This document shows, piece by piece, positions 1 to 64,000 of a DNA stretch of 64,000 nucleotides. The stretch comes from a virus: IMG/VR virus record IMGVR_UViG_3300047470_000395, positions 1-64,000 of that record. One strand, given 5' to 3'. The notes under the pieces are model-generated. The model did no database searches. It was not told the DNA's origin and saw only the letters and a program-made list of their open reading frames with translations. The first letter of the stretch is position 1, and each line of letters begins with the position of its first letter. A program made the position numbers and the translations under genes.

Positions 1-45
1 GCGGCCTGGCCGACGGTCTGGGCATGGACCGTTCGGCCAGGCCGC
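1..45 (+). terminator. Stem-loop terminator upstream of terminase
   Basis: Positions 1-18 pair with 27-45 (one bulged T), giving a very GC-rich stem around a short loop. The right arm runs straight into the CGCGAC box of the next promoter motif, so a transcription stop and a new start are fused back to back. No U-tract follows, which is usual in Streptomyces. Confidence 0.6.
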
Positions 46-73
46 GACACTAGATCCCTCCGGGCTGCACCTT
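43..73 (+). promoter_or_regulatory. Phage promoter motif, copy 1 (terminase)
   Basis: CGCGACACTAG starts at 43 and CACCTT lies at 68-73, the same 25-base offset seen at most other copies. The terminase ATG follows six bases after the second box, so the transcript would be leaderless. The GACA core resembles a sigma-70 -35 (TTGACA) and CANNNT resembles a -10. Confidence 0.65.
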
Positions 74-79
74 CCGGCC

Positions 80-1876
80 ATGTCCCGCACGCAGCCCCCC
101 ACCTCGAGACTCCGTGTCGCCCCCGCACGCGAGGAGCTGCAGCGGGCACGGAAGCCCGGCGTCGTTTCCCGTGACGCCGCCAACGTTGCCGACATCCTGC
201 TGCGCGCCCCGGTCGCCGCCCGCCGCCACGCCTTCAAGCACGACATCAGCGTCCGCGAGCGGCCGTACGTCATGCGGGAAGTGGAGCGGGCCACCGGCTC
301 CCTGTACGGCCTGTGGCGGGACACCCCCTCGGGCTTCGTCGAGGACGTCCTGGGCGAGTCCATATGGAGCCTGCAGCGCGAGGTCCTGGACGCGCTCGTC
401 GACCACAAGCGCGTCGCCGTCCCCGCAGGCTTCGGCGTCGGCAAGACCCACCTCGCCGCGCGCGCCGCCGTCTGGTTCGTCAACGTCTACCCGGTCGGCA
501 CCGCGCTCTGCATCACCACCGCCACCCGCTTCCGCCAGGTCCAGCGGCAGCTCTGGCCCCACATCCGCAAAGTCGTCCCCCGCGCCGGCCTGCCCGGCAC
601 CTGCGACACCGTCCAGTACAAGATGCCGACCCCGCAGGGGCACGACTTCGTCGCCGCCTACGGCTTCTCCGCGCCCGCCAACGACGAGGCCGCGATGCAG
701 GGCATCCACATGGCCCACATCCTCCTGATCGTCGACGAGGCGGGCGGTATCGCCCCGATGATCGGCCACGGCACCAACAACCTCCTGACCGGCGGCCACG
801 CGGCGATGCTGGCCATCGGCAACCCGGCGATGGACGACCCGGCGAGCTGGTTCGAGGAACTGTGCATCGAGGGCGACGACCCCGACGAGCCGACGACCAT
901 CACCCTGCCGATCTCCTCCCTCGACTCCCCGGCGATCACGGGGGAGCGGGTCCCGTACTGCACGGACTGCCCCGACTCCACGCACGACCGGCACACCCTC
1001 GCCCGGCACATGCCAGACCAGGACTGGGTGGACCGCACCATCCGCTCGTACGGCGAAGATCACCCGTACGTCATTGCGAAGGTCTACGCACGATTCCCGA
1101 AGGGCGGAGGTGGTCTCGTCCTCCCGCCCACCTGGATCGACGGCGCCCTGAGCGCCCCGAACCCAGAGGGCCCCGGCTGGCACCGCCTGTGCGACCTCGG
1201 CCTCGAGGGCGAGACAGCCACGCACACCGTGAAAGAGGGCGCCTGGGTACGCCTGGGCGTCGACGTCGCCGCAGATGGCGGCGATGAGTTCACCATCGCC
1301 CGCTCCGTCGGGGACGTCATCGAGAACCGGCACGCCTCCGCCGGATCCGTCAACGACAACCAGGTGAAGGTCGCCGAGCGCGTCCTCGAGGAGATCCTCG
1401 CCGCGCAGCGCCTGGCCGACGCCCTCAACAGCCCGCACCCCGTCCGCGTCAAGGTCGACAAGAACGGCATCGGCCACGGCGTGACCGGCATGCTCGAGCG
1501 CTGGGCCGAGACCGGCCGCCACAAGGCGCAGATCGTCGGCGTCATGGTCTCCGAGAACCCCACCCAGGACGACCCGGGCGCCGTCATGCGCCCGTACCGC
1601 AAGCGTGACGAGATGTGGCTCGCCACCAGGGCACTCCTGCAGCCGGACCCGTCGACCGGCACCGGCCGCCTGCGGTTCTGCTTCGACAAGAAGACCGCGG
1701 CGCAGCTCTCCACCCCGAAACTCCTGTCGAACGCCGGCGGCTACTCCGTCGTAGAGTCCAAGAAGCAGATGAAGCAGCGGGGCATGAAGTCACCCGACCG
1801 GGCCGAGGCTGTCCTCCTGGCCCTGTACGAGCCGGAGCCGATCAACCCGCCGCGCCGCCGCGGCCTGCTCAACTAG
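80..1876 (+). CDS. terL: Phage terminase large subunit
   Basis: ATPase-nuclease motor that packages phage DNA into the prohead through the portal. The 598-aa protein has a Walker A motif GFGVGKT at residues 117-123 and a hydrophobic strand ending in Walker B D219-E220 (LLIVDEAGG). The C-terminal half looks like an RNase H-fold nuclease with acidic candidates D395 (GVDVAADGG), D460 (KVDKNG) and D573 (SPDRAEA). There is no Shine-Dalgarno before ATG 80; the start sits six bases after a -10-like box and is probably leaderless. No recognisable small terminase lies beside it, and the portal gene is 28 kb downstream, an unusual separation. Confidence 0.93.
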   Translation: MSRTQPPTSRLRVAPAREELQRARKPGVVSRDAANVADILLRAPVAARRHAFKHDISVRERPYVMREVERATGSLYGLWRDTPSGFVEDVLGESIWSLQREVLDALVDHKRVAVPAGFGVGKTHLAARAAVWFVNVYPVGTALCITTATRFRQVQRQLWPHIRKVVPRAGLPGTCDTVQYKMPTPQGHDFVAAYGFSAPANDEAAMQGIHMAHILLIVDEAGGIAPMIGHGTNNLLTGGHAAMLAIGNPAMDDPASWFEELCIEGDDPDEPTTITLPISSLDSPAITGERVPYCTDCPDSTHDRHTLARHMPDQDWVDRTIRSYGEDHPYVIAKVYARFPKGGGGLVLPPTWIDGALSAPNPEGPGWHRLCDLGLEGETATHTVKEGAWVRLGVDVAADGGDEFTIARSVGDVIENRHASAGSVNDNQVKVAERVLEEILAAQRLADALNSPHPVRVKVDKNGIGHGVTGMLERWAETGRHKAQIVGVMVSENPTQDDPGAVMRPYRKRDEMWLATRALLQPDPSTGTGRLRFCFDKKTAAQLSTPKLLSNAGGYSVVESKKQMKQRGMKSPDRAEAVLLALYEPEPINPPRRRGLLN

Positions 1877-1926
1877 TCGGCGACAAGTGCATCCGCCAGG
1901 GCGGAAAGCGTGCAATATCTTGTGCC

Positions 1927-2973
1927 ATGAGTTCGACCGCTCATCACCCCAGCGATAGCGGCGACCGCCCAACCCCGGCGGCCGCCCTTTCCGCAGTGCC
2001 CCAGCCCGCGCCCGCGCTGCGCGAGCTCGAGCGGGTCCTGGACGTGTTCCGGACGGTCAACCGCAAGGCCAAGGACGTCGTGTCGGACTCCCGCCTGCAG
2101 CAACTCGAATGGGTCGCGGGCGAGCTCGCCCTGGCGCTCCCCCTCGGCCTCACCGAGACCGCCGGCGACTCCCTCGCCGAGCTGCTCGCCCCGGACGCCG
2201 TGCACGCTTACCTGCTCTACGGGCGCGGCGGCTACCTGCGGACCGCGCCCATAGTGGCCACCGACCCGGCCAGCTACGACACCTCGGAACGCATCCGGAT
2301 CTTCTGCCTCGGCATCATCGCCGAGCAGGCCCGGATCGAGTTCGAGGCACCCGACCTTCCACCGTGGGGACTGCGTCCCACCGTCTCCCCGAAGAAGGCC
2401 GACCTCATCACGGACCACCTGGAGGAGCAGGCCAAGCAGTGGGCCGAGGTTGACCGGCCGGACGTCATCGTCCGCGGCCTGGCCATGTGGGGCGTCATGC
2501 GGGACACCCTGCCGCGCCTGGGCGAGCTGGAGTCCATGCTCGTCGAGGACATGGTGCTCGAGGGGAAGACCCCTGTCGCGCTCACGATCGTGCGCCAGCC
2601 CCAGGGAGGCCTTCGCGGGAAGATGCCCGAACCGGAGATCGTCGGACTGTCCCCGGACACCGGCCGCCGTATCGAGGACTGGCTCGTACGCCGCACCGGC
2701 CTGATGACCCGGCTGCAGGGCGGCGTGCCCCGGCACCTGTGGCTGTCTGCTTGGCACCCCAACACCGGAGTCCCCATCGACCGGCGCGGCATCAGCCGCT
2801 GGTACAAGGGCGTCGCCGACGAGGTCCAGGTCAAGCAGGACGCCGAGGGGACGCCGGAGGAGGAACTGGTGCCGACCAGGTGGGAGACGATGCGCCGCAC
2901 CCTCCTTGCGCAGCGGCAGGCCACGGGAACCGCACCCGACCAGCGCGGGAAGCTACTGCCGCCGCCTGCATAG
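1927..2973 (+). CDS. Tyrosine-recombinase-like protein lacking the catalytic tyrosine
   Basis: 348 aa from ATG 1927; an upstream in-frame extension would overlap the terminase and is rejected. The C-terminal half resembles a phage integrase catalytic domain: LPRLGELESMLVEDM matches the TGLRxxELxxLxxxD box, LSPDTGRRIEDWL matches the strand-helix after it, and TRWETMRRT resembles the HxLRHT box. The protein ends about 20 residues later with no tyrosine in the expected place, so it would not cut DNA if the comparison is right. Possible roles are structural DNA binding or a decayed integrase; it could also be an unrelated phage protein. It lies between terminase and dcd on the same strand. Confidence 0.5.
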   Translation: MSSTAHHPSDSGDRPTPAAALSAVPQPAPALRELERVLDVFRTVNRKAKDVVSDSRLQQLEWVAGELALALPLGLTETAGDSLAELLAPDAVHAYLLYGRGGYLRTAPIVATDPASYDTSERIRIFCLGIIAEQARIEFEAPDLPPWGLRPTVSPKKADLITDHLEEQAKQWAEVDRPDVIVRGLAMWGVMRDTLPRLGELESMLVEDMVLEGKTPVALTIVRQPQGGLRGKMPEPEIVGLSPDTGRRIEDWLVRRTGLMTRLQGGVPRHLWLSAWHPNTGVPIDRRGISRWYKGVADEVQVKQDAEGTPEEELVPTRWETMRRTLLAQRQATGTAPDQRGKLLPPPA

Positions 2974-2982
2974 GGTGCGCCC

Positions 2983-3567
2983 GTGCTCCTCTCCGACAAA
3001 GACATCCGCAAGGCCATAGCCGACGACCGGCTGGGCATCGCCCCCTTCGACGACGCGATGGTGCAGCCGGCGTCCGTCGACGTGTGCCTGGCCCGCCAGT
3101 TCCGGGTCTTCGAGAACCACCGCGCCACCCACATCGACCCGGCCGAGGAACAGCCCGACCTCACCAGGCTCGTGGAGCCGGAGGGCGACGAACCGTTCAT
3201 CCTGCACCCCGGGGAGTTCGTCCTCGCGTCGACGCACGAGGTCATCACCCTGCCCGACGATCTCGCCGCCCGCCTCGAGGGCAAGAGCTCCCTCGGCCGG
3301 CTGGGACTGGTCACCCACTCCACCGCCGGGTTCATCGACCCCGGCTTCTCCGGCCACGTCACCCTCGAGCTGTCCAACCTGGCGAACCTGCCGATCAAGC
3401 TGTGGCCCGGCATGAAGGTCGGCCAGTTGTGCGTGTTCGCCCTGTCCAGCCCGGCCGAGCACCCGTACGGCAGCACCGAGTGCGGCTCCCGCTACCAGGG
3501 ACAGCAAGGGCCGACCGCGTCCCGCTCGAGCCGGGACTTCCACCGCACTGTCGTACCCCACTCGTAG
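2983..3567 (+). CDS. dcd: dCTP deaminase
   Basis: Converts dCTP to dUTP and ammonia, the first step of the dUMP/dTTP supply route; cytosolic homotrimer in known members. The 194-aa length and motifs match the family almost end to end: MLLSDKDI at the N terminus, [12 protein letters not shown], then [23 protein letters not shown] and HVTLELSN, which carry the nucleotide-binding residues and the catalytic glutamate. The GTG start at 2983 sits six bases after TAGGGT, a typical Streptomyces -10, so translation may be leaderless. Phage copies of dcd usually raise dTTP for replication or feed thymine modification. Confidence 0.97.
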
Positions 3568-3616
3568 GGTGATCGGGTGATGGAGCACCGGCCGCCCTGA
3601 TCAGCGACCGGTCCAT

Positions 3617-3667
3617 GGTGGCCCGCGCGAACCCGTGCTCCCGGGAAGGGTTGAACCCTGGGCCACC
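3617..3667. terminator. Nested stem-loop after dcd
   Basis: GGTGGCCC at 3617-3624 pairs with GGGCCACC at 3660-3667, with a smaller AGGGTT/ACCCT stem inside. It may end the dcd transcript. It was tested as a tRNA and fails: the span is about 51 bases and no proper T-loop or anticodon arm can be drawn. Confidence 0.4.
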
Positions 3668-3724
3668 CCCAAGATCCCCCGAGACGACGCCTGACGGCCC
3701 CCAGGGCGCTGCTACGGTCCCCGC

Positions 3725-3949
3725 ATGGACGTCGCCCAGTCTCAAGCCGCCACAGTGCCTCTCACGGCCGCCGAGCGCGCCCGGGTGGAGATCGCCGCGG
3801 CGGTCGCCGGGAAGACGTTCGACGACTTCGTGCGAGACGCCGTCCTCACCGCGGCGTACGACCCGCTCGTCGTCGCCCTCGATCGGGCCGCCGACACCGT
3901 CGCCGCCCGCGCCCAGGCCGACCAGGTCCAACACGACTACGCGGGCTGA
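3725..3949 (+). CDS. Small antitoxin-like (DUF1778-like) protein
   Basis: 74 aa. The segment LTAAERARVEIAAAVAGKTF followed by DDFVRDAVLTAA resembles the ribbon-helix-helix N terminus of DUF1778 antitoxins and small plasmid-type repressors. No toxin gene lies next to it, so a toxin-antitoxin role is not supported. Upstream, CTGACG (3691-3696), a 16-base spacer and TACGGT (3713-3718) make a reasonable vegetative promoter. The ATG begins six bases after that -10, suggesting a leaderless transcript. Confidence 0.6.
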   Translation: MDVAQSQAATVPLTAAERARVEIAAAVAGKTFDDFVRDAVLTAAYDPLVVALDRAADTVAARAQADQVQHDYAG

Positions 3950-3978
3950 ACAACCGCCCGGCCCTACACTGCCGCTCC

Positions 3979-4536
3979 ATGAAGCACCCCAAGGCGGGCG
4001 GCGCCAAAGGGCAGACGTACACGGCAACCCCGCGCCTGACGTCGTACATCACGCCGCCCGCGTCCGAGGTCACCATCACCCGTGCCGACGGCACCACAGA
4101 CACCGCGCCCGCCCTCAAGCCGAAGAAGGCCAGCACGCGCGCACCGCGGCGGTCACGGAACCGCGGCTCCCTCGTCTGCGCGTTCTGCGGATATGCCATC
4201 ACCGGCGAGGCCGCCAGCAGCACCGAGCACAAGACCCGGGGCAAACCCATCCACCCGAAGGGGACATGCCCCGAGCAGGCGCCCCCGAAGGTGCCGACGA
4301 AGCCCGACCCCGCCTCCACAATCCCGCGCGGCCGCGGGGGCACGGGCAACCCGTACAAGAGTCCGAACACGCGCGCTGTGGGCAAAGACCAGTGGGCCAA
4401 GGTCACCTGCCCGCGCTGCAGGGCAGTTCCGGACGCACTGTGCGTCGTTCAGGGGGTGACCTCCGCGGTGCCACACCAAGAGCGCATCCAGATCGTGCGC
4501 CGTGCCCTGGGGGCCGCGCAGAAGCGCAAGACCTGA
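3979..4536 (+). CDS. Zinc-ribbon protein with CPxC...C...H motif
   Basis: 185 aa, function unknown. It has two metal-binding regions: CAFCGY with a later C in GTCPEQ, and a C-terminal segment CPRCRAVPDALCV followed by PHQERIQIVRRAL. The latter matches a small actinobacterial and actinophage zinc-binding motif of the form CPxCxAxPxxxC...H..R. Basic N-terminal and central regions suggest nucleic-acid binding. The gene sits 29 bases after the previous gene and converges on the coiled-coil gene, with a terminator between. Confidence 0.7.
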   Translation: MKHPKAGGAKGQTYTATPRLTSYITPPASEVTITRADGTTDTAPALKPKKASTRAPRRSRNRGSLVCAFCGYAITGEAASSTEHKTRGKPIHPKGTCPEQAPPKVPTKPDPASTIPRGRGGTGNPYKSPNTRAVGKDQWAKVTCPRCRAVPDALCVVQGVTSAVPHQERIQIVRRALGAAQKRKT

Positions 4537-4549
4537 CCCGGGCGCACGA

Positions 4550-4587
4550 AGGGCCCGGTACCGACGGGGGATGCGGTACCGAGCCCT
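4550..4587. terminator. Bidirectional terminator between convergent genes
   Basis: AGGGC-CCGGTACCG (4550-4563) pairs with CGGTACCG-A-GCCCT (4574-4587) around a ten-base loop. It lies in the 60-bp gap between the end of the + gene at 4536 and the end of the - gene at 4597. Confidence 0.65.
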
Positions 4588-4596
4588 CCCAACAGG

Positions 4597-5769
4597 CTAC
4601 TTCCCGCGGCCGCGTGCCGCCTCGGCTTCGCTCAGGCGTGTCTCCAGGGCGCGCTCCCGGTCCGCGGCCGCGCGGAGCTGCTCCTTCGCCTGGTCCAACT
4701 CGCCGCGCAGTGAGTCGACTCGGGCCTCCTGAGTCTCCAGCCGCTTGCCCGTGCGCTCGAGCTCCGCGGCGAGGCCGGCCCGGACCGTCTCGGCCGCGTC
4801 CTTCGCCGCGGTGACCATGCCCTCGGCGTTCCGGATCGCCTGCCGCCCGTTCTCCTCGGCCTCGCTCGCGCGCGTCTCCGCGGCTACGGCCGTCCTGCGG
4901 GCCTCCACGACCTGCGCCGCGGCGGCCGCCTGCGCCTGCTCGAGCGTCGTGGTCATCTCCGCGATCTGGCGGTCGGCTTCGACCCGGGCCTTGCCCGCAG
5001 CGTCCTGGACGGCCTTGATCTCTTCCGCCGTACGCCGGCGGATATCGGCGATCTCTTGGGCCGCGCCCTGGCGGGCAGCGTTGACGTGCGTCTCGGCCAA
5101 GGTCTTCGCCTCCGCGACCAGGCGCTTAGCCTCTGCGCGGGCCTCCTCCGCCGACGCCTCCGCCGCCTCGGCCCTGGCGTTGGCCTCCGCGTTGATCCGC
5201 TCGACCTCGGCCTGGAAGTGGGCGCGGGCCTCCTCGAGTTCCACCTCCATCTGCTCCGCGGCCTGGTTGGCGGCGTCCCTCTCCCCCTCCGCCGCCTCCT
5301 TCGCCGCCGTCGCGGTGATCCGGAGAGTGCGCTCCCCGTCCGCGCGTGCCTCCGCCGTCGCGACTCGGGTGTTGGCCTCGCTCTCCACGGCCAGCACCTG
5401 AGCTTCGGCCGCCTCCGGATCGGTGACCGTCTGCAGGAGGCCTACGTAGCGCTCCATGGCCTTCACGCTCGCCGTGACGTGGTGGATGACCTCCTCACGC
5501 ACGTTGACGGCATCGGCCGCGGAGTCGGTGACGGGCTTGTCGGTCTCCGGCTCCTCCACGGCGGGCGCGCCGCCCGCAGCCCTGGCCCGCTTCCGCTTCG
5601 CCCGCCACGCGCTGCCGGCGTTGTGGTCCGGCCGGACGCAGTACTCCGGCGCTGGGCCGGGCGCTGACGGGTCCTTCTTCGGTTCCCGCTCGTCCCCGCA
5701 TCCGGGGAACTTGCAGGTCACCTGTTCCGCGTTCTCCCCGGCCGGGGCATCGGCGCTGGGCTCGCTCAT
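4597..5769 (-). CDS. Zinc-finger plus long coiled-coil protein (KfrA-like architecture)
   Basis: 390 aa. The start at 5769 (MSEPSADAP) has an AGGAGAG ribosome site; the longer reading frame to 5844 has none. The N terminus has a CCCH-type metal site (CKFPGCG, then YCVRPDHN) and a basic stretch WRAKRKRARA. The rest, from about residue 85, is almost entirely charged, alanine-rich heptad coiled coil. A small DNA-binding head on a long coiled coil recalls plasmid KfrA/partition proteins, but there is no visible KfrA head homology. A 23-bp perfect inverted repeat lies 79-134 bases upstream, a natural autoregulatory or centromere-like site. Inference only: DNA organisation or segregation of a plasmid-like state. 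Confidence 0.65.
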   Translation of the reverse strand: MSEPSADAPAGENAEQVTCKFPGCGDEREPKKDPSAPGPAPEYCVRPDHNAGSAWRAKRKRARAAGGAPAVEEPETDKPVTDSAADAVNVREEVIHHVTASVKAMERYVGLLQTVTDPEAAEAQVLAVESEANTRVATAEARADGERTLRITATAAKEAAEGERDAANQAAEQMEVELEEARAHFQAEVERINAEANARAEAAEASAEEARAEAKRLVAEAKTLAETHVNAARQGAAQEIADIRRRTAEEIKAVQDAAGKARVEADRQIAEMTTTLEQAQAAAAAQVVEARRTAVAAETRASEAEENGRQAIRNAEGMVTAAKDAAETVRAGLAAELERTGKRLETQEARVDSLRGELDQAKEQLRAAADRERALETRLSEAEAARGRGK

Positions 5770-5841
5770 GGACGTTGCTCTCCTGGGTCGCTTCGGTCGC
5801 TCTGGAGGTCCGGCGCCCGAGTTGTACCACACGCGAGAACC

Positions 5842-5903
5842 CATCCCATCTCATCCCATCTCAACTCATCACGGTGAGGAGATGAGTTGAGATGGGATGA
5901 GAT
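5842..5903. repeat. 23-bp perfect inverted repeat with internal direct repeats
   Basis: The arms 5848-5870 and 5881-5903 are exact reverse complements, separated by ten bases (ACGGTGAGGA). The left side also holds two tandem copies of CATCCCATCT (5842-5851 and 5852-5861). The site sits in the 359-bp divergent gap 5770-6128 between the coiled-coil gene and the zinc-finger operon. Nothing else stands out there apart from TAGAGT at 5941-5946, a possible -10. It is a candidate operator or partition-type site. Confidence 0.75.
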
Positions 5904-6128
5904 CCGATGCGAAAGGTGACCGTCGGGGCGCTATGCGCGCTAGAGTCGGCGCCAGTGTGGTCACGCCGCACAGACCGCCGACCCGCTACCCACGCAGCGA
6001 CGGCACCAGGTCGAAGGCTCGCCGGACACGGCTACCGGCACCCGGGCACACCCGGCGAGGGCCTCGTGTCGAATCGCCTTGCCTTGACACCTGCGGCGGG
6101 CGGCGTGGGGCCTGCCTCGGAGACTCAC

Positions 6129-6722
6129 ATGTCACGGCACGTCAGCAACGACCTCAAGGCCCGAGCCCGCGCGCTCGCCGCCCGGGAAGAGATCCCGTAC
6201 AGCGCCGCCCTCGCCCGGCTCCGCACCCCCCGCGACACGCCCGCCCGGCCAACGGACACCGCAGCGGACAACCCCAGCCGCTTCCTGCTCCCCGAGTACC
6301 TGTACGTCCCCTTCGCCGCGCCCGACCTGGGCGACGCCCGCCCCTGCGACTCCTGCCAGGGATCGGGCCTCGACGCTGAGGGGCGCACCTTCGCCCAGCC
6401 GTCCGACGGCGGCCGGCCCCCGCTCCTGATCGAGGTGGTGTGCTCCGCCTGCGAGGGCTGCGGGCGCGCCGAGCACGACCCGGAAGGCTGCGGGTGGCCG
6501 CACACGGACCCCGACATGGACGAAGGCCTGTACGACGAGGACGACTACGACGAGGAACCGCCCTGCCCCTCGTGCGCAGGCCGAGAGTTCAACTACATGC
6601 AGGGCATGCTCTCCGACGACCAGGGCGAGCCCGTCGAAGTCATCTACCTGCGGCTACCGTGCGGCTGCACCGCCGACCGGATGCGCGTCATCCTCGGCGA
6701 CCTGATCGAGGTGGCCGGCTGA
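6129..6722 (+). CDS. DnaJ-type zinc-finger protein
   Basis: 197 aa, from ATG 6129 (MSRHVSNDLKARARALAARE); an extension to 5907 would run into the divergent regulatory region. The C-terminal half holds a DnaJ-like cysteine-rich module: CDSCQGSG, CSACEGCG, CPSCAGREF and LPCGC, separated by an acidic linker. No J domain is present. DnaJ-like zinc modules bind unfolded polypeptides or DNA in other proteins; the role here is unknown. First gene of a three-gene rightward operon with a TGATG overlap to the next. Confidence 0.8.
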   Translation: MSRHVSNDLKARARALAAREEIPYSAALARLRTPRDTPARPTDTAADNPSRFLLPEYLYVPFAAPDLGDARPCDSCQGSGLDAEGRTFAQPSDGGRPPLLIEVVCSACEGCGRAEHDPEGCGWPHTDPDMDEGLYDEDDYDEEPPCPSCAGREFNYMQGMLSDDQGEPVEVIYLRLPCGCTADRMRVILGDLIEVAG

Positions 6723-6928
6723 TGGCCCGCCGCGAACGCGAGGACCGCGAGACTCTCCCCGGCGTCGCCGAGGTACGCCTCCGCGCCGACGAGGCGACCG
6801 CCCAGGTCGTGCTGGACGTCCTCCGCGCGAACTTCACCATCACGGCCCCGCGCGACTACCCCGGGAACCGCTGGTACTTCCAGCTCGACACCGGCAACAC
6901 CGCCGCCGACCCCGACGAAGACGAGTGA
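6722..6928 (+). CDS. Small hypothetical protein
   Basis: 68 aa, starting inside the stop codon of the previous gene and ending in a GTGA overlap with the next, so translation is coupled. The sequence is a short charged helix, a beta-strand pair (EVRLRADEATAQVVLDVLR, NRWYFQLDTG) and an acidic tail. No family recognised. Confidence 0.75.
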   Translation: MARREREDRETLPGVAEVRLRADEATAQVVLDVLRANFTITAPRDYPGNRWYFQLDTGNTAADPDEDE

Positions 6929-7244
6929 CCATGACCCGCCGCCTGGTCTACGGACCGCACTGCCCGCACGACGAATGCGCCTGGACCGGCTGCGACCACG
7001 AGGAAGGGCGCGGCAACGGCATCGTCTACCCCTGCCGGTACGAGAACGACGGGTGCCCGTATTGCGGGCCCGCGGACCAGGCCGCCCCCCTCGAGCCGGG
7101 GGGCCGGAGAGGCACACCTGGAAGTGCCCCGTCTGCAGCGCCCTGACCCTGACCGCGGGCAGCCCCGACGCGCTCGAGTCTCAGGTGGCCCGCTACGGCC
7201 TCCCGCACCTCGCCGAGCACGAGAGCGCGGCCGCGTCCGCCTGA
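6925..7244 (+). CDS. Zinc-ribbon protein split by a -1 frameshift
   Basis: Two halves of one protein lie in different frames. The first (6925 onward, MTMTRRLVYGPHCPHDEC) contains CPHDECAWTGCDH and CPYCG and continues to an unrelated stop at 7146. The second, in the -1 frame, reads PERHTWKCPVCSALTLTAG through to 7244. The change of frame falls in a six-G run where the in-frame heptamer G-GGG-GGC (7098-7104) has the form of a -1 slippery site. It could be programmed frameshifting, a natural indel or a sequencing error in the homopolymer. The fused product is about 106 aa. Confidence 0.65.
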
Positions 7245-7251
7245 GACGCCA

Positions 7252-7284
7252 CAGGGGCCCCGTACGTGACGTACGGGGCCCCTG
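7252..7284. terminator. Bidirectional terminator
   Basis: A perfect 15-bp stem (7252-7266 with 7270-7284) with a TGA loop, between convergent transcripts ending at 7244 (+) and 7293 (-). Confidence 0.85.
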
Positions 7285-7292
7285 CTGTCTGA

Positions 7293-7748
7293 TCACTCGG
7301 CCGGGTGCGCGTCCAGCCACCGCGACAGCTCATGCGCGGAACCGAGGACCGCCGGCCGGTTCGTCCCGAAGGCCGTGGCGCCCTTGTCCTCCCCCACCGC
7401 GATCCCGTCCTCCATCTTGTTGATCAGGACGTACGCCCCCGACCAGAACTCCGGCCCCGTGCCCTTGTCCGCGCGCATCGCCGTCCGAAGAGTCCGCACG
7501 GGCCCCATGAGCGCCTGCATCTGCTTCCAGCACGTCCCCGGCTCCTGCTCGAGGCAGCCGCCGTCCGTATCGAACTTCTCCACCGCGGCCTGGAACGTGG
7601 TGGTGGCCTCCCCCAGGCTCACCGTCTTCGCCTTCGCCGCCGGCTTCGCGTCGTCCTTGGCATCCGAGCTGCCGCAGCCGCTCACGGCCGCCACGGTCAC
7701 GGCCAGGACCACGCCCACGGCCGTCTTCCCCCACGTGTGTCTCCCCAT
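7293..7748 (-). CDS. Secreted lipoprotein
   Basis: 151 aa. Lipoprotein signal peptide: basic MGRHTWGKT, hydrophobic core AVGVVLAVTVAAV and lipobox VSGC with the lipidated Cys at residue 25, then a GSSDAKDD linker. The mature part is a small helical domain with a cysteine pair (GGCLEQEPGTCW). It should sit on the outer face of the cytoplasmic membrane. Prophage lipoproteins are often expressed from the lysogen and may alter the surface or exclude superinfecting phage; no direct evidence for that here. It stands alone between two terminators. Confidence 0.8.
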   Translation of the reverse strand: MGRHTWGKTAVGVVLAVTVAAVSGCGSSDAKDDAKPAAKAKTVSLGEATTTFQAAVEKFDTDGGCLEQEPGTCWKQMQALMGPVRTLRTAMRADKGTGPEFWSGAYVLINKMEDGIAVGEDKGATAFGTNRPAVLGSAHELSRWLDAHPAE

Positions 7749-7791
7749 GACGCGCGATCATCGCACGGCCCACGGACACACGTACGAAAGA

Positions 7792-7816
7792 GGGCCCCGA
7801 CAGATCGTCAGGGCCC
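7792..7816 (-). terminator. Terminator of the transfer-like operon
   Basis: GGGCCCCGA (7792-7800) and TCAGGGCCC (7808-7816) form a nine-position stem with one mismatch, 12 bases beyond the last gene of the leftward operon. Confidence 0.55.
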
Positions 7817-7828
7817 CCAGGAGCACGG

Positions 7829-8266
7829 TCACGCCCTGGTGTTGGACCTGCCTCCCAGCACGTTCACGTTCCTGATGTTGACCGTCTTCGGCCTGCGCAG
7901 CGCAGCCACGATCCTCGCGACGACGATCATGAACACGATGCTGGCGATGGTCGTACCGAACCCCGTCGCCGCGGCGAGGAGCTGACTGGCACCCGTGAGG
8001 AGGTGCCCGCCGCCCCAGGCCGCGACCCCGAAGCCGACGCCGGCGCCGACCATACGCTGAGCCTTCACGTCCAGGAGCGGCTGCGGTGCCAGGTCCCGGG
8101 GCGGGGTCGGCGGCGTCGGCTGCAGATCAGAGCGACGGATCTGCACGGACTTGTTCCGGTCGTACGGGTCCTGGACGTGCACGATCGGGTCGAGTTCGTC
8201 GCGCATCTCCACGGCGCCCACGACCGGCTGAGGGGTGTACGAGCGGATCACAGGCTTGCCGGACAT
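7829..8266 (-). CDS. Two-TM Spd-like spread protein
   Basis: 145 aa, starting inside the 3' end of the translocase gene (19-bp overlap), so the two are coupled. The N-terminal half is soluble and proline-rich. Two hydrophobic segments follow (about residues 72-92 and 98-120), then a basic tail (RRPKTVNIRNVN). Small membrane proteins in this position behind a TraB/TraSA-type translocase are the Spd proteins of Streptomyces plasmids and integrative elements, which help spread DNA between hyphal compartments. The Spd call rests on context and topology, not on a sequence signature. Confidence 0.6.
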   Translation of the reverse strand: MSGKPVIRSYTPQPVVGAVEMRDELDPIVHVQDPYDRNKSVQIRRSDLQPTPPTPPRDLAPQPLLDVKAQRMVGAGVGFGVAAWGGGHLLTGASQLLAAATGFGTTIASIVFMIVVARIVAALRRPKTVNIRNVNVLGGRSNTRA

Positions 8267-10248
8267 GCGGGGCTCTCCTTGCTGGTGTCGTCGACGTCGA
8301 CTTCGGGGGTGTGCTGGGCTGCGGTGAGGACGAAGACCACCGACCGGTCGCGCTTGCCGTTCTCCTCCACCCAGCCCTGACCGACCCACTGGGACAGCCA
8401 CGGCGAGATCGACGAGTGGTGGTTGCAGATCCCCATGCGGACCGCTTCGCCCTTGGTCAGGCCCTCCGGCCCGGCCTTCTCCAGCGCGCGCCACAGCTCC
8501 AGTCGGTTGTCCTCGATCCGGGAGCCGTCCGGGTACATCGGGACGGCGCGCAGCACCGGCCGGCCGCCGCCCCGCGGGCCGCCACCGCGCGGGGGCGGAG
8601 GGGGCGTCGGGTCCGGATCGGGGTCCAGGTCCGGGTGCGGGCGGACGTCCGCGTCCGTGTCCTCGGCAGCCGGGGAGTGCTCGCGGGACGTCTCGAGGAT
8701 CTCCTCCTCGGTGATCCAGTAGCAGCGGCCTTCGTTCGGCGTCGTGTACCGCTCGGACGAGACCATGCACTTGCCCGGCAGGTCGAGCTCGTCGAGGCGC
8801 CAGCCCTTCCCGTACGCGCCCGTCCCCATGATCATGTTGATGGGGGTCGGCTCATTGACGGGCAGGCCGATGCGCACGCCGAACTGCTGCCGGGTGTCGG
8901 TGCCCTTCCCGCCGAACGCCTGCTCGCTGGGCGACTGGGTCGCGGCGATGATGCGGATACCCATGGCGCGGGACACCTGCATCAGCGTCATCAGCTCGGA
9001 CGCCACGTCGGGCGCCTGGCGGATGAGCTCGGCGAGCTCGTCGATGATCAGGACGATGTACTTGCCGTGCTTCCGGGTCCACTTCTTGACCCGCTCGCCC
9101 TTCGGGCCGCGCAGCGTCGACAGGTGCTTGCCGCGCCGGGTCATCTCGCCCTTGAGCCAGACCAGGACCTGACGCGCGGTGTCCGGGTCGTCGGCGAGGG
9201 CGATCATGTTGTCGCGCCACGGGCCCAGCTCGAGCGCGCCGGGCTTCATGTCGATGCCCGCGAGGTCGACGTCGCCGCAGGCCACGAGGTTCGCGGCGAG
9301 GACGTTGACGGCCCCGGACTTGCCCTTGTTGGTGCCACCGGCGACCAGGACGTGCCCGTCGACGATGTCGACCAGGATCTCGCTGCCGTCGGGGTAGACA
9401 CCGATCGGGATGGGCTGCTCGATCGAGTCGATGCGCACGCCCGGCCACGAGATGCCGGGCCCGGCGAGCGGGTCGGTCGTCTGCAGCCGCACGATCAACT
9501 GGTTCGGCTGCGCGCCCTCGGTGAGACGGAGCCGGCCGGGGAGGTCGAGGTTCGCCTGGAGCTGCTGCCGCTTGGCGATGACGAAGGCCGCGGACGTGTT
9601 CTTGCCCGGGGGCAGCGTCACCAGGCAGTACCAACCGGTCTCGGTGAACACGATCCGGGAGACGTCGACCGCAGGCACGCCCAGGGCCACCAGGGCGCGG
9701 CGCAGCGCGGTCTCCTCCTCGGTGTCGCCCGTGACTCCGGCCTGGCCGATGTTGACGCCCATCCCGTCGGGCAGGGTCGCGGTCTTGGCCGCCTTGATCT
9801 GCAGGTTGAACCGCTCGTGGCGGGACTTGATCAGCCACGGCACGTACACCGCGTACGAGGAGATCGTGACGACACCCGAGGCGATGAGCGACGGGACGGT
9901 CGGGCCGGTGATGGCGCCGATCGCCGTGTTCACGATCGTGCCCGTGGAGGCGACGCCGAGAGAGGTGGCGAGTCCGTTCTTGTGCTTGATACCGCCCCAG
10001 GTCAGGCCGCCCGCGGCGGCGAGCGCCACGCCGTACCCGGCGTACGCGGCCGGTGTGACGCCGGCGAGGTGGTGGAGCCAGCCCAGGCACGTCATGCCGA
10101 ACGTCACCGCGGCCGGGGCCAGTTCGTAGCGCATCCGCCCACACCAGCGGCACACAGCCTCGGCCATGCGGCGCGTACGGCCGTGGGGCGAGACCTCGTC
10201 TATGGGCGGCGGGGTGACGTGATCGGTCTTCTCGCGAGGGATGAACAC
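8248..10248 (-). CDS. TraB/FtsK-SpoIIIE-type DNA translocase
   Basis: 666 aa. Two to four hydrophobic segments lie in residues 40-140, followed by a motor domain with Walker A GGTNKGKS at 304-311 and Walker B IIDELAEL with D403-E404. ATQSPSEQAFGGKG further on matches the FtsK/TraB family. A proline/glycine-rich linker and a C-terminal winged-helix-like domain (about 580-650) complete the TraB layout, the wing being where these proteins read DNA. Such hexameric pumps move double-stranded DNA between Streptomyces mycelia. GTG start at 10248 with GAGGTG upstream. An alternative is a phage FtsK-like packaging or segregation helper. First large gene of a leftward operon behind two operator palindromes. 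Confidence 0.88.
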   Translation of the reverse strand: MFIPREKTDHVTPPPIDEVSPHGRTRRMAEAVCRWCGRMRYELAPAAVTFGMTCLGWLHHLAGVTPAAYAGYGVALAAAGGLTWGGIKHKNGLATSLGVASTGTIVNTAIGAITGPTVPSLIASGVVTISSYAVYVPWLIKSRHERFNLQIKAAKTATLPDGMGVNIGQAGVTGDTEEETALRRALVALGVPAVDVSRIVFTETGWYCLVTLPPGKNTSAAFVIAKRQQLQANLDLPGRLRLTEGAQPNQLIVRLQTTDPLAGPGISWPGVRIDSIEQPIPIGVYPDGSEILVDIVDGHVLVAGGTNKGKSGAVNVLAANLVACGDVDLAGIDMKPGALELGPWRDNMIALADDPDTARQVLVWLKGEMTRRGKHLSTLRGPKGERVKKWTRKHGKYIVLIIDELAELIRQAPDVASELMTLMQVSRAMGIRIIAATQSPSEQAFGGKGTDTRQQFGVRIGLPVNEPTPINMIMGTGAYGKGWRLDELDLPGKCMVSSERYTTPNEGRCYWITEEEILETSREHSPAAEDTDADVRPHPDLDPDPDPTPPPPPRGGGPRGGGRPVLRAVPMYPDGSRIEDNRLELWRALEKAGPEGLTKGEAVRMGICNHHSSISPWLSQWVGQGWVEENGKRDRSVVFVLTAAQHTPEVDVDDTSKESPACPASL

Positions 10249-10254
10249 GTCACG

Positions 10255-10311
10255 TCACCTCGCCAGGAGGGACGCGGACAGGCGGACAACGGCTGCGGTG
10301 CGCGAGGGCAT
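10255..10311 (-). CDS. 18-codon ORF ahead of the translocase
   Basis: ATG at 10311 with an AAGGAAC ribosome site, coding MPSRTAAVVRLSASLLAR, and a stop six bases before the translocase GTG. Its start sits at the same place, relative to the conserved hairpin leader, as the starts of two full-length genes elsewhere (16038 and 17070), which argues that it is translated. Probably a leader peptide or coupling ORF. Confidence 0.45.
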   Translation of the reverse strand: MPSRTAAVVRLSASLLAR

Positions 10312-10354
10312 CGGGGTGTTCCTTCGTTCGTGGTCTCGGCGGTGCTCTCCGCCG
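10309..10354 (-). promoter_or_regulatory. Conserved hairpin leader, copy A
   Basis: On the transcribed strand, GCGGAGAGCACCGC (10339-10352) forms a small hairpin, followed by CGAGACCACGAACGAAGG and AACACCCCGATG. The core lies 28 bases before the ATG. Related leaders precede the genes at 16038 and 17070. Confidence 0.65.
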
Positions 10355-10398
10355 TGGGGCCTGGCCATGACGCCAGATGTTCGGTTGTCGCGGGTGGG

Positions 10399-10647
10399 TT
10401 ACGGGCCGGGCGGCCCGAGCGTCACGGGGTCGGTCGTCTTGTCGTGCCAGACGTAGCCCCACTGATGACGACTGGTCATCTGTGTTTCGGGTGGGAGCGC
10501 GCGCCCGGCGATGGCTGCCACGGCCGTGGTCATGCTGTCCACGGCGTCCATGCGTTTGGCCGTGCGCACGTTGGTCGGGGTGCCCGGCGGGATCGTGAAC
10601 TGGAAAGTCACTGTGAGCACCCGCGGGGCCTCTCGCTCCGACGTCAT
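10399..10647 (-). CDS. Small hypothetical protein of the transfer-like operon
   Basis: 82 aa from ATG 10647, chosen over 10680 because GAGGGGGGA lies at the right distance. The sequence has a beta-strand start (VLTVTFQFTIPPGTP), a short helix and a WGYVWHDK segment; no family recognised. It is the first gene downstream of the two operator palindromes. Confidence 0.65.
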   Translation of the reverse strand: MTSEREAPRVLTVTFQFTIPPGTPTNVRTAKRMDAVDSMTTAVAAIAGRALPPETQMTSRHQWGYVWHDKTTDPVTLGPPGP

Positions 10648-10707
10648 TCGTCCCCCCTCTGGATCAGACACAGCCCTCATTGTGCCTGATCTGTCGGGGA
10701 GATTGAT

Positions 10708-10797
10708 AGTTCTCCGGGAGAACTCGCGTCCTTAGTGGCTACGAAACAGGAGTGGCCTGGCCTTTTCTAGAAGGGTTCGCACGTTCTCCGGGAGAGT
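10708..10797. promoter_or_regulatory. Pair of operator-like palindromes
   Basis: AGTTCTCCGGGAGAACT (10708-10724) is a perfect 17-bp palindrome and GTTCTCCGGGAGAGT (10783-10797) is a near copy, with centres 74 bp apart, about seven helical turns. Both lie between the end of the gene at 10806 and the start of the 10647 gene, upstream of the leftward operon holding the translocase. Paired operators at this spacing fit looping by a repressor, as in transfer-gene control of Streptomyces plasmids (KorA/KorSA logic). The cognate regulator is not identified. Confidence 0.7.
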
Positions 10798-10805
10798 TGG
10801 GCCCT

Positions 10806-11474
10806 TTACGAGGCGTCCTCCTCGAGGCGCCCGTGCGCCAGGTGCTCCTTGCAATTCGCGCACCGCAAGGTCCCCGGACGACGCGGGTGATCCTCCAGGA
10901 TCGTCGGCCCGCACGTCGGGCACGTGAGCCTGACGCGCTGCAGCGGCCGCGGCACGGCCGGCTCGAGCGGGTCCGCCCCATGCGGGGTCGCCGCGTCGTA
11001 CATGTCATTCCACGTGAACCGCGTGCCGTCCCGGTCCGGTTCCGACTGATGCCAACCGCCGGGCTGGTCTCGCACGGGCATGAGCGACGGGTCGTAGTGG
11101 CCAACCGGCCGCCCACAGGAGACCCGGCCCGCCATGGCGTGCAGCATGGTCGCGCTGCAGGTGGTCACCTCGCCCGTGCACTCCGGGCACGGTACGGGCT
11201 TCGGCTCCCCGTGGTAGCTGTCCCACTGGGTGAAGTCCGGGATCACACCGCGGCCACGGCAGCGACGGCAGGGCGGGGCCGGAGGCTTCGGCGGCGGGAA
11301 TGACACCTCGAGCTTCACCAGGTCCGGGTGCTTCTCCGACGGGCCGAGCGCGTCAACCTGGCAGTGCAGGGTGACCGTCCGCCAGCCCTCGAGGGGCAGC
11401 GTGGAAGGCAGCTCGCCCTTGAGCAGCTCGGGCAGCTCCTCGGCGGTGATCTCACCTCCCGGCCGGGCCGTCAT
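10806..11474 (-). CDS. Multi-zinc-ribbon protein
   Basis: 222 aa, function unknown. A central CRRCRGRG and CPECTG pair resembles a DnaJ zinc module, and the C terminus has a second ribbon (CPTCG, CANCKEH). The N-terminal 65 residues form a separate alpha/beta segment with the strand HCQVDALG. Overlaps the upstream gene by ATGA. Last gene of a long leftward operon of small cysteine-rich proteins; its stop is close to the operator pair. Confidence 0.75.
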   Translation of the reverse strand: MTARPGGEITAEELPELLKGELPSTLPLEGWRTVTLHCQVDALGPSEKHPDLVKLEVSFPPPKPPAPPCRRCRGRGVIPDFTQWDSYHGEPKPVPCPECTGEVTTCSATMLHAMAGRVSCGRPVGHYDPSLMPVRDQPGGWHQSEPDRDGTRFTWNDMYDAATPHGADPLEPAVPRPLQRVRLTCPTCGPTILEDHPRRPGTLRCANCKEHLAHGRLEEDAS

Positions 11475-11917
11475 GACGACTCCGGGGTGTTCAGGAAGCC
11501 GCGGATCTCCCCGGCGAGCGTCCCGATGGCGTTCCCGTCGACCTTCCCGACGGTCACGTCCTCGTACATCGCCAGTGCCTTGCGCAGCAGGTTCTCCGCC
11601 TTCTCCCCGCGGGCCAGTTCCTTGTCGATACGGGCCTTGAGCGGCGCTCCGAACTCCCGTACTGCAGGGTCCGGGGCGAACCGCTTCACCGCCTCCCAGA
11701 AGGCGCCGGCTGCCTTGTCCGGGGCGTAGTTCTCCCCGAACTCCATCCGCCCGTCGGGGTGGATCGTCAGCATCGGTCGGCCGTCGTCGTCGGGGATGAC
11801 CAGGGAGTAGGAGGTGATTGGCTTCATCGCGCTGAGCGTGCTCAGGGGCACCACCTCACCGGGCAGCGCCATGGAGACGATGCCGCGGGACTCGCCGACG
11901 GTGAACGAGCCGCTCAC
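11471..11917 (-). CDS. Hypothetical protein
   Basis: 148 aa, GTG start overlapping the stop of the upstream gene. The N-terminal half looks beta-rich (SYSLVIPDDDGRPMLTIHPDGRMEFGE); the C-terminal half is helical (KARIDKELARGEKAENLLRKAL). No family recognised. Confidence 0.75.
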   Translation of the reverse strand: MSGSFTVGESRGIVSMALPGEVVPLSTLSAMKPITSYSLVIPDDDGRPMLTIHPDGRMEFGENYAPDKAAGAFWEAVKRFAPDPAVREFGAPLKARIDKELARGEKAENLLRKALAMYEDVTVGKVDGNAIGTLAGEIRGFLNTPESS

Positions 11918-12372
11918 GCGACCTCACCCCAGTAGCCGGGCAGTGCGTGGACGTTGATGCCGTCCCGCTCGGACACGCGGGCGACGCTCGGGTCGGCGCT
12001 CCACACGGTGAGCCCGCCGAACTGGCGGAGCGCGGCGCGCAGCCGCTCCCCCTTCACCACGGCGGTCGGTCGGAAGTCGCCGCGGCCGCGCATCAGCACG
12101 AGGGTGGCGGGCACTTCGTGGGCGCCCAGCCACGTCACGACGAGCTGCTCCAGGCGCTTATCGCCGCCGGTCATGACCAGGACGGTCTGCCCGTTCGCGT
12201 GTGCCTCCCGGGCGGCCTGCACGACCCTGCGGTTCGGGGGGCATTGGAGGCTGGCACGGTGGAACGCGGCCGCGTCGTTGGCCAGGTGACGGATGCGCCG
12301 AACGTTGATGAGGCCGCCCTCGAGGTCGAAGGCGACGGCCCCGCGCGGCGGGGCGGCGACAGCAGTGGTCAT
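11914..12372 (-). CDS. HAD-like phosphatase fold protein, degenerate motifs
   Basis: 152 aa from ATG 12372. AVAFDLEGGLINVRRI resembles HAD motif I, but the usual DxDGT is DLEGG here. VLVMTGG could be motif II, and VVKGERL supplies a motif III lysine. The final LTVWSADPSVARVSERDGI matches the D-containing loop near motif IV. This order and size recall the phosphatase domain of phage polynucleotide kinases, which heal nicked RNA or DNA ends. Because the second motif I aspartate is a glutamate, activity is uncertain. Confidence 0.55.
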   Translation of the reverse strand: MTTAVAAPPRGAVAFDLEGGLINVRRIRHLANDAAAFHRASLQCPPNRRVVQAAREAHANGQTVLVMTGGDKRLEQLVVTWLGAHEVPATLVLMRGRGDFRPTAVVKGERLRAALRQFGGLTVWSADPSVARVSERDGINVHALPGYWGEVA

Positions 12373-12644
12373 GCGACGTCTCCGTTGTAAATGTGGATCA
12401 TCCGGACGGCCTTCGCCTTGCACGAGTCGCACGTCTTGCGGCGGGGGTCGCCCGTGCCGCAGATCGCCGCGGCGAGGGCGTCGGCGGCGCCGGTGGAGGT
12501 GATGCGGAGCAGCGTGGTGCCCTTCTTGCGGCAGGAGTCGCAGGCCCGGACCTTCCCGGGCCGGGTGTTCTCTCCGCACGCGACCAGGGCCAGGCGCTGC
12601 TCGAGCGCGGTGAGGCTGGGGGTTTCGGCGACAGTGGCGGTCAT
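12369..12644 (-). CDS. Small two-CxxC zinc-ribbon protein
   Basis: 91 aa from ATG 12644, overlapping neighbours on both sides by four bases. Two CDSC motifs (ACDSCRKKG and TCDSCKAKA) about 40 residues apart form a likely zinc ribbon with the basic surface of a nucleic-acid binder. No further match recognised. Confidence 0.75.
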   Translation of the reverse strand: MTATVAETPSLTALEQRLALVACGENTRPGKVRACDSCRKKGTTLLRITSTGAADALAAAICGTGDPRRKTCDSCKAKAVRMIHIYNGDVA

Positions 12645-13297
12645 CGGTTGCAGTCCTTCGGCGCGCGCGACTTGTGGTGGGCGATGGTCTGCAGGTCTCC
12701 CCCGACCTGCTCGTACACGGTCATCAACTGGCAGGCCGTGCATCGGCGGGCCAGGAAGATCCGCAGGGGGTTCGTCGTCGACTTCTGGTGTCCCGAGCGG
12801 CCGCTGGTCATCTCGCCGTGCGTCCGGTCGCCGCACCACTCGCACGACGGGTCGTAGTGGGAGATGACCGGGGCGGGCTTCCACGGGCCCCAGGAGAGCG
12901 GCTGTCCGGCGTGGTCCCTCGGCAGGGGCGCCTCGGTGTACGTCGTCGGCGCAGGAACTGCCCAGAGGTGACGGCCGCGACGGTCCGGCTCAGGCTCCGG
13001 CAGCTCCTCGACGGCGTCGGCCTGGACGAGCCGGGGCTTCTCCGGCTCCGGCTCCCCGCGCAGGGCACGCAGGCAGGCCGGGCAGATGTCGGCCTCGGTG
13101 ACCGGCCCGTCCCACGGCCGTACGCCCGGGGCCTGTTCGGCGTCCGGCGTGCACTCCAGAGGCACGGTGAACACGGGCATCCTGGGGGCCGTGACGCCCT
13201 CCCCCGCGACGTGCAGCAACGGACGGCCCGCGGCCCGTACGACAAGCCGACCGCGCGGGACGATCGCGGTCGGGGTCTCGACGGCCAGGGCGCTCAC
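12641..13297 (-). CDS. Hypothetical cysteine-rich protein
   Basis: 218 aa from GTG 13297, the only start that keeps the four-base overlap with the upstream gene. Cysteine pairs occur in ICPACL, CEWCGD and RRCTAC, with a tryptophan/proline-rich middle (HLWAVPAPTTYTEAPLP). Likely zinc-binding; role unknown. Confidence 0.7.
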   Translation of the reverse strand: MSALAVETPTAIVPRGRLVVRAAGRPLLHVAGEGVTAPRMPVFTVPLECTPDAEQAPGVRPWDGPVTEADICPACLRALRGEPEPEKPRLVQADAVEELPEPEPDRRGRHLWAVPAPTTYTEAPLPRDHAGQPLSWGPWKPAPVISHYDPSCEWCGDRTHGEMTSGRSGHQKSTTNPLRIFLARRCTACQLMTVYEQVGGDLQTIAHHKSRAPKDCNR

Positions 13298-13551
13298 GAT
13301 CGGCCCCCCGCCTCGGTGGCCTGGAGCGCACCCGCGACGTGGGCCCACATCGTCGCCATGACCACAGCCCGCTCGCGGTACACCTCGAAGCCGTCGGCTG
13401 TCGTCCGATGCTGGAGAGCGGCCTCGTTGTCCCGTGCGCCCTCGTAGCGCCTCGCCTGCATCCGGTGCTCGTCCACCTGCTTGAGGCCCAGCTCGGCGGC
13501 CTCTGCCCAGCCCAGGGCCTTCTCTGCGGCGTCCGCCGCGGTGACGCTCAT
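13294..13551 (-). CDS. Small helical hypothetical protein
   Basis: 85 aa from ATG 13551, four-base overlaps at both ends. Predominantly helical and alanine-rich (AADAAEKALGWAEAAELGLK), no family recognised. Confidence 0.75.
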   Translation of the reverse strand: MSVTAADAAEKALGWAEAAELGLKQVDEHRMQARRYEGARDNEAALQHRTTADGFEVYRERAVVMATMWAHVAGALQATEAGGRS

Positions 13552-13784
13552 CGGGCACGCCCCGTGAGGAGCTGCACCAGACCAGTGGACTTGGGGTTCT
13601 GCCGGTACAGGTCCCGGCGGGCAGCGTGGACGCTGCGCCGGGCGAGGCAGAGAACACCCGCCGGAACGTGGCAGGTCGGGCACTGCACGGAGTAGGAGCC
13701 GTGCCGGAACCGGGCCGCGGTCTCGTGCGCAGCATCGTGCGCGGCGTCCGCGGCCAGGGACGGTATGACGGTGGAGAGGATCAC
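13548..13784 (-). CDS. Small CPxC zinc protein
   Basis: 78 aa from GTG 13784, GTGA overlap with the upstream gene. VQCPTCHVPAGVLCL followed by RSVHAARRDLY is the same CPxC(x)nC...H..R zinc motif seen at the end of the 3979-4536 protein, here with little else. Probably a nucleic-acid or protein adaptor; function unknown. Confidence 0.75.
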   Translation of the reverse strand: MILSTVIPSLAADAAHDAAHETAARFRHGSYSVQCPTCHVPAGVLCLARRSVHAARRDLYRQNPKSTGLVQLLTGRAR

Positions 13785-14443
13785 GGGCGGCCACCCTGGG
13801 CGGGAATCGGCAGGAAGCGCGGCCGGGAGCCCTCGGCCGGGAACGGCTGCTCGCGGTCGAGCATGTACTCCCACTGCCCGGTGTTCGGCTGGGGCCGCTT
13901 GAGCCGCTTGTAGTAGGCCGTGCCGAACTCCACGTCCGTGGTGTCCCCGCACTCCGTGGGCAGTTCGAGCCGGTAGATCGGGCCGGTCAGCGCGTCGGGC
14001 GCCGGCGGCTCCATCGGCCCCCACACGCCCAGCACGATGCCCATGTGCGGGCCTTCGACGATCCGGACCTCGTGGAAGTCCCGGGTCGGCCCGGAGGCCT
14101 CGGCGGAGGCGTTGCGTATGCCGCGCGCCCAGGTGTTGACGTCCACGGCCGTCGGCGTCGGGGCGTAGCCGAGGATGCTGCGCAGGGCGGCGATGGTGGT
14201 GAGGAGCTCCGTGTACGCGGCGACGGGGAAGTCGTTTTTCCACTGGTCACGCAGCAGGGAGCACGCGGCCTTGTCGACGATCTCGAGGAGGTGCAGGTCT
14301 ACGACACTGCGCTCGAGGAGGGTTCCGGCGGCCGAGAAAGCATTGACGACCAGGTCCACGTTGCGGAACCGGTCCCAGAGCGGCGCTACGGGCATCCCGC
14401 GGTGGTCGTACATCTGGAGGGATACGGGCTGCTTGGTGCTCAT
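13781..14443 (-). CDS. Hypothetical protein
   Basis: 220 aa from ATG 14443. A helical N-terminal half (LEIVDKAACSLLRDQWK, AYTELLTTIAALRSILGY) and a beta-rich C-terminal half (FHEVRIVEGPHMGIVLGVWG, YRLELPTECG). No family recognised. A 91-bp gap upstream, with a small GAGGGC/GCCCTC hairpin at 14471-14488, separates it from the resolvase gene. Confidence 0.7.
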   Translation of the reverse strand: MSTKQPVSLQMYDHRGMPVAPLWDRFRNVDLVVNAFSAAGTLLERSVVDLHLLEIVDKAACSLLRDQWKNDFPVAAYTELLTTIAALRSILGYAPTPTAVDVNTWARGIRNASAEASGPTRDFHEVRIVEGPHMGIVLGVWGPMEPPAPDALTGPIYRLELPTECGDTTDVEFGTAYYKRLKRPQPNTGQWEYMLDREQPFPAEGSRPRFLPIPAQGGRP

Positions 14444-14534
14444 GGAGGGGCATCTCCTGTTAGCTGAGGCGAGGGCGGGCCAGCCCTCATGTGAGGTACG
14501 TCGAGGTGCCGATTCCTGTTACGGTTTCGGCGTT

Positions 14535-15116
14535 CTAGCTGGTCAGAGGCTCGGTAAGTTCCACGATGACCAGCGACATGCGGGCGAATCCGGTGGTGAC
14601 GGGCTCCCCCATCACGGGGATCGGGCCCATGAGGAACTCGTGGTTGTCGTCCGGCAGGAGACCCCCGTCGGTGACCAGACCGTCGATGTAGGGCTTCACC
14701 GTGGGCGCCCAGTTGCCCGGGTCTCGCTTCCGCGAGAGCGGCCGCGGGTGCAGCACGTAGAAGACGGCCGCGCGCTGCAGGCGGGGCAGGCGCTTGGCCA
14801 TGGCCACGGCGGCGGCATCCTCGCGAAGCTGCTTGCGGATCCGGTGCACGGCCATGTGGTGGAGCCGCTGGTTGCTGTCCAGCATCTCCTCGACGTACGG
14901 CATGAGCAGCGTCCAGGTACGCCCGACGCCGGACAGGCCGGTGAGCAGGGGCTCGACCGCGGGCGCGGGCGGGGTGGACGGCGGGCCCGGGTGCACGGCC
15001 GGCTTCTTCCGAGCCTTCTTCTTCGGCTTCGCGGCGGCGGCCGCCGGGGAGGCTTGTCCCCCGCGGCGGCTCGCCATCAGGTCGCGGTACTGGGCCGCGG
15101 TCATGCGGGCAACCAA
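14535..15116 (-). CDS. RusA-like Holliday junction resolvase
   Basis: 193 aa. An N-terminal Ala/Pro/Lys-rich linker (about 1-55) precedes a RusA-type core. The signature is KRDPGNWAPTVKPYIDGLV followed by GGLLPDDNHEF, matching the family's rDxxN...K...D.L and DDs/n.i acidic residues that bind Mg2+ and cut four-way junctions. TTG 15116 is preferred to ATG 15104 because GGAGGG lies eight bases before it and nothing suitable lies before the ATG. The likely job is to resolve recombination intermediates before packaging. Confidence 0.75.
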   Translation of the reverse strand: MVARMTAAQYRDLMASRRGGQASPAAAAAKPKKKARKKPAVHPGPPSTPPAPAVEPLLTGLSGVGRTWTLLMPYVEEMLDSNQRLHHMAVHRIRKQLREDAAAVAMAKRLPRLQRAAVFYVLHPRPLSRKRDPGNWAPTVKPYIDGLVTDGGLLPDDNHEFLMGPIPVMGEPVTTGFARMSLVIVELTEPLTS

Positions 15117-15120
15117 GAGA

Positions 15121-16038
15121 TCAGCCCTCCAGGGCAGCGGTACCGGCGTCGGTCAGCCGCCAACGCCACCCCATGCCGCCCGCTTCCGTCTTGCTGTGCT
15201 CGGCGTCGGCCTCCGCCCACCCCTTCGCCTCGAGCTTCGTCACCGCGGCGTCGACCTTCCGGCCGAGGTTTCCCCAGGCCGCATTGGGGCTGCGTTCGCT
15301 GGTGACGCGGATCGTGGGGGCGTTCGTACGGCCCGGCCGCAGCGTGAACACGACGCCCGCCTTGATGAGTTCGAGCAGCTTCTTCTCCGCCGCGGTGGGC
15401 GGCGCGGGGGCGTCGGCGGGGCGGACCTTTCCCATGTAGTCCAGGCAGCGAAGGCAGTTGGCAGGGGCGTCGACCGGCTCGCTCAGGTGCAGCGGGTTCG
15501 ACCGGCCGGGCGTCTCGCACAGGCCACGGTCGGCCGGGTGCTTGCGGGACCGGCCGGAGACCAGGTCGTCCTTGGGCGCGGCGTGCCGGAGCGATCCGCC
15601 CACGCCCGAGTGCCGGGTGTTCTCCCGCACGGTCATCTCGACGCCGGCAGCAGCAAGCGCCTCGTCCCACCTGCGCGTTTCGCGCTCCCGGCGCTCCTTG
15701 GCCTTCCGGGCGATCAGCTCCTCGTATTCCTTGCGGCGTTGGCGCGCCTCGACGACGGACGGCGGCAGGGGCGGGTCCAGGGCCATCTCGTCGGCGAGGA
15801 CGAGCATCCAGCCGTCCACGCTGGAGCTGCGGTCGATACCGAGGAAGGAGTGCCCCAGTACGGCGGTGCACCAGTCGCTGCCGCGCCGGTCGGCAACCTC
15901 GTACATGCTCTTGAGGTCCTCGGGGCCCAGCGGCCCGCGGCTCTTGCGCTCGGCGTCCGTCCGCACCATCTCGTACGCGTCGTACGCGGGATCAGGCACG
16001 GACCGGGGAAGCAGGACAGTCACGACGTGTCGTCGCAT
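15121..16038 (-). CDS. Hypothetical protein with C-terminal winged helix
   Basis: 305 aa. The N terminus starts with a beta strand (VVTVLLPRSV) and has a charged coiled coil around residues 95-125 (RQRRKEYEELIARKAKERRE). A cysteine pair CLRCLDYMGK follows, and the last 85 residues look like a winged helix (TAAEKKLLELIKAGVVFTL, DAAVTKLEAKGW). Probably a DNA-binding or replication-associated protein. Preceded by the conserved hairpin leader, copy B. Confidence 0.65.
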   Translation of the reverse strand: MRRHVVTVLLPRSVPDPAYDAYEMVRTDAERKSRGPLGPEDLKSMYEVADRRGSDWCTAVLGHSFLGIDRSSSVDGWMLVLADEMALDPPLPPSVVEARQRRKEYEELIARKAKERRERETRRWDEALAAAGVEMTVRENTRHSGVGGSLRHAAPKDDLVSGRSRKHPADRGLCETPGRSNPLHLSEPVDAPANCLRCLDYMGKVRPADAPAPPTAAEKKLLELIKAGVVFTLRPGRTNAPTIRVTSERSPNAAWGNLGRKVDAAVTKLEAKGWAEADAEHSKTEAGGMGWRWRLTDAGTAALEG

Positions 16039-16083
16039 CGGAGGTGTTCCTCTCTTCGGGTGAACAGCGGTGCTCTCCGCTGT
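16036..16083 (-). promoter_or_regulatory. Conserved hairpin leader, copy B
   Basis: ACAGCGGAGAGCACCGCTGT on the transcribed strand (16064-16083) is a seven-bp stem with a six-base loop. It is followed by an AGAGAGGAACACC ribosome-binding stretch and the ATG at 16038, 29 bases from the core. Same core as copies A and C. Confidence 0.7.
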
Positions 16084-16124
16084 GTGGCGCCGCGGCGGGC
16101 GCCGAGGACCTGCGTACGGTCAGG

Positions 16125-16709
16125 TCAGGAACGTCGCGCGGGCTCTGCCCGGACGATCGCGAGGGACTGGACGAGCAGCTCCGCGTCGGTCCGCGGGTCC
16201 GAGCGCCAACGCAGCGCGTACCCGCCGGAGATGGTCGGGCCGTCGACCTCGTGCAGGGTGGGGTGGCGGGCGATGGCTCGCTCCTCCCACCCGTCGGCGG
16301 GCAGTGTCACGCCGCCGTGGTCGTTGCTCGGGCAGGTGATGAACACCGTGCGCTCGGCAACTTCCGCGGAGAAGCCGCCCGCGTACGCGAACCGCGCGCG
16401 CGACGCTGGAGCCTGACGCGCAGGGCGCCGACCGCGCGGCCGGTAGGGCCCGCGGCCCCCGCGGGGAACGGGGTGCTGCTCTATCCACTTCCAGCCGGAG
16501 GCGGTCAGCTTCACGGGGGCGGAGTCGTCTCCCCCGTCGGTCACGTACCCGGCGCTGGTCAGCGGGTAGAACGAGCTCTGATTGACCACGTAGTCGGTGC
16601 CGGTGAGCCGGTAGCGGGCGCGGGGCGCCACAGCGAACTGGGCACCGGTGCTGCCGGCCTCCGCGATGGTGCGCAGGAGGGTTTCGACAGCGGGCGTGAA
16701 GTCGGGCAT
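16125..16709 (-). CDS. Winged-helix-like hypothetical protein
   Basis: 194 aa from ATG 16709. The first 80 residues look like a winged helix (AVETLLRTIAEAGSTGAQF, YPLTSAGYVTDG). A basic Arg/Pro-rich linker (about 82-103) leads to a beta-rich C-terminal domain. Probable nucleic-acid binder, no family recognised. Confidence 0.7.
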   Translation of the reverse strand: MPDFTPAVETLLRTIAEAGSTGAQFAVAPRARYRLTGTDYVVNQSSFYPLTSAGYVTDGGDDSAPVKLTASGWKWIEQHPVPRGGRGPYRPRGRRPARQAPASRARFAYAGGFSAEVAERTVFITCPSNDHGGVTLPADGWEERAIARHPTLHEVDGPTISGGYALRWRSDPRTDAELLVQSLAIVRAEPARRS

Positions 16710-16785
16710 GGGGTTCTGCTCCTCGACGGGGCTGAGCGGAGAATCGTTCTGAGCGAAGAATCGAACGCGTCGAACAGCCGGGTTG

Positions 16786-17070
16786 TTACGACTTCACCGG
16801 CAGGATGGCGTCGATCGAGGTGTCCCAGGCGCGGCCGAACCACCGCGCAGCATTGCCGAGTCGGCCGGGGAACGTCTGGGCCAGCAGAACGCCGGCGGCG
16901 AGCGTGAGCGTGAGCGCCAGGTGTGCGAGGAACCAGCCCACGACCGCGACGACAACTCCGGCCAGAACGCCGAGGGTTGCGATGGTGGGCGGGACGATGG
17001 CCGGGTGCGCGATGGCCAGGAGGCCGAGGGCGTACGCGGCGAGCTTCAACTTGCCGAGCCAGTTCGGCAT
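16786..17070 (-). CDS. Small membrane protein
   Basis: 94 aa from ATG 17070, with GAGGGAG upstream. Two or three hydrophobic segments in a row (LAAYALGLLAIAHPAIVPP, IATLGVLAGVVVAVVGWFL, ALTLTLAAGVLLAQ) and a short soluble tail. First gene of the leftward operon; its leader carries copy C of the conserved hairpin. Function unknown. Confidence 0.75.
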   Translation of the reverse strand: MPNWLGKLKLAAYALGLLAIAHPAIVPPTIATLGVLAGVVVAVVGWFLAHLALTLTLAAGVLLAQTFPGRLGNAARWFGRAWDTSIDAILPVKS

Positions 17071-17112
17071 CGGGTGCTCCCTCTTGGTGGTCTCGGGCGG
17101 TGCTCTCCGCCC
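17068..17112 (-). promoter_or_regulatory. Conserved hairpin leader, copy C
   Basis: GGGCGGAGAGCACCGCCC on the transcribed strand (17095-17112) forms a six-bp stem with a six-base loop, followed by CGAGACCACCAAGAGGG and the ATG at 17070. Apart from two bases, the stretch between hairpin and ribosome site matches copy A. Confidence 0.7.
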
Positions 17113-17147
17113 TTCGAGAAACACGTTAACGGGTTACTCGTCGGTAG

Positions 17148-17173
17148 CCGACAATAATCCCAATTGTTGTCGG
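17148..17173. promoter_or_regulatory. Operator-like inverted repeat in a divergent promoter region
   Basis: CCGACAATAATC (17148-17159) faces AATTGTTGTCGG (17162-17173). The arms agree at 10 of 12 positions (CCGACAAYAAT). The site lies between the divergent genes at 17070 (-) and 17217 (+), in the most AT-rich stretch of the area, as expected for an operator switching the two operons. Confidence 0.55.
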
Positions 17174-17216
17174 TAAAGTTGGCGCCACGTCAGAACGAGC
17201 CCGGGAGGGGCCAGCA

Positions 17217-17696
17217 GTGGGTCAGTTGCAAGAGGTGCACGACTTCCTCGCCAAGCGCATCGTCGAGGAGAGCATCATCGGCCACAGGGTGCAGCCGAAC
17301 CTTGACGGCGTCTGGCCGGCGGTCTGGTATCAGGGGGCAGGCGGCGCCGACGACGAGTTCGAGACGCTCATCCTTGCGGGACCGGAGGGACCCAACTTCG
17401 ATGCGGGCACCCGGGAGCGGGCCACCTTCGTCGTGCTGAACGACCCGGCCCACGTCATCGACTTCACCGGCTACCTGCGATGGACCGTCGCGAACCACAA
17501 GCCAGTGCTCCAGCCCGCAGAGGAGAACGGCGAGACGGTCGCCGTGGAGGTCTGCCCCATCGACGGAGCCGAGTGCGAGCCACTGCTCCGCATGGCCCAA
17601 ATCTGGCAAGCCCACCCCGAGTTCAAGGAGAAGGAGTGGCACTGGGAGTCGTCCGTCACCATCGCCGAGATCCTCGCGCGCGGAGACGATGAATGA
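17217..17696 (+). CDS. DUF6221-like protein
   Basis: 159 aa, GTG start with GGAGGGG upstream. The layout follows the actinobacterial DUF6221 family: an N-terminal VHDFLAKRIVEE helix, a middle NDPAHVIDFTGYLRW helix and a C-terminal LLRMAQIWQAHPEFKEKEW segment. That last part corresponds to the family's 'LxxLAxxYxxHPDYxxEW' ending. Function unknown; these genes are common in Streptomyces phages and integrative elements. First gene of the rightward operon that ends with the integrase. Confidence 0.75.
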   Translation: MGQLQEVHDFLAKRIVEESIIGHRVQPNLDGVWPAVWYQGAGGADDEFETLILAGPEGPNFDAGTRERATFVVLNDPAHVIDFTGYLRWTVANHKPVLQPAEENGETVAVEVCPIDGAECEPLLRMAQIWQAHPEFKEKEWHWESSVTIAEILARGDDE

Positions 17697-17932
17697 ATCA
17701 CGAGGTCCGAGCCCATGTGCTCGCCGCCTACGGCCTCGCCGAAGATGACCCGACGTTCCGGGCCCTCGAGGCGCTGCACGCCGCGGCCGACGTAGACCGC
17801 GAGACGGGCCAGGCGCGCGTCCGGCGCGAGATCGACGCGGCCGCCGAGGAACTGACGGACACCCTGCTGCCCCCGGAGCTGCGCGCCGCCGGCGTCCGGC
17901 TCGTGTACGACACCGAAGGACTCCACGCATGA
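17693..17932 (+). CDS. Small helical hypothetical protein
   Basis: 79 aa, ATGA overlaps at both ends. Acidic helices (EVRAHVLAAYGLAEDD, ARVRREIDAAAEELTD); no family recognised. Confidence 0.75.
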   Translation: MNHEVRAHVLAAYGLAEDDPTFRALEALHAAADVDRETGQARVRREIDAAAEELTDTLLPPELRAAGVRLVYDTEGLHA

Positions 17933-18186
17933 ACCACGGGCCGATCCCGCCGGGCGCGATCGTCAGCGGCACCATCTCGCCGGACGCCGTCTCGACCGGC
18001 AACGTCCTCGAGGACATCCGCAACCGGGAGCCGTACGCCGTCGAGGCCGTCATCCTCCACGCACTCGCCGAGTTCAGCATGGGCGGCCCGCCCATGGGCA
18101 AGGACGAGGCCCGCCAGTGGCTGAGCCTCTACCTGCAGCAAGTCGCCGAAGGCCGCTCCCCCGTAGACCCCGGAGTACACGCATGA
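17929..18186 (+). CDS. Small hypothetical protein
   Basis: 85 aa, overlapping both neighbours. Extended N terminus followed by helices (VEAVILHALAEFSMGG, DEARQWLSLYLQQVAEG). No family recognised. Confidence 0.75.
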   Translation: MNHGPIPPGAIVSGTISPDAVSTGNVLEDIRNREPYAVEAVILHALAEFSMGGPPMGKDEARQWLSLYLQQVAEGRSPVDPGVHA

Positions 18187-18518
18187 ACTACGACGACGAC
18201 CTCGAGGACCGCATGGCGGCCGAGCACCAGAACCGGCAGCGGCAGACGGCTGACCTGGACTACATCCGCCGTTACTACGGGCTCGAGCGGCGCCACGGGA
18301 TCCGTGTGGCGATCGGCGGCCGGATCCGGAACAGCGGGCAGGAGGGGCAGATCGTCGACACGTCCGGCCACTACCTGATGGTGCAGTTCGACGGTGACGA
18401 GCAGCCGGTGCGCCGTCACGTCACCTCGAACATGGAGTACGCCACGGCGTCCGGATGGGTCGCGGCTACGCCCGTCCCCGACCCGTACGCCGCGGCGTCG
18501 GCCGGGGCCGCGCAGTGA
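18183..18518 (+). CDS. Small SH3/KOW-like barrel protein
   Basis: 111 aa from ATG 18183. The central part (GIRVAIGGRIRNSGQEGQIV, HYLMVQFDGDEQPVRRHV) looks like a small beta barrel with a G..G.I pattern, typical of KOW/SH3-like RNA- or protein-binding folds. The N terminus is a charged helix. Translation is coupled to both neighbours. Confidence 0.65.
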   Translation: MNYDDDLEDRMAAEHQNRQRQTADLDYIRRYYGLERRHGIRVAIGGRIRNSGQEGQIVDTSGHYLMVQFDGDEQPVRRHVTSNMEYATASGWVAATPVPDPYAAASAGAAQ

Positions 18519-19033
18519 CCGCCGTCGACGAGCAGATCGCGCTCGCCTTCTACGAGTTCATCCAGGCCCGACACGCCGACGAGCTGCGCGAGCAGTACCC
18601 GACGGCGGACAGCACCCCGGCCGTGGAGACGTACCGGGAGCAGTACCGCGAGGCGCAGACGGAGCACCAGGCCCTCGTCGACGCGCTGCACCGCGGCGAC
18701 CAGGAGCAGGCCGCAGACTGCCTCTGGGGGCTGCGCAACCAGGCGTCCAAGTGGAAGGCGCACCCCGACTACCCCGAGCCGATTTCCGACGGCACCATGC
18801 CCTGCCCCGTGCCGGCCCCCGAGACCGGGCACCCCTGCACGAAGCGGATCCCGAAGGGTTGGGCCGCGGCGGAAGGGCACGGCGGCGGCCACTTCTGGCA
18901 GTCCCCCCGGGCGGCCGAGCTCGAGGCCCTCGGCGCGCACTACGACGCGGGAACTCTCCTGTCCGGCCAGCCCACGCCGTGGCACCTGCCCAAGGACTGC
19001 ACCCCCGACTGCTGGAAGTGGAGCGACCGATGA
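18515..19033 (+). CDS. Hypothetical protein
   Basis: 172 aa from GTG 18515 (GTGA overlap). Helical N-terminal half (EQIALAFYEFIQARHADELR, HQALVDALHRGDQEQAADCL) and a C-terminal part with four cysteines (MPCPVP, HPCTKR, DCTPDCWKW) that could bind zinc. No family recognised. Confidence 0.7.
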   Translation: MTAVDEQIALAFYEFIQARHADELREQYPTADSTPAVETYREQYREAQTEHQALVDALHRGDQEQAADCLWGLRNQASKWKAHPDYPEPISDGTMPCPVPAPETGHPCTKRIPKGWAAAEGHGGGHFWQSPRAAELEALGAHYDAGTLLSGQPTPWHLPKDCTPDCWKWSDR

Positions 19034-19086
19034 TGGTGGAACGGCGCGGCCAGACCATCGCCGAGGTACGGGAGCCGACGGCGTGA
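19030..19086 (+). CDS. 18-codon ORF coupled to the integrase
   Basis: ATG at 19030 overlaps the stop of the upstream gene (ATGA) and its own stop overlaps the integrase GTG (GTGA). It encodes MMVERRGQTIAEVREPTA. Exact coupling on both sides argues that it is translated, perhaps only to carry ribosomes into the integrase start. Confidence 0.5.
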   Translation: MMVERRGQTIAEVREPTA

Positions 19087-20228
19087 GCGCCCACGACGAC
19101 GTCGTCGATGCCGAGATTGTCGACGCGGAGCTCGTCGAGGACGGCGTCCTGGCGCTCGTCGACGACAGGGCGCCGGTCGTCGACTTCAACACGGTTCTGT
19201 ACCCCGGGCAGGAGCTGCCCACCGCGGCGGACGCCCCGAAGTACAGCAAGCGGGACCTGGACGTCAGCGCGGAGACGCAGGCCCTTCTCGAGGACACGGA
19301 CCCGACCGACACGGGGCCCATGCGGGCCTTCAAGGACTGGTGCGCTGAGAACGGCCGCGTCGCGATCCCGTGCACGACGGCCACGTACACCGAGTACAGC
19401 CGGCACCTGATGGCCCGCGGCCTGAAGGTCTCGACGATCAAGAACTACATGTCCCTGATCAAGACGGCGATGCCGCCGGGGAAGAAGCCCGATAACAGCC
19501 TCTACCTGCGGCTGTTGGGCAACTACCGGCAGAACAACAAGCGGGCGCTGCGCACCCGTCGGTCGTTCCCGATCCGGCTGCCGTACCTGATCCCGATGAT
19601 GGAGAAGGCGGAGGCGGACAACCGGCCGATCGGCTGGCGCGACTCGGCGATGTTCGCCTTCGGGTACCGCTTCCTGGGCCGGAGCGTCGAGGACGCGAAC
19701 CTCGAGATCGAGGACCTGACGTTCATCAACGGCGGCCTGCGGGTCTGGCTCCCCGAGGACAAGACGCACGACGAGGAGCAGAACCTCGTGCTGATGGACC
19801 GGCCGGACCTCCAGCTCGTCCCACGGCTCACCCGCTGGCTCGACTACATGGCCGACCAGGGCATCACGTCAGGGCCCGTCTTCCGGCACGTCCTCAAGAA
19901 CGGCATGGTGGCCACCGAGGCGACCCGGAGCAAGACGGCCACCAGCCGCGGCCTGCACCTGCGGGGGCAGACCGTGAACGAGCGGGTGAAGTTCTGGTTC
20001 GATGCGGCCGGACTGGTCACGGACGGCCGACACGTTTCCTCCCAGGGCATCCGCGCGGGCGCTGCGACCGACCTGGCGCAGAACAAAGCCACGGACGACG
20101 AGTTGGAGCGGGCCGGCCGGTGGCGTCCGGGCTCCCGCGTCCCGCGCGAGGTGTACGTGCGTCCCGCGCAGGCGGAGAGGAACGACCCGTTCGTCAGGGT
20201 CCCCGTGCACAATCCGGCAGCGGCGTGA
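19083..20228 (+). CDS. Tyrosine recombinase / integrase
   Basis: 381 aa. The N-terminal 75 residues are acidic and probably flexible. A SAM-like core-binding domain follows (about 80-180, ATYTEYSRHLMARGLKVSTI), then the catalytic domain. Candidate catalytic residues are R200 (LGRSVEDANLEIEDL), R324 in QGIRAG, W in AGRW, and nucleophile Y358 in REVYVRP. The usual histidine of HxxR is replaced by glutamine or a nearby residue, a known tolerated variant position. It should integrate or resolve the element. No excisionase was recognised upstream and no attP could be assigned. Last gene of the rightward operon. Confidence 0.85.
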   Translation: MSAHDDVVDAEIVDAELVEDGVLALVDDRAPVVDFNTVLYPGQELPTAADAPKYSKRDLDVSAETQALLEDTDPTDTGPMRAFKDWCAENGRVAIPCTTATYTEYSRHLMARGLKVSTIKNYMSLIKTAMPPGKKPDNSLYLRLLGNYRQNNKRALRTRRSFPIRLPYLIPMMEKAEADNRPIGWRDSAMFAFGYRFLGRSVEDANLEIEDLTFINGGLRVWLPEDKTHDEEQNLVLMDRPDLQLVPRLTRWLDYMADQGITSGPVFRHVLKNGMVATEATRSKTATSRGLHLRGQTVNERVKFWFDAAGLVTDGRHVSSQGIRAGAATDLAQNKATDDELERAGRWRPGSRVPREVYVRPAQAERNDPFVRVPVHNPAAA

Positions 20229-20326
20229 GAACTTGCGTGCAAGCGGCGCGGTTCTCGAACAAGCGCACCAGAGCGTGCCTACACTGTGCTACGCCCCCTC
20301 GCCCTCCGGCGCTGGGTAGAACGACG

Positions 20327-20365
20327 ATGGCGGCCCCCCTCAATGTCTCTGAGGGGGGCCGCCAT
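20327..20365. terminator. Bidirectional terminator
   Basis: Perfect 16-bp stem (20327-20342 with 20350-20365) and a seven-base loop, between the integrase (+) and the DUF397 gene (-). The surrounding gap 20229-20384 also has a GAGAAC...GTTCTC inverted repeat (20227-20256) with an inner TTGC/GCAA. Confidence 0.85.
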
Positions 20366-20384
20366 GCTTATGTGGCGCGCCTGG

Positions 20385-20627
20385 TCAGGCGCGCGGGTCG
20401 ATGGTGATCTCGCCGTTGCCGACGCTCGTCACGAAGGCGCTCCAGGAGCTCCGCGGGAAGATCAGCGCGGGGCCCTGCTTGTCCTTCGAGTCGCGCACTC
20501 CGATCTCCACGGGGAGCTCGGCGGCCTCGATGCAGTTGTTGCCGGTGCCGTCGCTGTAAGAGGACTTGTACCAAGCCGATTCCGGTGCGATGGCGGTGGA
20601 AGGCTGGTGGGTTCGGTGAGTGTTGAT
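20385..20627 (-). CDS. DUF397 protein (no canonical start codon)
   Basis: The domain is unmistakable: WYKSSYSDG, NNCIEAAEL, GVRDSKD and WSAFV, about 65 aa. Members sit beside WhiJ-like HTH genes in Streptomyces and act as their small partners. The oddity is the start: between the stop of the upstream HTH gene (20635) and the domain there is no ATG, GTG, TTG or CTG in frame. The coordinate given uses ATC at 20627, which has GGAG just before it. Alternatives are a start well inside the HTH gene, a frameshift from it, or a damaged gene. Confidence 0.7.
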   Translation of the reverse strand: MNTHRTHQPSTAIAPESAWYKSSYSDGTGNNCIEAAELPVEIGVRDSKDKQGPALIFPRSSWSAFVTSVGNGEITIDPRA

Positions 20628-20634
20628 GGCTCCG

Positions 20635-21624
20635 CTACTTTCCGGTGAGTTCTTCCAGGAATTCGATGGTCTCCTCGAGGCCGAGCGCGGCCCCGACCAT
20701 CGCGTTGAACCGGCGTGTGAACCGGTCGACTTCGCGGGGCTTGTCCGACGTGGACACCGCCCCCCACGCATTGTCGGTCTGGACACGAGACGGCAGCTCT
20801 CCGAGGTCCAGGATCGTGAAGTCGTTGCTGGCCCGATAGCCGCGCTTGTACGTCAGGACCTGGACTGAAATGTGGTCCTGCCGGGCCAGCTTGATGACCT
20901 CGCGATACTGCTCTCGCATGATGCTGTCGTCCCCGACGGGGATGCGCAGCGCCGCCTCTCCGAGGATGACACGAAGCCGTACGTCCTCGCGCTCGAGAAC
21001 TCTCCGCTTGCGCTCCATCCGCAGGTCCACGTTGCGCTGTATGAACTCGCTGGTGGTGTCCTCGACGGGGCGCTGCACCTCAAATAGGGCCCGCGCGTAG
21101 TCCTCGGTCTGCAGGAGGCCGTACACGACGGTGGGGTGGTACGCGAGGATCTCCGTAGCCTCGGCTTCCAGGCCGACGAAGTGCGGCATGCCCGCTGGCA
21201 TGAAGCCTCGGTACTGGGTGAGCCAATCGTCGTTCGGCGCCTCGCGGTTCAACTCGACCAGTTGCTCGATCAGTTCGTCATCGTCGACGGCGTACCGCTT
21301 CAACAGCGTGCGCAGGTCCCCGACGTTGCGCCGGAAATTGAGCTCGCCGTTCTCGACCCGAGCGAGGGATGCCTCGGACAGTGCCTTGAGGCCACGGACG
21401 GCCGCCTTGCGGGTCATCCCGCGCGCCCTGCCGTCCTCGATGGGCGGACAGTTTTCGCGCAACTGTCTGAGTTGGATGCCGAGCTCCAAGCGCCGCCCGG
21501 TTGCCCCTCGCTTCGCCGCCACCTGTGCACCACCCCCATGCGTTTGCGCTGGTTGAGTATGACCCTGCGCAGAGTCTGACATCCGCTGAGCGCTCACCGC
21601 AGCCCCTTGTGCAGGTTCTGGCAT
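20635..21624 (-). CDS. WhiJ-like XRE/DUF5753 regulator
   Basis: Up to 329 aa. An XRE helix-turn-helix (about 48-105: RLELGIQLRQLREN, SEASLARVENGELNF, LRTLLKRYAV) is followed by the long DUF5753 domain, with the hallmark YHPTVVYGLLQTEDYARALF and VRLRVILGEAALR. Streptomyces has many such regulators, each paired with a DUF397 protein. ATG 21624 has only a distant GGAGG; GTG 21522, right before the HTH (VAAKRGATGRRLELG), is an equally good start, so the first 34 Gln/Ala/Gly-rich residues are uncertain. Could regulate phage genes or interfere with host development. Confidence 0.85.
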   Translation of the reverse strand: MPEPAQGAAVSAQRMSDSAQGHTQPAQTHGGGAQVAAKRGATGRRLELGIQLRQLRENCPPIEDGRARGMTRKAAVRGLKALSEASLARVENGELNFRRNVGDLRTLLKRYAVDDDELIEQLVELNREAPNDDWLTQYRGFMPAGMPHFVGLEAEATEILAYHPTVVYGLLQTEDYARALFEVQRPVEDTTSEFIQRNVDLRMERKRRVLEREDVRLRVILGEAALRIPVGDDSIMREQYREVIKLARQDHISVQVLTYKRGYRASNDFTILDLGELPSRVQTDNAWGAVSTSDKPREVDRFTRRFNAMVGAALGLEETIEFLEELTGK

Positions 21625-21634
21625 AGTCCATTTA

Positions 21635-21659
21635 CGCCTCCGCTGAATTTTCAGAGGCG
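21635..21659. promoter_or_regulatory. Inverted repeat between divergent regulator genes
   Basis: CGCCTC (21635-21640) pairs with GAGGCG (21654-21659), and CTGAATTTTCAG lies inside. It sits just upstream of the WhiJ-like gene in the divergent gap with the HATPase gene, so it is a plausible autoregulatory operator. Confidence 0.45.
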
Positions 21660-21806
21660 ATCCAGTTGCTTACCAATGCGTCCTACCGCCACGGTAGTTG
21701 AGCCAACGCAAGCCGTGACAGGCAAGTGGAGAAATTTCGCATTCCAGTGCGAGCCGTACTCCGCCCTGCCACACCGCCACGCACTGGACGCCCCGGAGGT
21801 CTCGGC

Positions 21807-22700
21807 ATGACACCTGCGTTCCTGACGCAGCGGGACGGTATCCGGTCGGCCCTCGAACTCTCCATCGAGCGGCACCCCGACCCCGATACCGAAGGCCTCT
21901 CCGAGACGGACGCCGCCTGGCCGGAGCGTCTCCGCCGAATCGTTCGCGCGGGCCTGACGTACTGGCGCCGGACTGACCTGATCGACACCGCGGCACTCCT
22001 GCTGACCGAACTCGCGACCAACGCCCTTCGGCACGGCAAAGGGAGCGACATCAGCGTCCGCGTCTTCTTTCGTGACGACCGCCTGGTGATCGAGGTAGAC
22101 GACGGCTGCCCCACCCGCCCCGAACTGCGCCACCCCAAGCTCGACGACGAGGGCGGCCGCGGCCTCCTCCTCGTCGAGGCCATGGCCGCGGAGTGGGGCG
22201 TCAGCCCAGATGGCACCACCACCTGGTGCACCCTCCCCCTGACCAAAGGACCCGAAGAGATGCAACCCGCCGCGGCGACCGCTCCGGTCCTGCGCGAGGT
22301 CCCCATTGATCTCCCCGCCAATGCCAGCGCCGCAGGGTTAGCCCGTATTCAGGCGCGAACCTTGCTCACCGTGTTGAGCTGGCCCGGGAATCAGCACCTC
22401 GCGACTGACGTCCTGCACGTCCTCGTCGACAACGCTGTAGAGCACGCCCTCACGCCCGGCAGGACCGGGCAGCGGCTGAGTGCCTGCCTCAGCGTCACGG
22501 AAGCCCACGAGCTGCTCGTCGACGTCACGGACCCCGTCCCGCAGTTCCCCGAGTTCGACAAGGCTGTCGCTGGCGAATCGGGGCGCGGCCTCTGGAAGAT
22601 CGCGCGACAGGGGGCGGCCCTCTCCTGGTTCGTCGTCGGCTCCGACTTCGACTCCAAGACCGTGCGGGCCGTCCTGCGCCCCGGGCCGGTGAAACCGTGA
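21807..22700 (+). CDS. Double HATPase-domain regulator (AbaA/anti-sigma-like)
   Basis: 297 aa from ATG 21807, chosen because GGAGG lies seven bases upstream; the extension to 21726 has no ribosome site. Two GHKL ATP-binding folds lie in tandem. The first has ELATNALRHG, EVDDGCP and GRGLLLVEAMA; the second, more diverged, has VLVDNAVEHAL, DVTDPVP and GRGLWKIARQ. Single-domain relatives act as anti-sigma-like kinases or as ATP-binding partners in WhiJ/AbaA clusters. It is divergent from the WhiJ-like gene and completes a trio with the DUF397 gene. Confidence 0.75.
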   Translation: MTPAFLTQRDGIRSALELSIERHPDPDTEGLSETDAAWPERLRRIVRAGLTYWRRTDLIDTAALLLTELATNALRHGKGSDISVRVFFRDDRLVIEVDDGCPTRPELRHPKLDDEGGRGLLLVEAMAAEWGVSPDGTTTWCTLPLTKGPEEMQPAAATAPVLREVPIDLPANASAAGLARIQARTLLTVLSWPGNQHLATDVLHVLVDNAVEHALTPGRTGQRLSACLSVTEAHELLVDVTDPVPQFPEFDKAVAGESGRGLWKIARQGAALSWFVVGSDFDSKTVRAVLRPGPVKP

Positions 22701-23236
22701 CCGCCCCGGCCGAGGCGCCGCCGACCGGCGCCGACATGATGCAGCACCTGGTCGAGTCCTCCGGTTCCGCCCGGCAGCCGGCCGCCGACATGGCCGACCT
22801 CGCCGAGGTGATCCGCACCCTCCTGGCCGTCGAGGCGCGCCGCGACACGCGCATACGGCTGGGCGGCAACCTCTTCGACGTCGTCATCACGAGCTCCGGC
22901 CTCCAAGCCCGCGGCGCCGTCACCCTCATGGACGAGATCCAGGGCGGATGCGGGCCCGTGATCGAGGACCCCGAGAACGGTTGGTTCTACTGGCTCGTCC
23001 CGCCCGGCTCCGCGGATCGGTGGGCGCCCCACCCCCACGCCGTGTGCCTCGGGTCGCCCCACACGATCACGCTGCCGTCTCTGAACCGGACCGTGCCGCC
23101 GGGGCCGTACTGGTTCCGGCCGTCGGCGAGCGACCGTCTCGTCCCGGTGGGACCCCTCCGTGAGGCCCTGGCGCAGATCCGGCCCGAGCCGACCCCGCAC
23201 GCGGCTCTCGCGGCCCAGCTCGGCATCGCCACCTGA
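22697..23236 (+). CDS. Hypothetical protein of the regulator cluster
   Basis: 179 aa, GTGA overlap with the HATPase gene. Helical N terminus (ADMADLAEVIRTLLAVEARR), then a beta-rich core with WFYWLVPPGSADRWAPHPH and PPGPYWFRPS. Streptomyces homologues probably exist but no function can be read. A GC-rich hairpin follows at 23287-23321. Confidence 0.7.
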   Translation: MTAPAEAPPTGADMMQHLVESSGSARQPAADMADLAEVIRTLLAVEARRDTRIRLGGNLFDVVITSSGLQARGAVTLMDEIQGGCGPVIEDPENGWFYWLVPPGSADRWAPHPHAVCLGSPHTITLPSLNRTVPPGPYWFRPSASDRLVPVGPLREALAQIRPEPTPHAALAAQLGIAT

Positions 23237-23286
23237 GACTCCGCGCTCGTCGATTGCGTGACGGTCGTCGACGAGCACGGTCAGAC

Positions 23287-23321
23287 CCTGCGGCCGGGGA
23301 GGATCCGGCCCCGGCCGCAGG
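23287..23321 (+). terminator. GC-rich stem-loop
   Basis: Perfect 13-bp stem (23287-23299 with 23309-23321) around a nine-base loop, 50 bases after the previous stop and 22 before the next start. Terminator or attenuator. Confidence 0.6.
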
Positions 23322-23343
23322 CCCCATCTGGAAACGAGCACTC

Positions 23344-23493
23344 ATGACGAAGCTGCTTCTCCTCACGGCCGTTGGGCTGGTCGGCGTTGCTCTCCTGCAG
23401 CCCGCCCGGACCGACCGCAGGCCGGCGCCTATAGCGCGCCTGCAGGAAGAGGAGAACCGACTCTTCGCCGAGCTGTGCAGGAGGTCGCTATGA
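23344..23493 (+). CDS. Single-TM micropeptide
   Basis: 49 aa from ATG 23344. One transmembrane segment (LLLLTAVGLVGVALLQ) then a basic, charged tail (RLQEEENRLFAELCRR). Stop overlaps the next start (ATGA). Function unknown. Confidence 0.65.
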   Translation: MTKLLLLTAVGLVGVALLQPARTDRRPAPIARLQEEENRLFAELCRRSL

Positions 23494-23987
23494 GGCTGCA
23501 GCCCGTCCCGGCCGACGAGCTCGATGAGCCGTGGCTGTGGTGGAAGCCCGCGGAGCCCCGCTTTCGGATGACCGCGGACGCGAGGCTGAGCGCCCTGCGC
23601 CGCAGTGTCTTCGGGGACGCCATGGCTGGGGTGAAGCCCGGCCGCCCCATCAGGGTGACGACGTATGTCTTCGCGGCTCCTGGTGTGGACGTCGACGCCA
23701 CGCATGCCCTGCTGGGGCGGCACGCGCGTGACCGTGGGTGGGCCGTTCACCGGGAACGGTTCACGGATGAGCCCCCGGGCGGTCCGCTCCCCATCCGCCC
23801 CCAGTTCAACATCGCGTGCCGTCGCGCCGGATCCGGCTTCGTCGACGGCGTGCTCACGACCGACCGGGGCGCGATGCCCAGCACTGACGAGGCGTACGAG
23901 GCGTATCTGCGCTGGCTGCACCGACACACCGTCTTCGTCGCCTTCATGCAGCCAACTACCGGGGGAACAGAGTGGACAGATCAGTAG
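23490..23987 (+). CDS. Hypothetical protein
   Basis: 165 aa from ATG 23490, with a strong AGGAGG site. Contains WLWWKPAEPRFRM, a beta-alpha-beta stretch (VTTYVFAAPGVDVDATHALLGRHARDRGW is partly strand, partly helix) and a C-terminal helix before FVAFMQP. No family recognised. Short overlap with the next gene. Confidence 0.7.
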   Translation: MRLQPVPADELDEPWLWWKPAEPRFRMTADARLSALRRSVFGDAMAGVKPGRPIRVTTYVFAAPGVDVDATHALLGRHARDRGWAVHRERFTDEPPGGPLPIRPQFNIACRRAGSGFVDGVLTTDRGAMPSTDEAYEAYLRWLHRHTVFVAFMQPTTGGTEWTDQ

Positions 23988-24580
23988 CGCCCTACGTGAC
24001 GTCGTGGTCGGGGGAGAACATGACGCCCGCCGCGGTGACCGTCACCGCGGCCGGAGTCGCGTATGCCGACCCGGTCCAGGACGCTCTCGCGCGCGATCTG
24101 GACGGCGCGCTGTGGACGCTGTGCCACGGCCAGGCGAGCGGCAAGCCCGAGTACGCGGCCAAGCTCCACCCCGAGCGGCAGAAGGCCGCGATGGACGGTC
24201 TGCTCTGCGCGGGCTGCAGGAAGCCGGCCGCCCGGGACGAGCGCGGGATGCTGTGGGTCCTCCCCCTCCTCGACGACGCCGTTGTAGCGAGCTGGGAGGG
24301 CGTACGCGCTGGCATCCCGCCCATGTGCGAGGAGTGCGCCGAGCGGGCGCCGCGCCTGTGCCCGGTATTGCGCGAGGGCCATGTGAAGCTCCGCGTCCTC
24401 GAGGCCGAACCGATAGGCGTACGCGGGACGCTCTACCCCCGGCCCGGCGAGGCTGGTGCCCCGCAGGAGGACGCCCTGGTCCTCTACGACCACCCCGATC
24501 TCCCGTTCGTCGTCGCCTGCGAAGCCGTGCGCGAGCTCCGACGGACCACCGTGGTCGCCTTCGCCGCGGCCATCCCATGA
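23972..24580 (+). CDS. Hypothetical cysteine-containing protein
   Basis: 202 aa from GTG 23972; ATG 24020 is an alternative start with GGGGGAG before it. Two cysteine pairs, LCAGCRKPA and MCEECAER, make a likely zinc site, followed by LCPVLREGHVKLRVLEAEPIG. No family recognised. A 236-bp gap follows, with no gene visible, leading to the radical SAM gene. Confidence 0.7.
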   Translation: MDRSVAPYVTSWSGENMTPAAVTVTAAGVAYADPVQDALARDLDGALWTLCHGQASGKPEYAAKLHPERQKAAMDGLLCAGCRKPAARDERGMLWVLPLLDDAVVASWEGVRAGIPPMCEECAERAPRLCPVLREGHVKLRVLEAEPIGVRGTLYPRPGEAGAPQEDALVLYDHPDLPFVVACEAVRELRRTTVVAFAAAIP

Positions 24581-24816
24581 CCCCTGTCCGGTGGCCCGGT
24601 GCCGTACGGCCTGGGCCATCGGACAGGCAGCAACTCCGCCCGTCGAAAACGGCATCGGCGCGGGCGGAAGGCGGCGCCGGGGTCACGTCCCCTCGCAGAT
24701 CCCGGCGCCTGCCAACAAGACCCCCGGCGCGGGCAGTGCCCGAAATCCGTCTCCCTGCAAGGTCCGCGCCGGGCCCCGCACCACTTCCGGATCGAACAAC
24801 CAGGAGGACAGAGGAC

Positions 24817-25812
24817 ATGACCGACCTCGGAATCCCGACCGTTCCCCAGCAGCAGCACAGGGAGATCGGCGGAGGCGTGGGCTACGCGTTCAGCGGACAG
24901 CACTTCACGATCGACCCGGGCGCGGACCTCGAGCAGGTCGCCGCGACGCTCCAGCACCCGCTCTCGGTGATCCTCCAGGTCACCAAGCGCTGCAACATGG
25001 ACTGTGGGTTCTGCTCCGAGACCCTGCAGATGCCGGACCCCTCCCTCGAGCAGCTCGCCGCCATCCAGCGGAACCTCGAGGGCGTGAACCGCGTGTTCCT
25101 CTCCGGCGGGGAGCCGCTGTTCCGCAAGGACTTCGGCGACATCGTCGACATCTACCACGACGGTGGGCACATCGTGGCCGTGCCCACGAACGCCGTGTAC
25201 GCCGAGCTCCACGCCTCCCGCATGGCTGGCAAGGTCGCGTACGCCAACGTCGGACTCGAGGGCCCGCGTGCGGTCACCACCCGCATGCGCGGCGACTACG
25301 ACGCCATCATGGCCGGCGTGCGGGTCTTCCAGGAGCACGGCATCCCGCTCGCCATGTCGGCCGTCGTCTACCGCTCGAGCCTGACCGCTCTCCCGTTCAC
25401 CGCCCAGATCGGCGACGTCATCGGCGCCAGCAAGGTGAAGCTGATCCTGCCCCTGCGTAAGGGCAACGCGCTGGGACTGCCGGAGCAGGAGTTCATCACC
25501 CAGGACGAGGCCCTGGCCGCGTTCTCGCGACTCGAGGAGAAGGCCGCGGAACTGCAGTGGTCGCCCGCGCTGCGGATGACGACGTGGACCCCCGAGAACG
25601 AGGGCCACATGATCGTCATCGAGCCGAACGGCACCGCACGCGCGTGGCCCGTGTACGACGCGAAGGACCTGTGGGAGGACCTGGGCAACGTTTTCGAGGA
25701 GCCGATCACCGAAATCTGGAAGCGGTACCGCTTCAAGGTGCAGCACCTGTCCAAGTACGTCGGGAAGTCGATCCACACCACCGTCCAGGGCGCGCTCACC
25801 GGGAAGAAGTGA
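24817..25812 (+). CDS. Radical SAM enzyme
   Basis: 331 aa. The [4Fe-4S] motif CNMDCGFC (C59, C63, C66) and the SAM-binding GGEP (97-100) identify the family; a TIM-barrel-like region continues to about residue 250. There is no C-terminal cysteine cluster, so it is not a SPASM-type peptide maturase, and no precursor peptide is visible nearby. The N terminus (about 1-45) is an extension typical of MoaA/PqqE-like members. Strong AGGAGG-containing ribosome site before ATG 24817. Followed after two bases by the next gene. Substrate unknown; base or tRNA modification is possible. Confidence 0.88.
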   Translation: MTDLGIPTVPQQQHREIGGGVGYAFSGQHFTIDPGADLEQVAATLQHPLSVILQVTKRCNMDCGFCSETLQMPDPSLEQLAAIQRNLEGVNRVFLSGGEPLFRKDFGDIVDIYHDGGHIVAVPTNAVYAELHASRMAGKVAYANVGLEGPRAVTTRMRGDYDAIMAGVRVFQEHGIPLAMSAVVYRSSLTALPFTAQIGDVIGASKVKLILPLRKGNALGLPEQEFITQDEALAAFSRLEEKAAELQWSPALRMTTWTPENEGHMIVIEPNGTARAWPVYDAKDLWEDLGNVFEEPITEIWKRYRFKVQHLSKYVGKSIHTTVQGALTGKK

Positions 25813-25814
25813 CC

Positions 25815-26612
25815 ATGAGGTCCTACACCAACCTCCTGCGCCCGGACACCCCGTTCGGGTCCGTCACCGACCCGTGGCGACGGCCGACGAAGTGGCTCGC
25901 CGCAATGTCGCTGCTGTGGGGCGATGCCGGCGGAGACGAGCCGCCCGTCATCATGGCGGCCGGCCTCGTGGTGATGTCCGTGCACCGCACCCGGCCCCGC
26001 ACGGTCTCCGCGCCGCTGGCCCAGTTCGGGTACCGCGTCGTCGTTCCGGAGTCGATCGGCGAGAACGACCAGATCATCAAGGTCGTCGACGATGCCCTTG
26101 TGCAGGGGCGCCGAGAGGCGGAGGTGATCGCCTGGCACAACGCGGCCGACGACCTGCACGTCCTGCAGCAGCTCCCCCGCCCCGAGGGGGCGCCCCGGTA
26201 CGCGGGCATCACTGCCGTGGCCGAGGCCTGGGGCGACCGTGCCGTGCACGAACGATCGACCGCCCACTGTGTGGACTCGGGCCATGACTTGGGCCCCGCA
26301 GCCGGGCACGTCAGCGCCACGGCCCTCGCGCACGACCTGGAGCCGATGAAGGAGTTCGCCGGCCCCGATCAGCAGCAGGGAGCGCAACTCGCCTGCGAGG
26401 CCCTTGCCGAGAACCGGCTCGGGGATTACTCCCCCGACGTCCTCGCGGCGAGCGTCCTGACCTCCGCCGTTACAACCGCGCTCCTCGGCGGCAAGCACGC
26501 CGAGCGGCTGGTGTGGCGGGAGCCGCTGAGCATCACCGAGTTCGTCGGGGCCGTCGCCTGGGAGGTGGCGCCTCCCCTGTTCTCTGGCGTGGCGCCGTCC
26601 CTCAGCGAGTAG
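25815..26612 (+). CDS. RNase H-fold exonuclease-like paralogue without catalytic motif
   Basis: 265 aa, starting two bases after the radical SAM stop. VIAWHNAADDLHVLQQLP, CVDSGHDLGP and the late helix DVLAASVLTSAVTTALLGGKHA line up in order and spacing with TIITGHQFCSDLAVLEAN, YVDTRFDAGHLL and LRHSLSTAYVAAHAAG of the next gene. The opening strand lacks the D-x-E acidic pair of DEDD nucleases (VIMAAGLVVMSV). Inference: an inactive partner of the neighbouring exonuclease, possibly a heterodimer subunit. The resemblance was seen by eye only. Confidence 0.55.
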   Translation: MRSYTNLLRPDTPFGSVTDPWRRPTKWLAAMSLLWGDAGGDEPPVIMAAGLVVMSVHRTRPRTVSAPLAQFGYRVVVPESIGENDQIIKVVDDALVQGRREAEVIAWHNAADDLHVLQQLPRPEGAPRYAGITAVAEAWGDRAVHERSTAHCVDSGHDLGPAAGHVSATALAHDLEPMKEFAGPDQQQGAQLACEALAENRLGDYSPDVLAASVLTSAVTTALLGGKHAERLVWREPLSITEFVGAVAWEVAPPLFSGVAPSLSE

Positions 26613-26670
26613 CGTCCGGCGGGGCCGCGCGCACCCGGCGCGGCCCCGTCCTACGGCAGGAACACACCAC

Positions 26671-27531
26671 ATGATCATCAAGAGCAGCTTGCCCACCGCA
26701 CGCTCCCTGCAGCCGCCGCCGCTGCGCACGGGAGTCGTGCGGATCGCGTCCATCGACGTGGAGTGGACGAAGAACTATCGGATCAAGAACGGGCAACGCC
26801 CGTTCTGCTACAGCGTCGCGTGGCTCGACCTGCCCGCCGACCGCACGCCGGACCTGGCGGACATGCCGTTCGAGTGGACGAGCGTGTACGTCGAGGAGCC
26901 CGGCGAGATGGACGAGCTCATCCGCAACGCCGCGGCGACCGTGGCCGCGGCCGCGGAGACGTCCACGATCATCACCGGGCACCAGTTCTGCAGCGACCTG
27001 GCCGTCCTGGAGGCGAACGCCCCCACGGACGCCGCCCCTCGCCTGCAGGAAGCCCGTACGCGGTGGAAGGGCAGGCGCGACGCCAACCCGGACGAGAGCC
27101 ACTACGTCGACACCCGGTTCGACGCCGGCCACCTCCTCACGGGGAAGTCGCGCCGCCTGGTCGACGTGTGCAACGAGCTCGGTCTCGACGTCACCCAGCC
27201 GGAACTCCTCAAGGTGACCATGCCCGCCTGGCACCGCCGGTGGGTCGAGGAGGGCCAGGAGGAGGGCCGGGAGCGCGTCAGCGTCCTGAACCTCCGCCAC
27301 TCCCTCTCTACCGCCTACGTCGCCGCCCACGCGGCCGGACTCGGCCGGTGGGCCGACGAGGGCCTGAACGTGAACCGCCTCATCGCCGAGGGCGCAAAAG
27401 GCGCCTGGGGCTGGCTCGAGAACCCCATCTTCACCGACCTCGTGGAGGACAAGTGCCCATCCGAGAGTGCCGCGTTATCGCCGTCGAAGGCACCCAGGCC
27501 GCAGGGAAAACGACGTTCGTCCACGCGCTGA
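26671..27531 (+). CDS. DEDD-type 3'-5' exonuclease-like protein
   Basis: 286 aa. RIASIDVEWTKNY supplies the ExoI D-x-E, ITGHQFCSDLAVLEA the ExoII aspartate, and HYVDTRFDAGHLLTGK with VSVLNLRHSLSTAYVAAHAAG the later helix, as in RNase D/DnaQ folds. The final D after H is less clear. The last 26 residues overlap the kinase gene in another frame. Likely a DNA or RNA trimming enzyme used in replication or repair. Confidence 0.65.
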   Translation: MIIKSSLPTARSLQPPPLRTGVVRIASIDVEWTKNYRIKNGQRPFCYSVAWLDLPADRTPDLADMPFEWTSVYVEEPGEMDELIRNAAATVAAAAETSTIITGHQFCSDLAVLEANAPTDAAPRLQEARTRWKGRRDANPDESHYVDTRFDAGHLLTGKSRRLVDVCNELGLDVTQPELLKVTMPAWHRRWVEEGQEEGRERVSVLNLRHSLSTAYVAAHAAGLGRWADEGLNVNRLIAEGAKGAWGWLENPIFTDLVEDKCPSESAALSPSKAPRPQGKRRSSTR

Positions 27532-28064
27532 CCGCGCACCTCCGGGAGCAGAGCATCGGCGTCACCTGCACCGGTGAGCCCGCGCGCACCAGCCCCTTCA
27601 TGGAGGACATCGTCCTTCACGGGACAGGGCCCTTCGACCTGGTCGCGGAGCTCGACTTGTTCGCCCAGCACTTCACCGTGCCGCTGCGCGCCGCCCGGCA
27701 CCACCAGGTCCTCGTCACCGACAAGACCCCCGCGAACGTCCTGGCCCTGGCCGGTCTGGTCCTCGACCCCACCGAGCCGGGCACCGCTTCCGTCCTCGCC
27801 GCGGCGGAGGCGATGTGTCGGGCCTGGATGCCCATTGCGTACGACGCGATCGTGTACTGCCGGGACCGCTACGACCAGAAGGCCGGCGGCGACCGCATGA
27901 GGGAGAAGGTCCTCAGCATCCAAGACGAGTCCGACACCGCCATCTACGACGCGTGCCGCGCCACGGGCGTGCCGATGCTCGAGATGCCCACGGGCCTGAC
28001 CGTCTCTGAGCGTGTCCAGTGGACGATGGAGCGCGTTGGGGACATGGGGCTGATCGCCGTCTGA
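27453..28064 (+). CDS. P-loop deoxynucleotide kinase (thymidylate-kinase-like)
   Basis: 203 aa from GTG 27453 with GGAG upstream; the gene overlaps the exonuclease gene by 79 bp. Walker A GTQAAGKTT at 13-21, a mid-domain VTDKTPANVLALAG where kinases carry the D-R/K pair, and a lid-like CRDRYDQKAGGDRMREK. Size and order fit TMP/dNMP kinases, although the canonical DRY is DKT. It would phosphorylate a deoxynucleoside or dNMP alongside Dcd. Could also phosphorylate a modified base precursor. Confidence 0.7.
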   Translation: MPIRECRVIAVEGTQAAGKTTFVHALTAHLREQSIGVTCTGEPARTSPFMEDIVLHGTGPFDLVAELDLFAQHFTVPLRAARHHQVLVTDKTPANVLALAGLVLDPTEPGTASVLAAAEAMCRAWMPIAYDAIVYCRDRYDQKAGGDRMREKVLSIQDESDTAIYDACRATGVPMLEMPTGLTVSERVQWTMERVGDMGLIAV

Positions 28065-28119
28065 TCCCGGCTAGAGTCCCCTACCGGCAAGCGCCCAACC
28101 GGTCGGAGGACAACGCACC

Positions 28120-28563
28120 GTGCCCCAACTGCCCGTGAACGACGTAATGCTCATCCTCGAGCGCGACGGGGCCGTGTGCCTTGCCGAGCGGCAGGGCACC
28201 GGCTACGCCGACGGGAAGCTGAACCTGCCGTCCGGGAAGCTCGACCCGGGCGAGGACGTGTTCGACGCCGCGCTCCGTGAGCTCGAGGAGGAGACCGGCG
28301 TCAGGAGCACCCGGGACGCCCTGCGGATCGTGCACGTGATGCACTTCCGCAACCCCGAAGGGGAGCCCCGCGTGGGCTGGTTCTTCGTCGTCCGGCACTG
28401 GGAGGGGGAGCCGCGGAACATGGAGCCTCACAAGTGCGCGGGCTTGTTCTGGTACCCGGCTGACCAGCTTCCCGAGCACACCGTCGAGTACAACGCGCTG
28501 GGGATCGCCCACTACCTCAAGGGTGAACAGTTCTCCGTGCACGGGTGGGACAGGTCCTCGTAG
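28120..28563 (+). CDS. Nudix hydrolase
   Basis: 147 aa, GTG start with GGAGG upstream. A perfect Nudix box GX5EX7REUXEEXGU lies at residues 39-61 (GKLDPGEDVFDA, ALRELEEETGV), with the expected strands before and after it. Hydrolyses a nucleoside diphosphate linked to another moiety; substrates range from oxidised dNTPs to ADP-ribose. Neighbours suggest a dNTP-related substrate. Confidence 0.92.
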   Translation: MPQLPVNDVMLILERDGAVCLAERQGTGYADGKLNLPSGKLDPGEDVFDAALRELEEETGVRSTRDALRIVHVMHFRNPEGEPRVGWFFVVRHWEGEPRNMEPHKCAGLFWYPADQLPEHTVEYNALGIAHYLKGEQFSVHGWDRSS

Positions 28564-28655
28564 AGCCTGGGGTGTAACAGATCACGGCCGTTGACGTTCG
28601 GGCAGTGAAGGGGGTTGGCCTTTATGTCAACCCCGCAGTGACCCGGAGGAACGGT

Positions 28656-29258
28656 GTGACGACCGCGACAGCTCCCATCTCGCCCGAGGCCGGCCGCTCT
28701 CATCTGCAGGAGAGCTTGTTCTCCTGGCTCGAGCCCGAGCCAGCCCCGAAGCCGCGCATAGCCAAGCCCGCTCTCGAGCCCGCGCGCTCACCGGTGGCCG
28801 AGGCGTTGATGCTCGAGGATGCGGCCCCCGCCACCGCGCCGGTGGTCAGGGCCGAGACGAAGACGCTCGAGGAGTCCGACCCGGAAGGCCCCACGGTCGC
28901 CCCGGCCCCGGAGAAGAAAGACCTGTCCCACGTGTGGGTCGTGGCCGCCGAGATCGAGGTCACGCCGAAGATCGCGAGCGTCGCCGACTACCGCGGCAGC
29001 TTCAAGAGCACCGAGGGGCAGCGCGTCGACGCGCTCGAGGTGTATTGCAAGGGCTGCCGTCGCCCGTACGACGAGGTCAAGGGCCGGGACTGCGCCGAGA
29101 AGATCGACAACAAGCACCTGATCGGCGGGGACCAGAGCGTCCGTGCGAAGCGGAAGATCCCCGTGCCGCCCGCGAACGCGAAGATCATTCCCGGCGGCAC
29201 GATCAACCGGCGCGGCCTCGGCGCCTACGTCTCCGGAGTGTCCCGCCCCAAGCGCTGA
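28656..29258 (+). CDS. Hypothetical phage protein with CxxC
   Basis: 200 aa from GTG 28656, preferred over 28605 because GGAGG lies just before it. The first 90 residues are Pro/Ala/Glu-rich. The conserved part is the end: WVVAAEIEVTPKIASVADYRG, VYCKGCRRPYDEVKGRDC, DNKHLIGGD and the basic RAKRKIPVPPANAKI. This C-terminal block looks like a zinc-binding module; function unknown. Confidence 0.65.
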   Translation: MTTATAPISPEAGRSHLQESLFSWLEPEPAPKPRIAKPALEPARSPVAEALMLEDAAPATAPVVRAETKTLEESDPEGPTVAPAPEKKDLSHVWVVAAEIEVTPKIASVADYRGSFKSTEGQRVDALEVYCKGCRRPYDEVKGRDCAEKIDNKHLIGGDQSVRAKRKIPVPPANAKIIPGGTINRRGLGAYVSGVSRPKR

Positions 29259-29264
29259 GCAGCA

Positions 29265-29295
29265 CGCGACACTAATGCCGCCCGCTGTTCATGGT
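29265..29295 (+). promoter_or_regulatory. Phage promoter motif, copy 2
   Basis: CGCGACACTAATG at 29265 and CATGGT at 29290-29295. GTG 29303 begins seven bases later, predicting a leaderless mRNA that opens the virion region. Confidence 0.65.
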
Positions 29296-29302
29296 GCGCG
29301 GC

Positions 29303-29698
29303 GTGACTACTCAGCAACCTCAGCCGTCGAGCGATGAACCGATCGCCCATAACCCGGACATCATCGGGCCTGCGGTTCCCGACGCGAAGATCGGCCGGGA
29401 GGCCTTCGGGCTTCTCCTGCTCTCGTTCGGTGTGCTCGGCGGCCTCGGTGCGCTGGGTGCCCTGCACTGGGTCGCCGGTCTGTCAGCCGCGCTCATCGGC
29501 CTGTGTGGCAGTGGCGTCGTCGTCCGCCGCAACAGCAAGCAGCGATGGCAGCAAGACGCCGGCGCCATGGTCGCCTTCGCCGCCTACGCGGGGCAGACCG
29601 CCCTCCTGTTCTACCTGCTGCAGCCGCTCGGATGGCTGGCCGTCAGCTCCCTCGGCATAGCCGCTGGCCTGTGGCTGTCCAGCGATGAGGGGGCCTGA
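29303..29698 (+). CDS. Membrane protein before the portal gene
   Basis: 131 aa from GTG 29303 (VTTQQPQPSSDEP); ATG 29291 would overlap the promoter box. Three or four hydrophobic segments (FGLLLLSFGVLGGLGALGAL, WVAGLSAALIGLCGSGVVV, LLFYLLQPLGWLAVSSLGIA). The stop overlaps the portal start. Could be a small-membrane component or superinfection immunity protein; no family recognised. Confidence 0.7.
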   Translation: MTTQQPQPSSDEPIAHNPDIIGPAVPDAKIGREAFGLLLLSFGVLGGLGALGALHWVAGLSAALIGLCGSGVVVRRNSKQRWQQDAGAMVAFAAYAGQTALLFYLLQPLGWLAVSSLGIAAGLWLSSDEGA

Positions 29699-32181
29699 TG
29701 CCCCGCCAACTCTTCCCAGGGCTCCGCGGCCTCCTTGTTCCTCGAGGCGCCGTGGAGCCAGCAGCCGCGACCGCGCCCGTCGAGACGAAGGACCTGCTCG
29801 CAGGGGGCGTCTACTCGTCGATGTCGTACGCCGGCGTCACGAACGTGTGGGGTACCCCGGGCCGCGCGGACGGCTGGGACCTCGAGCGCGTCATCGTCGA
29901 GGGCTACGAGCGCTCCATCTGGACCTTCAAGTCCGTGGAGGCGATCAGCAAGCACGCCTCGACCCTGCCCATCCAGATTGGCCGCGGCGGCGACGAGCGG
30001 CAGTTCGCCGAGGTCCTCAAGGACCACCCGCTGTACAAGCTGCTCAACCGGAAGGCCAACCCGCTCGAGACCGGCGATGTCTTCAAGAAGCGGCTGAGCG
30101 CCCAGTTGCTGCTGAGTAAGAAGGGCGTGTTCGTAGAGAAGACGAAGAACCGGCGCGGGGTGCTGACCCGGCTCGACCTGCTGCCACCGGACCGCGTCCG
30201 CATCATCCCGGACACCGAGAACTCCGCCTATGTGAGCCATTTCGAGCTCACGGAGTACAACGGCCGCATCCGTGAACTGCCGCCGGAAAAGGTCATCTGG
30301 ATCAGAGACCCGCACCCCACGGACCCGTTCTGCGGCGTGACCCCGCTCGAGGCCGCTGGGCTGTCGGTCGACCTGGACGTCAAGGCCCGCACCTACAACA
30401 TCTCCTTTATCAACAATGACGGCCGCCCTGGCGGCATCGTCGGTATCGACCTGGACGGCGTCGACTCGTCAGAGGTCAAGCGGATCCAGAAGCGGCTCGA
30501 GCCGGGCGCGCACAACGCCGGACAGCTCACCCTCGTGGGCACCGGACCCGGCGGTGTCACGTACGTCGACACCTCGGCCCGCCCGCGGGAGATGGCATAC
30601 GAGACGCTCGCCAGCACCTCGAAAAACGAGATCCTCTCCGCATTCGGCGTACCCGAGAGTGTGATCGGCAACGCCAGCGAGCGGACGTTCGCGAACGCCG
30701 ACCGGGAGGAGTACACGTTCTGGGCTCACACCGAGCTCCCCCACCTCAACCTGCTTGCGTCGGCGTTCGACCCGGACCTGTCGGACGAGTGGGTGATCCG
30801 GTTCGACACCTCCCGCATTCAGGCGCTCGAGTTTCCCCGCCGTCAGGCCCGCGAGGAAGCGCGCAAGGAGTGGGAGTCGGGTCTCATCACCATCGACGAG
30901 TACCGGGTGGCGGCCGGGCGTACGCCCTTCAACACCCCGCAGTCCCGTGCGCTGTGGATCAGCCCACAGAAGGCACCCGTCCCCGCCAACGCCCAGGACG
31001 CGGCCGCACTCGGCCTCTCCGACCCGGGCGGCGCACCGGGCGCAGGCGGCGCCCCCGGAGCAGGCCCGGACGCTGGGCCGCCCGCGGCCGGCGGGAACCA
31101 GTCCGCCGCCGCGGCGGTCGCCGAGGCCCGCACCGACGAACCCGGTCCGAAAGCAGCCGACGACGTAGCCGCGGCCCGCGGGCAGGCACCCCTCGAGCCG
31201 TCCGCCGGAGCAGACTCGCCCGCGGCCGGCGCCGTGGCGGATGCCCGCGCCGACGTCACCGACGACACCCCCGGGGAAGCAGCCGACAACGTTGCGGCCG
31301 CCCGCGCCAGCACGGTGCAGCCCGAGGCCGGGCCCGCCGCCGAGGAAGTCGAGCGAGCACGCGCCCAGCTCGAGACCAAGGCGCTCTCCGGCGACGACAA
31401 CGGGTTCGAGGTCACCGACGCCGACTTCGACGCCCTCGCCGCAGCCATCGAGGCGGCCCTCACTGCGCTTCTGGCGCGCCAGGAGGGCGTCATCGTCGCC
31501 CGGCTCCACGCTCCGAAGATCCGCAAGCACACCAGGTTCTGGACGCCGGAGAACGACAACGACACCCGCGGCGGTGACGCCAACCTCGACGAGGACCGCG
31601 TCGTCAGCGCGGCCCGCTGGGCGGAGGAGACCACCAACACCCTCACCCCGATCCTGCAGCAGGCCGCGGCCGCCACCGCTCGCAAGCTGAGCAAGGCAGT
31701 CACCGGCACCGAGACGGTGCCCCCGGCCGCAGTCGCGCCCGCCCTCGTCACCGCGGCGCACGCCGGGGAAGCGATGACCGCGTTCCTCATCGAACTCGCC
31801 GCCGTGCTGCACCAGGCCCAGGCCGACCCGAACCTCGACCTCGACACGCTGAAGCACGTGGTCGGCGGCTTCTACAACTCGGCCGGCCCCGATCTCGCCG
31901 CCCGGGTCGCGGAGACCTGCGCCGTCTCGACCGTCAACGGGGCCGCGGACGCCGCAGCAGAGAACGCCGGGCCCGGAGTCGTCCGGACATGGCTCACCCG
32001 CCAGGACGACCGCGTACGGCCCGCGCACCGCGCCCTACAGGGCAAGACGCTGCCCGTCGGCACGCCGTACGAGATCGACGGCGCCCAGCTCCGTTACCCC
32101 GGCGACCCGTTCGCCCCGCTCGCCCTGACGATCAACTGCCGTTGCCGTCTCCACTACGCCACAGACGAGGACGTGAACTGA
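29698..32181 (+). CDS. Portal protein fused to a MuF-like head morphogenesis domain
   Basis: 827 aa. Residues about 60-440 read as an HK97-type portal (DHPLYKLLNRKANPLETG, LLPPDRVRIIPD, GITPLEA-like GVTPLEAAG, LSAFGVPESVIG). A Pro/Ala/Glu linker with repeated 'ADDVAAAR/ADNVAAAR' segments (about 445-560) joins a helical region. The end is a MuF-type module (about 760-825: TWLTRQDDRVRPAHRALQGK, LRYPGDPFAP, NCRCRL). The portal ring at one vertex is the DNA channel; MuF proteins sit inside the head near it. In most siphophages these are two genes. Confidence 0.9.
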   Translation: MPRQLFPGLRGLLVPRGAVEPAAATAPVETKDLLAGGVYSSMSYAGVTNVWGTPGRADGWDLERVIVEGYERSIWTFKSVEAISKHASTLPIQIGRGGDERQFAEVLKDHPLYKLLNRKANPLETGDVFKKRLSAQLLLSKKGVFVEKTKNRRGVLTRLDLLPPDRVRIIPDTENSAYVSHFELTEYNGRIRELPPEKVIWIRDPHPTDPFCGVTPLEAAGLSVDLDVKARTYNISFINNDGRPGGIVGIDLDGVDSSEVKRIQKRLEPGAHNAGQLTLVGTGPGGVTYVDTSARPREMAYETLASTSKNEILSAFGVPESVIGNASERTFANADREEYTFWAHTELPHLNLLASAFDPDLSDEWVIRFDTSRIQALEFPRRQAREEARKEWESGLITIDEYRVAAGRTPFNTPQSRALWISPQKAPVPANAQDAAALGLSDPGGAPGAGGAPGAGPDAGPPAAGGNQSAAAAVAEARTDEPGPKAADDVAAARGQAPLEPSAGADSPAAGAVADARADVTDDTPGEAADNVAAARASTVQPEAGPAAEEVERARAQLETKALSGDDNGFEVTDADFDALAAAIEAALTALLARQEGVIVARLHAPKIRKHTRFWTPENDNDTRGGDANLDEDRVVSAARWAEETTNTLTPILQQAAAATARKLSKAVTGTETVPPAAVAPALVTAAHAGEAMTAFLIELAAVLHQAQADPNLDLDTLKHVVGGFYNSAGPDLAARVAETCAVSTVNGAADAAAENAGPGVVRTWLTRQDDRVRPAHRALQGKTLPVGTPYEIDGAQLRYPGDPFAPLALTINCRCRLHYATDEDVN

Positions 32182-32182
32182 C

Positions 32183-32536
32183 CTGAACACCTACCCCGCC
32201 GCCCTGCTGCGCGTGATCGACGGCGACACCCTCGACGTCGATCTCGACCTCGGCTTCACGATCCGTTCCCGGCAGCGCCTGCGCCTGCTGGGCCTCAACG
32301 CGCCGGAGAAGAACACCCCGGAGGGCAAGACCGCCAAGGCGTGGGTGAGTGACTGGCTCACCGAGCATGGCCCCGACCTGGTGGTCGAGACCCACGCCCG
32401 GGAGAAGTACGGCCGCTGGCTGGCCACGGTCACCGGCCAGGACGGCGCCTGCCTGAACACCGCACTCCTCGAAGCCGGCCAGGCCGCCCCCTACGACGGC
32501 CACGGCCCCCGACCCCTCCCCGAACCCAAGGAGTAA
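32183..32536 (+). CDS. Thermonuclease (SNase)-like protein
   Basis: About 107-117 aa. VIDGDTLDVDLDLGF, RLRLLGLNAPEKNTPEGK, EKYGRWLATV and LNTALLEAGQA match staphylococcal-nuclease folds, with D and E Ca2+ ligands and both catalytic arginines (RLLGLNAPE; KYGRWL). The first strand (NTYPAALLRVIDG) is needed for the fold. The only start that includes it is CTG 32183, two bases after the portal stop; GTG 32213 would cut into the strand. A small DNA/RNA nuclease inside a capsid gene block is unusual. Confidence 0.8.
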   Translation: MNTYPAALLRVIDGDTLDVDLDLGFTIRSRQRLRLLGLNAPEKNTPEGKTAKAWVSDWLTEHGPDLVVETHAREKYGRWLATVTGQDGACLNTALLEAGQAAPYDGHGPRPLPEPKE

Positions 32537-32541
32537 CCGCC

Positions 32542-32754
32542 ATGTGGGCAGCTATCTGGATCGCCTGGACCACCGTCTTTGCCATCGCCGAAGCCATCGC
32601 CCTCGCCAACAAGAAGGACGAGGACACCCTCTCGGAGAACGTCCGCCGCCTGTTCCGCACGAGAACCAGCAAGGCGGGCCGGGCCATATTCGCGGCCGCC
32701 TGGTTCGGATTCAGCGGCTGGTTCGCGCTGCACATCCTGACGGAGACGATGTAA
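32542..32754 (+). CDS. Two-TM micropeptide
   Basis: 70 aa. Two transmembrane segments (AIWIAWTTVFAIAEAIALA and FAAAWFGFSGWFALHIL) with a basic middle loop (RRLFRTRTSKAGR). Could act in the envelope during injection or lysis; function unknown. Confidence 0.7.
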   Translation: MWAAIWIAWTTVFAIAEAIALANKKDEDTLSENVRRLFRTRTSKAGRAIFAAAWFGFSGWFALHILTETM

Positions 32755-32772
32755 CCGGGGGGCGAGAGGCCA

Positions 32773-32800
32773 CTTGCCCAATTGGGCAAGAACGATCTTG
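32773..32800 (+). repeat. 28-bp palindromic element, copy 1
   Basis: CTTGCCCAATTGGGCAAG (32773-32790), followed by AACGATCTTG (32791-32800). It lies 23 bp before promoter motif copy 3 and 72 bases before the predicted leaderless start of the giant gene. Confidence 0.85.
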
Positions 32801-32823
32801 GAGTACGGCGCGGCCATTCACCA

Positions 32824-32854
32824 CGCGACGCTAACCACGCGTGATGTGCATGGT
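32824..32854 (+). promoter_or_regulatory. Phage promoter motif, copy 3 (giant protein)
   Basis: CGCGACGCTAACC at 32824, CATGGT at 32849-32854, ATG 32862 seven bases later. No Shine-Dalgarno; leaderless start predicted. Confidence 0.7.
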
Positions 32855-32861
32855 CCGCGCC

Positions 32862-35800
32862 ATGCTGAATCGCCCCGCTGCTGCGCACGCTGAGTTGCAG
32901 GACCTGAGTGACGGTCTCGAGGTCAAGGCCGCCCGCCGTTGGAACCCGTCCCTGCATCCTCGCGACAGCAAGGGCCGGTTTATCGAGACGGGCGGCATCG
33001 TCCGCCTGTGGGGAGGCGATCTCGCGCGCGTCATGCGCGCCCTGCCGAACGATCGCATCCTCGTGCAGGACCAGACCGGCCCGGACGAATTCAACGGCCG
33101 CAGGCACACCACCAGCGCCAAGTGGGTGTCCATGGTGGCCCGCCCCGATGGCTCCGCGCCCACCGACAACGAGCACAAGGTCGAGGCGGAGGACGAGAAG
33201 CGGGACAAGGACGCGCGGCGCGGCAACGGCGTCGTCCATGACGACATCGGCGACCCCGACACCCCCAACGACGCCCACGCCGTCGACGACCGCGGCCGCG
33301 CGATCGGCGAGGACGACCACCCGGTCGGGCCTCGCGAGAACGACGACCAGGACGAGCCGGAGCACGGCAGGCACCCGGTCAACGTCCGCGCCCTGCCCAA
33401 CCAGAGCACCGCGGGCGGTAGCCGCTTCCAGGACACGGCGGCAGTCCGTCAGCACTTCCTCGACCTGGCCGACCGGCCCGACACCCGGCCGGAGATGGCG
33501 CAGTTCCTGCGTTCCGTCGCCACTGACGAGGACCTGCGCGTCTCGGGCGACCTGGCCGTCCTCCGCGACGACTCCACCGGCCGCTGGTACCTGACGGCGA
33601 CCGGCACCGGTCAGCGCATGGACCTCGCCGGGGACTTCGCCACCCCCGAGGAGGCCAGCGAGTTCGCGCGCCATCTCAGGCGCACCGCTCCGACCAAGGG
33701 CACTGCGATCCGCTCCCTTGCCCGGGGGTTCGACTTCTCCAACCCCGACCTTGACGCCGAGGCGCGCACCTGGCGCTCGGACAGGGACGAGAACATCGCG
33801 GCCGCCATCAAGCGGGCCCGCGGGGAATTCGACGCTTCCCGCTCCGCCCCCGCCTCCGATGCCGCCCGCGCCCCGCACGCCGACGCCGGCACCCCGGAGA
33901 CGGTCAGCCGCGAGGAGCTCAAGCCCGGCGACCGCGTCAAGGTCACCGTGAGCCGCAGCGACATCGAGTGGCCGACGAGCACCCGCGACCAGGACAAGCC
34001 GGAGACGGTCACCGTCGAGGGCACCATCGCGCCCACCCACTCGGCCGGCCCGGGTGTAAGCGGCGCAACGCTCGTCGACGTCACGCTGACCAGCCCGGAC
34101 GGCACGGTCATGACGTCCGGCGACACCGCACGCATCCGGCGCATGCCCACCCAGGTCGCACGCTCCGGGCACACCGACGGCTTCACCCCGGAGGAACGGC
34201 GTGCCGACCGCGTCCGTGTCGGCGACGTCATCGCCCGCGGGGAGTTCGGGCACGTCGTCACGCGCATTGACCGCGGTCAGGGCGGCCGCGCTTTCACCAC
34301 GCGCAACCTCGGCGGCCGTGGCGAGGTCGACCAGTTCGGCGCCCGCCACGGCGACATGCTGTCCGTCGTCCCGAAGGCCCGCCGCCGGCCGGAGGATGTG
34401 CAGCGCGACACCCCGGGCCACACACAGCAGCACCCCAACAGCAGGGATGCCAAGGGCGCGGCCGCGGCGATCCTCAGCGACTGGGCGAAGGTCAACGAGC
34501 TCGCCGCGCAGCAGTGGCCGGACGGGGCACCGGAGGAGTTCCGCACCCTGGCCCAGCACATGCAGAACGTCACGGACGCCCCGAAGGGCGCCGACGGCTA
34601 CCAGCAGAACGCCGACGCGATGCGCGGCGCCCTGGACGCGCTCCACGGCCTCGACAGCGAGGGCGTCAGCCAGGACATGGTGAAGGCGCTGCACCGGCTC
34701 GAGGAGGGCCTGGACGCCAACGCCGACCGGTTCGAGGCCGACTCCCGGGCGATCACGGAGAACAAGCGGAAGCGCGAGGCGGTCAACGCCCCGAACCCGG
34801 ACGCTCCAGCCGCCCCGAACGCCCCGCAGAGCAACGCCCCCACGAACGACCATCCGACGGGTGAACCGCTACAGCACAACTGGGACCCCGAGAACCTGGT
34901 CACCCTGACCATGCCGGAGGCGCTCGCGAACTTCCTGAACGTCGACGAGACCGCGGCCATGGAGGACCCCGACACCCGGAAGGCCCTCACAGAAGCCGTC
35001 CACGGCCGCAACGGCATCCTCAAGGTGACCGCACCGATCGAGACGCACCGCGCCCTGCTCGAGTGGGCGTGGACGCTCGCAGGCGGCGAAGGACTGGACT
35101 CCGACCCGAAGGAAGTCCGGGCCCACCGCAACTACACCAAGCGCGTCGACGAGGCCGCGGCAAAGCTGGAGCGCGAGCGGCAGCACCGCGGCGCCCCGGA
35201 CGCGAACGGGAACGCACCCGACGCCGGCACCGATGACGGTAAGACGGACGCGCCGTCGGCCAACACCCCCGGCGCCGACACCAGCGAGCCGCAGAACACC
35301 CCGGACACGGTCACCATGACGCCCGACGAGGTGTCCAACCACCTCGACGCGGTGCGCCCCGAAGGCTCCAAGGCGCCGTCACGCATGGACGACGGCGAGA
35401 TCCGCGACGAGATCGTCTCCCTGATGGAGCGGGAGATGGCCAACGGCGGGGAGCTGTCGGGAGTCGACCGCACCCGCCTCCAGGTCCTCGAGGCGGAAGA
35501 GGCCCGCCGCGCCGGCCGCGCGCCGAAGCGCGAGGACAAGCCGAAGCCGAAGCCCGCGGAGGAGCCCGGCGGCCTGTTCGACGTCGCCCCGGACGAGCAG
35601 CAGCAGTTCGTTGCCGACCCGAACAACCCCGACGACCTGGCGGACGACCCGCTGGGCACGCCGGACATGTTCGCCAACCACGAAGGCCGCGACACGTCCC
35701 GGCTGCGCCCCCCGCAGTCCCGCAAGCCTGCCGACTTCAAGCCCGGCGACCGGTTCGTCGACACCGACGGGCGCACCCACACCGTGAAGGAGGAGCCGAT

Positions 35801-38800
35801 ACGGACCCCGCGCGGCCGTATCCGCGTCGTCGATGAGGACGGCGGAGAGCACTTCCTCGCACCGGACAAGGAGCTGCGCGTCCTGCACGAGGGCGAGGAC
35901 GCCCCCGCGGTGCCGGAGACCAACGCCCCCGACGCGAACGCGCCGGAGAGCGGTGCTCCGTCCGCGGACACCCCGGAAACCGGCACACCGGGCGCCGACG
36001 CTGCAGACACCCCCAACAACGCGCCCGAGGGCGGCACCCCCGACACCCCGGACGACTCCGTCGCCCCGCCCGCCCCGGTCGGGGATGCGTCCCCGACGAG
36101 CATGAGCAACGAGGACATCGACGCCGAGCTCGAGGCGCTGCAGGCGTGGCAGAACCGGCACGTCGCAAGCAGCGGGGAAGGCCCGCGCGTTCAGGGCAGT
36201 CCCATGGTCGCTCTCTCTCCTGTCGGCAACCGGCGGGGCGCCCTGCGCGAGGAGCAGCGCAAGCGTGAGGTGGCCCGCCAGGACAAGGAGCGGAAGGAGA
36301 AGGAGAAGCAGGACCGGGCCGCAGCGCTCGCCCGTTCCGAGATCGGCAACCGCGCCGCTGACGGCTCGTACCCGGTGACCGTCGACGGCGAGAACGCCGG
36401 CAGCGTCAGCCAGACCGCCCGCAAGTGGCAGTACACCGACGCCGAAGGCCGCAGGTCTCCCGACTTCTACCCGAGCCGCGCCCAGGCCGTGGCCGCGCTG
36501 GTCAGCAACCGCGACGTCCGCCGGAACAACGACGCGCAGCACGCTCGCCAGGATCAGGCGCGTACGCAGACGCCGAACGGGTGGGCTCTCGGCGACCGCG
36601 CCGACGTGGCCGAGAACGACATCATCCGTATCCCCCGGATGGGCCGTGACCGTGACGGCAGGCCGTACCCCGAGGGCTGGGGCCAGCCGGTCCGCGTCAA
36701 CCGTGTGGAGCGCCGGGACGACGGCACGACGATCGTCTCCTACAGCAACCCGGACGGCTCGTATGCGGGAGGCAGCCCGCTGTTCCTGCGGGGTCCCGAC
36801 GACTCGTTCGCGTGGGCCAACGACCGCACCCGCCCGGAGCCGACCCCCGCGTGGCGGCACGAGCTCCGTCCCCGGATGGCCGACATCGGCGACGACGTCG
36901 CCACCCTGCTGAACCACGCCGACGGCCTCGACGACCAGGACCAGGAGCGGATGCGGCGCCTGGGCGAGCTGATCCGCCGCGTAGAGGACGGCGACACCGA
37001 GGATCTGCAGGCGGACCTCCGCAAGATCCGCGACGAGGCCGCGTGGCTCGAGGAGCAGTTCAGCCGCGAGGACCTGCCGTTCGAGACGCGCAGGTACAAG
37101 TCGTGGGCCACGGCCGCGCACGGGAAGGCACAGCGGTCCCTCGACCACCCTGACTTCCAGCACGGCAGCACGGCCGACGGCCCGGACAACGCCCCCGGCA
37201 ACGCCCCGGACGCGGACGCGCCGAGCGCCGATGGCGTGCCCGACTGGGCCAACGACCTCGGTGACGGTGTCTGGCTCGACGAGCCGAGGAGCACCGGCGG
37301 GCCCCGGAACATCTACGTCGACGGCCAGATTGAGGGACTCCTCGGTCGGGACCGGCCGAAGGGCAGGTACTACTGGTGGCGGCCGGGGGGCCAGACCAGC
37401 CAAGAACGCTTCGACACCCCCGAAGAGGCCGCCCGCGCCTTCGCCCGCGAGATGCGGGAGAACAACCTGCCGAGCCTGAGCACGCCCAACGACGGCGGCA
37501 ACGGCCACGACGACCGCGCCAGCCGTGCCCGGGACCTGTTCGGCGAGGGCATGAACGCCGTGGGCGGCGACTCCCTCCCGGAGATGCAGGAGCTGAACGA
37601 CCGCCTCGGCCGCGCTGATTCCTCGGACGACCGGGATGCGGAGCTGCGCGACGTCGCCGACCGCATGGACGAGCTCGCCGACCAGTACGGGCTCGCAGGC
37701 CCGCAGGGTGAGCTTGCCGCGGACCAGTTCCGTCGCGCCGCGCGCGCCGCCCGCGGTGAGCACGACGACCACAACGGCGACAACGGCGACGGCCAGCCCG
37801 ACGCCACGCCCATCACCGACGGCGAGTCCAACAACGGCCAGGACGACCAGCAGCGCAGCGACGACCAGGGCGACGGACAGCAGGACGACAACCAGCCCAG
37901 CAACCAAGACGACAACCAGGGCGACAACCAGGGCGACGACGAGGAGAGCCGTCGGCGCGACAACCCCAACCCCGACGGTGACGCGGCCGGCCCCGACGGC
38001 GCCCCCGACGGTGGCGGCCCGGGTGCGCCCGACGACACCAACGACTCGAGCGACTCCAACAACGACCAGAGCAACGGTCCCGACAACTCGGACGACTCGA
38101 CGGACGAGCCCAACCCAGACGAGGAGAACCAGGACTCCGAAGAGGAGAAGCGCCGCAAGCGTCGCCGCCGCAATCGTAACGGCGGAGGCGGTACCGGTGG
38201 CCCCGGCGGGGGCGGACCGGGCGGGCTTGGCCTGCCGCACCTGAGCCTGCCGAACCTCAACGTCCCCGCCGGAACGGGCGGCAACGGTGGCAACGGCAGC
38301 CACGGCGACGGCCACCACCCGCGTACGCCTCACAACCCCCGCCCGCACGACGTGGACTCCCTGCGGAACGCCTGGCGATCCGGTCAGGGACTCACCGCGG
38401 GCGAGGACACCCCCGAGCGGCGCGCCCACCTCGCCGATCTGGCGGACCGCGAGGGCCTCACCCTGTCCCCCCAGGGCGGACTCGCCCTGTATCCCGAGCA
38501 GCAGGACGACGGCACCACCGTGTGGCGCTTCGCCCAGGCCCGCAACGGCTCAAACCTGCCCGGCATCACCCTGACCACCGACGACCCCGAGGAAGCGCGC
38601 GCGCTCGCGGGCAGGTTCGAGGAGATCACCGACGCTAACGGCGACCCCTTCGACTGGCACCAGCCGCAGGGACCGGCCAGCGTCGCCGCGTGGCGTGACG
38701 GGGAAGGCCGCACCCTGCCCCAGGCCATCCGCGCGGTGCAGGACGACTACCAGCAGGAGCGCGCCGGAGCGTTCAACCTGCCCGAGGACCTCACGGGCAT

Positions 38801-41800
38801 GGACGACGCCGACCTCGAGGCCGCCATGCGGCAGGGCCTCGGCCCGGAGGACGAGCTCCGCGTCATGGCGGAGATGGACCGCCGAGACGGCTACGTCGAC
38901 GAGCGGGTCCGCGCTGCCGCGCAAGCCACGCCGCCGACGAACGCCGACGAAGCGGAGCGCGAAGGCCGCGCCATGGACGAGGCGCTCCGGTTCGGCGACA
39001 CGGACGTCACGCAGCCCGCTCCGGCCACCCCCGGACGCCTGCGCCGTGAGTTCGACGCCCTCGACGAGGAGCGTTTCCAGGCCGCCATGCAGGCCACCGG
39101 CGGGCGGATGCTCAGCCCCGAGGCCGAAGCCCAGGGCATCGACCCGCGGGCCCTGTTCTCCGGCGGCAAGTACAGCAACAAGCAGGCGAAGGAACTGGCC
39201 TCGCCCGAGCTGAAGCACTGGTTCGACGGAGACGACAACACCCCCGGCAACGGCCGACTCACGTACCCGCAGTACCGGGCGCGGGAGACCGACCGCGCCC
39301 TGCGCGCCGAGTTCGCCGACTGGGACGAGGCCCGCTACCGGCAGGCCGTCGACTTCACGAACGGCTACTTCTTCCGCCGCGAGTACAAGTACGGCTTTAC
39401 CGACTTCAACGAGCGAGAGCTGTTCTCCGGCGGCAGCCTGAGCGCCCGGGACCGGTGGATGCAGTACGCCAGCGACGAACTGCAGGAGTGGTTCGACCTC
39501 AACGGCGGCCGCCAGACATTCGCCCAGTTCCGCGAGGCACGCCGCGCCAACGACCGCGCCGAACGGCACCAGCACGAGGAGGAGGAGCTGCAGCGCGCCG
39601 CCGGGGGCACTCCCGAAGGCGGAGCCCCCAACGGGGCGGGACCCCTCACTGACGACGACGTCACCCCCGCGCCGCCCTTCAACGCCGCCACCCCCGAGAG
39701 CGAGTCCGACGCCTCATTCCGCTTCGGCGGCCGCGACCGTATGCAGCAGTTCGCCGACCGAGCCGAGGTACGCCCGGACGGAGCCACCTCCGAGGGCGTG
39801 TGGCTCAACGGCCGGCAGATCGGCACCATCCACAACGTCAACGGTGCCAACGCCGACCGTGAACCGGTCTGGGACGCCAGCCCGTTCTACGGCCTGGACC
39901 ACTCCGCCAACAGCCGTTCCCAGAGCCGGGACACGGCCATCGCCAACCTTGTCGTCCGCGCCCTGCAGAACGGCCCCACGGACTCCTCGAACCCGAGCGA
40001 GGACATGTGGGACTCGGTGACCCTGCACCTGGCAGGCCTCACCCACCCGCTGCCCGAGCTGCCGGAAGCCCTTCGCGACGACCCGGAGGCGCGCGCCCGG
40101 TACGACCGGCTGTCCAGCATGGTCGACTCCTTCCGGGACCAGCAGTCGCCCACCGGCGACCTGCGCCAGGACCTGGCGCAGGCCCGCGACGACTTCGCGT
40201 GGCTGCACGACGCGCTCGAGGGACAGGCGCGTACCCCCCAGCAGCGCGAGGAACTGTCCGACCTCAAGACCCGCACCTTCTGGGCGGACCGTCTCCAGCA
40301 CGGTCTCGGGGAGCCGAACAGCGACCTGGAGCGCCCCCACGCTCCCGGTGAGCCGCAGGGCGCCGGAGATGCGCCGTCCCCGGCGGTGCCGACGCCGGAG
40401 CCGGCGAACGCCCCGGACGACACCGCCGATCCGTCGGCGACACCCGAACCTGAGCCTGAGCCGAACCCGGACCCGATCGGCGGCCAGCCCGCGCACTGGG
40501 CCCGCGTCGGGGACTTGGCGCAGGGCGACATGGTCCGCATGAACGGCACCACCAGGAGGGGCCGGCCGGTCCAGCGCGCCGGATACGTGCAGAGCACGCC
40601 CGAGCTGGTCGACGTCACCCGCCGCGGCCGCACCGACCAGATGTGGCGTACCTGGGTCACCGAGAACCCGGACGGCACCGGCGCTGCCGGGAACGTCTAC
40701 ACGTCCGCCAACGCCACCGCGGCGCGCGCCGAGGCGCCGGACAACGTCGTGCCCGGATCCCCGGCCAGCGGTGCCCAGGCGTCGCTGCGCTCCGGTGATC
40801 TGCCCGACCAGATCCCCGCCGACCGTGACGGCAACGGCCTGTTCCCCGGCAGCACCGTCCGCGGCACCAACGACCGTGAAGGCACCATTACCGGTGCTGC
40901 CCCCACCACCGTGTCGGTGCACTGGTCCGACGGCAACGACGACGACGCGCTCCCGGCGACCACGCTGACCGTGACCAACGCACAGCGCCCCGACGGCTGG
41001 ACCGCCGACGGGCACCGGGTGACCACACAGAGCATCGTCAGCGACAGCGACGGCGCCCTCCTCGGCCCCGTCGACGACGTCGCCGGAGACAACGTCACCG
41101 TCCACACGACCGACGGCACCATCACCCGCAGCGCGGGCGACCTCCGCGTCACCGGCCAGGTGCGCGACGACGCACCCCCGACCGCACCGGTGACCGGCAT
41201 CGACGAGCCCGCGGCCGCGGACCTCAAGGACGGCGACGTCGTCGTCCTGGACCTCGACGGCCAGCTCTCCACCGTCGCGATCACCAGCCCGCCCCACCAC
41301 GACGGCGACCGCGTCACCCTGCAGTACGCCGACACCACCACCGGCGAGATGGGCGAGATCGACGTCGACGCCCGCGCGGTCCTCCCACGCGCCCAGGGCC
41401 CCGACGGTGGCGCCCCGGACCTCGGCCCGGACAACGCGCCGGAGCCGGCCGACGACCTGACCGTGCACCCGACCCCGCGCACCGTGGACCCGGTGACCGG
41501 CCCGACCGTCGATCCGGACCTCGACTCGAGCGACCGGAACGTCATCGGTGACCACGCCGACGGCCCGGACACCGACCCCGACGCCCACCAGGCGGCCGTG
41601 CGCATCACCAGCGACCTTCCCGTCACCCCGGAGCAGGCGCAGGCCCTGGCGACGCAACTGCGCTCTGCCGCGGACCCGTCGACGCTGGAGGGCCGCGCCG
41701 CACTCCGCGCCGCGGACCACCTCGACCGCGCCGCCGGCCGGACCCCGCCCACGGGCCTTGACCGGCCCCGGGCGTCGAACGCCGCACAGATCGGCGAGGG

Positions 41801-44333
41801 CGACCTGGTGGCCATGCCGGACGAGCGCCACGGCGACCAGGTGCGTGTCTTCCGCGTCATCGACGCCGAGGACGGCCCCGGAGGCGTGCGCAGCTTCCTC
41901 CTGGAGGACGAGAACCAGCAGTGGCGGCGCCGCGTCGTCCACGGGGCCATGCCCGTGTGGCAGCTCCCCGAGGCCGAGCCGGAGCCCGTTGTCCCGCCCG
42001 ACGTCGACGACACCGACGGCGCACCGGACTCTGCGGGTGACTCCGGATTCGGTATCCCCGGGGGCCCGATGCGCCGCGCTGGAGACGACCCTGCCGCGCC
42101 GACCGCCCCGACCGCTCCGACCGCCCCGACCGCTCCGGCCACGCCGGACGGCTCGAGCACCCCGGACGAGCCCACGGCGCCCGTCGCCCAGGTCCGCCCG
42201 GGAAGCCTGCGCCGCGGCGACGTCATCGACGCGCCCGTGAGCCGGACCGGCTACCAGTTCAACGGCCACCGGCGACTGACCATCATCAGCGAGCCGCAGC
42301 GCAACGGCTGGTGGATGCAGCTCACCGGCGTCGACGAGGACGGCAACGTCCACGACTTCGGGCTGCACAACGGCCGTGCCGTGAACGTCTACGACCGGAA
42401 CCGGCCCACCCCGGCCCTGCCTCCGGCCGGTACGCCCCGCGACCCCAACCAGGTGCCGCAGACCGACCTCAACCAGCTCGTCACCGACCACGGACGCGCC
42501 CACGCCGCCCGCATCATCGACGAGGCCATCGCAGGCACGGAGCCGCCCGGCGACATCCACGCCCTGCGTGAGGGCATCGCCCAGCGCCTCACCCCGGATG
42601 CCCTGGCCAACGCCCGCCAGGCGACCCGCCAGGACGGCATCGCTGCCCTCGACGCCGCGAGCATCACCGGCCGGGACCGGGCGAGCGCCCAGCGCCGCCT
42701 GCGCACCACCCGCAACCGGGCCCACGACGACACCGTGCGCGCGGCCCTGCGCACCATCAACGACCTCGAGCCCCTCGACGGCGAGAGCAACGAGGACCTG
42801 GCGGCCCGCGCCCGGGACCTGCTGCGCCTCATCCCGGACCAGGTCGCCGGCCGCCCAGACGCCGACCCCGACGCCGACCCCGACGTCACCCGGGCCGTGA
42901 CGGGACACGCCGACGACGCGGTGAACACGCTCCTGCAGCAGCTCCAGGCCGCGGGCGTGGACCCGGGCGACGCCGAGCGGATCGCCCGCGTGCTCACCCA
43001 GCAGATGGCCGGGACCCGGCAGGCCACCGCCCGCCGGATCGCGCGCCGGGTTGCCGCGGCGAACCCCGACGCCGGACGACAGCCGGGCCTCCTCGCCCGG
43101 ATCGTCGCCGCCCTGGTCCGCCTGGCCAAGCGGTTCGGGGAGCTGGTGAAGCAGGGAGCCCGGACGATCGCCGAGAAGTACCGCGACTCGCGCGAACGCC
43201 TCGCCCGCCTGCGCGCCTTCCTGGGCCGCATGGTGCGCCGTGTCCGGCAGTGGCCGGAGTCCCGCCGCCTGGCCCGCCTCCACCGTGCGGTGAACCTGCC
43301 GGACACGGACGGCGAGTCGCTCGCCGCACGGATCAGCCACTGGGCCGGACTCATGCCGGAGCCGGGCCGGTTCGGGCAGTCGCAGCGGCGCCTCACGTTC
43401 TGGCGGCCGACCACGTGGGCGCGCCTCGCGTCCGGTCATCTCCCGGACCGGTCGGACCGGATCCAGTGGACCCCGGACCGTGCAGCCGACGGCGGCCCCG
43501 GCCTGACCGGGCTCCGCCACATGGCAGCCCTGCGAATGGCCGGCCAGGACGTCGACACCGACGTGACCCGTCGTCTGTCCGCCGCTCTCGGCGACGACTT
43601 CGGGGACGACCCGCACGTCACGCTGCAGCACGCGGACGACTACGTGGCCGCGAGCGAGCGCCGCCTGGTCAACCTGCAAGCGGCCCGCAGTAGCGCGACC
43701 ATCCCGGACGACCCCGACCTCGACATCGAGATCACGGGCGCCCGCTCCGAGCTCGCGGCCGCCCGCCGGGAGTACTCGGACCTGCGGACGCGATACGCCG
43801 CCGCCGTGCCCGACGCCGTGGCCGCGTCCCTGGCCGACATCCGCGACATGGGCCCCGAGGGCACCGCCGCGATCGTGTTCGGCCCTGACACCGACCCGGA
43901 CGCCGAACGCGCCGTGCGAGGCGTCCAGCGGCTCATCCCCCGGTCATGGCTCAACACCGCCGAGGCACGCCGCTTGACGGCCGTGGACGGCACCCAGGGC
44001 CGGTACGAGCCGGAGGGACAGCGGGCCACGGTCGCCGACCTGGCCGACGAGGGACTCGGCACGGCCGGGTTCGCCCTGGGCCAGCACTTCGCCGGACACC
44101 TCGGCGACCTCGACGCCGCGCAGCGCGCGTTCCAGTTCAGCCGGACCCACACCGGCCGGCCGGGCGCCCGCCGGATGCAGCGCAGCCCGTGGGACCGGAT
44201 CCGGCGACGGCAGCAGACGCAACCGGAGACCGGTGACACTCTCGCCCGGTCCATTCAGGCGATGTTTAGTGGCGACTGGTACCAGGACGACGACATGCGC
44301 GCGTTCCTCCTGGGCCTGCTCGCCACGCGATAA
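32862..44333 (+). CDS. Giant modular virion-associated protein (polyvalent-type)
   Basis: 3,823 aa, 18% of the window. The leaderless ATG 32862 is preferred to 32841, which lies in the promoter. Starts with HPRDSKGRFIETGG, a common opening of head-associated proteins. Many small modules are joined by Ala/Pro/Asp linkers. About nine are GDxV barrel modules (near residues 352, 451, 958, 1250, 2552, 2660, 2787, 2978, 3117). Others are a repeated 'VDGxxxG...W...SRxxA' unit (1169, 1468, 2312), helical hairpins, and two tandem LFSGG modules (2060 and 2147). A Gly/Asp/Asn/Arg tract (about 1640-1790) divides the protein. The end holds a basic amphipathic stretch (3409-3470) and a zincin-like fold with HFAGH (3742-3746). 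Such proteins after MuF are thought to enter the cell with the DNA. Confidence 0.8.
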   Translation: MLNRPAAAHAELQDLSDGLEVKAARRWNPSLHPRDSKGRFIETGGIVRLWGGDLARVMRALPNDRILVQDQTGPDEFNGRRHTTSAKWVSMVARPDGSAPTDNEHKVEAEDEKRDKDARRGNGVVHDDIGDPDTPNDAHAVDDRGRAIGEDDHPVGPRENDDQDEPEHGRHPVNVRALPNQSTAGGSRFQDTAAVRQHFLDLADRPDTRPEMAQFLRSVATDEDLRVSGDLAVLRDDSTGRWYLTATGTGQRMDLAGDFATPEEASEFARHLRRTAPTKGTAIRSLARGFDFSNPDLDAEARTWRSDRDENIAAAIKRARGEFDASRSAPASDAARAPHADAGTPETVSREELKPGDRVKVTVSRSDIEWPTSTRDQDKPETVTVEGTIAPTHSAGPGVSGATLVDVTLTSPDGTVMTSGDTARIRRMPTQVARSGHTDGFTPEERRADRVRVGDVIARGEFGHVVTRIDRGQGGRAFTTRNLGGRGEVDQFGARHGDMLSVVPKARRRPEDVQRDTPGHTQQHPNSRDAKGAAAAILSDWAKVNELAAQQWPDGAPEEFRTLAQHMQNVTDAPKGADGYQQNADAMRGALDALHGLDSEGVSQDMVKALHRLEEGLDANADRFEADSRAITENKRKREAVNAPNPDAPAAPNAPQSNAPTNDHPTGEPLQHNWDPENLVTLTMPEALANFLNVDETAAMEDPDTRKALTEAVHGRNGILKVTAPIETHRALLEWAWTLAGGEGLDSDPKEVRAHRNYTKRVDEAAAKLERERQHRGAPDANGNAPDAGTDDGKTDAPSANTPGADTSEPQNTPDTVTMTPDEVSNHLDAVRPEGSKAPSRMDDGEIRDEIVSLMEREMANGGELSGVDRTRLQVLEAEEARRAGRAPKREDKPKPKPAEEPGGLFDVAPDEQQQFVADPNNPDDLADDPLGTPDMFANHEGRDTSRLRPPQSRKPADFKPGDRFVDTDGRTHTVKEEPIRTPRGRIRVVDEDGGEHFLAPDKELRVLHEGEDAPAVPETNAPDANAPESGAPSADTPETGTPGADAADTPNNAPEGGTPDTPDDSVAPPAPVGDASPTSMSNEDIDAELEALQAWQNRHVASSGEGPRVQGSPMVALSPVGNRRGALREEQRKREVARQDKERKEKEKQDRAAALARSEIGNRAADGSYPVTVDGENAGSVSQTARKWQYTDAEGRRSPDFYPSRAQAVAALVSNRDVRRNNDAQHARQDQARTQTPNGWALGDRADVAENDIIRIPRMGRDRDGRPYPEGWGQPVRVNRVERRDDGTTIVSYSNPDGSYAGGSPLFLRGPDDSFAWANDRTRPEPTPAWRHELRPRMADIGDDVATLLNHADGLDDQDQERMRRLGELIRRVEDGDTEDLQADLRKIRDEAAWLEEQFSREDLPFETRRYKSWATAAHGKAQRSLDHPDFQHGSTADGPDNAPGNAPDADAPSADGVPDWANDLGDGVWLDEPRSTGGPRNIYVDGQIEGLLGRDRPKGRYYWWRPGGQTSQERFDTPEEAARAFAREMRENNLPSLSTPNDGGNGHDDRASRARDLFGEGMNAVGGDSLPEMQELNDRLGRADSSDDRDAELRDVADRMDELADQYGLAGPQGELAADQFRRAARAARGEHDDHNGDNGDGQPDATPITDGESNNGQDDQQRSDDQGDGQQDDNQPSNQDDNQGDNQGDDEESRRRDNPNPDGDAAGPDGAPDGGGPGAPDDTNDSSDSNNDQSNGPDNSDDSTDEPNPDEENQDSEEEKRRKRRRRNRNGGGGTGGPGGGGPGGLGLPHLSLPNLNVPAGTGGNGGNGSHGDGHHPRTPHNPRPHDVDSLRNAWRSGQGLTAGEDTPERRAHLADLADREGLTLSPQGGLALYPEQQDDGTTVWRFAQARNGSNLPGITLTTDDPEEARALAGRFEEITDANGDPFDWHQPQGPASVAAWRDGEGRTLPQAIRAVQDDYQQERAGAFNLPEDLTGMDDADLEAAMRQGLGPEDELRVMAEMDRRDGYVDERVRAAAQATPPTNADEAEREGRAMDEALRFGDTDVTQPAPATPGRLRREFDALDEERFQAAMQATGGRMLSPEAEAQGIDPRALFSGGKYSNKQAKELASPELKHWFDGDDNTPGNGRLTYPQYRARETDRALRAEFADWDEARYRQAVDFTNGYFFRREYKYGFTDFNERELFSGGSLSARDRWMQYASDELQEWFDLNGGRQTFAQFREARRANDRAERHQHEEEELQRAAGGTPEGGAPNGAGPLTDDDVTPAPPFNAATPESESDASFRFGGRDRMQQFADRAEVRPDGATSEGVWLNGRQIGTIHNVNGANADREPVWDASPFYGLDHSANSRSQSRDTAIANLVVRALQNGPTDSSNPSEDMWDSVTLHLAGLTHPLPELPEALRDDPEARARYDRLSSMVDSFRDQQSPTGDLRQDLAQARDDFAWLHDALEGQARTPQQREELSDLKTRTFWADRLQHGLGEPNSDLERPHAPGEPQGAGDAPSPAVPTPEPANAPDDTADPSATPEPEPEPNPDPIGGQPAHWARVGDLAQGDMVRMNGTTRRGRPVQRAGYVQSTPELVDVTRRGRTDQMWRTWVTENPDGTGAAGNVYTSANATAARAEAPDNVVPGSPASGAQASLRSGDLPDQIPADRDGNGLFPGSTVRGTNDREGTITGAAPTTVSVHWSDGNDDDALPATTLTVTNAQRPDGWTADGHRVTTQSIVSDSDGALLGPVDDVAGDNVTVHTTDGTITRSAGDLRVTGQVRDDAPPTAPVTGIDEPAAADLKDGDVVVLDLDGQLSTVAITSPPHHDGDRVTLQYADTTTGEMGEIDVDARAVLPRAQGPDGGAPDLGPDNAPEPADDLTVHPTPRTVDPVTGPTVDPDLDSSDRNVIGDHADGPDTDPDAHQAAVRITSDLPVTPEQAQALATQLRSAADPSTLEGRAALRAADHLDRAAGRTPPTGLDRPRASNAAQIGEGDLVAMPDERHGDQVRVFRVIDAEDGPGGVRSFLLEDENQQWRRRVVHGAMPVWQLPEAEPEPVVPPDVDDTDGAPDSAGDSGFGIPGGPMRRAGDDPAAPTAPTAPTAPTAPATPDGSSTPDEPTAPVAQVRPGSLRRGDVIDAPVSRTGYQFNGHRRLTIISEPQRNGWWMQLTGVDEDGNVHDFGLHNGRAVNVYDRNRPTPALPPAGTPRDPNQVPQTDLNQLVTDHGRAHAARIIDEAIAGTEPPGDIHALREGIAQRLTPDALANARQATRQDGIAALDAASITGRDRASAQRRLRTTRNRAHDDTVRAALRTINDLEPLDGESNEDLAARARDLLRLIPDQVAGRPDADPDADPDVTRAVTGHADDAVNTLLQQLQAAGVDPGDAERIARVLTQQMAGTRQATARRIARRVAAANPDAGRQPGLLARIVAALVRLAKRFGELVKQGARTIAEKYRDSRERLARLRAFLGRMVRRVRQWPESRRLARLHRAVNLPDTDGESLAARISHWAGLMPEPGRFGQSQRRLTFWRPTTWARLASGHLPDRSDRIQWTPDRAADGGPGLTGLRHMAALRMAGQDVDTDVTRRLSAALGDDFGDDPHVTLQHADDYVAASERRLVNLQAARSSATIPDDPDLDIEITGARSELAAARREYSDLRTRYAAAVPDAVAASLADIRDMGPEGTAAIVFGPDTDPDAERAVRGVQRLIPRSWLNTAEARRLTAVDGTQGRYEPEGQRATVADLADEGLGTAGFALGQHFAGHLGDLDAAQRAFQFSRTHTGRPGARRMQRSPWDRIRRRQQTQPETGDTLARSIQAMFSGDWYQDDDMRAFLLGLLATR

Positions 44334-44342
44334 GGAGGCAGC

Positions 44343-44612
44343 GTGTTCACCGTCACCGGCGCATTCGATGACGGTGCGACCTACACCGTGCAGATCACCG
44401 GGCGGGCAGACCGCCCGGTGATCGGGTCGCACCGGGCCGCGGCCCTCGTGGAGCTCCACCTGGGCGAGAAGGTCCTCCTGTCCCCGACCGGCCCCCTGGC
44501 GGCCGTTGCCGGGGACGACGGGGCGTCCGTGCTCGCAGTGCTGCGCGAGTACACCAACGTGATCGAGGAGAGCGGCGGCGTACCCCGGCAGGCGAGCGTG
44601 CCCGGGAGCTGA
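44343..44612 (+). CDS. Small hypothetical virion-region protein
   Basis: 89 aa, GTG start with AAGGAGG upstream. Beta-rich (FTVTGAFDDGATYTVQITG) with a helix AALVELHLGEKVLL. No family recognised; translated from the tail of the giant-gene transcript. Confidence 0.65.
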   Translation: MFTVTGAFDDGATYTVQITGRADRPVIGSHRAAALVELHLGEKVLLSPTGPLAAVAGDDGASVLAVLREYTNVIEESGGVPRQASVPGS

Positions 44613-44621
44613 TCCGAGGCG

Positions 44622-44649
44622 CTTGCCCAATTGGGCAAGAACGATCTTG
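44622..44649 (+). repeat. 28-bp palindromic element, copy 2
   Basis: CTTGCCCAATTGGGCAAG (44622-44639), then AACGATCTTG (44640-44649), identical to copy 1. It is 22 bp before promoter motif copy 4 and 70 bases (44640-44709) before its leaderless start, almost the same geometry as copy 1. Confidence 0.85.
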
Positions 44650-44671
44650 GGCAGTGGGGCGGCGAGGTGGC

Positions 44672-44702
44672 GGCGACACAAGCCGCTCCGCTCGCTCATC
44701 CT
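44672..44702 (+). promoter_or_regulatory. Phage promoter motif, copy 4
   Basis: GGCGACACAAGC at 44672, CATCCT at 44697-44702, GTG 44710 after seven bases. The first base differs from the consensus C. Confidence 0.6.
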
Positions 44703-44709
44703 CCGCCCC

Positions 44710-45348
44710 GTGACCAGATACGGATTCGCCATCAAGGCTCTCCCCAAGGGCGCCAAGCCTTTCGGGCAGGAAGACGACAAGAACAAGGAGAACCCGGGGC
44801 TCGAGACATCCAGCCCCGGCGCCTCCGACAGCGACACCTCCCTGGACCCCGCGGACGAGCTGCCCGAGGACCCGACGGCGGCCCCGTTCGCGCCCGCCGA
44901 CGACCCCGCGGCGCCCCCGGAGGACCCTGCAGCCTCCCCTGCCGCGGACGCTCCACCGGCGGGAGACGGCACCGGAGAGGAGCCGACGGACGCCCCGCCA
45001 CAGCCGGAAGGTGACTCCCGCCCCTGGGCCGGAGACGAGTACAACGAGGGCGAGGAGACCGATCCCGACGGCCCCCTGTCGTGGTCTGCGTTCACCGGCG
45101 GCAACGGGGAACAGGCTTGGCTCGACAAAGCCCAGGACGGCACACTGACCGGATGGGTGCGGGACTCCACCGGCCAGGTGTGGCGCTACACCGACCCCGA
45201 CGCGTGGGCGCTCGACGTCGACGGCGCCCACATGACGCAGACGCACCACAACGGCGAGGACAACGCCCAAGCGGCCGGGGACGGCACGCAGGGCGGACAG
45301 CCCCCGGACGACCGGGGCAAGCAGGACCTGATGTTCGCGGGCCAGTGA
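44710..45348 (+). CDS. Acidic proline-rich protein
   Basis: 212 aa from the predicted leaderless GTG 44710 (VTRYGFAIKALPKGAKPFG). Longer versions starting MPNW translate the repeat element and are artefacts. Residues 25-120 are disordered, Asp/Glu/Pro/Ala-rich. A C-terminal part (about 125-180) has WSAFTGGNGEQAWLDKAQDG and GWVRDSTGQVWRYTDPDAW. Possible capsid-scaffold or head accessory; no family recognised. Confidence 0.65.
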   Translation: MTRYGFAIKALPKGAKPFGQEDDKNKENPGLETSSPGASDSDTSLDPADELPEDPTAAPFAPADDPAAPPEDPAASPAADAPPAGDGTGEEPTDAPPQPEGDSRPWAGDEYNEGEETDPDGPLSWSAFTGGNGEQAWLDKAQDGTLTGWVRDSTGQVWRYTDPDAWALDVDGAHMTQTHHNGEDNAQAAGDGTQGGQPPDDRGKQDLMFAGQ

Positions 45349-45358
45349 GGAGAGTCGA

Positions 45359-45574
45359 GTGAAGCTCAACCGGCAGGCGTTCCAGGACCTGCTCAACGAG
45401 GGCAAGGCCGCGTACGCGGCGGGAGACCCATCCGACTCGTGCCCGTACAACATGTACGGCGCAGACGTAGAGGAGCGGTTCGGGTACCGCTACTGGACCC
45501 GCGGATGGGTCATGGCCCGGTCTGAGGCCGAAGCCCAGGCTGCCCAGCCTGTAGGAGCCAGCGCAGGACAGTAA
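45359..45574 (+). CDS. Rmf/CrpP-fold small protein
   Basis: 71 aa, GTG start with GAGGAGAG upstream. FQDLLNEGKAAYAAGD, CPYNMYG and YRYWTRGWVMARSEAE follow the pattern A..eG..A...G....NPY......W..GW..A of ribosome modulation factor and the related CrpP proteins. RMF dimerises ribosomes in stationary phase; phage copies are of unknown use. It sits in the head gene block, between the acidic protein and the protease. Confidence 0.65.
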   Translation: MKLNRQAFQDLLNEGKAAYAAGDPSDSCPYNMYGADVEERFGYRYWTRGWVMARSEAEAQAAQPVGASAGQ

Positions 45575-45594
45575 GGCCCTCCACTCGGCACGGT
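45564..45594 (+). promoter_or_regulatory. Phage promoter motif, copy 5 (protease)
   Basis: CAGGACAGTAAGG at 45564 and CACGGT at 45589-45594. GTG 45634 follows after a short leader with GGAGG nine bases before it. It overlaps the end of the preceding gene. Confidence 0.55.
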
Positions 45595-45633
45595 GCCCGG
45601 CGGCCCACTGTCCACCGCCGGAGGTTCCCCGCC

Positions 45634-47856
45634 GTGCCGAGCGCTGCTCCACCCACCAGATCCACCCGTCCCAGCACCACCCAGCGAGGCACCAGCCGGG
45701 CAATCTACGCCGTGACGGGCGTGGTCGACGAGGTCGATGACCTCATCCTGCCTGGTGCTTTCACCCGCACCCTGGCTTCACGGCCCGTCAAGTCCGTGTG
45801 GCATCACGGGTGGAAGGACCCTGTCGGCGTCGTCCTCGAGTGCGAGGAGTGGCTGCCCGGGGACGTCCGATTCAAGAGCGTGCCCGACTGGCCCCCCGAG
45901 GCCGGCGCGCTCGTCGCCACCGTGCTCTACAACCTGCGCACCCAGCAGGGCCGCGACGCCTACGAGCAGGTCAAGCAGTGGCATGAGCACAAGCAGGCCG
46001 CGTTCTCGATCGGCTTCCGCGTCCCTGAGTGGGGCGCCTCCACCCGCAACAAGATCCGTGTCATCCACGACATGGACCTGTTCGAGGTCTCGCCCGTTCT
46101 GCACGGCGCGCACCCGATGACCCGCTCCCTCGAGGTGAAGTCCGCCGCCGGTAGCGGCCACGACGGGCTCGAGTACAAGTCCACGCCCGGCCCCGTAGAG
46201 ATCGACGTCGTCGCCTCCTCAAAGAGCGATGACGCCGTCAAGGTCGCGGGACTGGTCGTCAAGGCCGCCGACACGGGCCGCGTCCTGATGATCCAGCGCG
46301 CCCTCGACGACGAGGACCCGGCCGCGGGCACCTGGGAGTTCCCCGGCGGACATGGGGAGGACGACGAGGACCCGCTCCAGACTGCGATCCGCGAGTGGGG
46401 TGAGGAGACCGGCTCGACGCTCCCCGGCACCACCAGCGTCGTCGGGTCCTGGACAGCCCCGAACGGCATCTACCGGCTCTACGTGGCAGTCGTCCCGACC
46501 GAGGCGTCTGTACCGATCAACACCCCGCACGACGAACGCCGGATCGCCAATCCGGATGACCCGGTTGGCGACGCGACCGAGGTCACCGCCTGGTGGCCGA
46601 TCACGGCTCTCCCCGATATGCCGCTCCTGCGGCAGGAGTGCCGCGAAACCCCGTGGGACCTCCTGGCCGGCGCTGCCCTGCCGAAGCCCTCCGGGCCGAC
46701 CCTCGACCCCGTGAAGGTCGCGGCCGGGACCGTCGCTGCCCAGGACTTCGCCGACGGTGTGCTGTCCCGATACCGGGCCCTCGCCGCCGCCGAGAAGAAG
46801 TCCGCGCACGCCGCGGTGCAGGGCGCCCGTACCCGGCCGCACCTCGAGCACAAGTCCGCCCGCGTCATCGTCGCCGAGGCCAAGTCCGCCGGCGGCGCGG
46901 ACCAGAACCGCGGGGACGCCGAGCAGTTGCGGCACTGGTACGTCCGCGGTGAGGGCGCAGCTCAAATCGGCTGGGGCACTCCCGGCGACTTCGACCGCTG
47001 CGTGTCCATCGCCGGACGCCACATGAGCCCGGAGAACGCCAAGGGCTACTGCAATCTCCGCCACAAGGACGCCCTGGGCATCTACCCCGCCACCCACGCG
47101 GCCGAGAGCAAGAGCGCTCGCCGCGCTGTCCTCGAAGCCAAAGCACGACTCAGCGCCAGCACTGGAGACCCCATGGACCCGATCCAGACCCTGCCCCAGT
47201 CGTTCGAGCAGATCCGCGACCGCCTCGGCCAGGCCGTCCGCATGCTGCTCGCTCCCGATGACGACACCTGGGCGTGCATCCACGGCACCTACCCGGACCA
47301 CGTCATCGCCTCGGTGCACTCCGGCGAAGAGGGAGAGGAGCACTACCTGGTGCCGTACACCCTCGACGGCGACGACGTGGACCTGGGCACGCCGAAGCCG
47401 GTCACGCTGGCCACCGTCGTTGTCTCCGACGAGGACGACGACGAGCCGCGCGAGGCCGACGAGGACGAGGAGGCCGAAGCCCGCGTCGTTCAGCCCACGG
47501 TCGACGCGCTCAGCGACGCGACCGCGCGGATCAGCACCACCACCGCGGGCCCGAAGCAGCTCGAGGATGTCCGCGACAAGGTCCGTGACCTGATCGCCGC
47601 CCTGTCGGCGAAGGGACTCGACGTCGCCGACGCACAGCCCGCACGCCGCGGGCCGGCGGCCGCAGCGTCGGGGCTGGACCTGTGGGACGAGGACGACGAG
47701 GAGACGCCCGACGACACCGGGGACGGCGATCCCGAAGGCGACGGAGGAGACCCCGCGGGCGACCAGGACGACCCGACCCTCAAGCCGAAGGACGACGACG
47801 CCGTCCGCCTGGACCCCGACGAGGTGAGGGCCGCACTCGCCGCACTGCGGAGCTGA
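45634..47856 (+). CDS. Capsid maturation protease fused to a Nudix domain
   Basis: 740 aa with four parts. Residues 15-170 form an HK97-type prohead protease: the histidine region VWHHGWKDPVG (H57-H58) and the serine in AFSIGF (S125). Residues 200-345 form a Nudix hydrolase with a complete box at 239-261 (GHGEDDEDPLQTAI, REWGEETGS). Residues about 435-485 carry QIGWGTPGDFDRCV and GYCNLRHKDALG, a module often found near actinophage protease genes. The C-terminal 200 residues are acidic and helical, like a scaffold. The protease releases scaffold during head maturation; the Nudix fusion is unusual. Confidence 0.88.
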   Translation: MPSAAPPTRSTRPSTTQRGTSRAIYAVTGVVDEVDDLILPGAFTRTLASRPVKSVWHHGWKDPVGVVLECEEWLPGDVRFKSVPDWPPEAGALVATVLYNLRTQQGRDAYEQVKQWHEHKQAAFSIGFRVPEWGASTRNKIRVIHDMDLFEVSPVLHGAHPMTRSLEVKSAAGSGHDGLEYKSTPGPVEIDVVASSKSDDAVKVAGLVVKAADTGRVLMIQRALDDEDPAAGTWEFPGGHGEDDEDPLQTAIREWGEETGSTLPGTTSVVGSWTAPNGIYRLYVAVVPTEASVPINTPHDERRIANPDDPVGDATEVTAWWPITALPDMPLLRQECRETPWDLLAGAALPKPSGPTLDPVKVAAGTVAAQDFADGVLSRYRALAAAEKKSAHAAVQGARTRPHLEHKSARVIVAEAKSAGGADQNRGDAEQLRHWYVRGEGAAQIGWGTPGDFDRCVSIAGRHMSPENAKGYCNLRHKDALGIYPATHAAESKSARRAVLEAKARLSASTGDPMDPIQTLPQSFEQIRDRLGQAVRMLLAPDDDTWACIHGTYPDHVIASVHSGEEGEEHYLVPYTLDGDDVDLGTPKPVTLATVVVSDEDDDEPREADEDEEAEARVVQPTVDALSDATARISTTTAGPKQLEDVRDKVRDLIAALSAKGLDVADAQPARRGPAAAASGLDLWDEDDEETPDDTGDGDPEGDGGDPAGDQDDPTLKPKDDDAVRLDPDEVRAALAALRS

Positions 47857-47931
47857 GTTGCACCCTCGCGACCACTCCACCCCCACGGCCCCGCTCCACT
47901 GCAGTTAACAAAACCGCAGGTCAAACCCCAT

Positions 47932-47967
47932 GCGCTGCCCGCTCTTGACGTCTCGAGCGGGCAGCGC
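47932..47967 (+). terminator. Terminator after the protease gene
   Basis: Perfect 13-bp stem (47932-47944 with 47955-47967) and a ten-base loop. Its last base is the first base of promoter motif copy 6, the same terminator-promoter fusion seen at 1-73. Confidence 0.8.
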
Positions 47968-47997
47968 GCGACGTTAACCCCCCTCTCCCACTTTCAT
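47967..47997 (+). promoter_or_regulatory. Phage promoter motif, copy 6 (major capsid)
   Basis: CGCGACGTTAACC at 47967, identical to copy 11. The second box is the weakest of the set: CACTTT lies three bases early (47989-47994). A leader of about 80 bases follows, with an ACGCCTC/GAGGCGT hairpin (47999-48017). Confidence 0.5.
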
Positions 47998-48081
47998 CAC
48001 GCCTCGCGTTGAGGCGTCCCGGTGCTGGCCGGGCGAACGGCGCACGTCAACCGCCACCCCAGCATCAGGGAGAGCCCCGCA

Positions 48082-49374
48082 ATGCCCACCAGCCGTATTC
48101 AGGAGCTGCAGAAGGCGCTCGAGCTCAAGAGCAACGAGGCCGAGCGCATCAGCCAGACTTTCAAGGTCGAGGACGGCGGCCAGTTCATCGTCTCCAGCGA
48201 GCAGGCCAAGGCCTTCCGCAAGGTCTCCGGCGAGGCGCAGGAGATCAAGGCGCTCATCGACGCCGAGCAGGGTCTGACCGAGATCAAGCAGTACCTCGAC
48301 GCCCCGGACGCCCCGCCGGCCGCGGCCGCCCACTACGCCCAGCGCCACACGGGTGTCGAGGAGAAGTCCCTCGGCGACCTGTTCGTCGAGTCCGGCTCCT
48401 ACCAGCGCGCCAACCAGGCCGAGTTCCGTGACAAGCCGTACATCCGCGCCGACATCGAGGGGAAGTCGATCTTTTCCCTGTCCGCGGGCACCGTGTCCCA
48501 CCAGGTCCTCGGCTCCGCGCAGAACCTCGGCATCGCCGAGCGCCCGTTCCGCAAGTTCCACGTGCGGGACCTGTTCCCCAAGTCGACCACCAAGAACCCC
48601 GTCCTGTACGGCGCGCGTGAGACCGGCTGGACGAACTCCGCCCGCCAGGTCAAGGAGCGGTACGCCGCGGACGGTGTCTCGCCGGCGACCGGCGCGGACA
48701 CCGACACCTGGGGTCGGGCCCCGCGTTCCAAGCTGACCCTGACGCCGGTGATGTACCCGGTCGCAGAGGTCGCGCACCTCCTGGACGCGCACAAGAACAT
48801 CCTCAGCGACGAGCCGCGTCTGAAGACGTTCATCAACACCAGGATGGTGGAGGGGGTCAAGTACGCGGAGGACTGGGACCTCTTGCACAGCGTCGGCGAC
48901 GGCCAGTCCCTCACCGGCATCTACAACACCCCCGGCGTCCAGCAGTACACCGGCCTCGCGGCCGACCAGTACTCCGTCCAGATCCGCCGCGCCATCACCA
49001 AGGCGCTGCTGGCCGAGTACGACCCGACCGGCATCGTCCTGTCCCCGACGATGTGGGAGCGCGTCGAGGTCGAGGAGGACAAGAACGGCGCCTTCCGCGT
49101 CGCCATCGCCGTCGCCATCGGTGCCGAAAAGAAGGTGTGGAGGCTGAACGTCGTCGAGACGACCGCGATGGCCGACAGCGACTTCCTGATCGGTGCCTTC
49201 GGTCTCGGCGCGCAGCTCCACGACCGCGAGAACGTGTCCGTGACCGTCTCCTCGGAGAACGCGGACAACTACGAGAAGGGCCTGATCACCTTCCGTGCCG
49301 ACGAGCGCCTGGCGCTCGAGGTCCCGCGGCCGGAGTCGTTCGTCATCGGCTCCTGGACCCAGCCGACCGGCTGA
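48082..49374 (+). CDS. Major capsid protein (HK97 fold)
   Basis: 430 aa from ATG 48082 with AGGGAGAG upstream. Residues 1-95 are a charged, helical delta/scaffold-like region (RIQELQKALELKSNEAERIS), usually removed by the protease. The rest shows the HK97 pattern: an extended loop (GARETGWTNSARQVKERYAADG), a P-domain spine (VAHLLDAHKNILSDEPRLK), GILNTPGV-like GIYNTPGV, and LVAEYDPTGIVLSP-like YDPTGIVLSPTMWERV. It forms the icosahedral shell. Followed by a terminator, so it can be expressed as its own unit. Confidence 0.93.
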   Translation: MPTSRIQELQKALELKSNEAERISQTFKVEDGGQFIVSSEQAKAFRKVSGEAQEIKALIDAEQGLTEIKQYLDAPDAPPAAAAHYAQRHTGVEEKSLGDLFVESGSYQRANQAEFRDKPYIRADIEGKSIFSLSAGTVSHQVLGSAQNLGIAERPFRKFHVRDLFPKSTTKNPVLYGARETGWTNSARQVKERYAADGVSPATGADTDTWGRAPRSKLTLTPVMYPVAEVAHLLDAHKNILSDEPRLKTFINTRMVEGVKYAEDWDLLHSVGDGQSLTGIYNTPGVQQYTGLAADQYSVQIRRAITKALLAEYDPTGIVLSPTMWERVEVEEDKNGAFRVAIAVAIGAEKKVWRLNVVETTAMADSDFLIGAFGLGAQLHDRENVSVTVSSENADNYEKGLITFRADERLALEVPRPESFVIGSWTQPTG

Positions 49375-49387
49375 TCCACGCCGCAGT

Positions 49388-49421
49388 GAGGGGGTGCACC
49401 CGGGTATGGGTGCGCCCCCTC
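49388..49421 (+). terminator. Terminator after the major capsid gene
   Basis: GAGGGGGTGCACCC (49388-49401) pairs with GGGTGCGCCCCCTC (49408-49421) with one mismatch, 14 bases after the stop. Confidence 0.75.
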
Positions 49422-49455
49422 CCCCGTACCACCGACACGACGACGGAGGACCCTG

Positions 49456-49728
49456 GTGATCGAGAAGCAACTCACTGGACTCGCGGCAGATTTGGACGCG
49501 CTCACCAGCGCCCCGGCCGCTCACCGGGGGCCGCGGTGCCATATCGGGCTTCTTCTGGAGGGCGTGGACGCCGACGTGGCCGAGTCGCTGCGCGCCGTCC
49601 TGGAGACCACCGTGTCCGCCACGGTCATCGCTGAAGCCCTCGGCCGGCACGGCAACCAGGTCACGGCCTGGACGGTCAACAGGCATCGCAGACGCGGAAC
49701 CCCTAACGGATGCAGGTGCCCCCGATGA
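49456..49728 (+). CDS. Small helix-turn-helix protein
   Basis: 90 aa, GTG start with GGAGG upstream. SATVIAEALGRHGNQVTAWTV is a helix-turn-helix, followed by a basic cysteine tail (NRHRRRGTPNGCRC). The HTH plus 'RHRRG..C.C' ending recalls DNA-binding and small-terminase-like proteins of actinophages. It is the best candidate in the window for a missing small terminase, or for a regulator of the repeated promoters. Stop overlaps the next start. Confidence 0.6.
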   Translation: MIEKQLTGLAADLDALTSAPAAHRGPRCHIGLLLEGVDADVAESLRAVLETTVSATVIAEALGRHGNQVTAWTVNRHRRRGTPNGCRCPR

Positions 49729-50972
49729 GCCTGAGCACGGAACTGCAGGCGCTCCTCGAGCCGGCCGCCCCGCAGCAGAGCCAGCCCGCCCAGTCGCAGC
49801 GGCCGCCGCAGGGCGCGCCCCGCGGCTGGGAGTCCGGGGTGCGATACGAGCCGGGCGGCACGATGGTCGTCACGGCCCCGCCCGCCGACAGCCCTCCCGC
49901 CGGAGAGGCCGACTGGCGCGAGCGCGTCGAGGAGATGGGTCTCGCCATCCCCGAGGGCTTCCGTGTCCGCCTGGTCGAGGCCAAGCACGACCCCGCCGCC
50001 TGGCACCGCGACGCCCAGGGCGACGACGCCGTCACCCGCGCGGTGTGGCGCTGCCGGTACGTCATCGAACCCGCGGCGCCCGCATGGATGTCCGCTGGCG
50101 ACGTCGACGCCCTGGTCCGCGACGCGATGCGCCGCCGCCGCAAGGCGCGTCCGGCCATCGACACCGCGGAGCGCGCCCTGGTCGTGGTGTACGCCGACGC
50201 CCAGGCCGGGAAGGTGGGCCGGGACGGAGGCACACCGGAGCTCATCGCCCGGATCGCTGAGCGGTTCGACCGACTCGACGACCACGTCCGGGACTTGAAG
50301 GCCGTGGGGCGCGGCCCGTCCGTCGCCTACTGGGCCGACGCCGGAGACTGCGTCGAAGGATTCGAGAACACCACGCAGCAGGCGTTCACTAACGACCTGA
50401 CCTTGACCGAGATGGTCCGCGTCCACCGGCGCGTGACCTTCGAGGGCCTGGACCGTCTCGCCGGGAAGTTCGGCCGTGTCGTCGCCGCGACGTGCGGCAG
50501 CAACCACGCCCGGGTGCGCCGCGGGAAGGACGCCGTGGGCCCGCCGGTCGACGACTGGGGCATTGAGGTCATGTCACAGGTGGCCGACGCCTACGCCCGC
50601 AACGAGGACGCGTACGGGCACGTGTCGTTCGTGATGCCGGAGCGGTGGCGGGACACCGTGAGCCTGGACGTCGCCGGGAAGATCGTGGGCCTGTCCCACG
50701 GCCATCAGTACCCGCGGCCGGAGAAGGCCGGCGACTGGTGGCGCGGGCAGACCTTCGGGCGGCAGCCCGTCGCGGACGCCGACATCCTGATCACGGGGCA
50801 TTACCACCACTTCCGCACCCAGCAGATGGGCAACGGCAGGCTCTGGATTCAGGCCCCGACCCTCGACAACGGTTCCGACTGGTACGCGGTCCGCTCCGGC
50901 GAGGTCTCCACGTCTGGCCTGCTCGTGTTCAGCGTCGGCCCCGAGGGCTGGGACGACCTTCGCATCTTGTGA
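49725..50972 (+). CDS. Calcineurin-like metallophosphoesterase
   Basis: 415 aa from ATG 49725 (ATGA overlap), preferred to ATG 49710. The N-terminal 150 residues are linker plus a small domain. The phosphoesterase core has VVVYADAQAGK (motif I, D-x-Q instead of D-x-H), AYWADAGDCVE (motif II GD), ATCGSNHARVR (motif III GNHD-like, SNH), VGLSHGHQYP and ITGHYHHFR (metal histidines). Overall size and motifs resemble Mre11/SbcD-type phage nucleases. It may process DNA ends or act on cyclic nucleotides. Confidence 0.8.
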   Translation: MSLSTELQALLEPAAPQQSQPAQSQRPPQGAPRGWESGVRYEPGGTMVVTAPPADSPPAGEADWRERVEEMGLAIPEGFRVRLVEAKHDPAAWHRDAQGDDAVTRAVWRCRYVIEPAAPAWMSAGDVDALVRDAMRRRRKARPAIDTAERALVVVYADAQAGKVGRDGGTPELIARIAERFDRLDDHVRDLKAVGRGPSVAYWADAGDCVEGFENTTQQAFTNDLTLTEMVRVHRRVTFEGLDRLAGKFGRVVAATCGSNHARVRRGKDAVGPPVDDWGIEVMSQVADAYARNEDAYGHVSFVMPERWRDTVSLDVAGKIVGLSHGHQYPRPEKAGDWWRGQTFGRQPVADADILITGHYHHFRTQQMGNGRLWIQAPTLDNGSDWYAVRSGEVSTSGLLVFSVGPEGWDDLRIL

Positions 50973-50973
50973 A

Positions 50974-51004
50974 GAAGACGTAAGGGAGACCGGAAGTTCA
51001 CCGT
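50974..51004 (+). promoter_or_regulatory. Phage promoter motif, copy 7 (lenient)
   Basis: GACG lies at 50977-50980 with TAAGG right after, one base shorter than in other copies, and CACCGT is at 50999-51004. ATG 51011 comes six bases later and has no nearby ribosome site. Confidence 0.4.
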
Positions 51005-51010
51005 CCGCGG

Positions 51011-51754
51011 ATGACTTCCACACGACGGTGGCTCCTGACCACCTACAAGGGCACCGGCTACGCCGACACCTACAAGTGGACCCTGCCTGCCTGGGCAGGG
51101 ACCCTCCCCGACGGCCGCAACTACAACACCTGTCCTGGCGCCTCTGTCTGCGCCCCCCTCTGCTACGCCCGTACGGGCACCTACCAGTTCCGCACCGTCA
51201 AGGCGGCCCACGAGGCGAACCTGGTGATGGTCCTGGACGACTTGCCCGGCTGGGAGGCGGCGATGACCGCCGAGCTCCAGCACAAGCGCTACCGGGGCGG
51301 GAAGTTTGTCCGCTGCCACGACGCCGGCGACTTCTTCAGCCCGGAGTACACCGCCGCTTGGATGCGTGTGATGCGCTCCGCGCCCGACGTCACGTTCTAC
51401 GCGTACACCAAGAGCGTCAGCCTCTTTCGCGAGTGCGTGGAACCGGACCCGCCCGCGAACTTCAAGTGGGTGTACTCACTCGGCGGCCGAGAAGACCACT
51501 TGATCGACCTCGAGACCGAGAGGCACGTCGACGTCTTCCCCGACGAGGAAGCCGTCGAAGTCGCCGGCTACACCTCCCGAGGCGACCTAGGGGACCTGGT
51601 CTCGATCCTCGGCCCGCAGAAGGTGGGACTGCCCGCCAACAACATCCGCCACCTCAAGACCAAGCAGGCCGGCAAGCGGTTCAGCGAGCTCGAGCGTGAG
51701 CGGAAGGCGCAGCGCCGCGGGCCCGGCAAGCAGTTCCGCGGCGGACGGCCGTAG
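51011..51754 (+). CDS. GP88-family protein
   Basis: 247 aa. NTCPGASVCAPLCYARTG, VRCHDAGDFFSPEYTAAW and VTFYAYTKSVS match the 'gene product 88' family of actinobacteriophages. Its cysteine cluster CPGxxxCxxxCYA and barrel-like strand order suggest an iron-sulfur or radical-SAM-like fold. Activity is unknown. It lies between the phosphoesterase and the decoration protein; two copies of the palindromic element follow it. Confidence 0.8.
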   Translation: MTSTRRWLLTTYKGTGYADTYKWTLPAWAGTLPDGRNYNTCPGASVCAPLCYARTGTYQFRTVKAAHEANLVMVLDDLPGWEAAMTAELQHKRYRGGKFVRCHDAGDFFSPEYTAAWMRVMRSAPDVTFYAYTKSVSLFRECVEPDPPANFKWVYSLGGREDHLIDLETERHVDVFPDEEAVEVAGYTSRGDLGDLVSILGPQKVGLPANNIRHLKTKQAGKRFSELERERKAQRRGPGKQFRGGRP

Positions 51755-51763
51755 CGGCAGGAC

Positions 51764-51791
51764 CAAGATCGTTCTTGCCCAATTGGGCAAG
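51764..51791 (-). repeat. 28-bp palindromic element, copy 3
   Basis: CAAGATCGTT (51764-51773) followed by CTTGCCCAATTGGGCAAG (51774-51791): the same element as copies 1 and 2 in the opposite orientation. Copy 4 follows 62 bp later in direct repeat. Confidence 0.85.
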
Positions 51792-51825
51792 CGCCACCCG
51801 GCACCGGATCCGTGCCGGACGGCAT

Positions 51826-51853
51826 CAAGATCGTTCTTGCCCAATTGGGCAAG
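51826..51853 (-). repeat. 28-bp palindromic element, copy 4
   Basis: CAAGATCGTT (51826-51835) and CTTGCCCAATTGGGCAAG (51836-51853), identical to copy 3. It lies 17 bp before promoter motif copy 8. Confidence 0.85.
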
Positions 51854-51901
51854 TGCCCCACCCGGCAGGGCGCGACCGTAACCGTCCGGGTGGGGCACGG
51901 T
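51853..51901 (+). promoter_or_regulatory. Phage promoter motif, copy 8, inside a 13-bp inverted repeat
   Basis: CGCGACCGTAACC at 51871 and CACGGT at 51896-51901. GTGCCCCACCCGG (51853-51865) and CCGGGTGGGGCAC (51886-51898) are perfect inverted arms enclosing the first box and entering the second, so the region could be a terminator for readthrough RNA and a promoter in DNA. Confidence 0.65.
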
Positions 51902-51940
51902 TCCCGCGCCCAACACAGACACGAGAGAGGGGCGTGGAGC

Positions 51941-52432
51941 ATGGGGCTCTACAAGACGGACGGAACCCGGATCACGAAGGCGGCGTTCCCTTCCACCACT
52001 GCAGGCATCACCGACCCCGAGGTGATCGTCACGCAGGACGTATACGCCACCCGTCACAGCGACGAGGGCAGCTACTACACCGGCACCAGCAACGACACGA
52101 AGCCCGAAGGGTCCGTCAAGACCCTCGCCTTCAAGGCCGGGCAGCTCGTGCGACAGTCGGCGATCAATGCCCTGTACCCCCCGGCGGTGATCGACAGCAT
52201 CAGCCCGGCAACCGGCGGTGTCGCCGGAGGCACGGTCGTGACCATCACTGGCAAGAACCTGGACGGCGTCACCTCGGTGACCTTCAACGGAGTCGCGGGC
52301 ACCGCCCTGAACGTCGTCTCCGCCACGAAGCTGACCGTCACCACGCCGGCCGTTACGGCAGGCGTGAGGGACGTCGTCCTGGTCGACGACGCGGGCAACA
52401 CGACCAAGACCGGCGGGTTCACCTACGCCTGA
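51941..52432 (+). CDS. IPT/TIG-domain head decoration protein
   Basis: 163 aa from ATG 51941. Residues 1-75 are an extended head-binding part (MGLYKTDGTRITKAAFPST). Residues 80-163 form an Ig-like IPT/TIG domain (PPAVIDSISPATGGVAGGTV, VTITGKNLDGVTSVTFNG, SATKLTVTTPAVTAG). Such domains decorate capsids or tails and bind sugars weakly. Longer versions translate the repeat element and are artefacts. A terminator follows. Confidence 0.82.
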   Translation: MGLYKTDGTRITKAAFPSTTAGITDPEVIVTQDVYATRHSDEGSYYTGTSNDTKPEGSVKTLAFKAGQLVRQSAINALYPPAVIDSISPATGGVAGGTVVTITGKNLDGVTSVTFNGVAGTALNVVSATKLTVTTPAVTAGVRDVVLVDDAGNTTKTGGFTYA

Positions 52433-52441
52433 CCCGCACGA

Positions 52442-52477
52442 CAAGGGGCGGCTTCCTACACAGGGGGCCGCCCCTTG
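52442..52477 (+). terminator. Terminator after the decoration gene
   Basis: CAAGGGGCGGC (52442-52452) pairs with GCCGCCCCTTG (52467-52477); promoter motif copy 9 follows nine bases later. Confidence 0.75.
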
Positions 52478-52485
52478 GCGTAGGG

Positions 52486-52516
52486 CGCGACACAAGCTGT
52501 ACCCGGAGTGCAGGGT
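52486..52516 (+). promoter_or_regulatory. Phage promoter motif, copy 9
   Basis: CGCGACACAAGC at 52486 and CAGGGT at 52511-52516. A leader of about 33 bases with AGAGGGAG leads to ATG 52556. Confidence 0.65.
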
Positions 52517-52555
52517 GCGCGCCGTCCGGACCGAACCCCCGAGAGGGAGCCACTC

Positions 52556-53143
52556 ATGGCAGGCACCACCGCCCGCACCCGCAAGACCACGGCCAAGACC
52601 ACCGAGGCCGCCCCCGCACAGGAGACCACCGCCGAGGCTGCTCCCGCGCAGGAGACCGCACCCGCCGAGACCACCACCGCGGCCCCCGCCGAGGAGACGA
52701 CCACCGCGGCCCCCGCCGAGGAGACGTCGCCCGCGGTCGAAGACACCCCGGCCGCCGACAGCACCCCGAAGGCGCCCGAGGCCGCTCCGCTCGAACCGCC
52801 GGCCGTCCAGGAAGCCCCGGAGGCCCCGGCAGAGCCCGGCTACGCCAGCCCCACCGACGTCATCCCCGACGAGGCCAACCTGTCCGATGTGATCATCGAC
52901 GACGCCACCAAGGAGCCCCCGGCCGACCCCGGCAGCGTGTTCCGGCCGCTCACCCCGTACGGCTCCACCCTCGTGTGCACCGTGCGCCTGGTCGAGCGGA
53001 CGTACATCGGGCCGCACTCCAACCCCATCGAGCGTCTCCTGCAGCCCGCGGGCGCGCACGTCGCCGAGGGCATCGCCGCGCGGATCCAGGAACGCCTCGA
53101 CGCCCAGGCCGAGCGGCTCGCCGCCCACAGCAGCGAGAAGTAA
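52556..53143 (+). CDS. Ala/Pro/Thr/Glu-rich head protein
   Basis: 195 aa. Residues 1-95 are low complexity: basic start (RTRKTTAKTTE), then TTAAPAEET-type repeats. Residues 100-195 are folded: TDVIPDEANLSDVIIDD, YGSTLVCTVRLVERTYIGPH and a final helix (GIAARIQERLDAQAERLAAH). Likely a head accessory protein between decoration and connector genes. Confidence 0.65.
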   Translation: MAGTTARTRKTTAKTTEAAPAQETTAEAAPAQETAPAETTTAAPAEETTTAAPAEETSPAVEDTPAADSTPKAPEAAPLEPPAVQEAPEAPAEPGYASPTDVIPDEANLSDVIIDDATKEPPADPGSVFRPLTPYGSTLVCTVRLVERTYIGPHSNPIERLLQPAGAHVAEGIAARIQERLDAQAERLAAHSSEK

Positions 53144-53154
53144 GGGGGTGCGGG

Positions 53155-54015
53155 GTGGTCTTCGACTATGAACCCATGTACGGCGGGGCGCAGTACGACC
53201 CCGAACCGGCCGGCGGAGCTGTCAGCCGCCTGGATCTGTACGGCACGGCCGATCGGAGCGGGCCGGTAGTCGCCGCGGCGACGACGGTCACCCGGCTCCG
53301 CGCCGGGGTGTACCGGTTCGACCTGCCCGAGGTGCCGCCCGGCCGCTACTGGGGGATGGTCACCTTCACCCCGAACGACGGGGCCCAGCCGGTCAAGGAC
53401 ACGAGTCCGCGCCTGGACCTGCCCATGGGCATGGGCCTCGTCACCTCCCCCGAGGCCGTCGCCGACCAACTCGGTGTCCCCCTCCCCATCACGCCGGAGC
53501 AGCGCGGCGCCCTGGAGACCGCTATCCGCAACGCGCAGGCCGACGTGGTGAGCCACATCAACCGGCCCATCGTGCCGCGGGCGCTCACCCTGCGCGCCGT
53601 GACGCCGTTCTACACCGGCCGTCTCGACGACGCCGACACCTGGCCCCTGCCCGAGCAGGACGACAACGTCGTGGTGAGCGCCTACCGGGCCAACTCGGAT
53701 GGCACATACGACGTCGACTTCCTGATCGGCCTCAACGGGGCCCGCGAGGAGACGATCGTTCGCTACGTCACCGCGGCGGCCGCGGAGTCCGAGCGGCAGC
53801 GCCCCGGCGGGGTCGGAGCCACCGGCCGCCGAGTGACCTCCGTGAGCGCCGAGGGACAGTCCATCTCCTACGAGAGCGCACCCACCGAGGGACAGGCCGG
53901 AGCGGCGCCCACGCTGGCCTCCCTGAACCGGCTGCGCCGCAGCCTCTACCAGCCTCTCAACCGTCCGGCCCGCCCACCGTGGCCGTACTCCACGTACCGC
54001 GGCCGCGGTCGCTGA
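53155..54015 (+). CDS. Head-tail adaptor (HK97 gp6-like)
   Basis: 286 aa from GTG 53155 with GGGGG upstream. An N-terminal beta domain (about 1-85, YRFDLPEVPPGRYWGMVTFTP) is followed by the helical adaptor part (about 95-140: PEAVADQLGVPLPITPEQRG, ALETAIRNAQADVVSHIN), which resembles ring-forming gp6/gp15 adaptors below the portal. The C-terminal beta part and a basic tail complete it. Confidence 0.7.
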   Translation: MVFDYEPMYGGAQYDPEPAGGAVSRLDLYGTADRSGPVVAAATTVTRLRAGVYRFDLPEVPPGRYWGMVTFTPNDGAQPVKDTSPRLDLPMGMGLVTSPEAVADQLGVPLPITPEQRGALETAIRNAQADVVSHINRPIVPRALTLRAVTPFYTGRLDDADTWPLPEQDDNVVVSAYRANSDGTYDVDFLIGLNGAREETIVRYVTAAAAESERQRPGGVGATGRRVTSVSAEGQSISYESAPTEGQAGAAPTLASLNRLRRSLYQPLNRPARPPWPYSTYRGRGR

Positions 54016-54036
54016 TCCACGAAAGGAGCGTCCCCG

Positions 54037-54672
54037 ATGGGCGACCTCTACCAGTCCTACGGCGAGCTGACCGGCGGCCAGATCGAGGGCATCGACTACC
54101 AACGCACCTGGCGCACGTCCGACGTGTCCACGCTGCTGCACCTGGCCATCCACGGGGGCGGCATAGAGACCGGCACCACCGAACTCGCCGATGCGGCCGC
54201 GGCCGACATCCACGACTTCTACACCCTGGACGCCTTCAAGGCCGCCGGCACGAACACCGACCTGCACATCACGTCGACCCGGTACGACGAACCGCAGGCC
54301 CTCGCCATGGCGGCCGCCGCCACGCACATCGTGTCCTGGCACGGCGCCTCGGGAGCTACGGCCTTCACCTACCTGGGCGGCCGCGACTCCAACCTCCGCG
54401 ACCAGATCGGCCAGTGCCTCCGCGATGCGGGGTTCACGGTGCAGCTCGCCACGGAGGAGCTGAACGGCAACGACCCGACGAACATCTGCAACAAGAACCG
54501 GCGGAGCATGGGCGTCCAGCTCGAGCTGAGCACCACCCAACGCGCCGCGTTCTTCACCGGCGGCGACATGTCCCGGGGCAACCGCAAGAACACCACGGCG
54601 GTGTTCACCTCGTACGTCGCCGCGGTGAAGCTGGGCATCTCCAAGGCCCTCGTCACGGCCGGGGCAGGCTGA
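54037..54672 (+). CDS. Poly-gamma-glutamate hydrolase (YjqB/PghP family)
   Basis: 211 aa, AAAGGAG site before ATG 54037. LHLAIHGGGIETGTTELADA supplies the metal-binding H and E, HITSTRYDEPQALAM and HIVSWHGASG the later histidine, then YLGGRDSNLRDQI, NICNKNRRSMGVQLELS and RAAFF follow in family order. PghP enzymes from phages cut the poly-gamma-glutamate capsule during infection or burst. Lying between connector genes, it may be a virion-associated capsule opener. Host capsules of this type are little known in Streptomyces. Confidence 0.82.
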   Translation: MGDLYQSYGELTGGQIEGIDYQRTWRTSDVSTLLHLAIHGGGIETGTTELADAAAADIHDFYTLDAFKAAGTNTDLHITSTRYDEPQALAMAAAATHIVSWHGASGATAFTYLGGRDSNLRDQIGQCLRDAGFTVQLATEELNGNDPTNICNKNRRSMGVQLELSTTQRAAFFTGGDMSRGNRKNTTAVFTSYVAAVKLGISKALVTAGAG

Positions 54673-54674
54673 CC

Positions 54675-55010
54675 ATGGCTGTCGTCCTCCCGAACGCCGT
54701 ACTGACCGTGTACGCCCTCGCCCACCCATGGGCGCGGGACGCCAACGGGGTGCCCGTCCCCCCGAACCCGAACCAGAAGCCGGCCCCGCGCGGCACCTGG
54801 CCCGGGTCGGTCCTGCAGCAGGACGACGGCTCATGGACGGTGCGCCTCGACCCGCAGGCGTGGCCAGTGAAGGACGGCGACACCATCAGCGACGAGACGG
54901 GCCGCTCCTGGACGCTGACCGGCACGCCCCGCAACCACGCGGTACCCGGCTGCCCTGACGTCGACTACGTCCAGGCCGCCGCCACCCTCAACCCGCCCGA
55001 GGTGCTGTGA
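54675..55010 (+). CDS. Head-tail connector / stopper-like protein
   Basis: 111 aa from ATG 54675, two bases after the previous stop. Small beta-barrel pattern (VLTVYALAHPWARDANG, DGSWTVRLDPQAWPVKDGDTI, GRSWTLTGTPRNH) typical of head-completion stoppers, with a position match in the connector block. Confidence 0.65.
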   Translation: MAVVLPNAVLTVYALAHPWARDANGVPVPPNPNQKPAPRGTWPGSVLQQDDGSWTVRLDPQAWPVKDGDTISDETGRSWTLTGTPRNHAVPGCPDVDYVQAAATLNPPEVL

Positions 55011-55546
55011 TGGCGGACGCGAAGTTCACGCCGAACCAGGGTCTCGAGGAGGCCCTGGCCCGGATGCTCGCCCCGTACGTGCAGCGCATCGCGCACCAGG
55101 TCGAGATCGAGGCAAAGCGCCTGGCCCCGCCAACCAAGCGGTGGGTGACCGTCGGCGACGACAAGGTCCGCCCCACCCACGTCGCGGCCCAGGGCCAGGA
55201 GGTCCCCGGGAACCTGCGCTTCACGATCAACTCCATGCGCTGGGACATGGAACACCGCGGAGTCGGGCCCAGCACGTACATGCTCGAGCCCCGCGACGAG
55301 AGCTCCCGGGCCGTGGCCAACATCAAGAACTGCCGCTGCACCACGCACAAGGACCCGCAGGGCATCGCCCGGCACATCAACACCGGCCAGCCGGTCGTGG
55401 CCGGGAAGAAGGTCACCGTCACCGTGTCCGTGCAGGCCCCCCACGTCGTCGAGGCCGAGGTGGGCACCGTGTACCCGGGCAACCTCCGCGCGGACGGCGC
55501 GCACTTCATGTCCCGCGCGGCCGCGATCGTCGCCGCCCGCCGCTGA
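55010..55546 (+). CDS. Neck / minor head-tail protein (HK97 gp10-like)
   Basis: 178 aa from ATG 55010 (GTG 55007 is also possible); ATG overlaps the stop of the previous gene. Helix LEEALARMLAPYVQRIAHQ, basic EAKRLAPPTKRW, and an NCRCTTHKDPQGIARHI segment. The position between stopper and tail terminator suits a neck protein. Confidence 0.6.
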   Translation: MADAKFTPNQGLEEALARMLAPYVQRIAHQVEIEAKRLAPPTKRWVTVGDDKVRPTHVAAQGQEVPGNLRFTINSMRWDMEHRGVGPSTYMLEPRDESSRAVANIKNCRCTTHKDPQGIARHINTGQPVVAGKKVTVTVSVQAPHVVEAEVGTVYPGNLRADGAHFMSRAAAIVAARR

Positions 55547-55549
55547 CCG

Positions 55550-55579
55550 CGCGACACAAGCCGGCCGGGCGCCCACAGT
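55550..55579 (+). promoter_or_regulatory. Phage promoter motif, copy 10
   Basis: CGCGACACAAGCC at 55550 and CACAGT at 55574-55579 (spacing one shorter). ATG 55587 is seven bases later, without a ribosome site. Confidence 0.6.
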
Positions 55580-55586
55580 GCCCGGC

Positions 55587-55859
55587 ATGGCTACGAACCC
55601 CACCACCAGGAAGCCCGCCGCCGAGGCGGAGGACAACACCGAGCCGGTCGCCGAGACCGCCGAGGCCCGCCCGGAGCGCGCCCGCCGCACACCCGACGTC
55701 GTCGGCCCGCCCCTTGGCGACGGCGAAAAGCCGGTCACCGTCACCCTGTCCCACCACCTGCGGATCAACGGCACCGACCATCTGCCGGGCGTCGAGATCC
55801 GCGTGTCCCCCGACTACGCCCGCGGCCTGCGCGGTCAGGGCTACGTCGCCCGCACCTGA
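55587..55859 (+). CDS. Small hypothetical tail-region protein
   Basis: 90 aa from the predicted leaderless ATG 55587 (MATNPTTRKPAAEAED); the upstream GTG 55578 overlaps the promoter box. Acidic flexible first half, then a short beta domain (KPVTVTLSHHLRINGTDHLP, GVEIRVSPDYARGLRGQGY). Overlaps the next start. Confidence 0.65.
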   Translation: MATNPTTRKPAAEAEDNTEPVAETAEARPERARRTPDVVGPPLGDGEKPVTVTLSHHLRINGTDHLPGVEIRVSPDYARGLRGQGYVART

Positions 55860-56284
55860 TGACCGAGCCGACCCTCGCCGACGCCGACCCGGTCTCCGTG
55901 CTCCTGGCGTGGCTGCAGCAGAGCGACGAGGTCGCCGACGCACTCGGCGGCCCCAATCGCGTGTCCGGCATCGCCGAGGCGCCATGGCCGCACCTGGTCA
56001 TCGACCACGGCGCCGGCGGAGACCTGCGTGACCTGAACTGGGCCATCGCACCGGAGGTGACGCTCGAGGTGCACGGGGACCCGGGCGGCTGGCCGGGGAA
56101 GGCCGAACTGCGGAAGATCCTCATGCGCTGCGCCACGGCCGCCAAGGGCGTCGTCGAGGCGCCGCACACGCCCGGCCAACCCGTCATCAACGGGGTGAAG
56201 CCCTCCGGTCTCCTGGTCTGGTCGCCGCTCGTCAACGGCCAACCCAGGTGGCTGATGAACCTCTCAGTGACCCTGCACCCGTGA
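55859..56284 (+). CDS. Tail terminator / completion protein
   Basis: 141 aa, ATGA overlap. Order of elements (PVSVLLAWLQQSDEVADALG, PWPHLVIDHGAGGDLRDLN, VTLEVHGDPGG, LRKILMRCATAAKGV) fits the DUF3168-like terminator fold: helix, strand, strand, helix. It should cap the tail tube at the head-proximal end; its position just before the major tail gene agrees. Confidence 0.7.
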   Translation: MTEPTLADADPVSVLLAWLQQSDEVADALGGPNRVSGIAEAPWPHLVIDHGAGGDLRDLNWAIAPEVTLEVHGDPGGWPGKAELRKILMRCATAAKGVVEAPHTPGQPVINGVKPSGLLVWSPLVNGQPRWLMNLSVTLHP

Positions 56285-56287
56285 CGA

Positions 56288-56350
56288 CGCGACGTTAACC
56301 ACTCCCGCTCTCCAAGGTGTCCGCGCCCTGACACCGGACACCTTGGAGAG
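56288..56350 (+). promoter_or_regulatory. Promoter motif copy 11 with a 16-bp leader hairpin (major tail)
   Basis: CGCGACGTTAACC at 56288 and CAAGGT at 56313-56318. CTCTCCAAGGTGTCCG (56308-56323) is an exact reverse complement of 56335-56350, so the hairpin spans the -10-like box, the presumed start site and the GGAGAG ribosome site of ATG 56358. It could hide the ribosome site, protect the mRNA, or be an operator. Confidence 0.7.
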
Positions 56351-56357
56351 CCCCGTC

Positions 56358-56951
56358 ATGAGTGGCGAGACGATCAACAACAACGAAATCGTTGTCCCCA
56401 GCATCACCCGCGTCTACCTGGGGCCCGTCGGTACGACTGCGCCCGCCGACGCAACCGTGGCGATGCCCGCCGCTCTGCGGAGCGTCGGCCTCACTACCGA
56501 GGACTCGCTCAAGTTCAACTCCGAACCGAACTTCGAGCAGGTCAAGTCCGCCCAGTCCTCGTACCCGACCCGCACGTTCCAGACCTCCGATGCGGCGACC
56601 ATCGAGGTCGACCTGCAGCAGTGGTCCGGCGAGAACTTCAAGGCCGTGTACGGCGGCGGCGACATCGCCGAGATCACGCCCGCCGGCGGCACCGGCACCC
56701 CCAAGCACTACAAGTTCACGCCGCCGCGGATCGGCTCCCGGACCGAGGTGATGGCTGTGGTCGAGGTCATCGACGGCGGCAAGCACTACCGGTACATCAT
56801 CCCCCGCTGCATGCAGATGGAAGGCGTCGCCTCCGACCTCGCGAAGACCAAGGAGGCCGTGCTCCCGTTGCGCCTGGCCGTCCAGGGCGGCGACGACCTG
56901 GATGCCTTCTACGTCCTCACCGACGACCCCGCGTTCGGCCCCGCGGCGTGA
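56358..56951 (+). CDS. Major tail protein
   Basis: 197 aa from ATG 56358. Beta-rich subunit (VVPSITRVYLGPVGTTAPAD, TFQTSDAATIEVDLQQWSG, SRTEVMAVVEVIDGGKHYRY, VLPLRLAVQGGDD) with the length and position expected for the tail-tube protein: after the terminator, before the chaperones and tape measure. Served by its own promoter motif, as expected for an abundant product. Confidence 0.85.
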   Translation: MSGETINNNEIVVPSITRVYLGPVGTTAPADATVAMPAALRSVGLTTEDSLKFNSEPNFEQVKSAQSSYPTRTFQTSDAATIEVDLQQWSGENFKAVYGGGDIAEITPAGGTGTPKHYKFTPPRIGSRTEVMAVVEVIDGGKHYRYIIPRCMQMEGVASDLAKTKEAVLPLRLAVQGGDDLDAFYVLTDDPAFGPAA

Positions 56952-56966
56952 CCTCTCGCGGCAGCG

Positions 56967-56997
56967 CGCGACACAAGCCCCACCGGCTTGGCACTGT
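56967..56997 (+). promoter_or_regulatory. Phage promoter motif, copy 12
   Basis: CGCGACACAAGCC at 56967 and CACTGT at 56992-56997. A leader of about 45 bases with GAAGAGG leads to ATG 57050. Confidence 0.65.
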
Positions 56998-57049
56998 CCG
57001 CGCGCTGCCGCACCCCGGCAACCCAGCTACTCAAGAAGAGGTCACCCAC

Positions 57050-57574
57050 ATGTCGTTCGTCATCGACCTGGACGCCGAGCGCCGCGAAGTCCAGTACCCC
57101 GACGGCATCCCCGTGAAGTTCGGCGGGGAACAGTTCATCTTCCCGGCAGAGCTGCCAGCGGAAGCTCTCGACCCGATCCTGTCCGACGAGCTGGACCTGG
57201 TCGGCCTCCTGGGCGACGTCCTCGAATCCTCCGACGGCGACGCCGGAATCAAGGAGATCGTCAACGCCCTCTTCCGGCGCCCGTCCCTGCCGCGGAAGTT
57301 CCTCGCCGCGATCCGCGAGACCTACACGATCCTCCTCGGCGACCAGCACGAGGACTTCCTCCGACAGCGCCCGTACATCGGCGACTACGTCCGCCTGACG
57401 ACCGGTCTCACCAAGGTCTACGGGGTGGAACTGGGAAAGCTCTTTCGGTCTGCCGACTCCTCCGAGAACGCTTCGGAGACGTCGAGTCAGACCTTTCCCG
57501 ATACCACCGAGTCGACGCCCGACGAGTCTGGCTCCGCCCCGGACAGCCCGAATTCATCGGCCTCCGACGGCTGA
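57050..57574 (+). CDS. Tail assembly chaperone, short form (gpG-like)
   Basis: 174 aa. SFVIDLDAERREVQYPDGIP, a helical DIVGLLGDVLESSD-type middle (DLVGLLGDVLESSDGDAGIK), and RPSLPRKFLAAIRETYTILL are typical of G-type chaperones. The last 45 residues are Ser/Asp-rich. It keeps the tape measure in solution during tail assembly. Confidence 0.85.
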   Translation: MSFVIDLDAERREVQYPDGIPVKFGGEQFIFPAELPAEALDPILSDELDLVGLLGDVLESSDGDAGIKEIVNALFRRPSLPRKFLAAIRETYTILLGDQHEDFLRQRPYIGDYVRLTTGLTKVYGVELGKLFRSADSSENASETSSQTFPDTTESTPDESGSAPDSPNSSASDG

Positions 57575-57879
57575 TCTCCCTCGTCGACGGTCTGCCCGAC
57601 GACTCCCAGGTCCGCTCTGTCCCCTTCGGAGGCTGGAACCGGTACCTCGAGCTCTTGGCGCTGATCGTCGAGGAGATCGGGCTCCTTGCCGCAGACAAGC
57701 GGCGCGAAGAGCCCACCAGCATCGTTCGCCCGCCGCGCTCCGGCACTGCGACGCGCAGCAGCTCCGGCACCACGCCCCAGCCGCCGCAGCCCGCCCCGGA
57801 ACCGCCGGCGTCCCGCATGACCGGCCACAGACAGATGCTCATGGCGGCCATGCAGAGAGGAATGGTCCGTAGTGGGTGA
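57050..57879 (+). CDS. Tail assembly chaperone, frameshifted form (gpGT-like)
   Basis: G-GGA-AAG at 57433-57439, the same heptamer used in lambda, lies in the right frame (residues 129-130, GK). A -1 slip continues as ALSVCRLLRERFGDVESD to 57879, ending with a basic tail (MTGHRQMLMAAMQRGMVRSG). The fusion is about 276 aa. The second frame overlaps the tape measure start by eight bases. Ratio of the two forms usually matters for tail assembly. Confidence 0.85.
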
Positions 57880-60800
57880 GGGCCTGCAGGCCGGTCGCCT
57901 CGACGTGCCGGTCGTCGCCGACCTTTCGGGGTTCGCGGCAAAGCTGCGCGCGGAAGTCGAGTCGGCCGCCGAAGGCCTGGCCGCGAAGATCAAGGTCGAG
58001 ATCGACTCCAAGGGCCTACGGCGACGGCTCAAGGACGTGGTCAAGGAGGCGTCCAAGGGCGTCACCGCGAAGATCCGCGTAGAGATCGACGAAGACCGGT
58101 TCCGTGCCTCCCTGGACGGCATCCGCCGCCGCATCGACGACTCCGGCCTGAACCTTCCCGTCAGGCCGGACGGCGACGGCGACGGCTCGAACCGCGGCGG
58201 TCTACTCGCCGGGCTGCGGAACCTGATCACTGGCGCCCAGGGCGAAGCCGACCGGAACCCCGTCAACGTTCCGGTCAACATGCGGATGCCGGGGCGCGGC
58301 CGCGGCTCCCTGCGCATGCTCGGCATCGGCTCCCTCATCTCCCTGCTCGAGCCCGCGGTCGCCCTGATCGGCCAGTACGGCGCCGGCCTGACAGCCCTCG
58401 TGTCCGCGGCCGCGCCCGCGGTCGGTGTCCTGGGAGCGATACCCGGGCTGATCGCCGCGGCAGGCACCGCAGCTATCGGCACGAAGGTCGCGTTCTCCGG
58501 CTTCGGCGACGCGCTCAAGGAGACGCTGAAGATTCAGCAGCAGCAGGCCGCCGGGACCAAGGTCACCAAGGCCGAGCAGCAGAAGCTCGACCAGGCCCTC
58601 GGCAAGCTGTCGAAGTCGGCGCGGGAGACCGTCACCACGGTCGCGAGCCTGTCCGGTGCCTGGCGGGACATGAAGAAGTCCGTCCAAGAACGCTTCTTCT
58701 CCAAGATCGCCGACGAGGTCAAGCCCCTGTCGGAATCGGTCCTCCCTCTCTTCAAGAAGACCCTCGGCGACAGCGCCTCTCAGATGGGCAACCTCGCCAA
58801 GCGGGGCGCCCAGTTCATGCAGACCGGCGTCTTCCGCAGGGACTTCAAGACGATCGCGGGCACCAACTCCCGCGTCGTCGGCAACCTGACCGATGGCCTG
58901 GCCAACATGGGCCACGCCACCATGGACTTCCTGGTGGCTTCCGGACCGTTCGTCGAGCGGGTCGGTCAGGCCGGCGAGAAGTTCACCCAGTGGGTCCGGG
59001 CCTCCGTGAAGGCGGGCCGGGAAACCGGCAGCCTCGCCAAGTTCTTGGACCACGCCGGGGACAAGGCCGCGCAGCTCGGCAGGACCACCGGCAACCTCAT
59101 CAAGGGACTCGGCGGGGTCGGCAAGGCCGCGATGGACAGCGGTAACGCCCTGCTCGACGGCCTCGAGGGCAGCATGCTGCGCTTCACGCGCTGGGCCAAC
59201 TCCGGCGTGGGCCAGAAGGCCATGCAAAATTTCTTCAGCGACGCGGCCCCTGCGTTCCACGAGGTCAACCTCCTTTTCGGGGACCTCATGCGCGGGCTCG
59301 GCCGGTCCATGAAGGACGGCGGGATCACCGACCTCGTACGGCAGATCCGCACGGAACTGATGCCCGCCCTCGGTTCGTTCTTCAACGCCATCGGCCACAG
59401 CGTCGGGCCAGCGGTCATCTCCGTGATCTCGAACCTCGCCACGGCGATCGGGAACGTCTCGGCGGCGGGAAGCGGGCTCGCTGTACTGCTCGTGACCTTC
59501 AACGGGCTGCTGCAGATTTTCAACGGGGTCATGCGCGTGATCCCCGGGGCGAACACGGCACTTGCTGTGTTCCTGGGCACGATGCTCGCCCTCAAGGTGG
59601 TCAGCGGCGTCGCCACGATGCTGCGCGGCTTCGGCACCTCCGTCACCGCCGCGGGCACCTCCGTGCGCACGCTCGGCACCACCATGCGGGGCACGATGGG
59701 CGCTGGCGTCCTCGGCCCGCAGATCACCATGTGGCAGCGGATGGGGCTCGCCTACCAGGGCGCCGCCTCGCAGGGTGGCCGCCTCACCGGGACGCTGCGC
59801 GGGATCGGCGCGGCCAACCGTGTCGCCTCCCGGGCCCTCGGCGGCATCACGTCCGCTCTCGGCGGCCCGCTCGGCATCGCCATCGCTGGCGTCACGATCG
59901 GTCTCGGCTTGCTCGCCTCCAAGCAGGAGGCCGCAGCCCGCGCCGCGGCCGCGCACGAGGAGCGCGTCAACTCCCTCGCGCAGGCCCTGGCGGACTCCAA
60001 CGGCCAGATCGACGCCAACGTTCGCGCCCAGGCCGCGCAGTACCTCCAGGAAATCAAGCTCTCCGATGGCAAGGGCAAGCTCGTCGACGTCATGCGGGAC
60101 GCCGGCGTGAACCTCAAGTCGGTCACGGACGCCTACCTGCAGCAGGGCGGCTCAATCGACGGGCTGCAGAAGAAGCTGACCGGGCTCGCCGATGCCACCA
60201 AGCACTACGTGAACTACGCCGGTGACAAGGCGTCCAAGCTCGAGTACACGCCGCAGGGCGAGAAGTACAAGGCCGCGGCCGACGCCCTCGGGGCGATGAG
60301 TGGCGAGCTGGACAAGTCACGGAAGAAGCAGAAGGAACTAGACCAGGCGGTCAACGGCTCGGCTACTACCGGCACGACGTCGTACGACCGTCTGAATTCC
60401 GCCGTCCAGGGCTTCACCGACAAGACCAAGAGCGCGGACGAGCGAGTCGACGCCCTCAAGCGCGCTCTCAACGAGCTGCAGGGCAACACCCAGTCGTTCC
60501 ACGACGCCGAGACCCAGCTCAACGCCGTGATGCTCCAGATCGACGACACGATGAAGGAGAACATCGACCACGCCGACGGCTGGGGCAAGAAGCTCGTCGA
60601 CAACGACGGGTTGGTCAACACCGCGTCCAAGAACGGGCAGACCCTCAACTCGCAGCTCACGGACCTGCGAGACGGCATGCTCGGCGTGGCTACCCGGGCG
60701 CAGGAAGCCGCGGAGCAGGGCCTCATGCCCATGTCCGAAGCAATGAGCAAGAGCCAGAAGGCGATGGAGCAGGCCCGCGCGAAGGCCATTCAACTCGCCA

Positions 60801-61915
60801 CGGACATGGGCATCCCCAAGGAGCAGGCCAAGGCGCTTGCCGATCAGATGGGGTTCATCCCGGACACCGTCACCACCCTGATCACGGCCCAGGGCATCCC
60901 GGAGGCGACCGCGGAGTTCCTGAGCCTGCGCAGCACCCTGGAGAAGATCCCCGCAGGCAAGGGCGTCCAGATCAAGGCGCCCACGTTTGAGGCCCGCACT
61001 CAGATCGAAGCCCTCGGCTTCAAGGTGCAGCGCATCCCCGGCAGCAAGAACATCGTGGTCACGGCCCCGACCAAGGGCGCGCGCATCAACATCGGCGCCC
61101 TCGCCGCGGACATCGCCAACGCCCCGGACAAGAAGAAGGTCACCGTCCAGGCGATTATCAAGCAGGCCGCCGGCGACCTGAAGAACGTCCAACAGAAGGT
61201 CGCGGGCCTGCCCAAGGGCAAGTCCATCGAGGTCAAGACACCCACGAAGACGGCCCAGGCCGCGCTCAAGGACCTCGGTTACAAGATCAAGACCGTCGAC
61301 GGTTCGCACGGCAAGACCGTCAAGATCACCGCCCCGAACAAGACGCCCATCCAGCAGGTGCAGGCGATCCAGGGGAAGATCAACGGCCTTACCGGCAAGA
61401 CCGTCCACGTCACCGTCAAGTACTCGACGCTGGGCAAGCCGTACGTCTCCCCGAAGGCAGACGGCGGGATCGTCCAATACGCCAACGGTGGCATCCGCCG
61501 CATGGCAGGCCGAGTGAAGGCCTTCGCGAACGGCGCGGAGCAGCACATCGCGCAGATCGCGCAGGCAGGCGAGATGCGCCTGTGGGCGGAGCCCGAGACC
61601 GGCGGGGAGGCCTACATCCCGCTGGCTCCGGGCAAGCGCCGCCGCTCCGAGGCGATCCTCGATCGGGTCGCAGAGATGTTCGGCGGCCGCGTCGTCTACT
61701 TCGCCAACGGCGCGATGCGCCAGTACGCACAGGGCGCCGTACGGACGCGCGCCTCCACCGTCCGGCAGCGAGCGGCGGCCGCGCAGGCGGCGGGAGCGCT
61801 CGTCGGCGGTGACCTCAACCTGAACATCGGTGCGGTCGCATCGACTGGAACCGCCCTGGAGGACGCCATGTTCGAGCTGCGCCGTATCCGACTCGGAGGG
61901 GGAGCCAATGCGTGA
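57872..61915 (+). CDS. Tape measure protein
   Basis: 1,347 aa from GTG 57872. Charged helical N terminus (KLRAEVESAAEGLAAKIKVE), hydrophobic segments at about 145-215 and 510-590 that could form the injection channel, long coiled coil (about 700-1000), a Lys-rich beta repeat region (about 1030-1190: KGVQIKAPT, NIVVTAPTK, KSIEVKTPT), and the conserved actinophage ending (ADGGIVQYANGG, LWAEPETGGEAYIPLAPGKR). At 0.15 nm per residue the tail would be close to 200 nm. Sets tail length and acts in DNA entry. Confidence 0.95.
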   Translation: MGEGLQAGRLDVPVVADLSGFAAKLRAEVESAAEGLAAKIKVEIDSKGLRRRLKDVVKEASKGVTAKIRVEIDEDRFRASLDGIRRRIDDSGLNLPVRPDGDGDGSNRGGLLAGLRNLITGAQGEADRNPVNVPVNMRMPGRGRGSLRMLGIGSLISLLEPAVALIGQYGAGLTALVSAAAPAVGVLGAIPGLIAAAGTAAIGTKVAFSGFGDALKETLKIQQQQAAGTKVTKAEQQKLDQALGKLSKSARETVTTVASLSGAWRDMKKSVQERFFSKIADEVKPLSESVLPLFKKTLGDSASQMGNLAKRGAQFMQTGVFRRDFKTIAGTNSRVVGNLTDGLANMGHATMDFLVASGPFVERVGQAGEKFTQWVRASVKAGRETGSLAKFLDHAGDKAAQLGRTTGNLIKGLGGVGKAAMDSGNALLDGLEGSMLRFTRWANSGVGQKAMQNFFSDAAPAFHEVNLLFGDLMRGLGRSMKDGGITDLVRQIRTELMPALGSFFNAIGHSVGPAVISVISNLATAIGNVSAAGSGLAVLLVTFNGLLQIFNGVMRVIPGANTALAVFLGTMLALKVVSGVATMLRGFGTSVTAAGTSVRTLGTTMRGTMGAGVLGPQITMWQRMGLAYQGAASQGGRLTGTLRGIGAANRVASRALGGITSALGGPLGIAIAGVTIGLGLLASKQEAAARAAAAHEERVNSLAQALADSNGQIDANVRAQAAQYLQEIKLSDGKGKLVDVMRDAGVNLKSVTDAYLQQGGSIDGLQKKLTGLADATKHYVNYAGDKASKLEYTPQGEKYKAAADALGAMSGELDKSRKKQKELDQAVNGSATTGTTSYDRLNSAVQGFTDKTKSADERVDALKRALNELQGNTQSFHDAETQLNAVMLQIDDTMKENIDHADGWGKKLVDNDGLVNTASKNGQTLNSQLTDLRDGMLGVATRAQEAAEQGLMPMSEAMSKSQKAMEQARAKAIQLATDMGIPKEQAKALADQMGFIPDTVTTLITAQGIPEATAEFLSLRSTLEKIPAGKGVQIKAPTFEARTQIEALGFKVQRIPGSKNIVVTAPTKGARINIGALAADIANAPDKKKVTVQAIIKQAAGDLKNVQQKVAGLPKGKSIEVKTPTKTAQAALKDLGYKIKTVDGSHGKTVKITAPNKTPIQQVQAIQGKINGLTGKTVHVTVKYSTLGKPYVSPKADGGIVQYANGGIRRMAGRVKAFANGAEQHIAQIAQAGEMRLWAEPETGGEAYIPLAPGKRRRSEAILDRVAEMFGGRVVYFANGAMRQYAQGAVRTRASTVRQRAAAAQAAGALVGGDLNLNIGAVASTGTALEDAMFELRRIRLGGGANA

Positions 61916-62951
61916 CGGCGAATGGGTCCTCGGCTACTCCCCTTATGACAACTACCCGGGCGCGTCGCTGACGTTCGGCCGCGAGAGGTCCGGCATCTAC
62001 TGCCTGAGCGAGCCGGACGTCACGTTCGCCGACATGGACCTTTCCGACGCGGCTTTGCCCGGCGAGGACGGTATCCGCATGGGCCGCGACTACCAGCGGA
62101 ACGCCACGGTCACGTTCGAGCTGGGCGTCGACGGCGTAGGGGGACCGATTGACCGGCACTGGCCCATGCGCCCGTGGACGCGAGGGACCCGGGTCGGTGA
62201 CTGGACCGACATCGAGGCGGTGCTCGCCGCCTACAACAAGAAGGACCAGGGGCCGCATCAGTGGGGACTCGACGGCCTGAACATGCTGCGGCAGGTGTGG
62301 CGGGCCGACTCCACCCGTGGGAAGGCCGGCCGCGTCGCCTGGCTCGTACACAGCTCCGGAGGGCGCACCCGCCAGATGTACGGGCGCCCGAGGAAGTTCG
62401 CTGTCTCCCATTCCCGGCTGAGCCGCCAGGGGTACACGCCCGTCGTCTGCGAGTTCGTCGCCGTCGACGATCGCTTCTACGAGCAGACAGAGAAAGAGGT
62501 CGAGCTCTACGACCACCTGTTCCTTGGACTGCCGCCGCGGCCCGGCCGAGTGTCGGGCGGCGGCTGGCTGTTCCAGTCGAAGAAGACCGCGTCATTCCAG
62601 CAGCGCGGCACGCTCAACACGTACCCGTACATCGAGATCCACGGGCCGTGTAAGAACCCGAAGGTCACGCTGACCCCGGAACTGTGGGCGGTGCAGCTCA
62701 ACATGACGATCGGCGTCGACGAGCACGTCACCATCGACGCCCGCCCGTGGGCGCGGACGGTCACTCACTACAAGGGCTCGACGTCGAAGTCGGTGGCGGA
62801 CAAGCTGACGCGGTCGAGTCCGCGGCTGTCGCAGATGTTCATCCCGCCCGGGTACTGGACGGCTTCGCTGGCCTACACGAAGTCGACGGTCCGCGCGTTC
62901 GAGGGGCCGCGGATCCGGATCGCCTATCGCGACGCGTACTCCTGGTGGTGA
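61908..62951 (+). CDS. Distal tail protein (Dit-like)
   Basis: 347 aa from ATG 61908 (GGAGGGGGAG upstream, overlap with the tape measure). GYSPYDNYPGASLTFGRERS, a beta sandwich and PVVCEFVAVDDRFYE followed by a galectin-like C-terminal half (NTYPYIEIHGPCKNPKV, LNMTIGVDEHVTIDARPWA) are the classic distal tail/baseplate hub layout. Joins tail tube to the baseplate. Confidence 0.88.
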   Translation: MRDGEWVLGYSPYDNYPGASLTFGRERSGIYCLSEPDVTFADMDLSDAALPGEDGIRMGRDYQRNATVTFELGVDGVGGPIDRHWPMRPWTRGTRVGDWTDIEAVLAAYNKKDQGPHQWGLDGLNMLRQVWRADSTRGKAGRVAWLVHSSGGRTRQMYGRPRKFAVSHSRLSRQGYTPVVCEFVAVDDRFYEQTEKEVELYDHLFLGLPPRPGRVSGGGWLFQSKKTASFQQRGTLNTYPYIEIHGPCKNPKVTLTPELWAVQLNMTIGVDEHVTIDARPWARTVTHYKGSTSKSVADKLTRSSPRLSQMFIPPGYWTASLAYTKSTVRAFEGPRIRIAYRDAYSWW

Positions 62952-62954
62952 GCA

Positions 62955-62985
62955 CGCGACAGTAGGCGCCGCGGCCGCCCACTCT
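62955..62985 (+). promoter_or_regulatory. Phage promoter motif, copy 13
   Basis: CGCGACAGTAGG at 62955 and CACTCT at 62980-62985. ATG 62998 is 12 bases later; ATG 63016 has GAAGGAGA upstream and is the likelier start. Confidence 0.6.
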
Positions 62986-63015
62986 CTCCTCTCCCTTATG
63001 GAGAAGGAGAACGGC

Positions 63016-63984
63016 ATGACGTGGGACGGCATCCCCTGGTTCGTCGAGGGCACCGCAGCGTCCGAGGAGACGATGCGCCTGATCGTCGAGGCGGCCGTGT
63101 CTGGCGGAGAGGGCGTCATCGGCCCCGCTGACCTCCTGGTGACGGCGCTGGACGCCCCGGCCGGCGCGGTCCAGGTGGCACCGGGGGCCATAGTGGCGAA
63201 GCGCCGCGCGGCCGCGGGCGGCGGGAACCAGTCCTACGCGGCACGGATGCCCACGCTTGAGCAGGTGGACATCGAGCCGACTGCCGCCGACGGAGGCAGG
63301 TCGGATCTGATCATCGCCAGGGTGGAGGACCCCTACGGCGGGGAGACTTGGCCGGCGCCCGAAGACCCGACGGTCGGCCCGTACGTCTTCACCCGAGTCA
63401 TCCCCGACGTGCCGCAAGGCACCACGAGCATCCTCGACATCGACCCCGACTCCACCGCCATCACCCTGGCCCGGGTCGACGTGCCAGCGGGGACGACCAA
63501 CATCACCGCTGGCATGGTCACCAACCTGCGGCAAATCGCGCGGCCGCGGGCGCAGGCCTCGCGTCGGTACCTGCCCGGCGCCTGGTCGACCCCGGACGAC
63601 GTCGGCCCCATCACCGACGGGTGGGAGATGTTCCCGCTCGGTGCGACGTGGACGGAGAAGGTGCCGGAGTGGGCGACGCACGTGGCCGTGCACGTGTCCA
63701 TCACGGGCCTGCTCCACCCCGACGCGACGGAGGCCCGCGGCCAGGTACGGGTGTCCTTCGGCGAGCAGCACGGGGTGGGCATGCCGTACGGGGCCACCCA
63801 GGCGGGCCGGCTCGCCGTCCAGGCCGGGCACAAGTTCCTCCTCGACCCGGCCGACCGCGGGCAGATGCGGGACATCGACATCGAGGGCATCGGCACCGCG
63901 GGCTTCACCGGTGTGCTGCGCGCCGACGCGTACACGGTGCTGTCGCTCGAGGTGACCTACTCGCAAGAGCCGGTGAGTGCCTGA
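63016..63984 (+). CDS. Minor tail / baseplate protein
   Basis: 322 aa from ATG 63016; the AAGGAG inside the 62998 extension is best read as its ribosome site. Beta-rich: VQVAPGAIVAKRRAAAGGGN, RSDLIIARVEDPYGGETW, then two jelly-roll-like parts (ATHVAVHVSITGLLH, YTVLSLEVTYSQ). The opening pattern 'PGAIVAK...DLIIARVEDP' is common in baseplate upper or tip proteins of actinophages. Position after the distal tail gene supports this. Confidence 0.75.
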   Translation: MTWDGIPWFVEGTAASEETMRLIVEAAVSGGEGVIGPADLLVTALDAPAGAVQVAPGAIVAKRRAAAGGGNQSYAARMPTLEQVDIEPTAADGGRSDLIIARVEDPYGGETWPAPEDPTVGPYVFTRVIPDVPQGTTSILDIDPDSTAITLARVDVPAGTTNITAGMVTNLRQIARPRAQASRRYLPGAWSTPDDVGPITDGWEMFPLGATWTEKVPEWATHVAVHVSITGLLHPDATEARGQVRVSFGEQHGVGMPYGATQAGRLAVQAGHKFLLDPADRGQMRDIDIEGIGTAGFTGVLRADAYTVLSLEVTYSQEPVSA

Positions 63985-64000
63985 TGGCCTGGCGGTACAT
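63984..64000 (+). CDS. Start of the next tail gene (cut by the window edge)
   Basis: ATG 63984 overlaps the previous stop (TGATG) and reads MAWRY before the window ends. Probably the next minor tail gene; nothing more can be said. Confidence 0.6.

Follow-up and report, generated by a model that had tools for sequence, protein, structure and literature searches.

Convergent GTGAS sites and a candidate transfer translocase in a family of Streptomyces phage-plasmids

Introduction

Could a Streptomyces phage carry, beside its virion genes, a machine that moves its DNA directly between hyphae? The question is raised by a leftward operon at positions 7829-10797 of the window, the 64,000-nucleotide stretch of a 125,780-bp virus record analysed here, which a preliminary description took for a Streptomyces conjugation-type transfer operon. 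In Streptomyces plasmids, the membrane translocase TraB acts with clt in the transfer of double-stranded DNA (PMC12857230, PMC3583192). Phage-plasmids are usually thought to pass between cells as virions, and transfer of this kind, if true, would give a phage a second way to spread beside them. Current surveys search for relaxases and origins of transfer (PMC10879196, PMC12977533), so a one-protein FtsK system would be missed.

Results

Organization of the operon

The operon is arranged in the order operators, 93-aa gene, leader ORF, translocase gene and gene for a 145-aa membrane protein, all genes lying on the minus strand. The two operator palindromes of the preliminary description, with centres 74 bp apart, were confirmed: operator 1 is a perfect 17-nt palindrome (AGTTCTCCGGGAGAACT, 10708-10724) and operator 2 (CGTTCTCCGGGAGAGTT) occupies 10782-10798. 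Neither has a further copy in the 125.8-kb genome at up to three mismatches, and the chance expectation in the window is 0.01. Both are kept, again 74 bp apart, in the close relative L010, and both are degenerate, yet recognisable, in the Streptomyces phage Gilgamesh. A single perfect 17-bp palindrome would be unremarkable, as the genome holds 12 of them compared with 3-8 in shuffled sequences. Elsewhere in the window, a different perfect palindrome (TTGCCCAATTGGGCAA) occurs four times in the late-gene region (32774-32789, 44623-44638, 51775-51790 and 51837-51852; chance expectation 0.01).

The first gene after the operators (10399-10680, minus strand) encodes the 93-aa orthologue of Gilgamesh gp11. 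It is followed by an 18-aa leader ORF (MPSRTAAVVRLSASLLAR, 10255-10311, minus strand), kept in relatives, whose end lies 6 nt ahead of the GTG start of the ftsK-type translocase gene (8248-10248, minus strand; 666 aa, 80.5% identical to its orthologue, Gilgamesh gp10). We infer that leader and ftsK are translationally coupled. A convergent pair of GTGAS arrays spans the ftsK start (10209-10263) and is a candidate cis-acting site of the translocase. The 93-aa gene, the leader ORF and this pair are absent from the preliminary description. The cassette is bounded at low coordinates by a lipoprotein-like gene (7293-7748, minus strand), which is kept in relatives without ftsK, and at high coordinates by a zinc-ribbon protein gene (10806-11474, minus strand), which is kept in an S. 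anulatus plasmid that has no ftsK. Neither a GntR repressor nor a Spd homologue was found in the cassette.

Immediately ahead of the leader ATG lies a start-associated element with a hairpin (GGCGGAGAGCACCGCC and GAAGGAACACC, 10315-10354, minus strand). The element recurs ahead of other genes, at 16043-16082 and 17073-17112 of the window (both minus strand) and at three places outside it, and is made up of a hairpin with GAGAGCACC, GAGACCACGAA and GAGGAACACC, with the ATG 2-6 nt beyond. With the start-associated sequences of cluster K mycobacteriophages (PMC3203893) it has only its position in common. A clt was considered for the block conserved ahead of the leader ORF, but this idea was dropped, because the block is this dispersed element.

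The small membrane protein gene (7829-8266, minus strand) has its ATG start codon within the end of ftsK, so that it was correctly described as coupled. Its assignment as Spd-like did not hold: the 145-aa product, with one strong and one weak hydrophobic segment, has no match in Pfam, PHROG or NCBIfam, and among the compared relatives the gene is conserved only in Gilgamesh and S. zaomyceticus. It is absent from four ftsK-bearing relatives (NBC_00536, NBC_01278, 11x1 and MBT27), in which the lipoprotein gene comes next after ftsK; this gene content indicates that the protein is not an essential partner of the translocase across the phage-plasmid family. In one locus (L199, genome G023), an ftsK lacking its N-terminal part and winged-helix domain is joined in frame to the gene for the small membrane protein, with the GTGAS sites kept; this is a decayed or misassembled copy.

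The translocase

The product is the sole FtsK-type protein encoded in the 125,780-bp record. Its Walker A (GGTNKGKSG) and Walker B (IVLIIDE) motifs can be read directly, and it matches the Pfam FtsK_SpoIIIE family at E=6.6e-15 (55.6 bits against a cut-off of 24). A structure model built from 17 homologues predicts five N-terminal helices, an FtsK motor and a C-terminal winged helix, at about residues 21-156, 177-525 and 573-645, respectively. The last of these, which we call the reader, was again predicted to be a winged helix when the final 102 residues were modelled separately, in keeping with the preliminary description of this end of the protein. A Foldseek search with that model gave winged-helix regulators as weak best matches (best E=0.01), and profile comparisons of the reader with the TraB and FtsK (gamma) winged helices revealed no significant similarity in sequence. 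The five predicted N-terminal helices are long and of moderate hydrophobicity only, comparable to TraB of pCQ3. Among solved structures, the motor is best matched, by profile and by fold, by FtsK and the conjugation coupling protein TcpA.

The protein does not belong to the Streptomyces TraB family proper, as had been suggested. Plasmid TraB is its best named NCBI family, at a score of 49 bits that is far below the NCBIfam cut-off of 800, and in a tree of 41 motors the translocases of the window type form one clade (support 100/99). In this tree, whose deep branching order is not settled, the clade is separate from the main TraB clade, from host FtsK and EccC, and from other phage FtsK proteins; by tree and by fold alike, the translocase does not group with packaging ATPases. 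Tra of pIJ101 also lies outside the main TraB clade, where it branches with the phage Xkcd426 FtsK; TraB in the wide sense is therefore not a single clade in the 41-motor tree. The Xkcd426 FtsK (L028, 787-2805) and pIJ101 Tra (L019, 3897-5843) are 42% identical over 624 aa.

The phage-plasmid family

The DNA of the operon region is 79% identical to that of Gilgamesh, a sequenced 129-kb phage isolated on S. lividans, whose genome encodes virion proteins, ParA, ParB and tyrosine integrases. Six Streptomyces plasmids with sizes of 125-133 kb carry a translocase of the window type, and the terminase of these six and of a seventh, S. anulatus CP109288, is 65-76% identical. Homologues of the Gilgamesh virion proteins (TerL, portal, capsid, tail and lysin) and of ParA and ParB are present in the compared plasmids, which are circular except for the 11x1 record, labelled linear. 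A phage isolate and circular 125-133-kb plasmids with a full set of virion genes together define a phage-plasmid family, with virion genes, an autonomous circular replicon and partition genes, to which, on sequence evidence, the window genome belongs. These relatives bear out the presence of a predicted membrane translocase of FtsK/TraB type for double-stranded DNA in a real phage genome.

Three further observations concern phage and plasmid genes in such elements. Between its portal and capsid genes, the window carries a giant ORF of 3830 aa (32841-44333, plus strand), whose Gilgamesh counterpart is the 13.9-kb gp48. A 145-kb plasmid of Thermobispora bispora (L022), likely a phage-plasmid, has a related terminase (48%) and an operon in which a GntR regulator accompanies a member of the main TraB clade; this is another type of transfer locus in such a setting. 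Just downstream of traB, the conjugative plasmid pWTY27 (L025, 4603-5776) carries a gene annotated as a phage major capsid protein.

Loss and exchange of the cassette

The S. anulatus plasmid lacks the three cassette genes cleanly between its lipoprotein and zinc-ribbon genes, and in the genome G029 the slot is occupied by two genes, one of them XRE/ImmA-IrrE-like. Most of the fragments that the capsid search yielded were not complete enough to be scored as ftsK-negative. This pattern of presence and absence points to the putative pump being an accessory module; a cassette that is dispensable and replaceable fits transfer, not packaging or replication.

Exchange also affects the translocase itself. 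Between the window and S. zaomyceticus NZ_CP107934, the motors are 28% identical and the readers 85%; with G025 included, the other motor is 28-29% and the shared reader 76-85% identical to the window protein. The converse is seen between L036 and NBC_01220, which have motors 92% identical and a diverged reader (59%). Judged by these identities, reader and motor are separately inherited modules, which would make sense for a generic motor combined with a reader matched to its element.

Convergent GTGAS pairs

Enrichment of 8-mers revealed nothing specific among TRS-like words, and an Rfam search gave nothing. When the sequence around repeat clusters was read by eye, a GTGAS pentamer emerged, and the genomes were scanned with it. 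A strict pattern of three GTGAS units occurs at four positions in the window genome, and Gilgamesh, S. zaomyceticus and NBC_01220 have it at corresponding positions. The search for TRS-like repeats proposed in the preliminary description thus turned up element-specific repeats, with a unit of 5 bp instead of 8 bp.

Pairs were scanned at a threshold of 12 of 14 in the 15 complete or near-complete genomes that bear ftsK. Every one of these has a convergent pair at the ftsK start, with a spacing of 46-63 bp. A second pair, spaced 78-90 bp, was detected in 12 of the 15. It lies in a GC-rich intergenic island towards which gp76 and gp77 converge, a position that argues against a promoter role; NBC_01278, G010 and G011 have a single strong island arm at the same threshold. 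Several genomes have extra pairs near gp147-151, giving 2-4 loci per element, and nearly all copies away from ftsK fall in the island or near gp147-151. Shuffled genomes yielded a mean of 0-0.05 pairs. Nearly all pairs are convergent; divergent ones were seen only in S. ardesiacus, within a weak cluster, and in S. anulatus, as a weak overlap. In the 7.8-Mb S. ardesiacus assembly, eight of the ten strict matches lie on the phage contig; higher counts in the G005 assembly are due to simple-repeat runs. The island itself (73,500-74,100 of the window genome, outside the window; L002) spans about 0.6 kb, is packed with GCGCGC/GGCGCGCC repeats and is conserved in the family; it is possibly an origin or centromere.

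Which protein reads the sites

The S. anulatus sister plasmid, which has no ftsK, has no GTGAS sites. It nevertheless keeps ParB (76%), TerS (81%), AAA and HTH proteins, SSB and integrases, and these DNA-binding proteins are closer to those of Gilgamesh than are those of the site-bearing NBC_01278. FtsK alone among the Gilgamesh proteins occurs in each of the other 14 genomes that bear sites but not in S. anulatus, the runner-up being gp73 (13 of 14). Since FtsK tracks the sites while the other candidates stay in the site-less plasmid, this comparison makes it the best, if unproven, assignment for the protein that recognises them. The S. anulatus plasmid is the one complete genome lacking both; the partial genome G036 likewise has neither. 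The partial genome G029 (115.8 kb) disagrees, unless its loss is recent: ftsK is absent and the island pair is kept.

Reader types A, A', B and C all accompany GTGAS, and no such arrays occur in soil relatives whose reader is of another kind. In the type D soil relatives (L032, L045, L046, L048, L049 and L050, at about 3870-3960), convergent GAYGAC repeats lie at the N-terminus of ftsK and are possibly their own site. The repeat, found no more than once on any contig, codes for a poly-Ser tract that uses TCA codons. The notion that each reader type has its own motif was rejected, as types A to C share GTGAS and the type D repeat is this coding tract.

Discussion

We favour, with moderate confidence, a reading of the cassette as a TraB/clt-like pump for the double-stranded DNA of its own element, the transfer cassette of a phage-plasmid. 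The operon would be kept off by a repressor bound to the two operators. Once expressed, the translocase would sit in the membrane as a hexameric motor, as its FtsK-type fold suggests, and its winged helix is predicted to recognise the convergent GTGAS pairs found at 2-4 places on its circular genome. Loaded at these sites, the motor would pump the element as double-stranded DNA through a membrane or cross-wall, so that it reaches an adjacent hypha or compartment, as TraB does with clt in Streptomyces plasmids. By analogy with these, the element probably spreads through the mycelium as well, besides forming virions and being inherited as a lysogenic plasmid. The domain layout and fold, the matches to FtsK and TcpA and the TraB family as best NCBI match support this reading, as do the pair at every ftsK start, the near-confinement of the sites to the element and their co-occurrence with ftsK, together with the modular motor and reader and a cassette that is dispensable and replaceable. 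The island pair of G029, the dissimilarity of the reader to the TraB and FtsK winged helices, the 5-bp unit and the soil relatives that have another reader and no GTGAS arrays weigh against it. So does the absence of a demonstrable Spd homologue, given that spd genes are reported on all Streptomyces conjugative plasmids (PMC12857230).

The main rival is segregation: the translocase would clear or distribute the phage-plasmid across closing septa within one mycelium, chiefly at sporulation, in the manner of SpoIIIE/FtsK acting for one element. The fold is that of FtsK, and the relatives are circular plasmids in a septating host. FtsK guide sequences are, however, polar and genome-wide, unlike the few convergent GTGAS pairs, the S. 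anulatus sister plasmid persists without a translocase, and ParA and ParB are already there; we judge this reading unlikely. Somewhat less likely still is that the pairs are bound by another protein of the element, for partition, recombination or replication, and merely accompany ftsK. Their presence in the repeat-rich island and the retention of that pair in G029 would fit this, but ParB, TerS, the AAA and HTH proteins, SSB and the integrases are all kept in the site-less S. anulatus plasmid, and every ftsK start has a pair exactly there. A packaging or injection motor of the virion, suggested by a weak match to phrog_2666, a PHROG of terminase large subunits (E=2.7e-6), is highly improbable, since the genome has its own terminase, the nearest folds are FtsK and TcpA, and the gene is absent from a relative with full virion genes.

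Taking the transfer reading further, we tentatively propose, at slightly less than even chances, that widespread Streptomyces phage-plasmids carry a self-contained conjugation-type system outside TraB, in which an exchangeable motor and reader together with convergent GTGAS sites would allow particle-free spread through the mycelium. The swapped motor and reader pairs amount to a natural experiment on how such translocases choose DNA, and with the candidate sites the question can be put directly to the test in S. lividans, the isolation host of Gilgamesh. The literature searched, mostly open-access papers, contained no account of the translocase clade, the GTGAS sites or the motor/reader swaps, whose novelty is unproven.

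Compared with the TraB/clt systems of pSVH1, pIJ101, pJV1, pSN22, pWTY27 and pSAM2, the cassette shares a single FtsK-type translocase, predicted to lie in the membrane and to end in a winged helix, short repeats beside its gene as candidate cis-sites, operators ahead of the operon and, in the window member, a small membrane gene downstream. It differs in that the translocase forms a separate clade, the reader is unrelated in sequence, and no GntR repressor or Spd homologue was detected; its 5-bp units stand in convergent pairs at 2-4 loci, in contrast to the 8-bp repeats of TraB (PMC12857230). Phages with a transfer locus are not a new idea, since the Streptomyces phage-plasmid pZL12 has a tra locus (Zhong et al. 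2010, as cited in PMC3583192 and PMC4487206). The window genome would resemble pZL12 in combining a phage-plasmid with a conjugal transfer locus, which is predicted here; the FtsK-like protein of pZL12 is distant (21-24% over part of its length), and pZL12 has no GTGAS arrays. TcpA of pCW3 from Clostridium perfringens, among the best structural matches, is likewise an FtsK-type conjugation coupling protein, but it serves a multi-protein conjugation system in another host phylum. A direct counterpart is Gilgamesh gp9-gp11: although its operators are degenerate and its annotation reads only 'FtsK-like DNA translocase', it has the same operon, the same sites and a translocase 80.5% identical to that of the window.

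Follow-up and report, generated by a model that had tools for sequence, protein, structure and literature searches.

What is the role of a protein of 3,823 residues whose gene takes up 11.5 kb between the portal and the prohead protease genes of a phage? The question is raised by the window analysed here, a stretch of 64,000 nucleotides that forms a portion of a virus record of 125,780 bases (IMGVR_UViG_3300047470_000395). The frame is open from a GTG at 32841 (3,830 aa) or from the ATG at 32862 (3,823 aa), the latter being the start that is kept in relatives, and it runs to its stop without interruption. G+C at codon positions 1, 2 and 3 is about 0.75, 0.52 and 0.92 along the full length, which is a coding pattern, in a genome of 71% G+C. 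An earlier, sequence-only reading of the window had proposed a protein of this length at this place, longer than the tape measure. Frame, coding pattern and gene position all agree with that proposal, and the tape measure has 1,347 aa. The main features of the locus are collected in Table 1.

A comparison of the giant with Pfam, PHROG and NCBIfam yielded no significant match and no recognisable enzyme, and a T7-like RNA polymerase domain was likewise not matched in Pfam or PHROG. The gene is separated from the portal-MuF gene by an SNase gene and by the gene for the 70-aa protein. The 70-aa and 89-aa proteins flank the giant in nearly all relatives and may represent packaging partners. The protease is unusual in that a NUDIX hydrolase and an acidic tail are fused on, an arrangement that is kept across the family.

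Table 1. Positions of the giant gene, its parts and its surroundings in the window
Feature	Position	Strand	Remark
Portal-MuF fusion	29698..32181	+	always upstream of the giant
70-aa putative membrane protein	32542..32754	+	kept directly upstream of the giant
Perfect 18-bp palindrome CTTGCCCAATTGGGCAAG	32773..32790	.	precedes the promoter-like motif by about 50 bp
Promoter-like motif CGCGACGCTAACC..TGTGCATG	32824..32852	+	kept upstream of the giant in about 30 loci
Giant modular gene	32862..44333	+	ATG to stop, 3,823 aa, 414 kDa, pI 4.8
Conserved N-terminal part, aa 1-330	32862..33851	+	NP(A/S)LHPRDSKGRF motif, small barrel, acidic linker, beta-sheet/helix domain
Exchangeable slot 1, aa 331-675	33852..34886	+	here two GDxV barrels and a helical block
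Helical modules (aa 676-772, 838-885) and GDxV barrel (aa 955-1010)	34887..35891	+	
Exchangeable slot 2, aa 1011-1083	35892..36110	+	here a short linker
Hairpin-VDG-GDxV-hairpin-VDG-like-hairpin array, aa 1083-1613	36108..37700	+	
Asp/Asn/Gly-rich acidic linker, aa 1641-1830	37782..38351	+	evolves fast
Beta-sheet/helix domain, second copy, aa 1854-1969	38421..38768	+	
Two tandem LFSGG modules, aa 2064-2153 and 2151-2240	39051..39581	+	helical
KOW/SH3-like barrel array (predicted fold), aa 2541-3033 and 3108-3182	40482..42407	+	
Long helical region, aa 3195-3480	42444..43301	+	conserved
Conserved C-terminal domain	43329..44330	+	end reads GDWYxDDDxRAFLLGLxATR
FALGQ	44070..44084	+	position of the Thermobispora HExxH (HELAH); catalytic Glu and second His lost
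89-aa gene	44343..44612	+	conserved partner, 10 bp downstream of the giant
212-aa gene	44710..45348	+	conserved
S78 prohead protease-NUDIX fusion	45634..47856	+	
HK97-type major capsid protein (MCP)	48022..49374	+	

The gene had also been credited with an element and a promoter of its own, and both were found upstream of it. The palindrome occurs in exact copies at 32773, 44622, 51774 and 51836, four in the window where none is expected; it is possibly an operator or an activator site. Several copies precede a promoter-like site by about 35-50 bp. The promoter-like motif consists of CGCGACGYTAACC, a spacer and TGTGCATG, and is located 10-38 bp upstream of the ATG of the giant in the loci that keep it. 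When the window was scanned with a matrix trained without it, taking the best of 60 random windows (19.7) as the noise level, the site of the giant scored highest of all (39.6), and the sites before 56358 and before the portal gene also exceeded the noise. The five next-best sites are each within noise, and all of them are intergenic, on the + strand and upstream of TerL, the MCP and other late genes (the complete set, all +, is 43, 29265, 32824, 47967, 51871, 52486, 56288 and 62928). A scan for sigma-70 promoters found none. The motif is probably a phage-specific late promoter of the virion genes, and a phage sigma factor such as gp92 of phage Gilgamesh could be its reader. If the second box acts as the -10 element, the transcript would start at the ATG of 32862 or right beside it and would be leaderless.

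Family, exchangeable cargo and the C-terminal domain

From Streptomyces phages and prophages we have collected 38 full-length homologues (3,284-7,690 aa), and the frame is interrupted in none of them (0/38). Queries with the C-terminal and N-terminal parts added 17 and 37 IMG/VR loci, respectively, as well as 4 Streptomyces genomes. Matches to the N-terminal part were present in all of 19 records, and the C-terminal profile found 17 of 18 more distant ones, the lone miss being a fragment of 39.8 kb. The proteins are conserved and colinear over about 330 residues at the N-terminus and about 2,000 at the C-terminus, and the region between these ends is full of insertions and deletions. On these alignments the giants are a previously unnamed family with fixed ends and an exchangeable middle.

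The gene order portal-MuF, 70-aa protein, giant, 89-aa protein, 212-aa protein, protease, MCP is kept wherever the flanks are present, the SNase gene being variably present. Members of the family are present on complete circular plasmids (125-145 kb) of both Streptomyces and Thermobispora, and a plasmid of Thermobispora bispora has a homologue of 3,842 aa in the slot between portal and protease. Since Gilgamesh, in addition, has ParA, ParB and FtsK-like genes, these elements are to be regarded as plasmid prophages. The giant has a direct homologue in Gilgamesh gp48 (MN234216; 4,624 aa, annotated as hypothetical protein), which lies in the same slot, has no cysteine and covers 92-93% of the window's giant at 67-84% identity. 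It is about 800 aa longer, mainly through duplicated modules at slot 2.

More than half of the family (24/38) carries at slot 1, in the same frame, a cassette of a DarB-like adenine methylase and an SNF2 helicase. The cassette matches PHROG 10089 ('DarB-like antirestriction') at E=0 and the SNF2, Helicase_C and Eco57I methylase families of Pfam, and its motifs are intact (NVPF in the methylase, GxGKT and DEAH in the helicase); BLAST retrieved the DarB giants of PEp14 and DC1, and P1 DarB at about 5e-24. The same slot is empty in one member (L032). At slot 2 a single member (L035, 1/38) carries a UvrD helicase, Gilgamesh the duplicated modules and the window a linker. Methylase-helicase and UvrD are both absent from the window's giant. 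In the longest members (L117, L120 and L123) the SNF2 helicase is followed by an extra P-loop (VMALAGTGKSSTLKM) and by matches to PHROG DNA helicases, which suggests a second, UvrD-like helicase in these proteins.

In a tree of the C-terminal part the cassette is present throughout the outgroup clade (8/8) and absent from the clade of the window, and 3 changes suffice in all. Loss is therefore the simplest reading: the cassette is likely ancestral and was secondarily lost in the window's lineage, with the direction of the change deduced from midpoint rooting. A gene for DpdA (PF23859), a DNA 7-deazaguanine transferase, is found at G000 101051-101791, outside the window, and as gp114 in Gilgamesh. 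It is present in 6 of 8 cassette-less and 1 of 8 cassette-bearing records (Fisher p 0.04). The idea that this modification replaces the lost cassette was considered unsupported, as the comparison contains only one phylogenetically independent pair.

The Thermobispora homologue provides the key to the conserved C-terminus. It matches the C-terminal profile (E 1.8e-51) and contains HELAH, and its zincin-like domain aligns to the Streptomyces C-termini without a gap in the active-site helix (E 3e-13 to 1e-10; in BLAST, L122 at 3e-13 and L119 at 5e-12). HELAH is replaced by HALAQ in the Streptomyces members and by FALGQ in the window, and the dead site is common to all Streptomyces members. On this alignment the conserved end of the giants is read as an inactivated zincin-like domain. 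The name is taken from the HExxH motif, the helix around it and the context of polyvalent proteins, Pfam and PHROG support in the Thermobispora protein being weak. A zincin with a conserved HxxxH (QHFAGH) was rejected for the Streptomyces C-terminus, since its second His is absent in L113, L119 and L122 and the alignment places HELAH over FALGQ/HALAQ. A profile search of PDB sequences with the C-terminal 630 aa gave chance helical matches only.

With cassette and zincin residues both gone, it could be argued that the window's giant is in decay and that its function went with the enzyme cassette. We consider this extremely unlikely, because the frame is unbroken in all 38 members, all Streptomyces members have the dead zincin, and the modules are under purifying selection among close cassette-less relatives. 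More specifically, dN/dS among close relatives is 0.00-0.31 in most modules, 0.48-0.49 in the slot-1 barrels and 0.5-0.78 in linkers, the fastest-evolving parts being the linkers 773-835, 1011-1083 and 1641-1830 and the region 1466-1640. The low values argue against decay as well as against unstructured filler.

Modules and predicted folds

That the chain is built of repeated small modules, as first noticed from the sequence alone, holds up to statistics. There are 14 occurrences of GDx[V/I/F] where 3.6 are expected, a count reached in none of 2,000 shuffles, and profile searches with reversed decoys together with self-comparison recovered three VDG units, two LFSGG units, one helical hairpin in three copies, a second hairpin type and a duplicated beta-sheet/helix domain (aa 213-329, in the conserved N-terminal part, and aa 1854-1969). 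The GDxV barrels did not recognise one another by HMM. A self-similarity between aa 822-881 and 1457-1522 was dismissed as a misalignment artefact. The first four units of the array at aa 1083-1613 are those that are tandemly duplicated in Gilgamesh.

An AlphaFold model of aa 2624-3823 (mean pLDDT 72) was matched by Foldseek to the KOW array of Spt5 (7xn7_W; E 3.4e-5, probability 1.00), to the eIF5A/EF-P barrel and to free-standing phage proteins of about 70 aa. The fold search in this region thus recovered five-stranded, KOW-type barrels in tandem, and the GDxV barrels are, according to the model, KOW/SH3-like at the level of the fold and without a sequence match. For the model of aa 1830-2640 (pLDDT 79), Foldseek against the PDB gave nothing at E<=0.001. 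The models do not predict the arrangement of the domains in space (pTM 0.34-0.42). It had been suggested that the parts of the protein may be new. This stands for the VDG, LFSGG and hairpin modules, for which neither the curated Pfam families nor solved structures gave a match, and not for the GDxV barrels or for the C-terminus with its dead zincin.

KOW-type barrels commonly bind nucleic acid, and binding of nucleic acid is therefore the most likely guess for the barrels that remain in the giant. Their resemblance to transcription-elongation factors, and the fact that the elements with giants are circular plasmid prophages (125-145 kb), could also point to a protein that acts early or in lysogeny, in plasmid maintenance or host control, and is merely placed among virion genes. 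This seems very improbable to us, as the gene lies in the virion block in a constant slot, shares its promoter motif with TerL, portal and MCP, and excludes cysteine in the way of ejected proteins.

With its LFSGG-bearing end (aa 3680-3813) the Thermobispora giant (L134) matches the head maturation proteases of PHROG 1752 in their C-terminal part (E 1.2e-14), a hint that LFSGG may serve in association with the head. A search for head modules in the window's own portal, protease and MCP found none.

Cysteine exclusion, related systems and the proposed role

A clear common property of the giants is the exclusion of cysteine. The window's protein has none in 3,823 residues, where about 36 are expected at the rate of the other genes of the window (0.93%), and the 38 giants together have 11 in 199,002 residues. 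Ten divergent members, counted with their enzyme cassettes, have none over 53,093 residues. Base composition does not explain this, since the two other frames of the gene hold 123 and 43 cysteine codons. Among large control proteins, N4 vRNA polymerase, N4 gp51, T7 gp15 and gp16, tape measures and the DarB giants of PEp14 and DC1 are also free of cysteine, whereas polymerases, terminases, portals and P1 DarB have some. In the N4-like vRNA polymerases the lack has been linked to passage into the host (PMC3915230, PMC2784036). The pattern in the giants is suggestive of selection for unfolding and threading through the tail. Nevertheless, not every ejected protein excludes cysteine, as the 9 cysteines of P1 DarB show, and major capsid proteins lack it although they are not ejected.

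A comparison with known systems gives the frame for a functional reading. The DarB giants of DC1 and JC1 (Burkholderia) and PEp14 (Erwinia) belong to PHROG 10089, have 4,515-4,914 aa and are multidomain proteins encoded in the virion block, and those of DC1 and PEp14 lack cysteine like the window's giant. Their methylase-helicase cassette is that of the 24 family members, but the window's protein has neither the cassette nor sequence similarity to them, and gene order and hosts differ. P1 is a phage-plasmid with a packaged giant too. The methylase and SNF2 domains of its DarB are homologous to those of the long members, although the protein differs in its cysteines, in its length (2,255 aa) and in having no homology to the window's copy. 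P1 DarB is located in the head, the first 30 residues directing cargo to the capsid (PMC9024508), and the DarB-like giant of JC1 (gp69) was represented by 51 unique peptides in purified virions (PMC9144972). N4 gp50, the virion RNA polymerase (3,500 aa), is another giant without cysteine that is encoded among virion genes, and it is known to be injected; its RNA polymerase domain has no counterpart in the window's giant.

The window's giant further shares with the polyvalent proteins (Iyer et al. 2017, PMC5512222) the many domains per chain and the position near portal and MuF, to which come the methylase-SNF2 dyad of its relatives and the C-terminus, which is probably derived from a zincin, zincin-like peptidases having been placed in many polyvalent proteins (PMC5512222). 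It differs in the dead state of the zincin, in a KOW array and VDG, LFSGG and hairpin modules that match no curated family, and in the length of the largest members of its family, which reach 7,690 aa. Anti-defence domains are absent from the window's copy and present in 24 of 38 homologues, next to the UvrD helicase of L035.

Taken together, we consider it likely that the giant is a virion protein of the DarB/polyvalent kind, which is made late, packaged in the head and ejected with or ahead of the DNA. That it belongs to the polyvalent proteins, packaged and injected to counter host defences, had been proposed from the outset. The first part of the proposal, a packaged polyvalent protein, is as a reading well supported by the DarB dyad in most homologues, the probably zincin-derived C-terminus, the place in the virion block, the promoter motif shared with virion genes and the lack of cysteine as in ejected giants. 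The second part fits the window's copy less well, as it is without recognisable anti-defence enzymes, and a role against host defences is here conjectural. Because the defining methylase-helicase was tested for and is absent, the protein is not filed as DarB; it is a cassette-less member of the new family.

In the proposed sequence of events, the giant would be built late into the prohead, between portal and capsid shell, and enter the host ahead of or together with the DNA, for which the 414-kDa chain would have to pass a siphovirus tail. By analogy to P1 DarB, the protein is probably targeted to the head by its conserved N-terminal part. At the other end, the conserved long helices and the inactivated zincin would probably anchor the protein to portal or head, and the interior would be an exchangeable string of cargo. 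In most relatives the adenine methylase and the SNF2 translocase would, like P1 DarB, shield the DNA from restriction as it enters. In the phage of the window, which has probably lost the cassette, the most likely binding partners of the KOW-like barrels and small modules would be DNA, nascent transcripts or host proteins.

An internal scaffold or core would need no delivery at all: it would shape or fill the prohead, bind the portal, and stay there or be processed by the S78 protease. The position between portal and protease/MCP, the acidic character, the long helical region, the absence of an enzyme from the window's copy and the conserved 89- and 212-aa partners would all suit such a protein, as would the match of the Thermobispora LFSGG region to a head maturation protease family and the example of P1 DarA, a head-size determinant that is also part of the Dar system (PMC9024508). 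However, the giants range over 3,284-7,690 aa across phages whose MCPs are 65-91% identical to that of the window, a cargo of DarB and UvrD would be senseless in a pure scaffold, and neither MCPs nor scaffolds need to exclude cysteine from large enzyme domains. We therefore regard the scaffold as improbable and retain the ejected DarB/polyvalent-kind protein.

A more far-reaching version, which we put forward tentatively and hold to be rather doubtful, is that the family constitutes a programmable ejection vehicle, free of cysteine, with one fixed end for targeting to the head, another for anchoring at the portal, and cargo (methylase-helicase, UvrD helicase, KOW arrays) that is swapped between them. 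The enzyme-free chain of DNA- or transcript-binding barrels in the window, of about 414 kDa, would then thread the tail and cover or escort the genome.

If ejected, the giants would be among the largest virus-delivered proteins known. The upper protein size in huge phages is 7,694 aa (PMC7162821), a limit that is matched by the 7,690-aa member, yet with a genome of 126 kb. If the reading is true, the lack of cysteine long noted for the N4 vRNA polymerase would become a usable predictor of ejected proteins, enzyme domains included. The family, moreover, offers natural experiments, in which the same ends are combined with other cargo or an empty slot in close temperate Streptomyces phages, and the role of a DarB-type protein without enzymes should be approachable in Gilgamesh, a phage of the laboratory host S. 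lividans.
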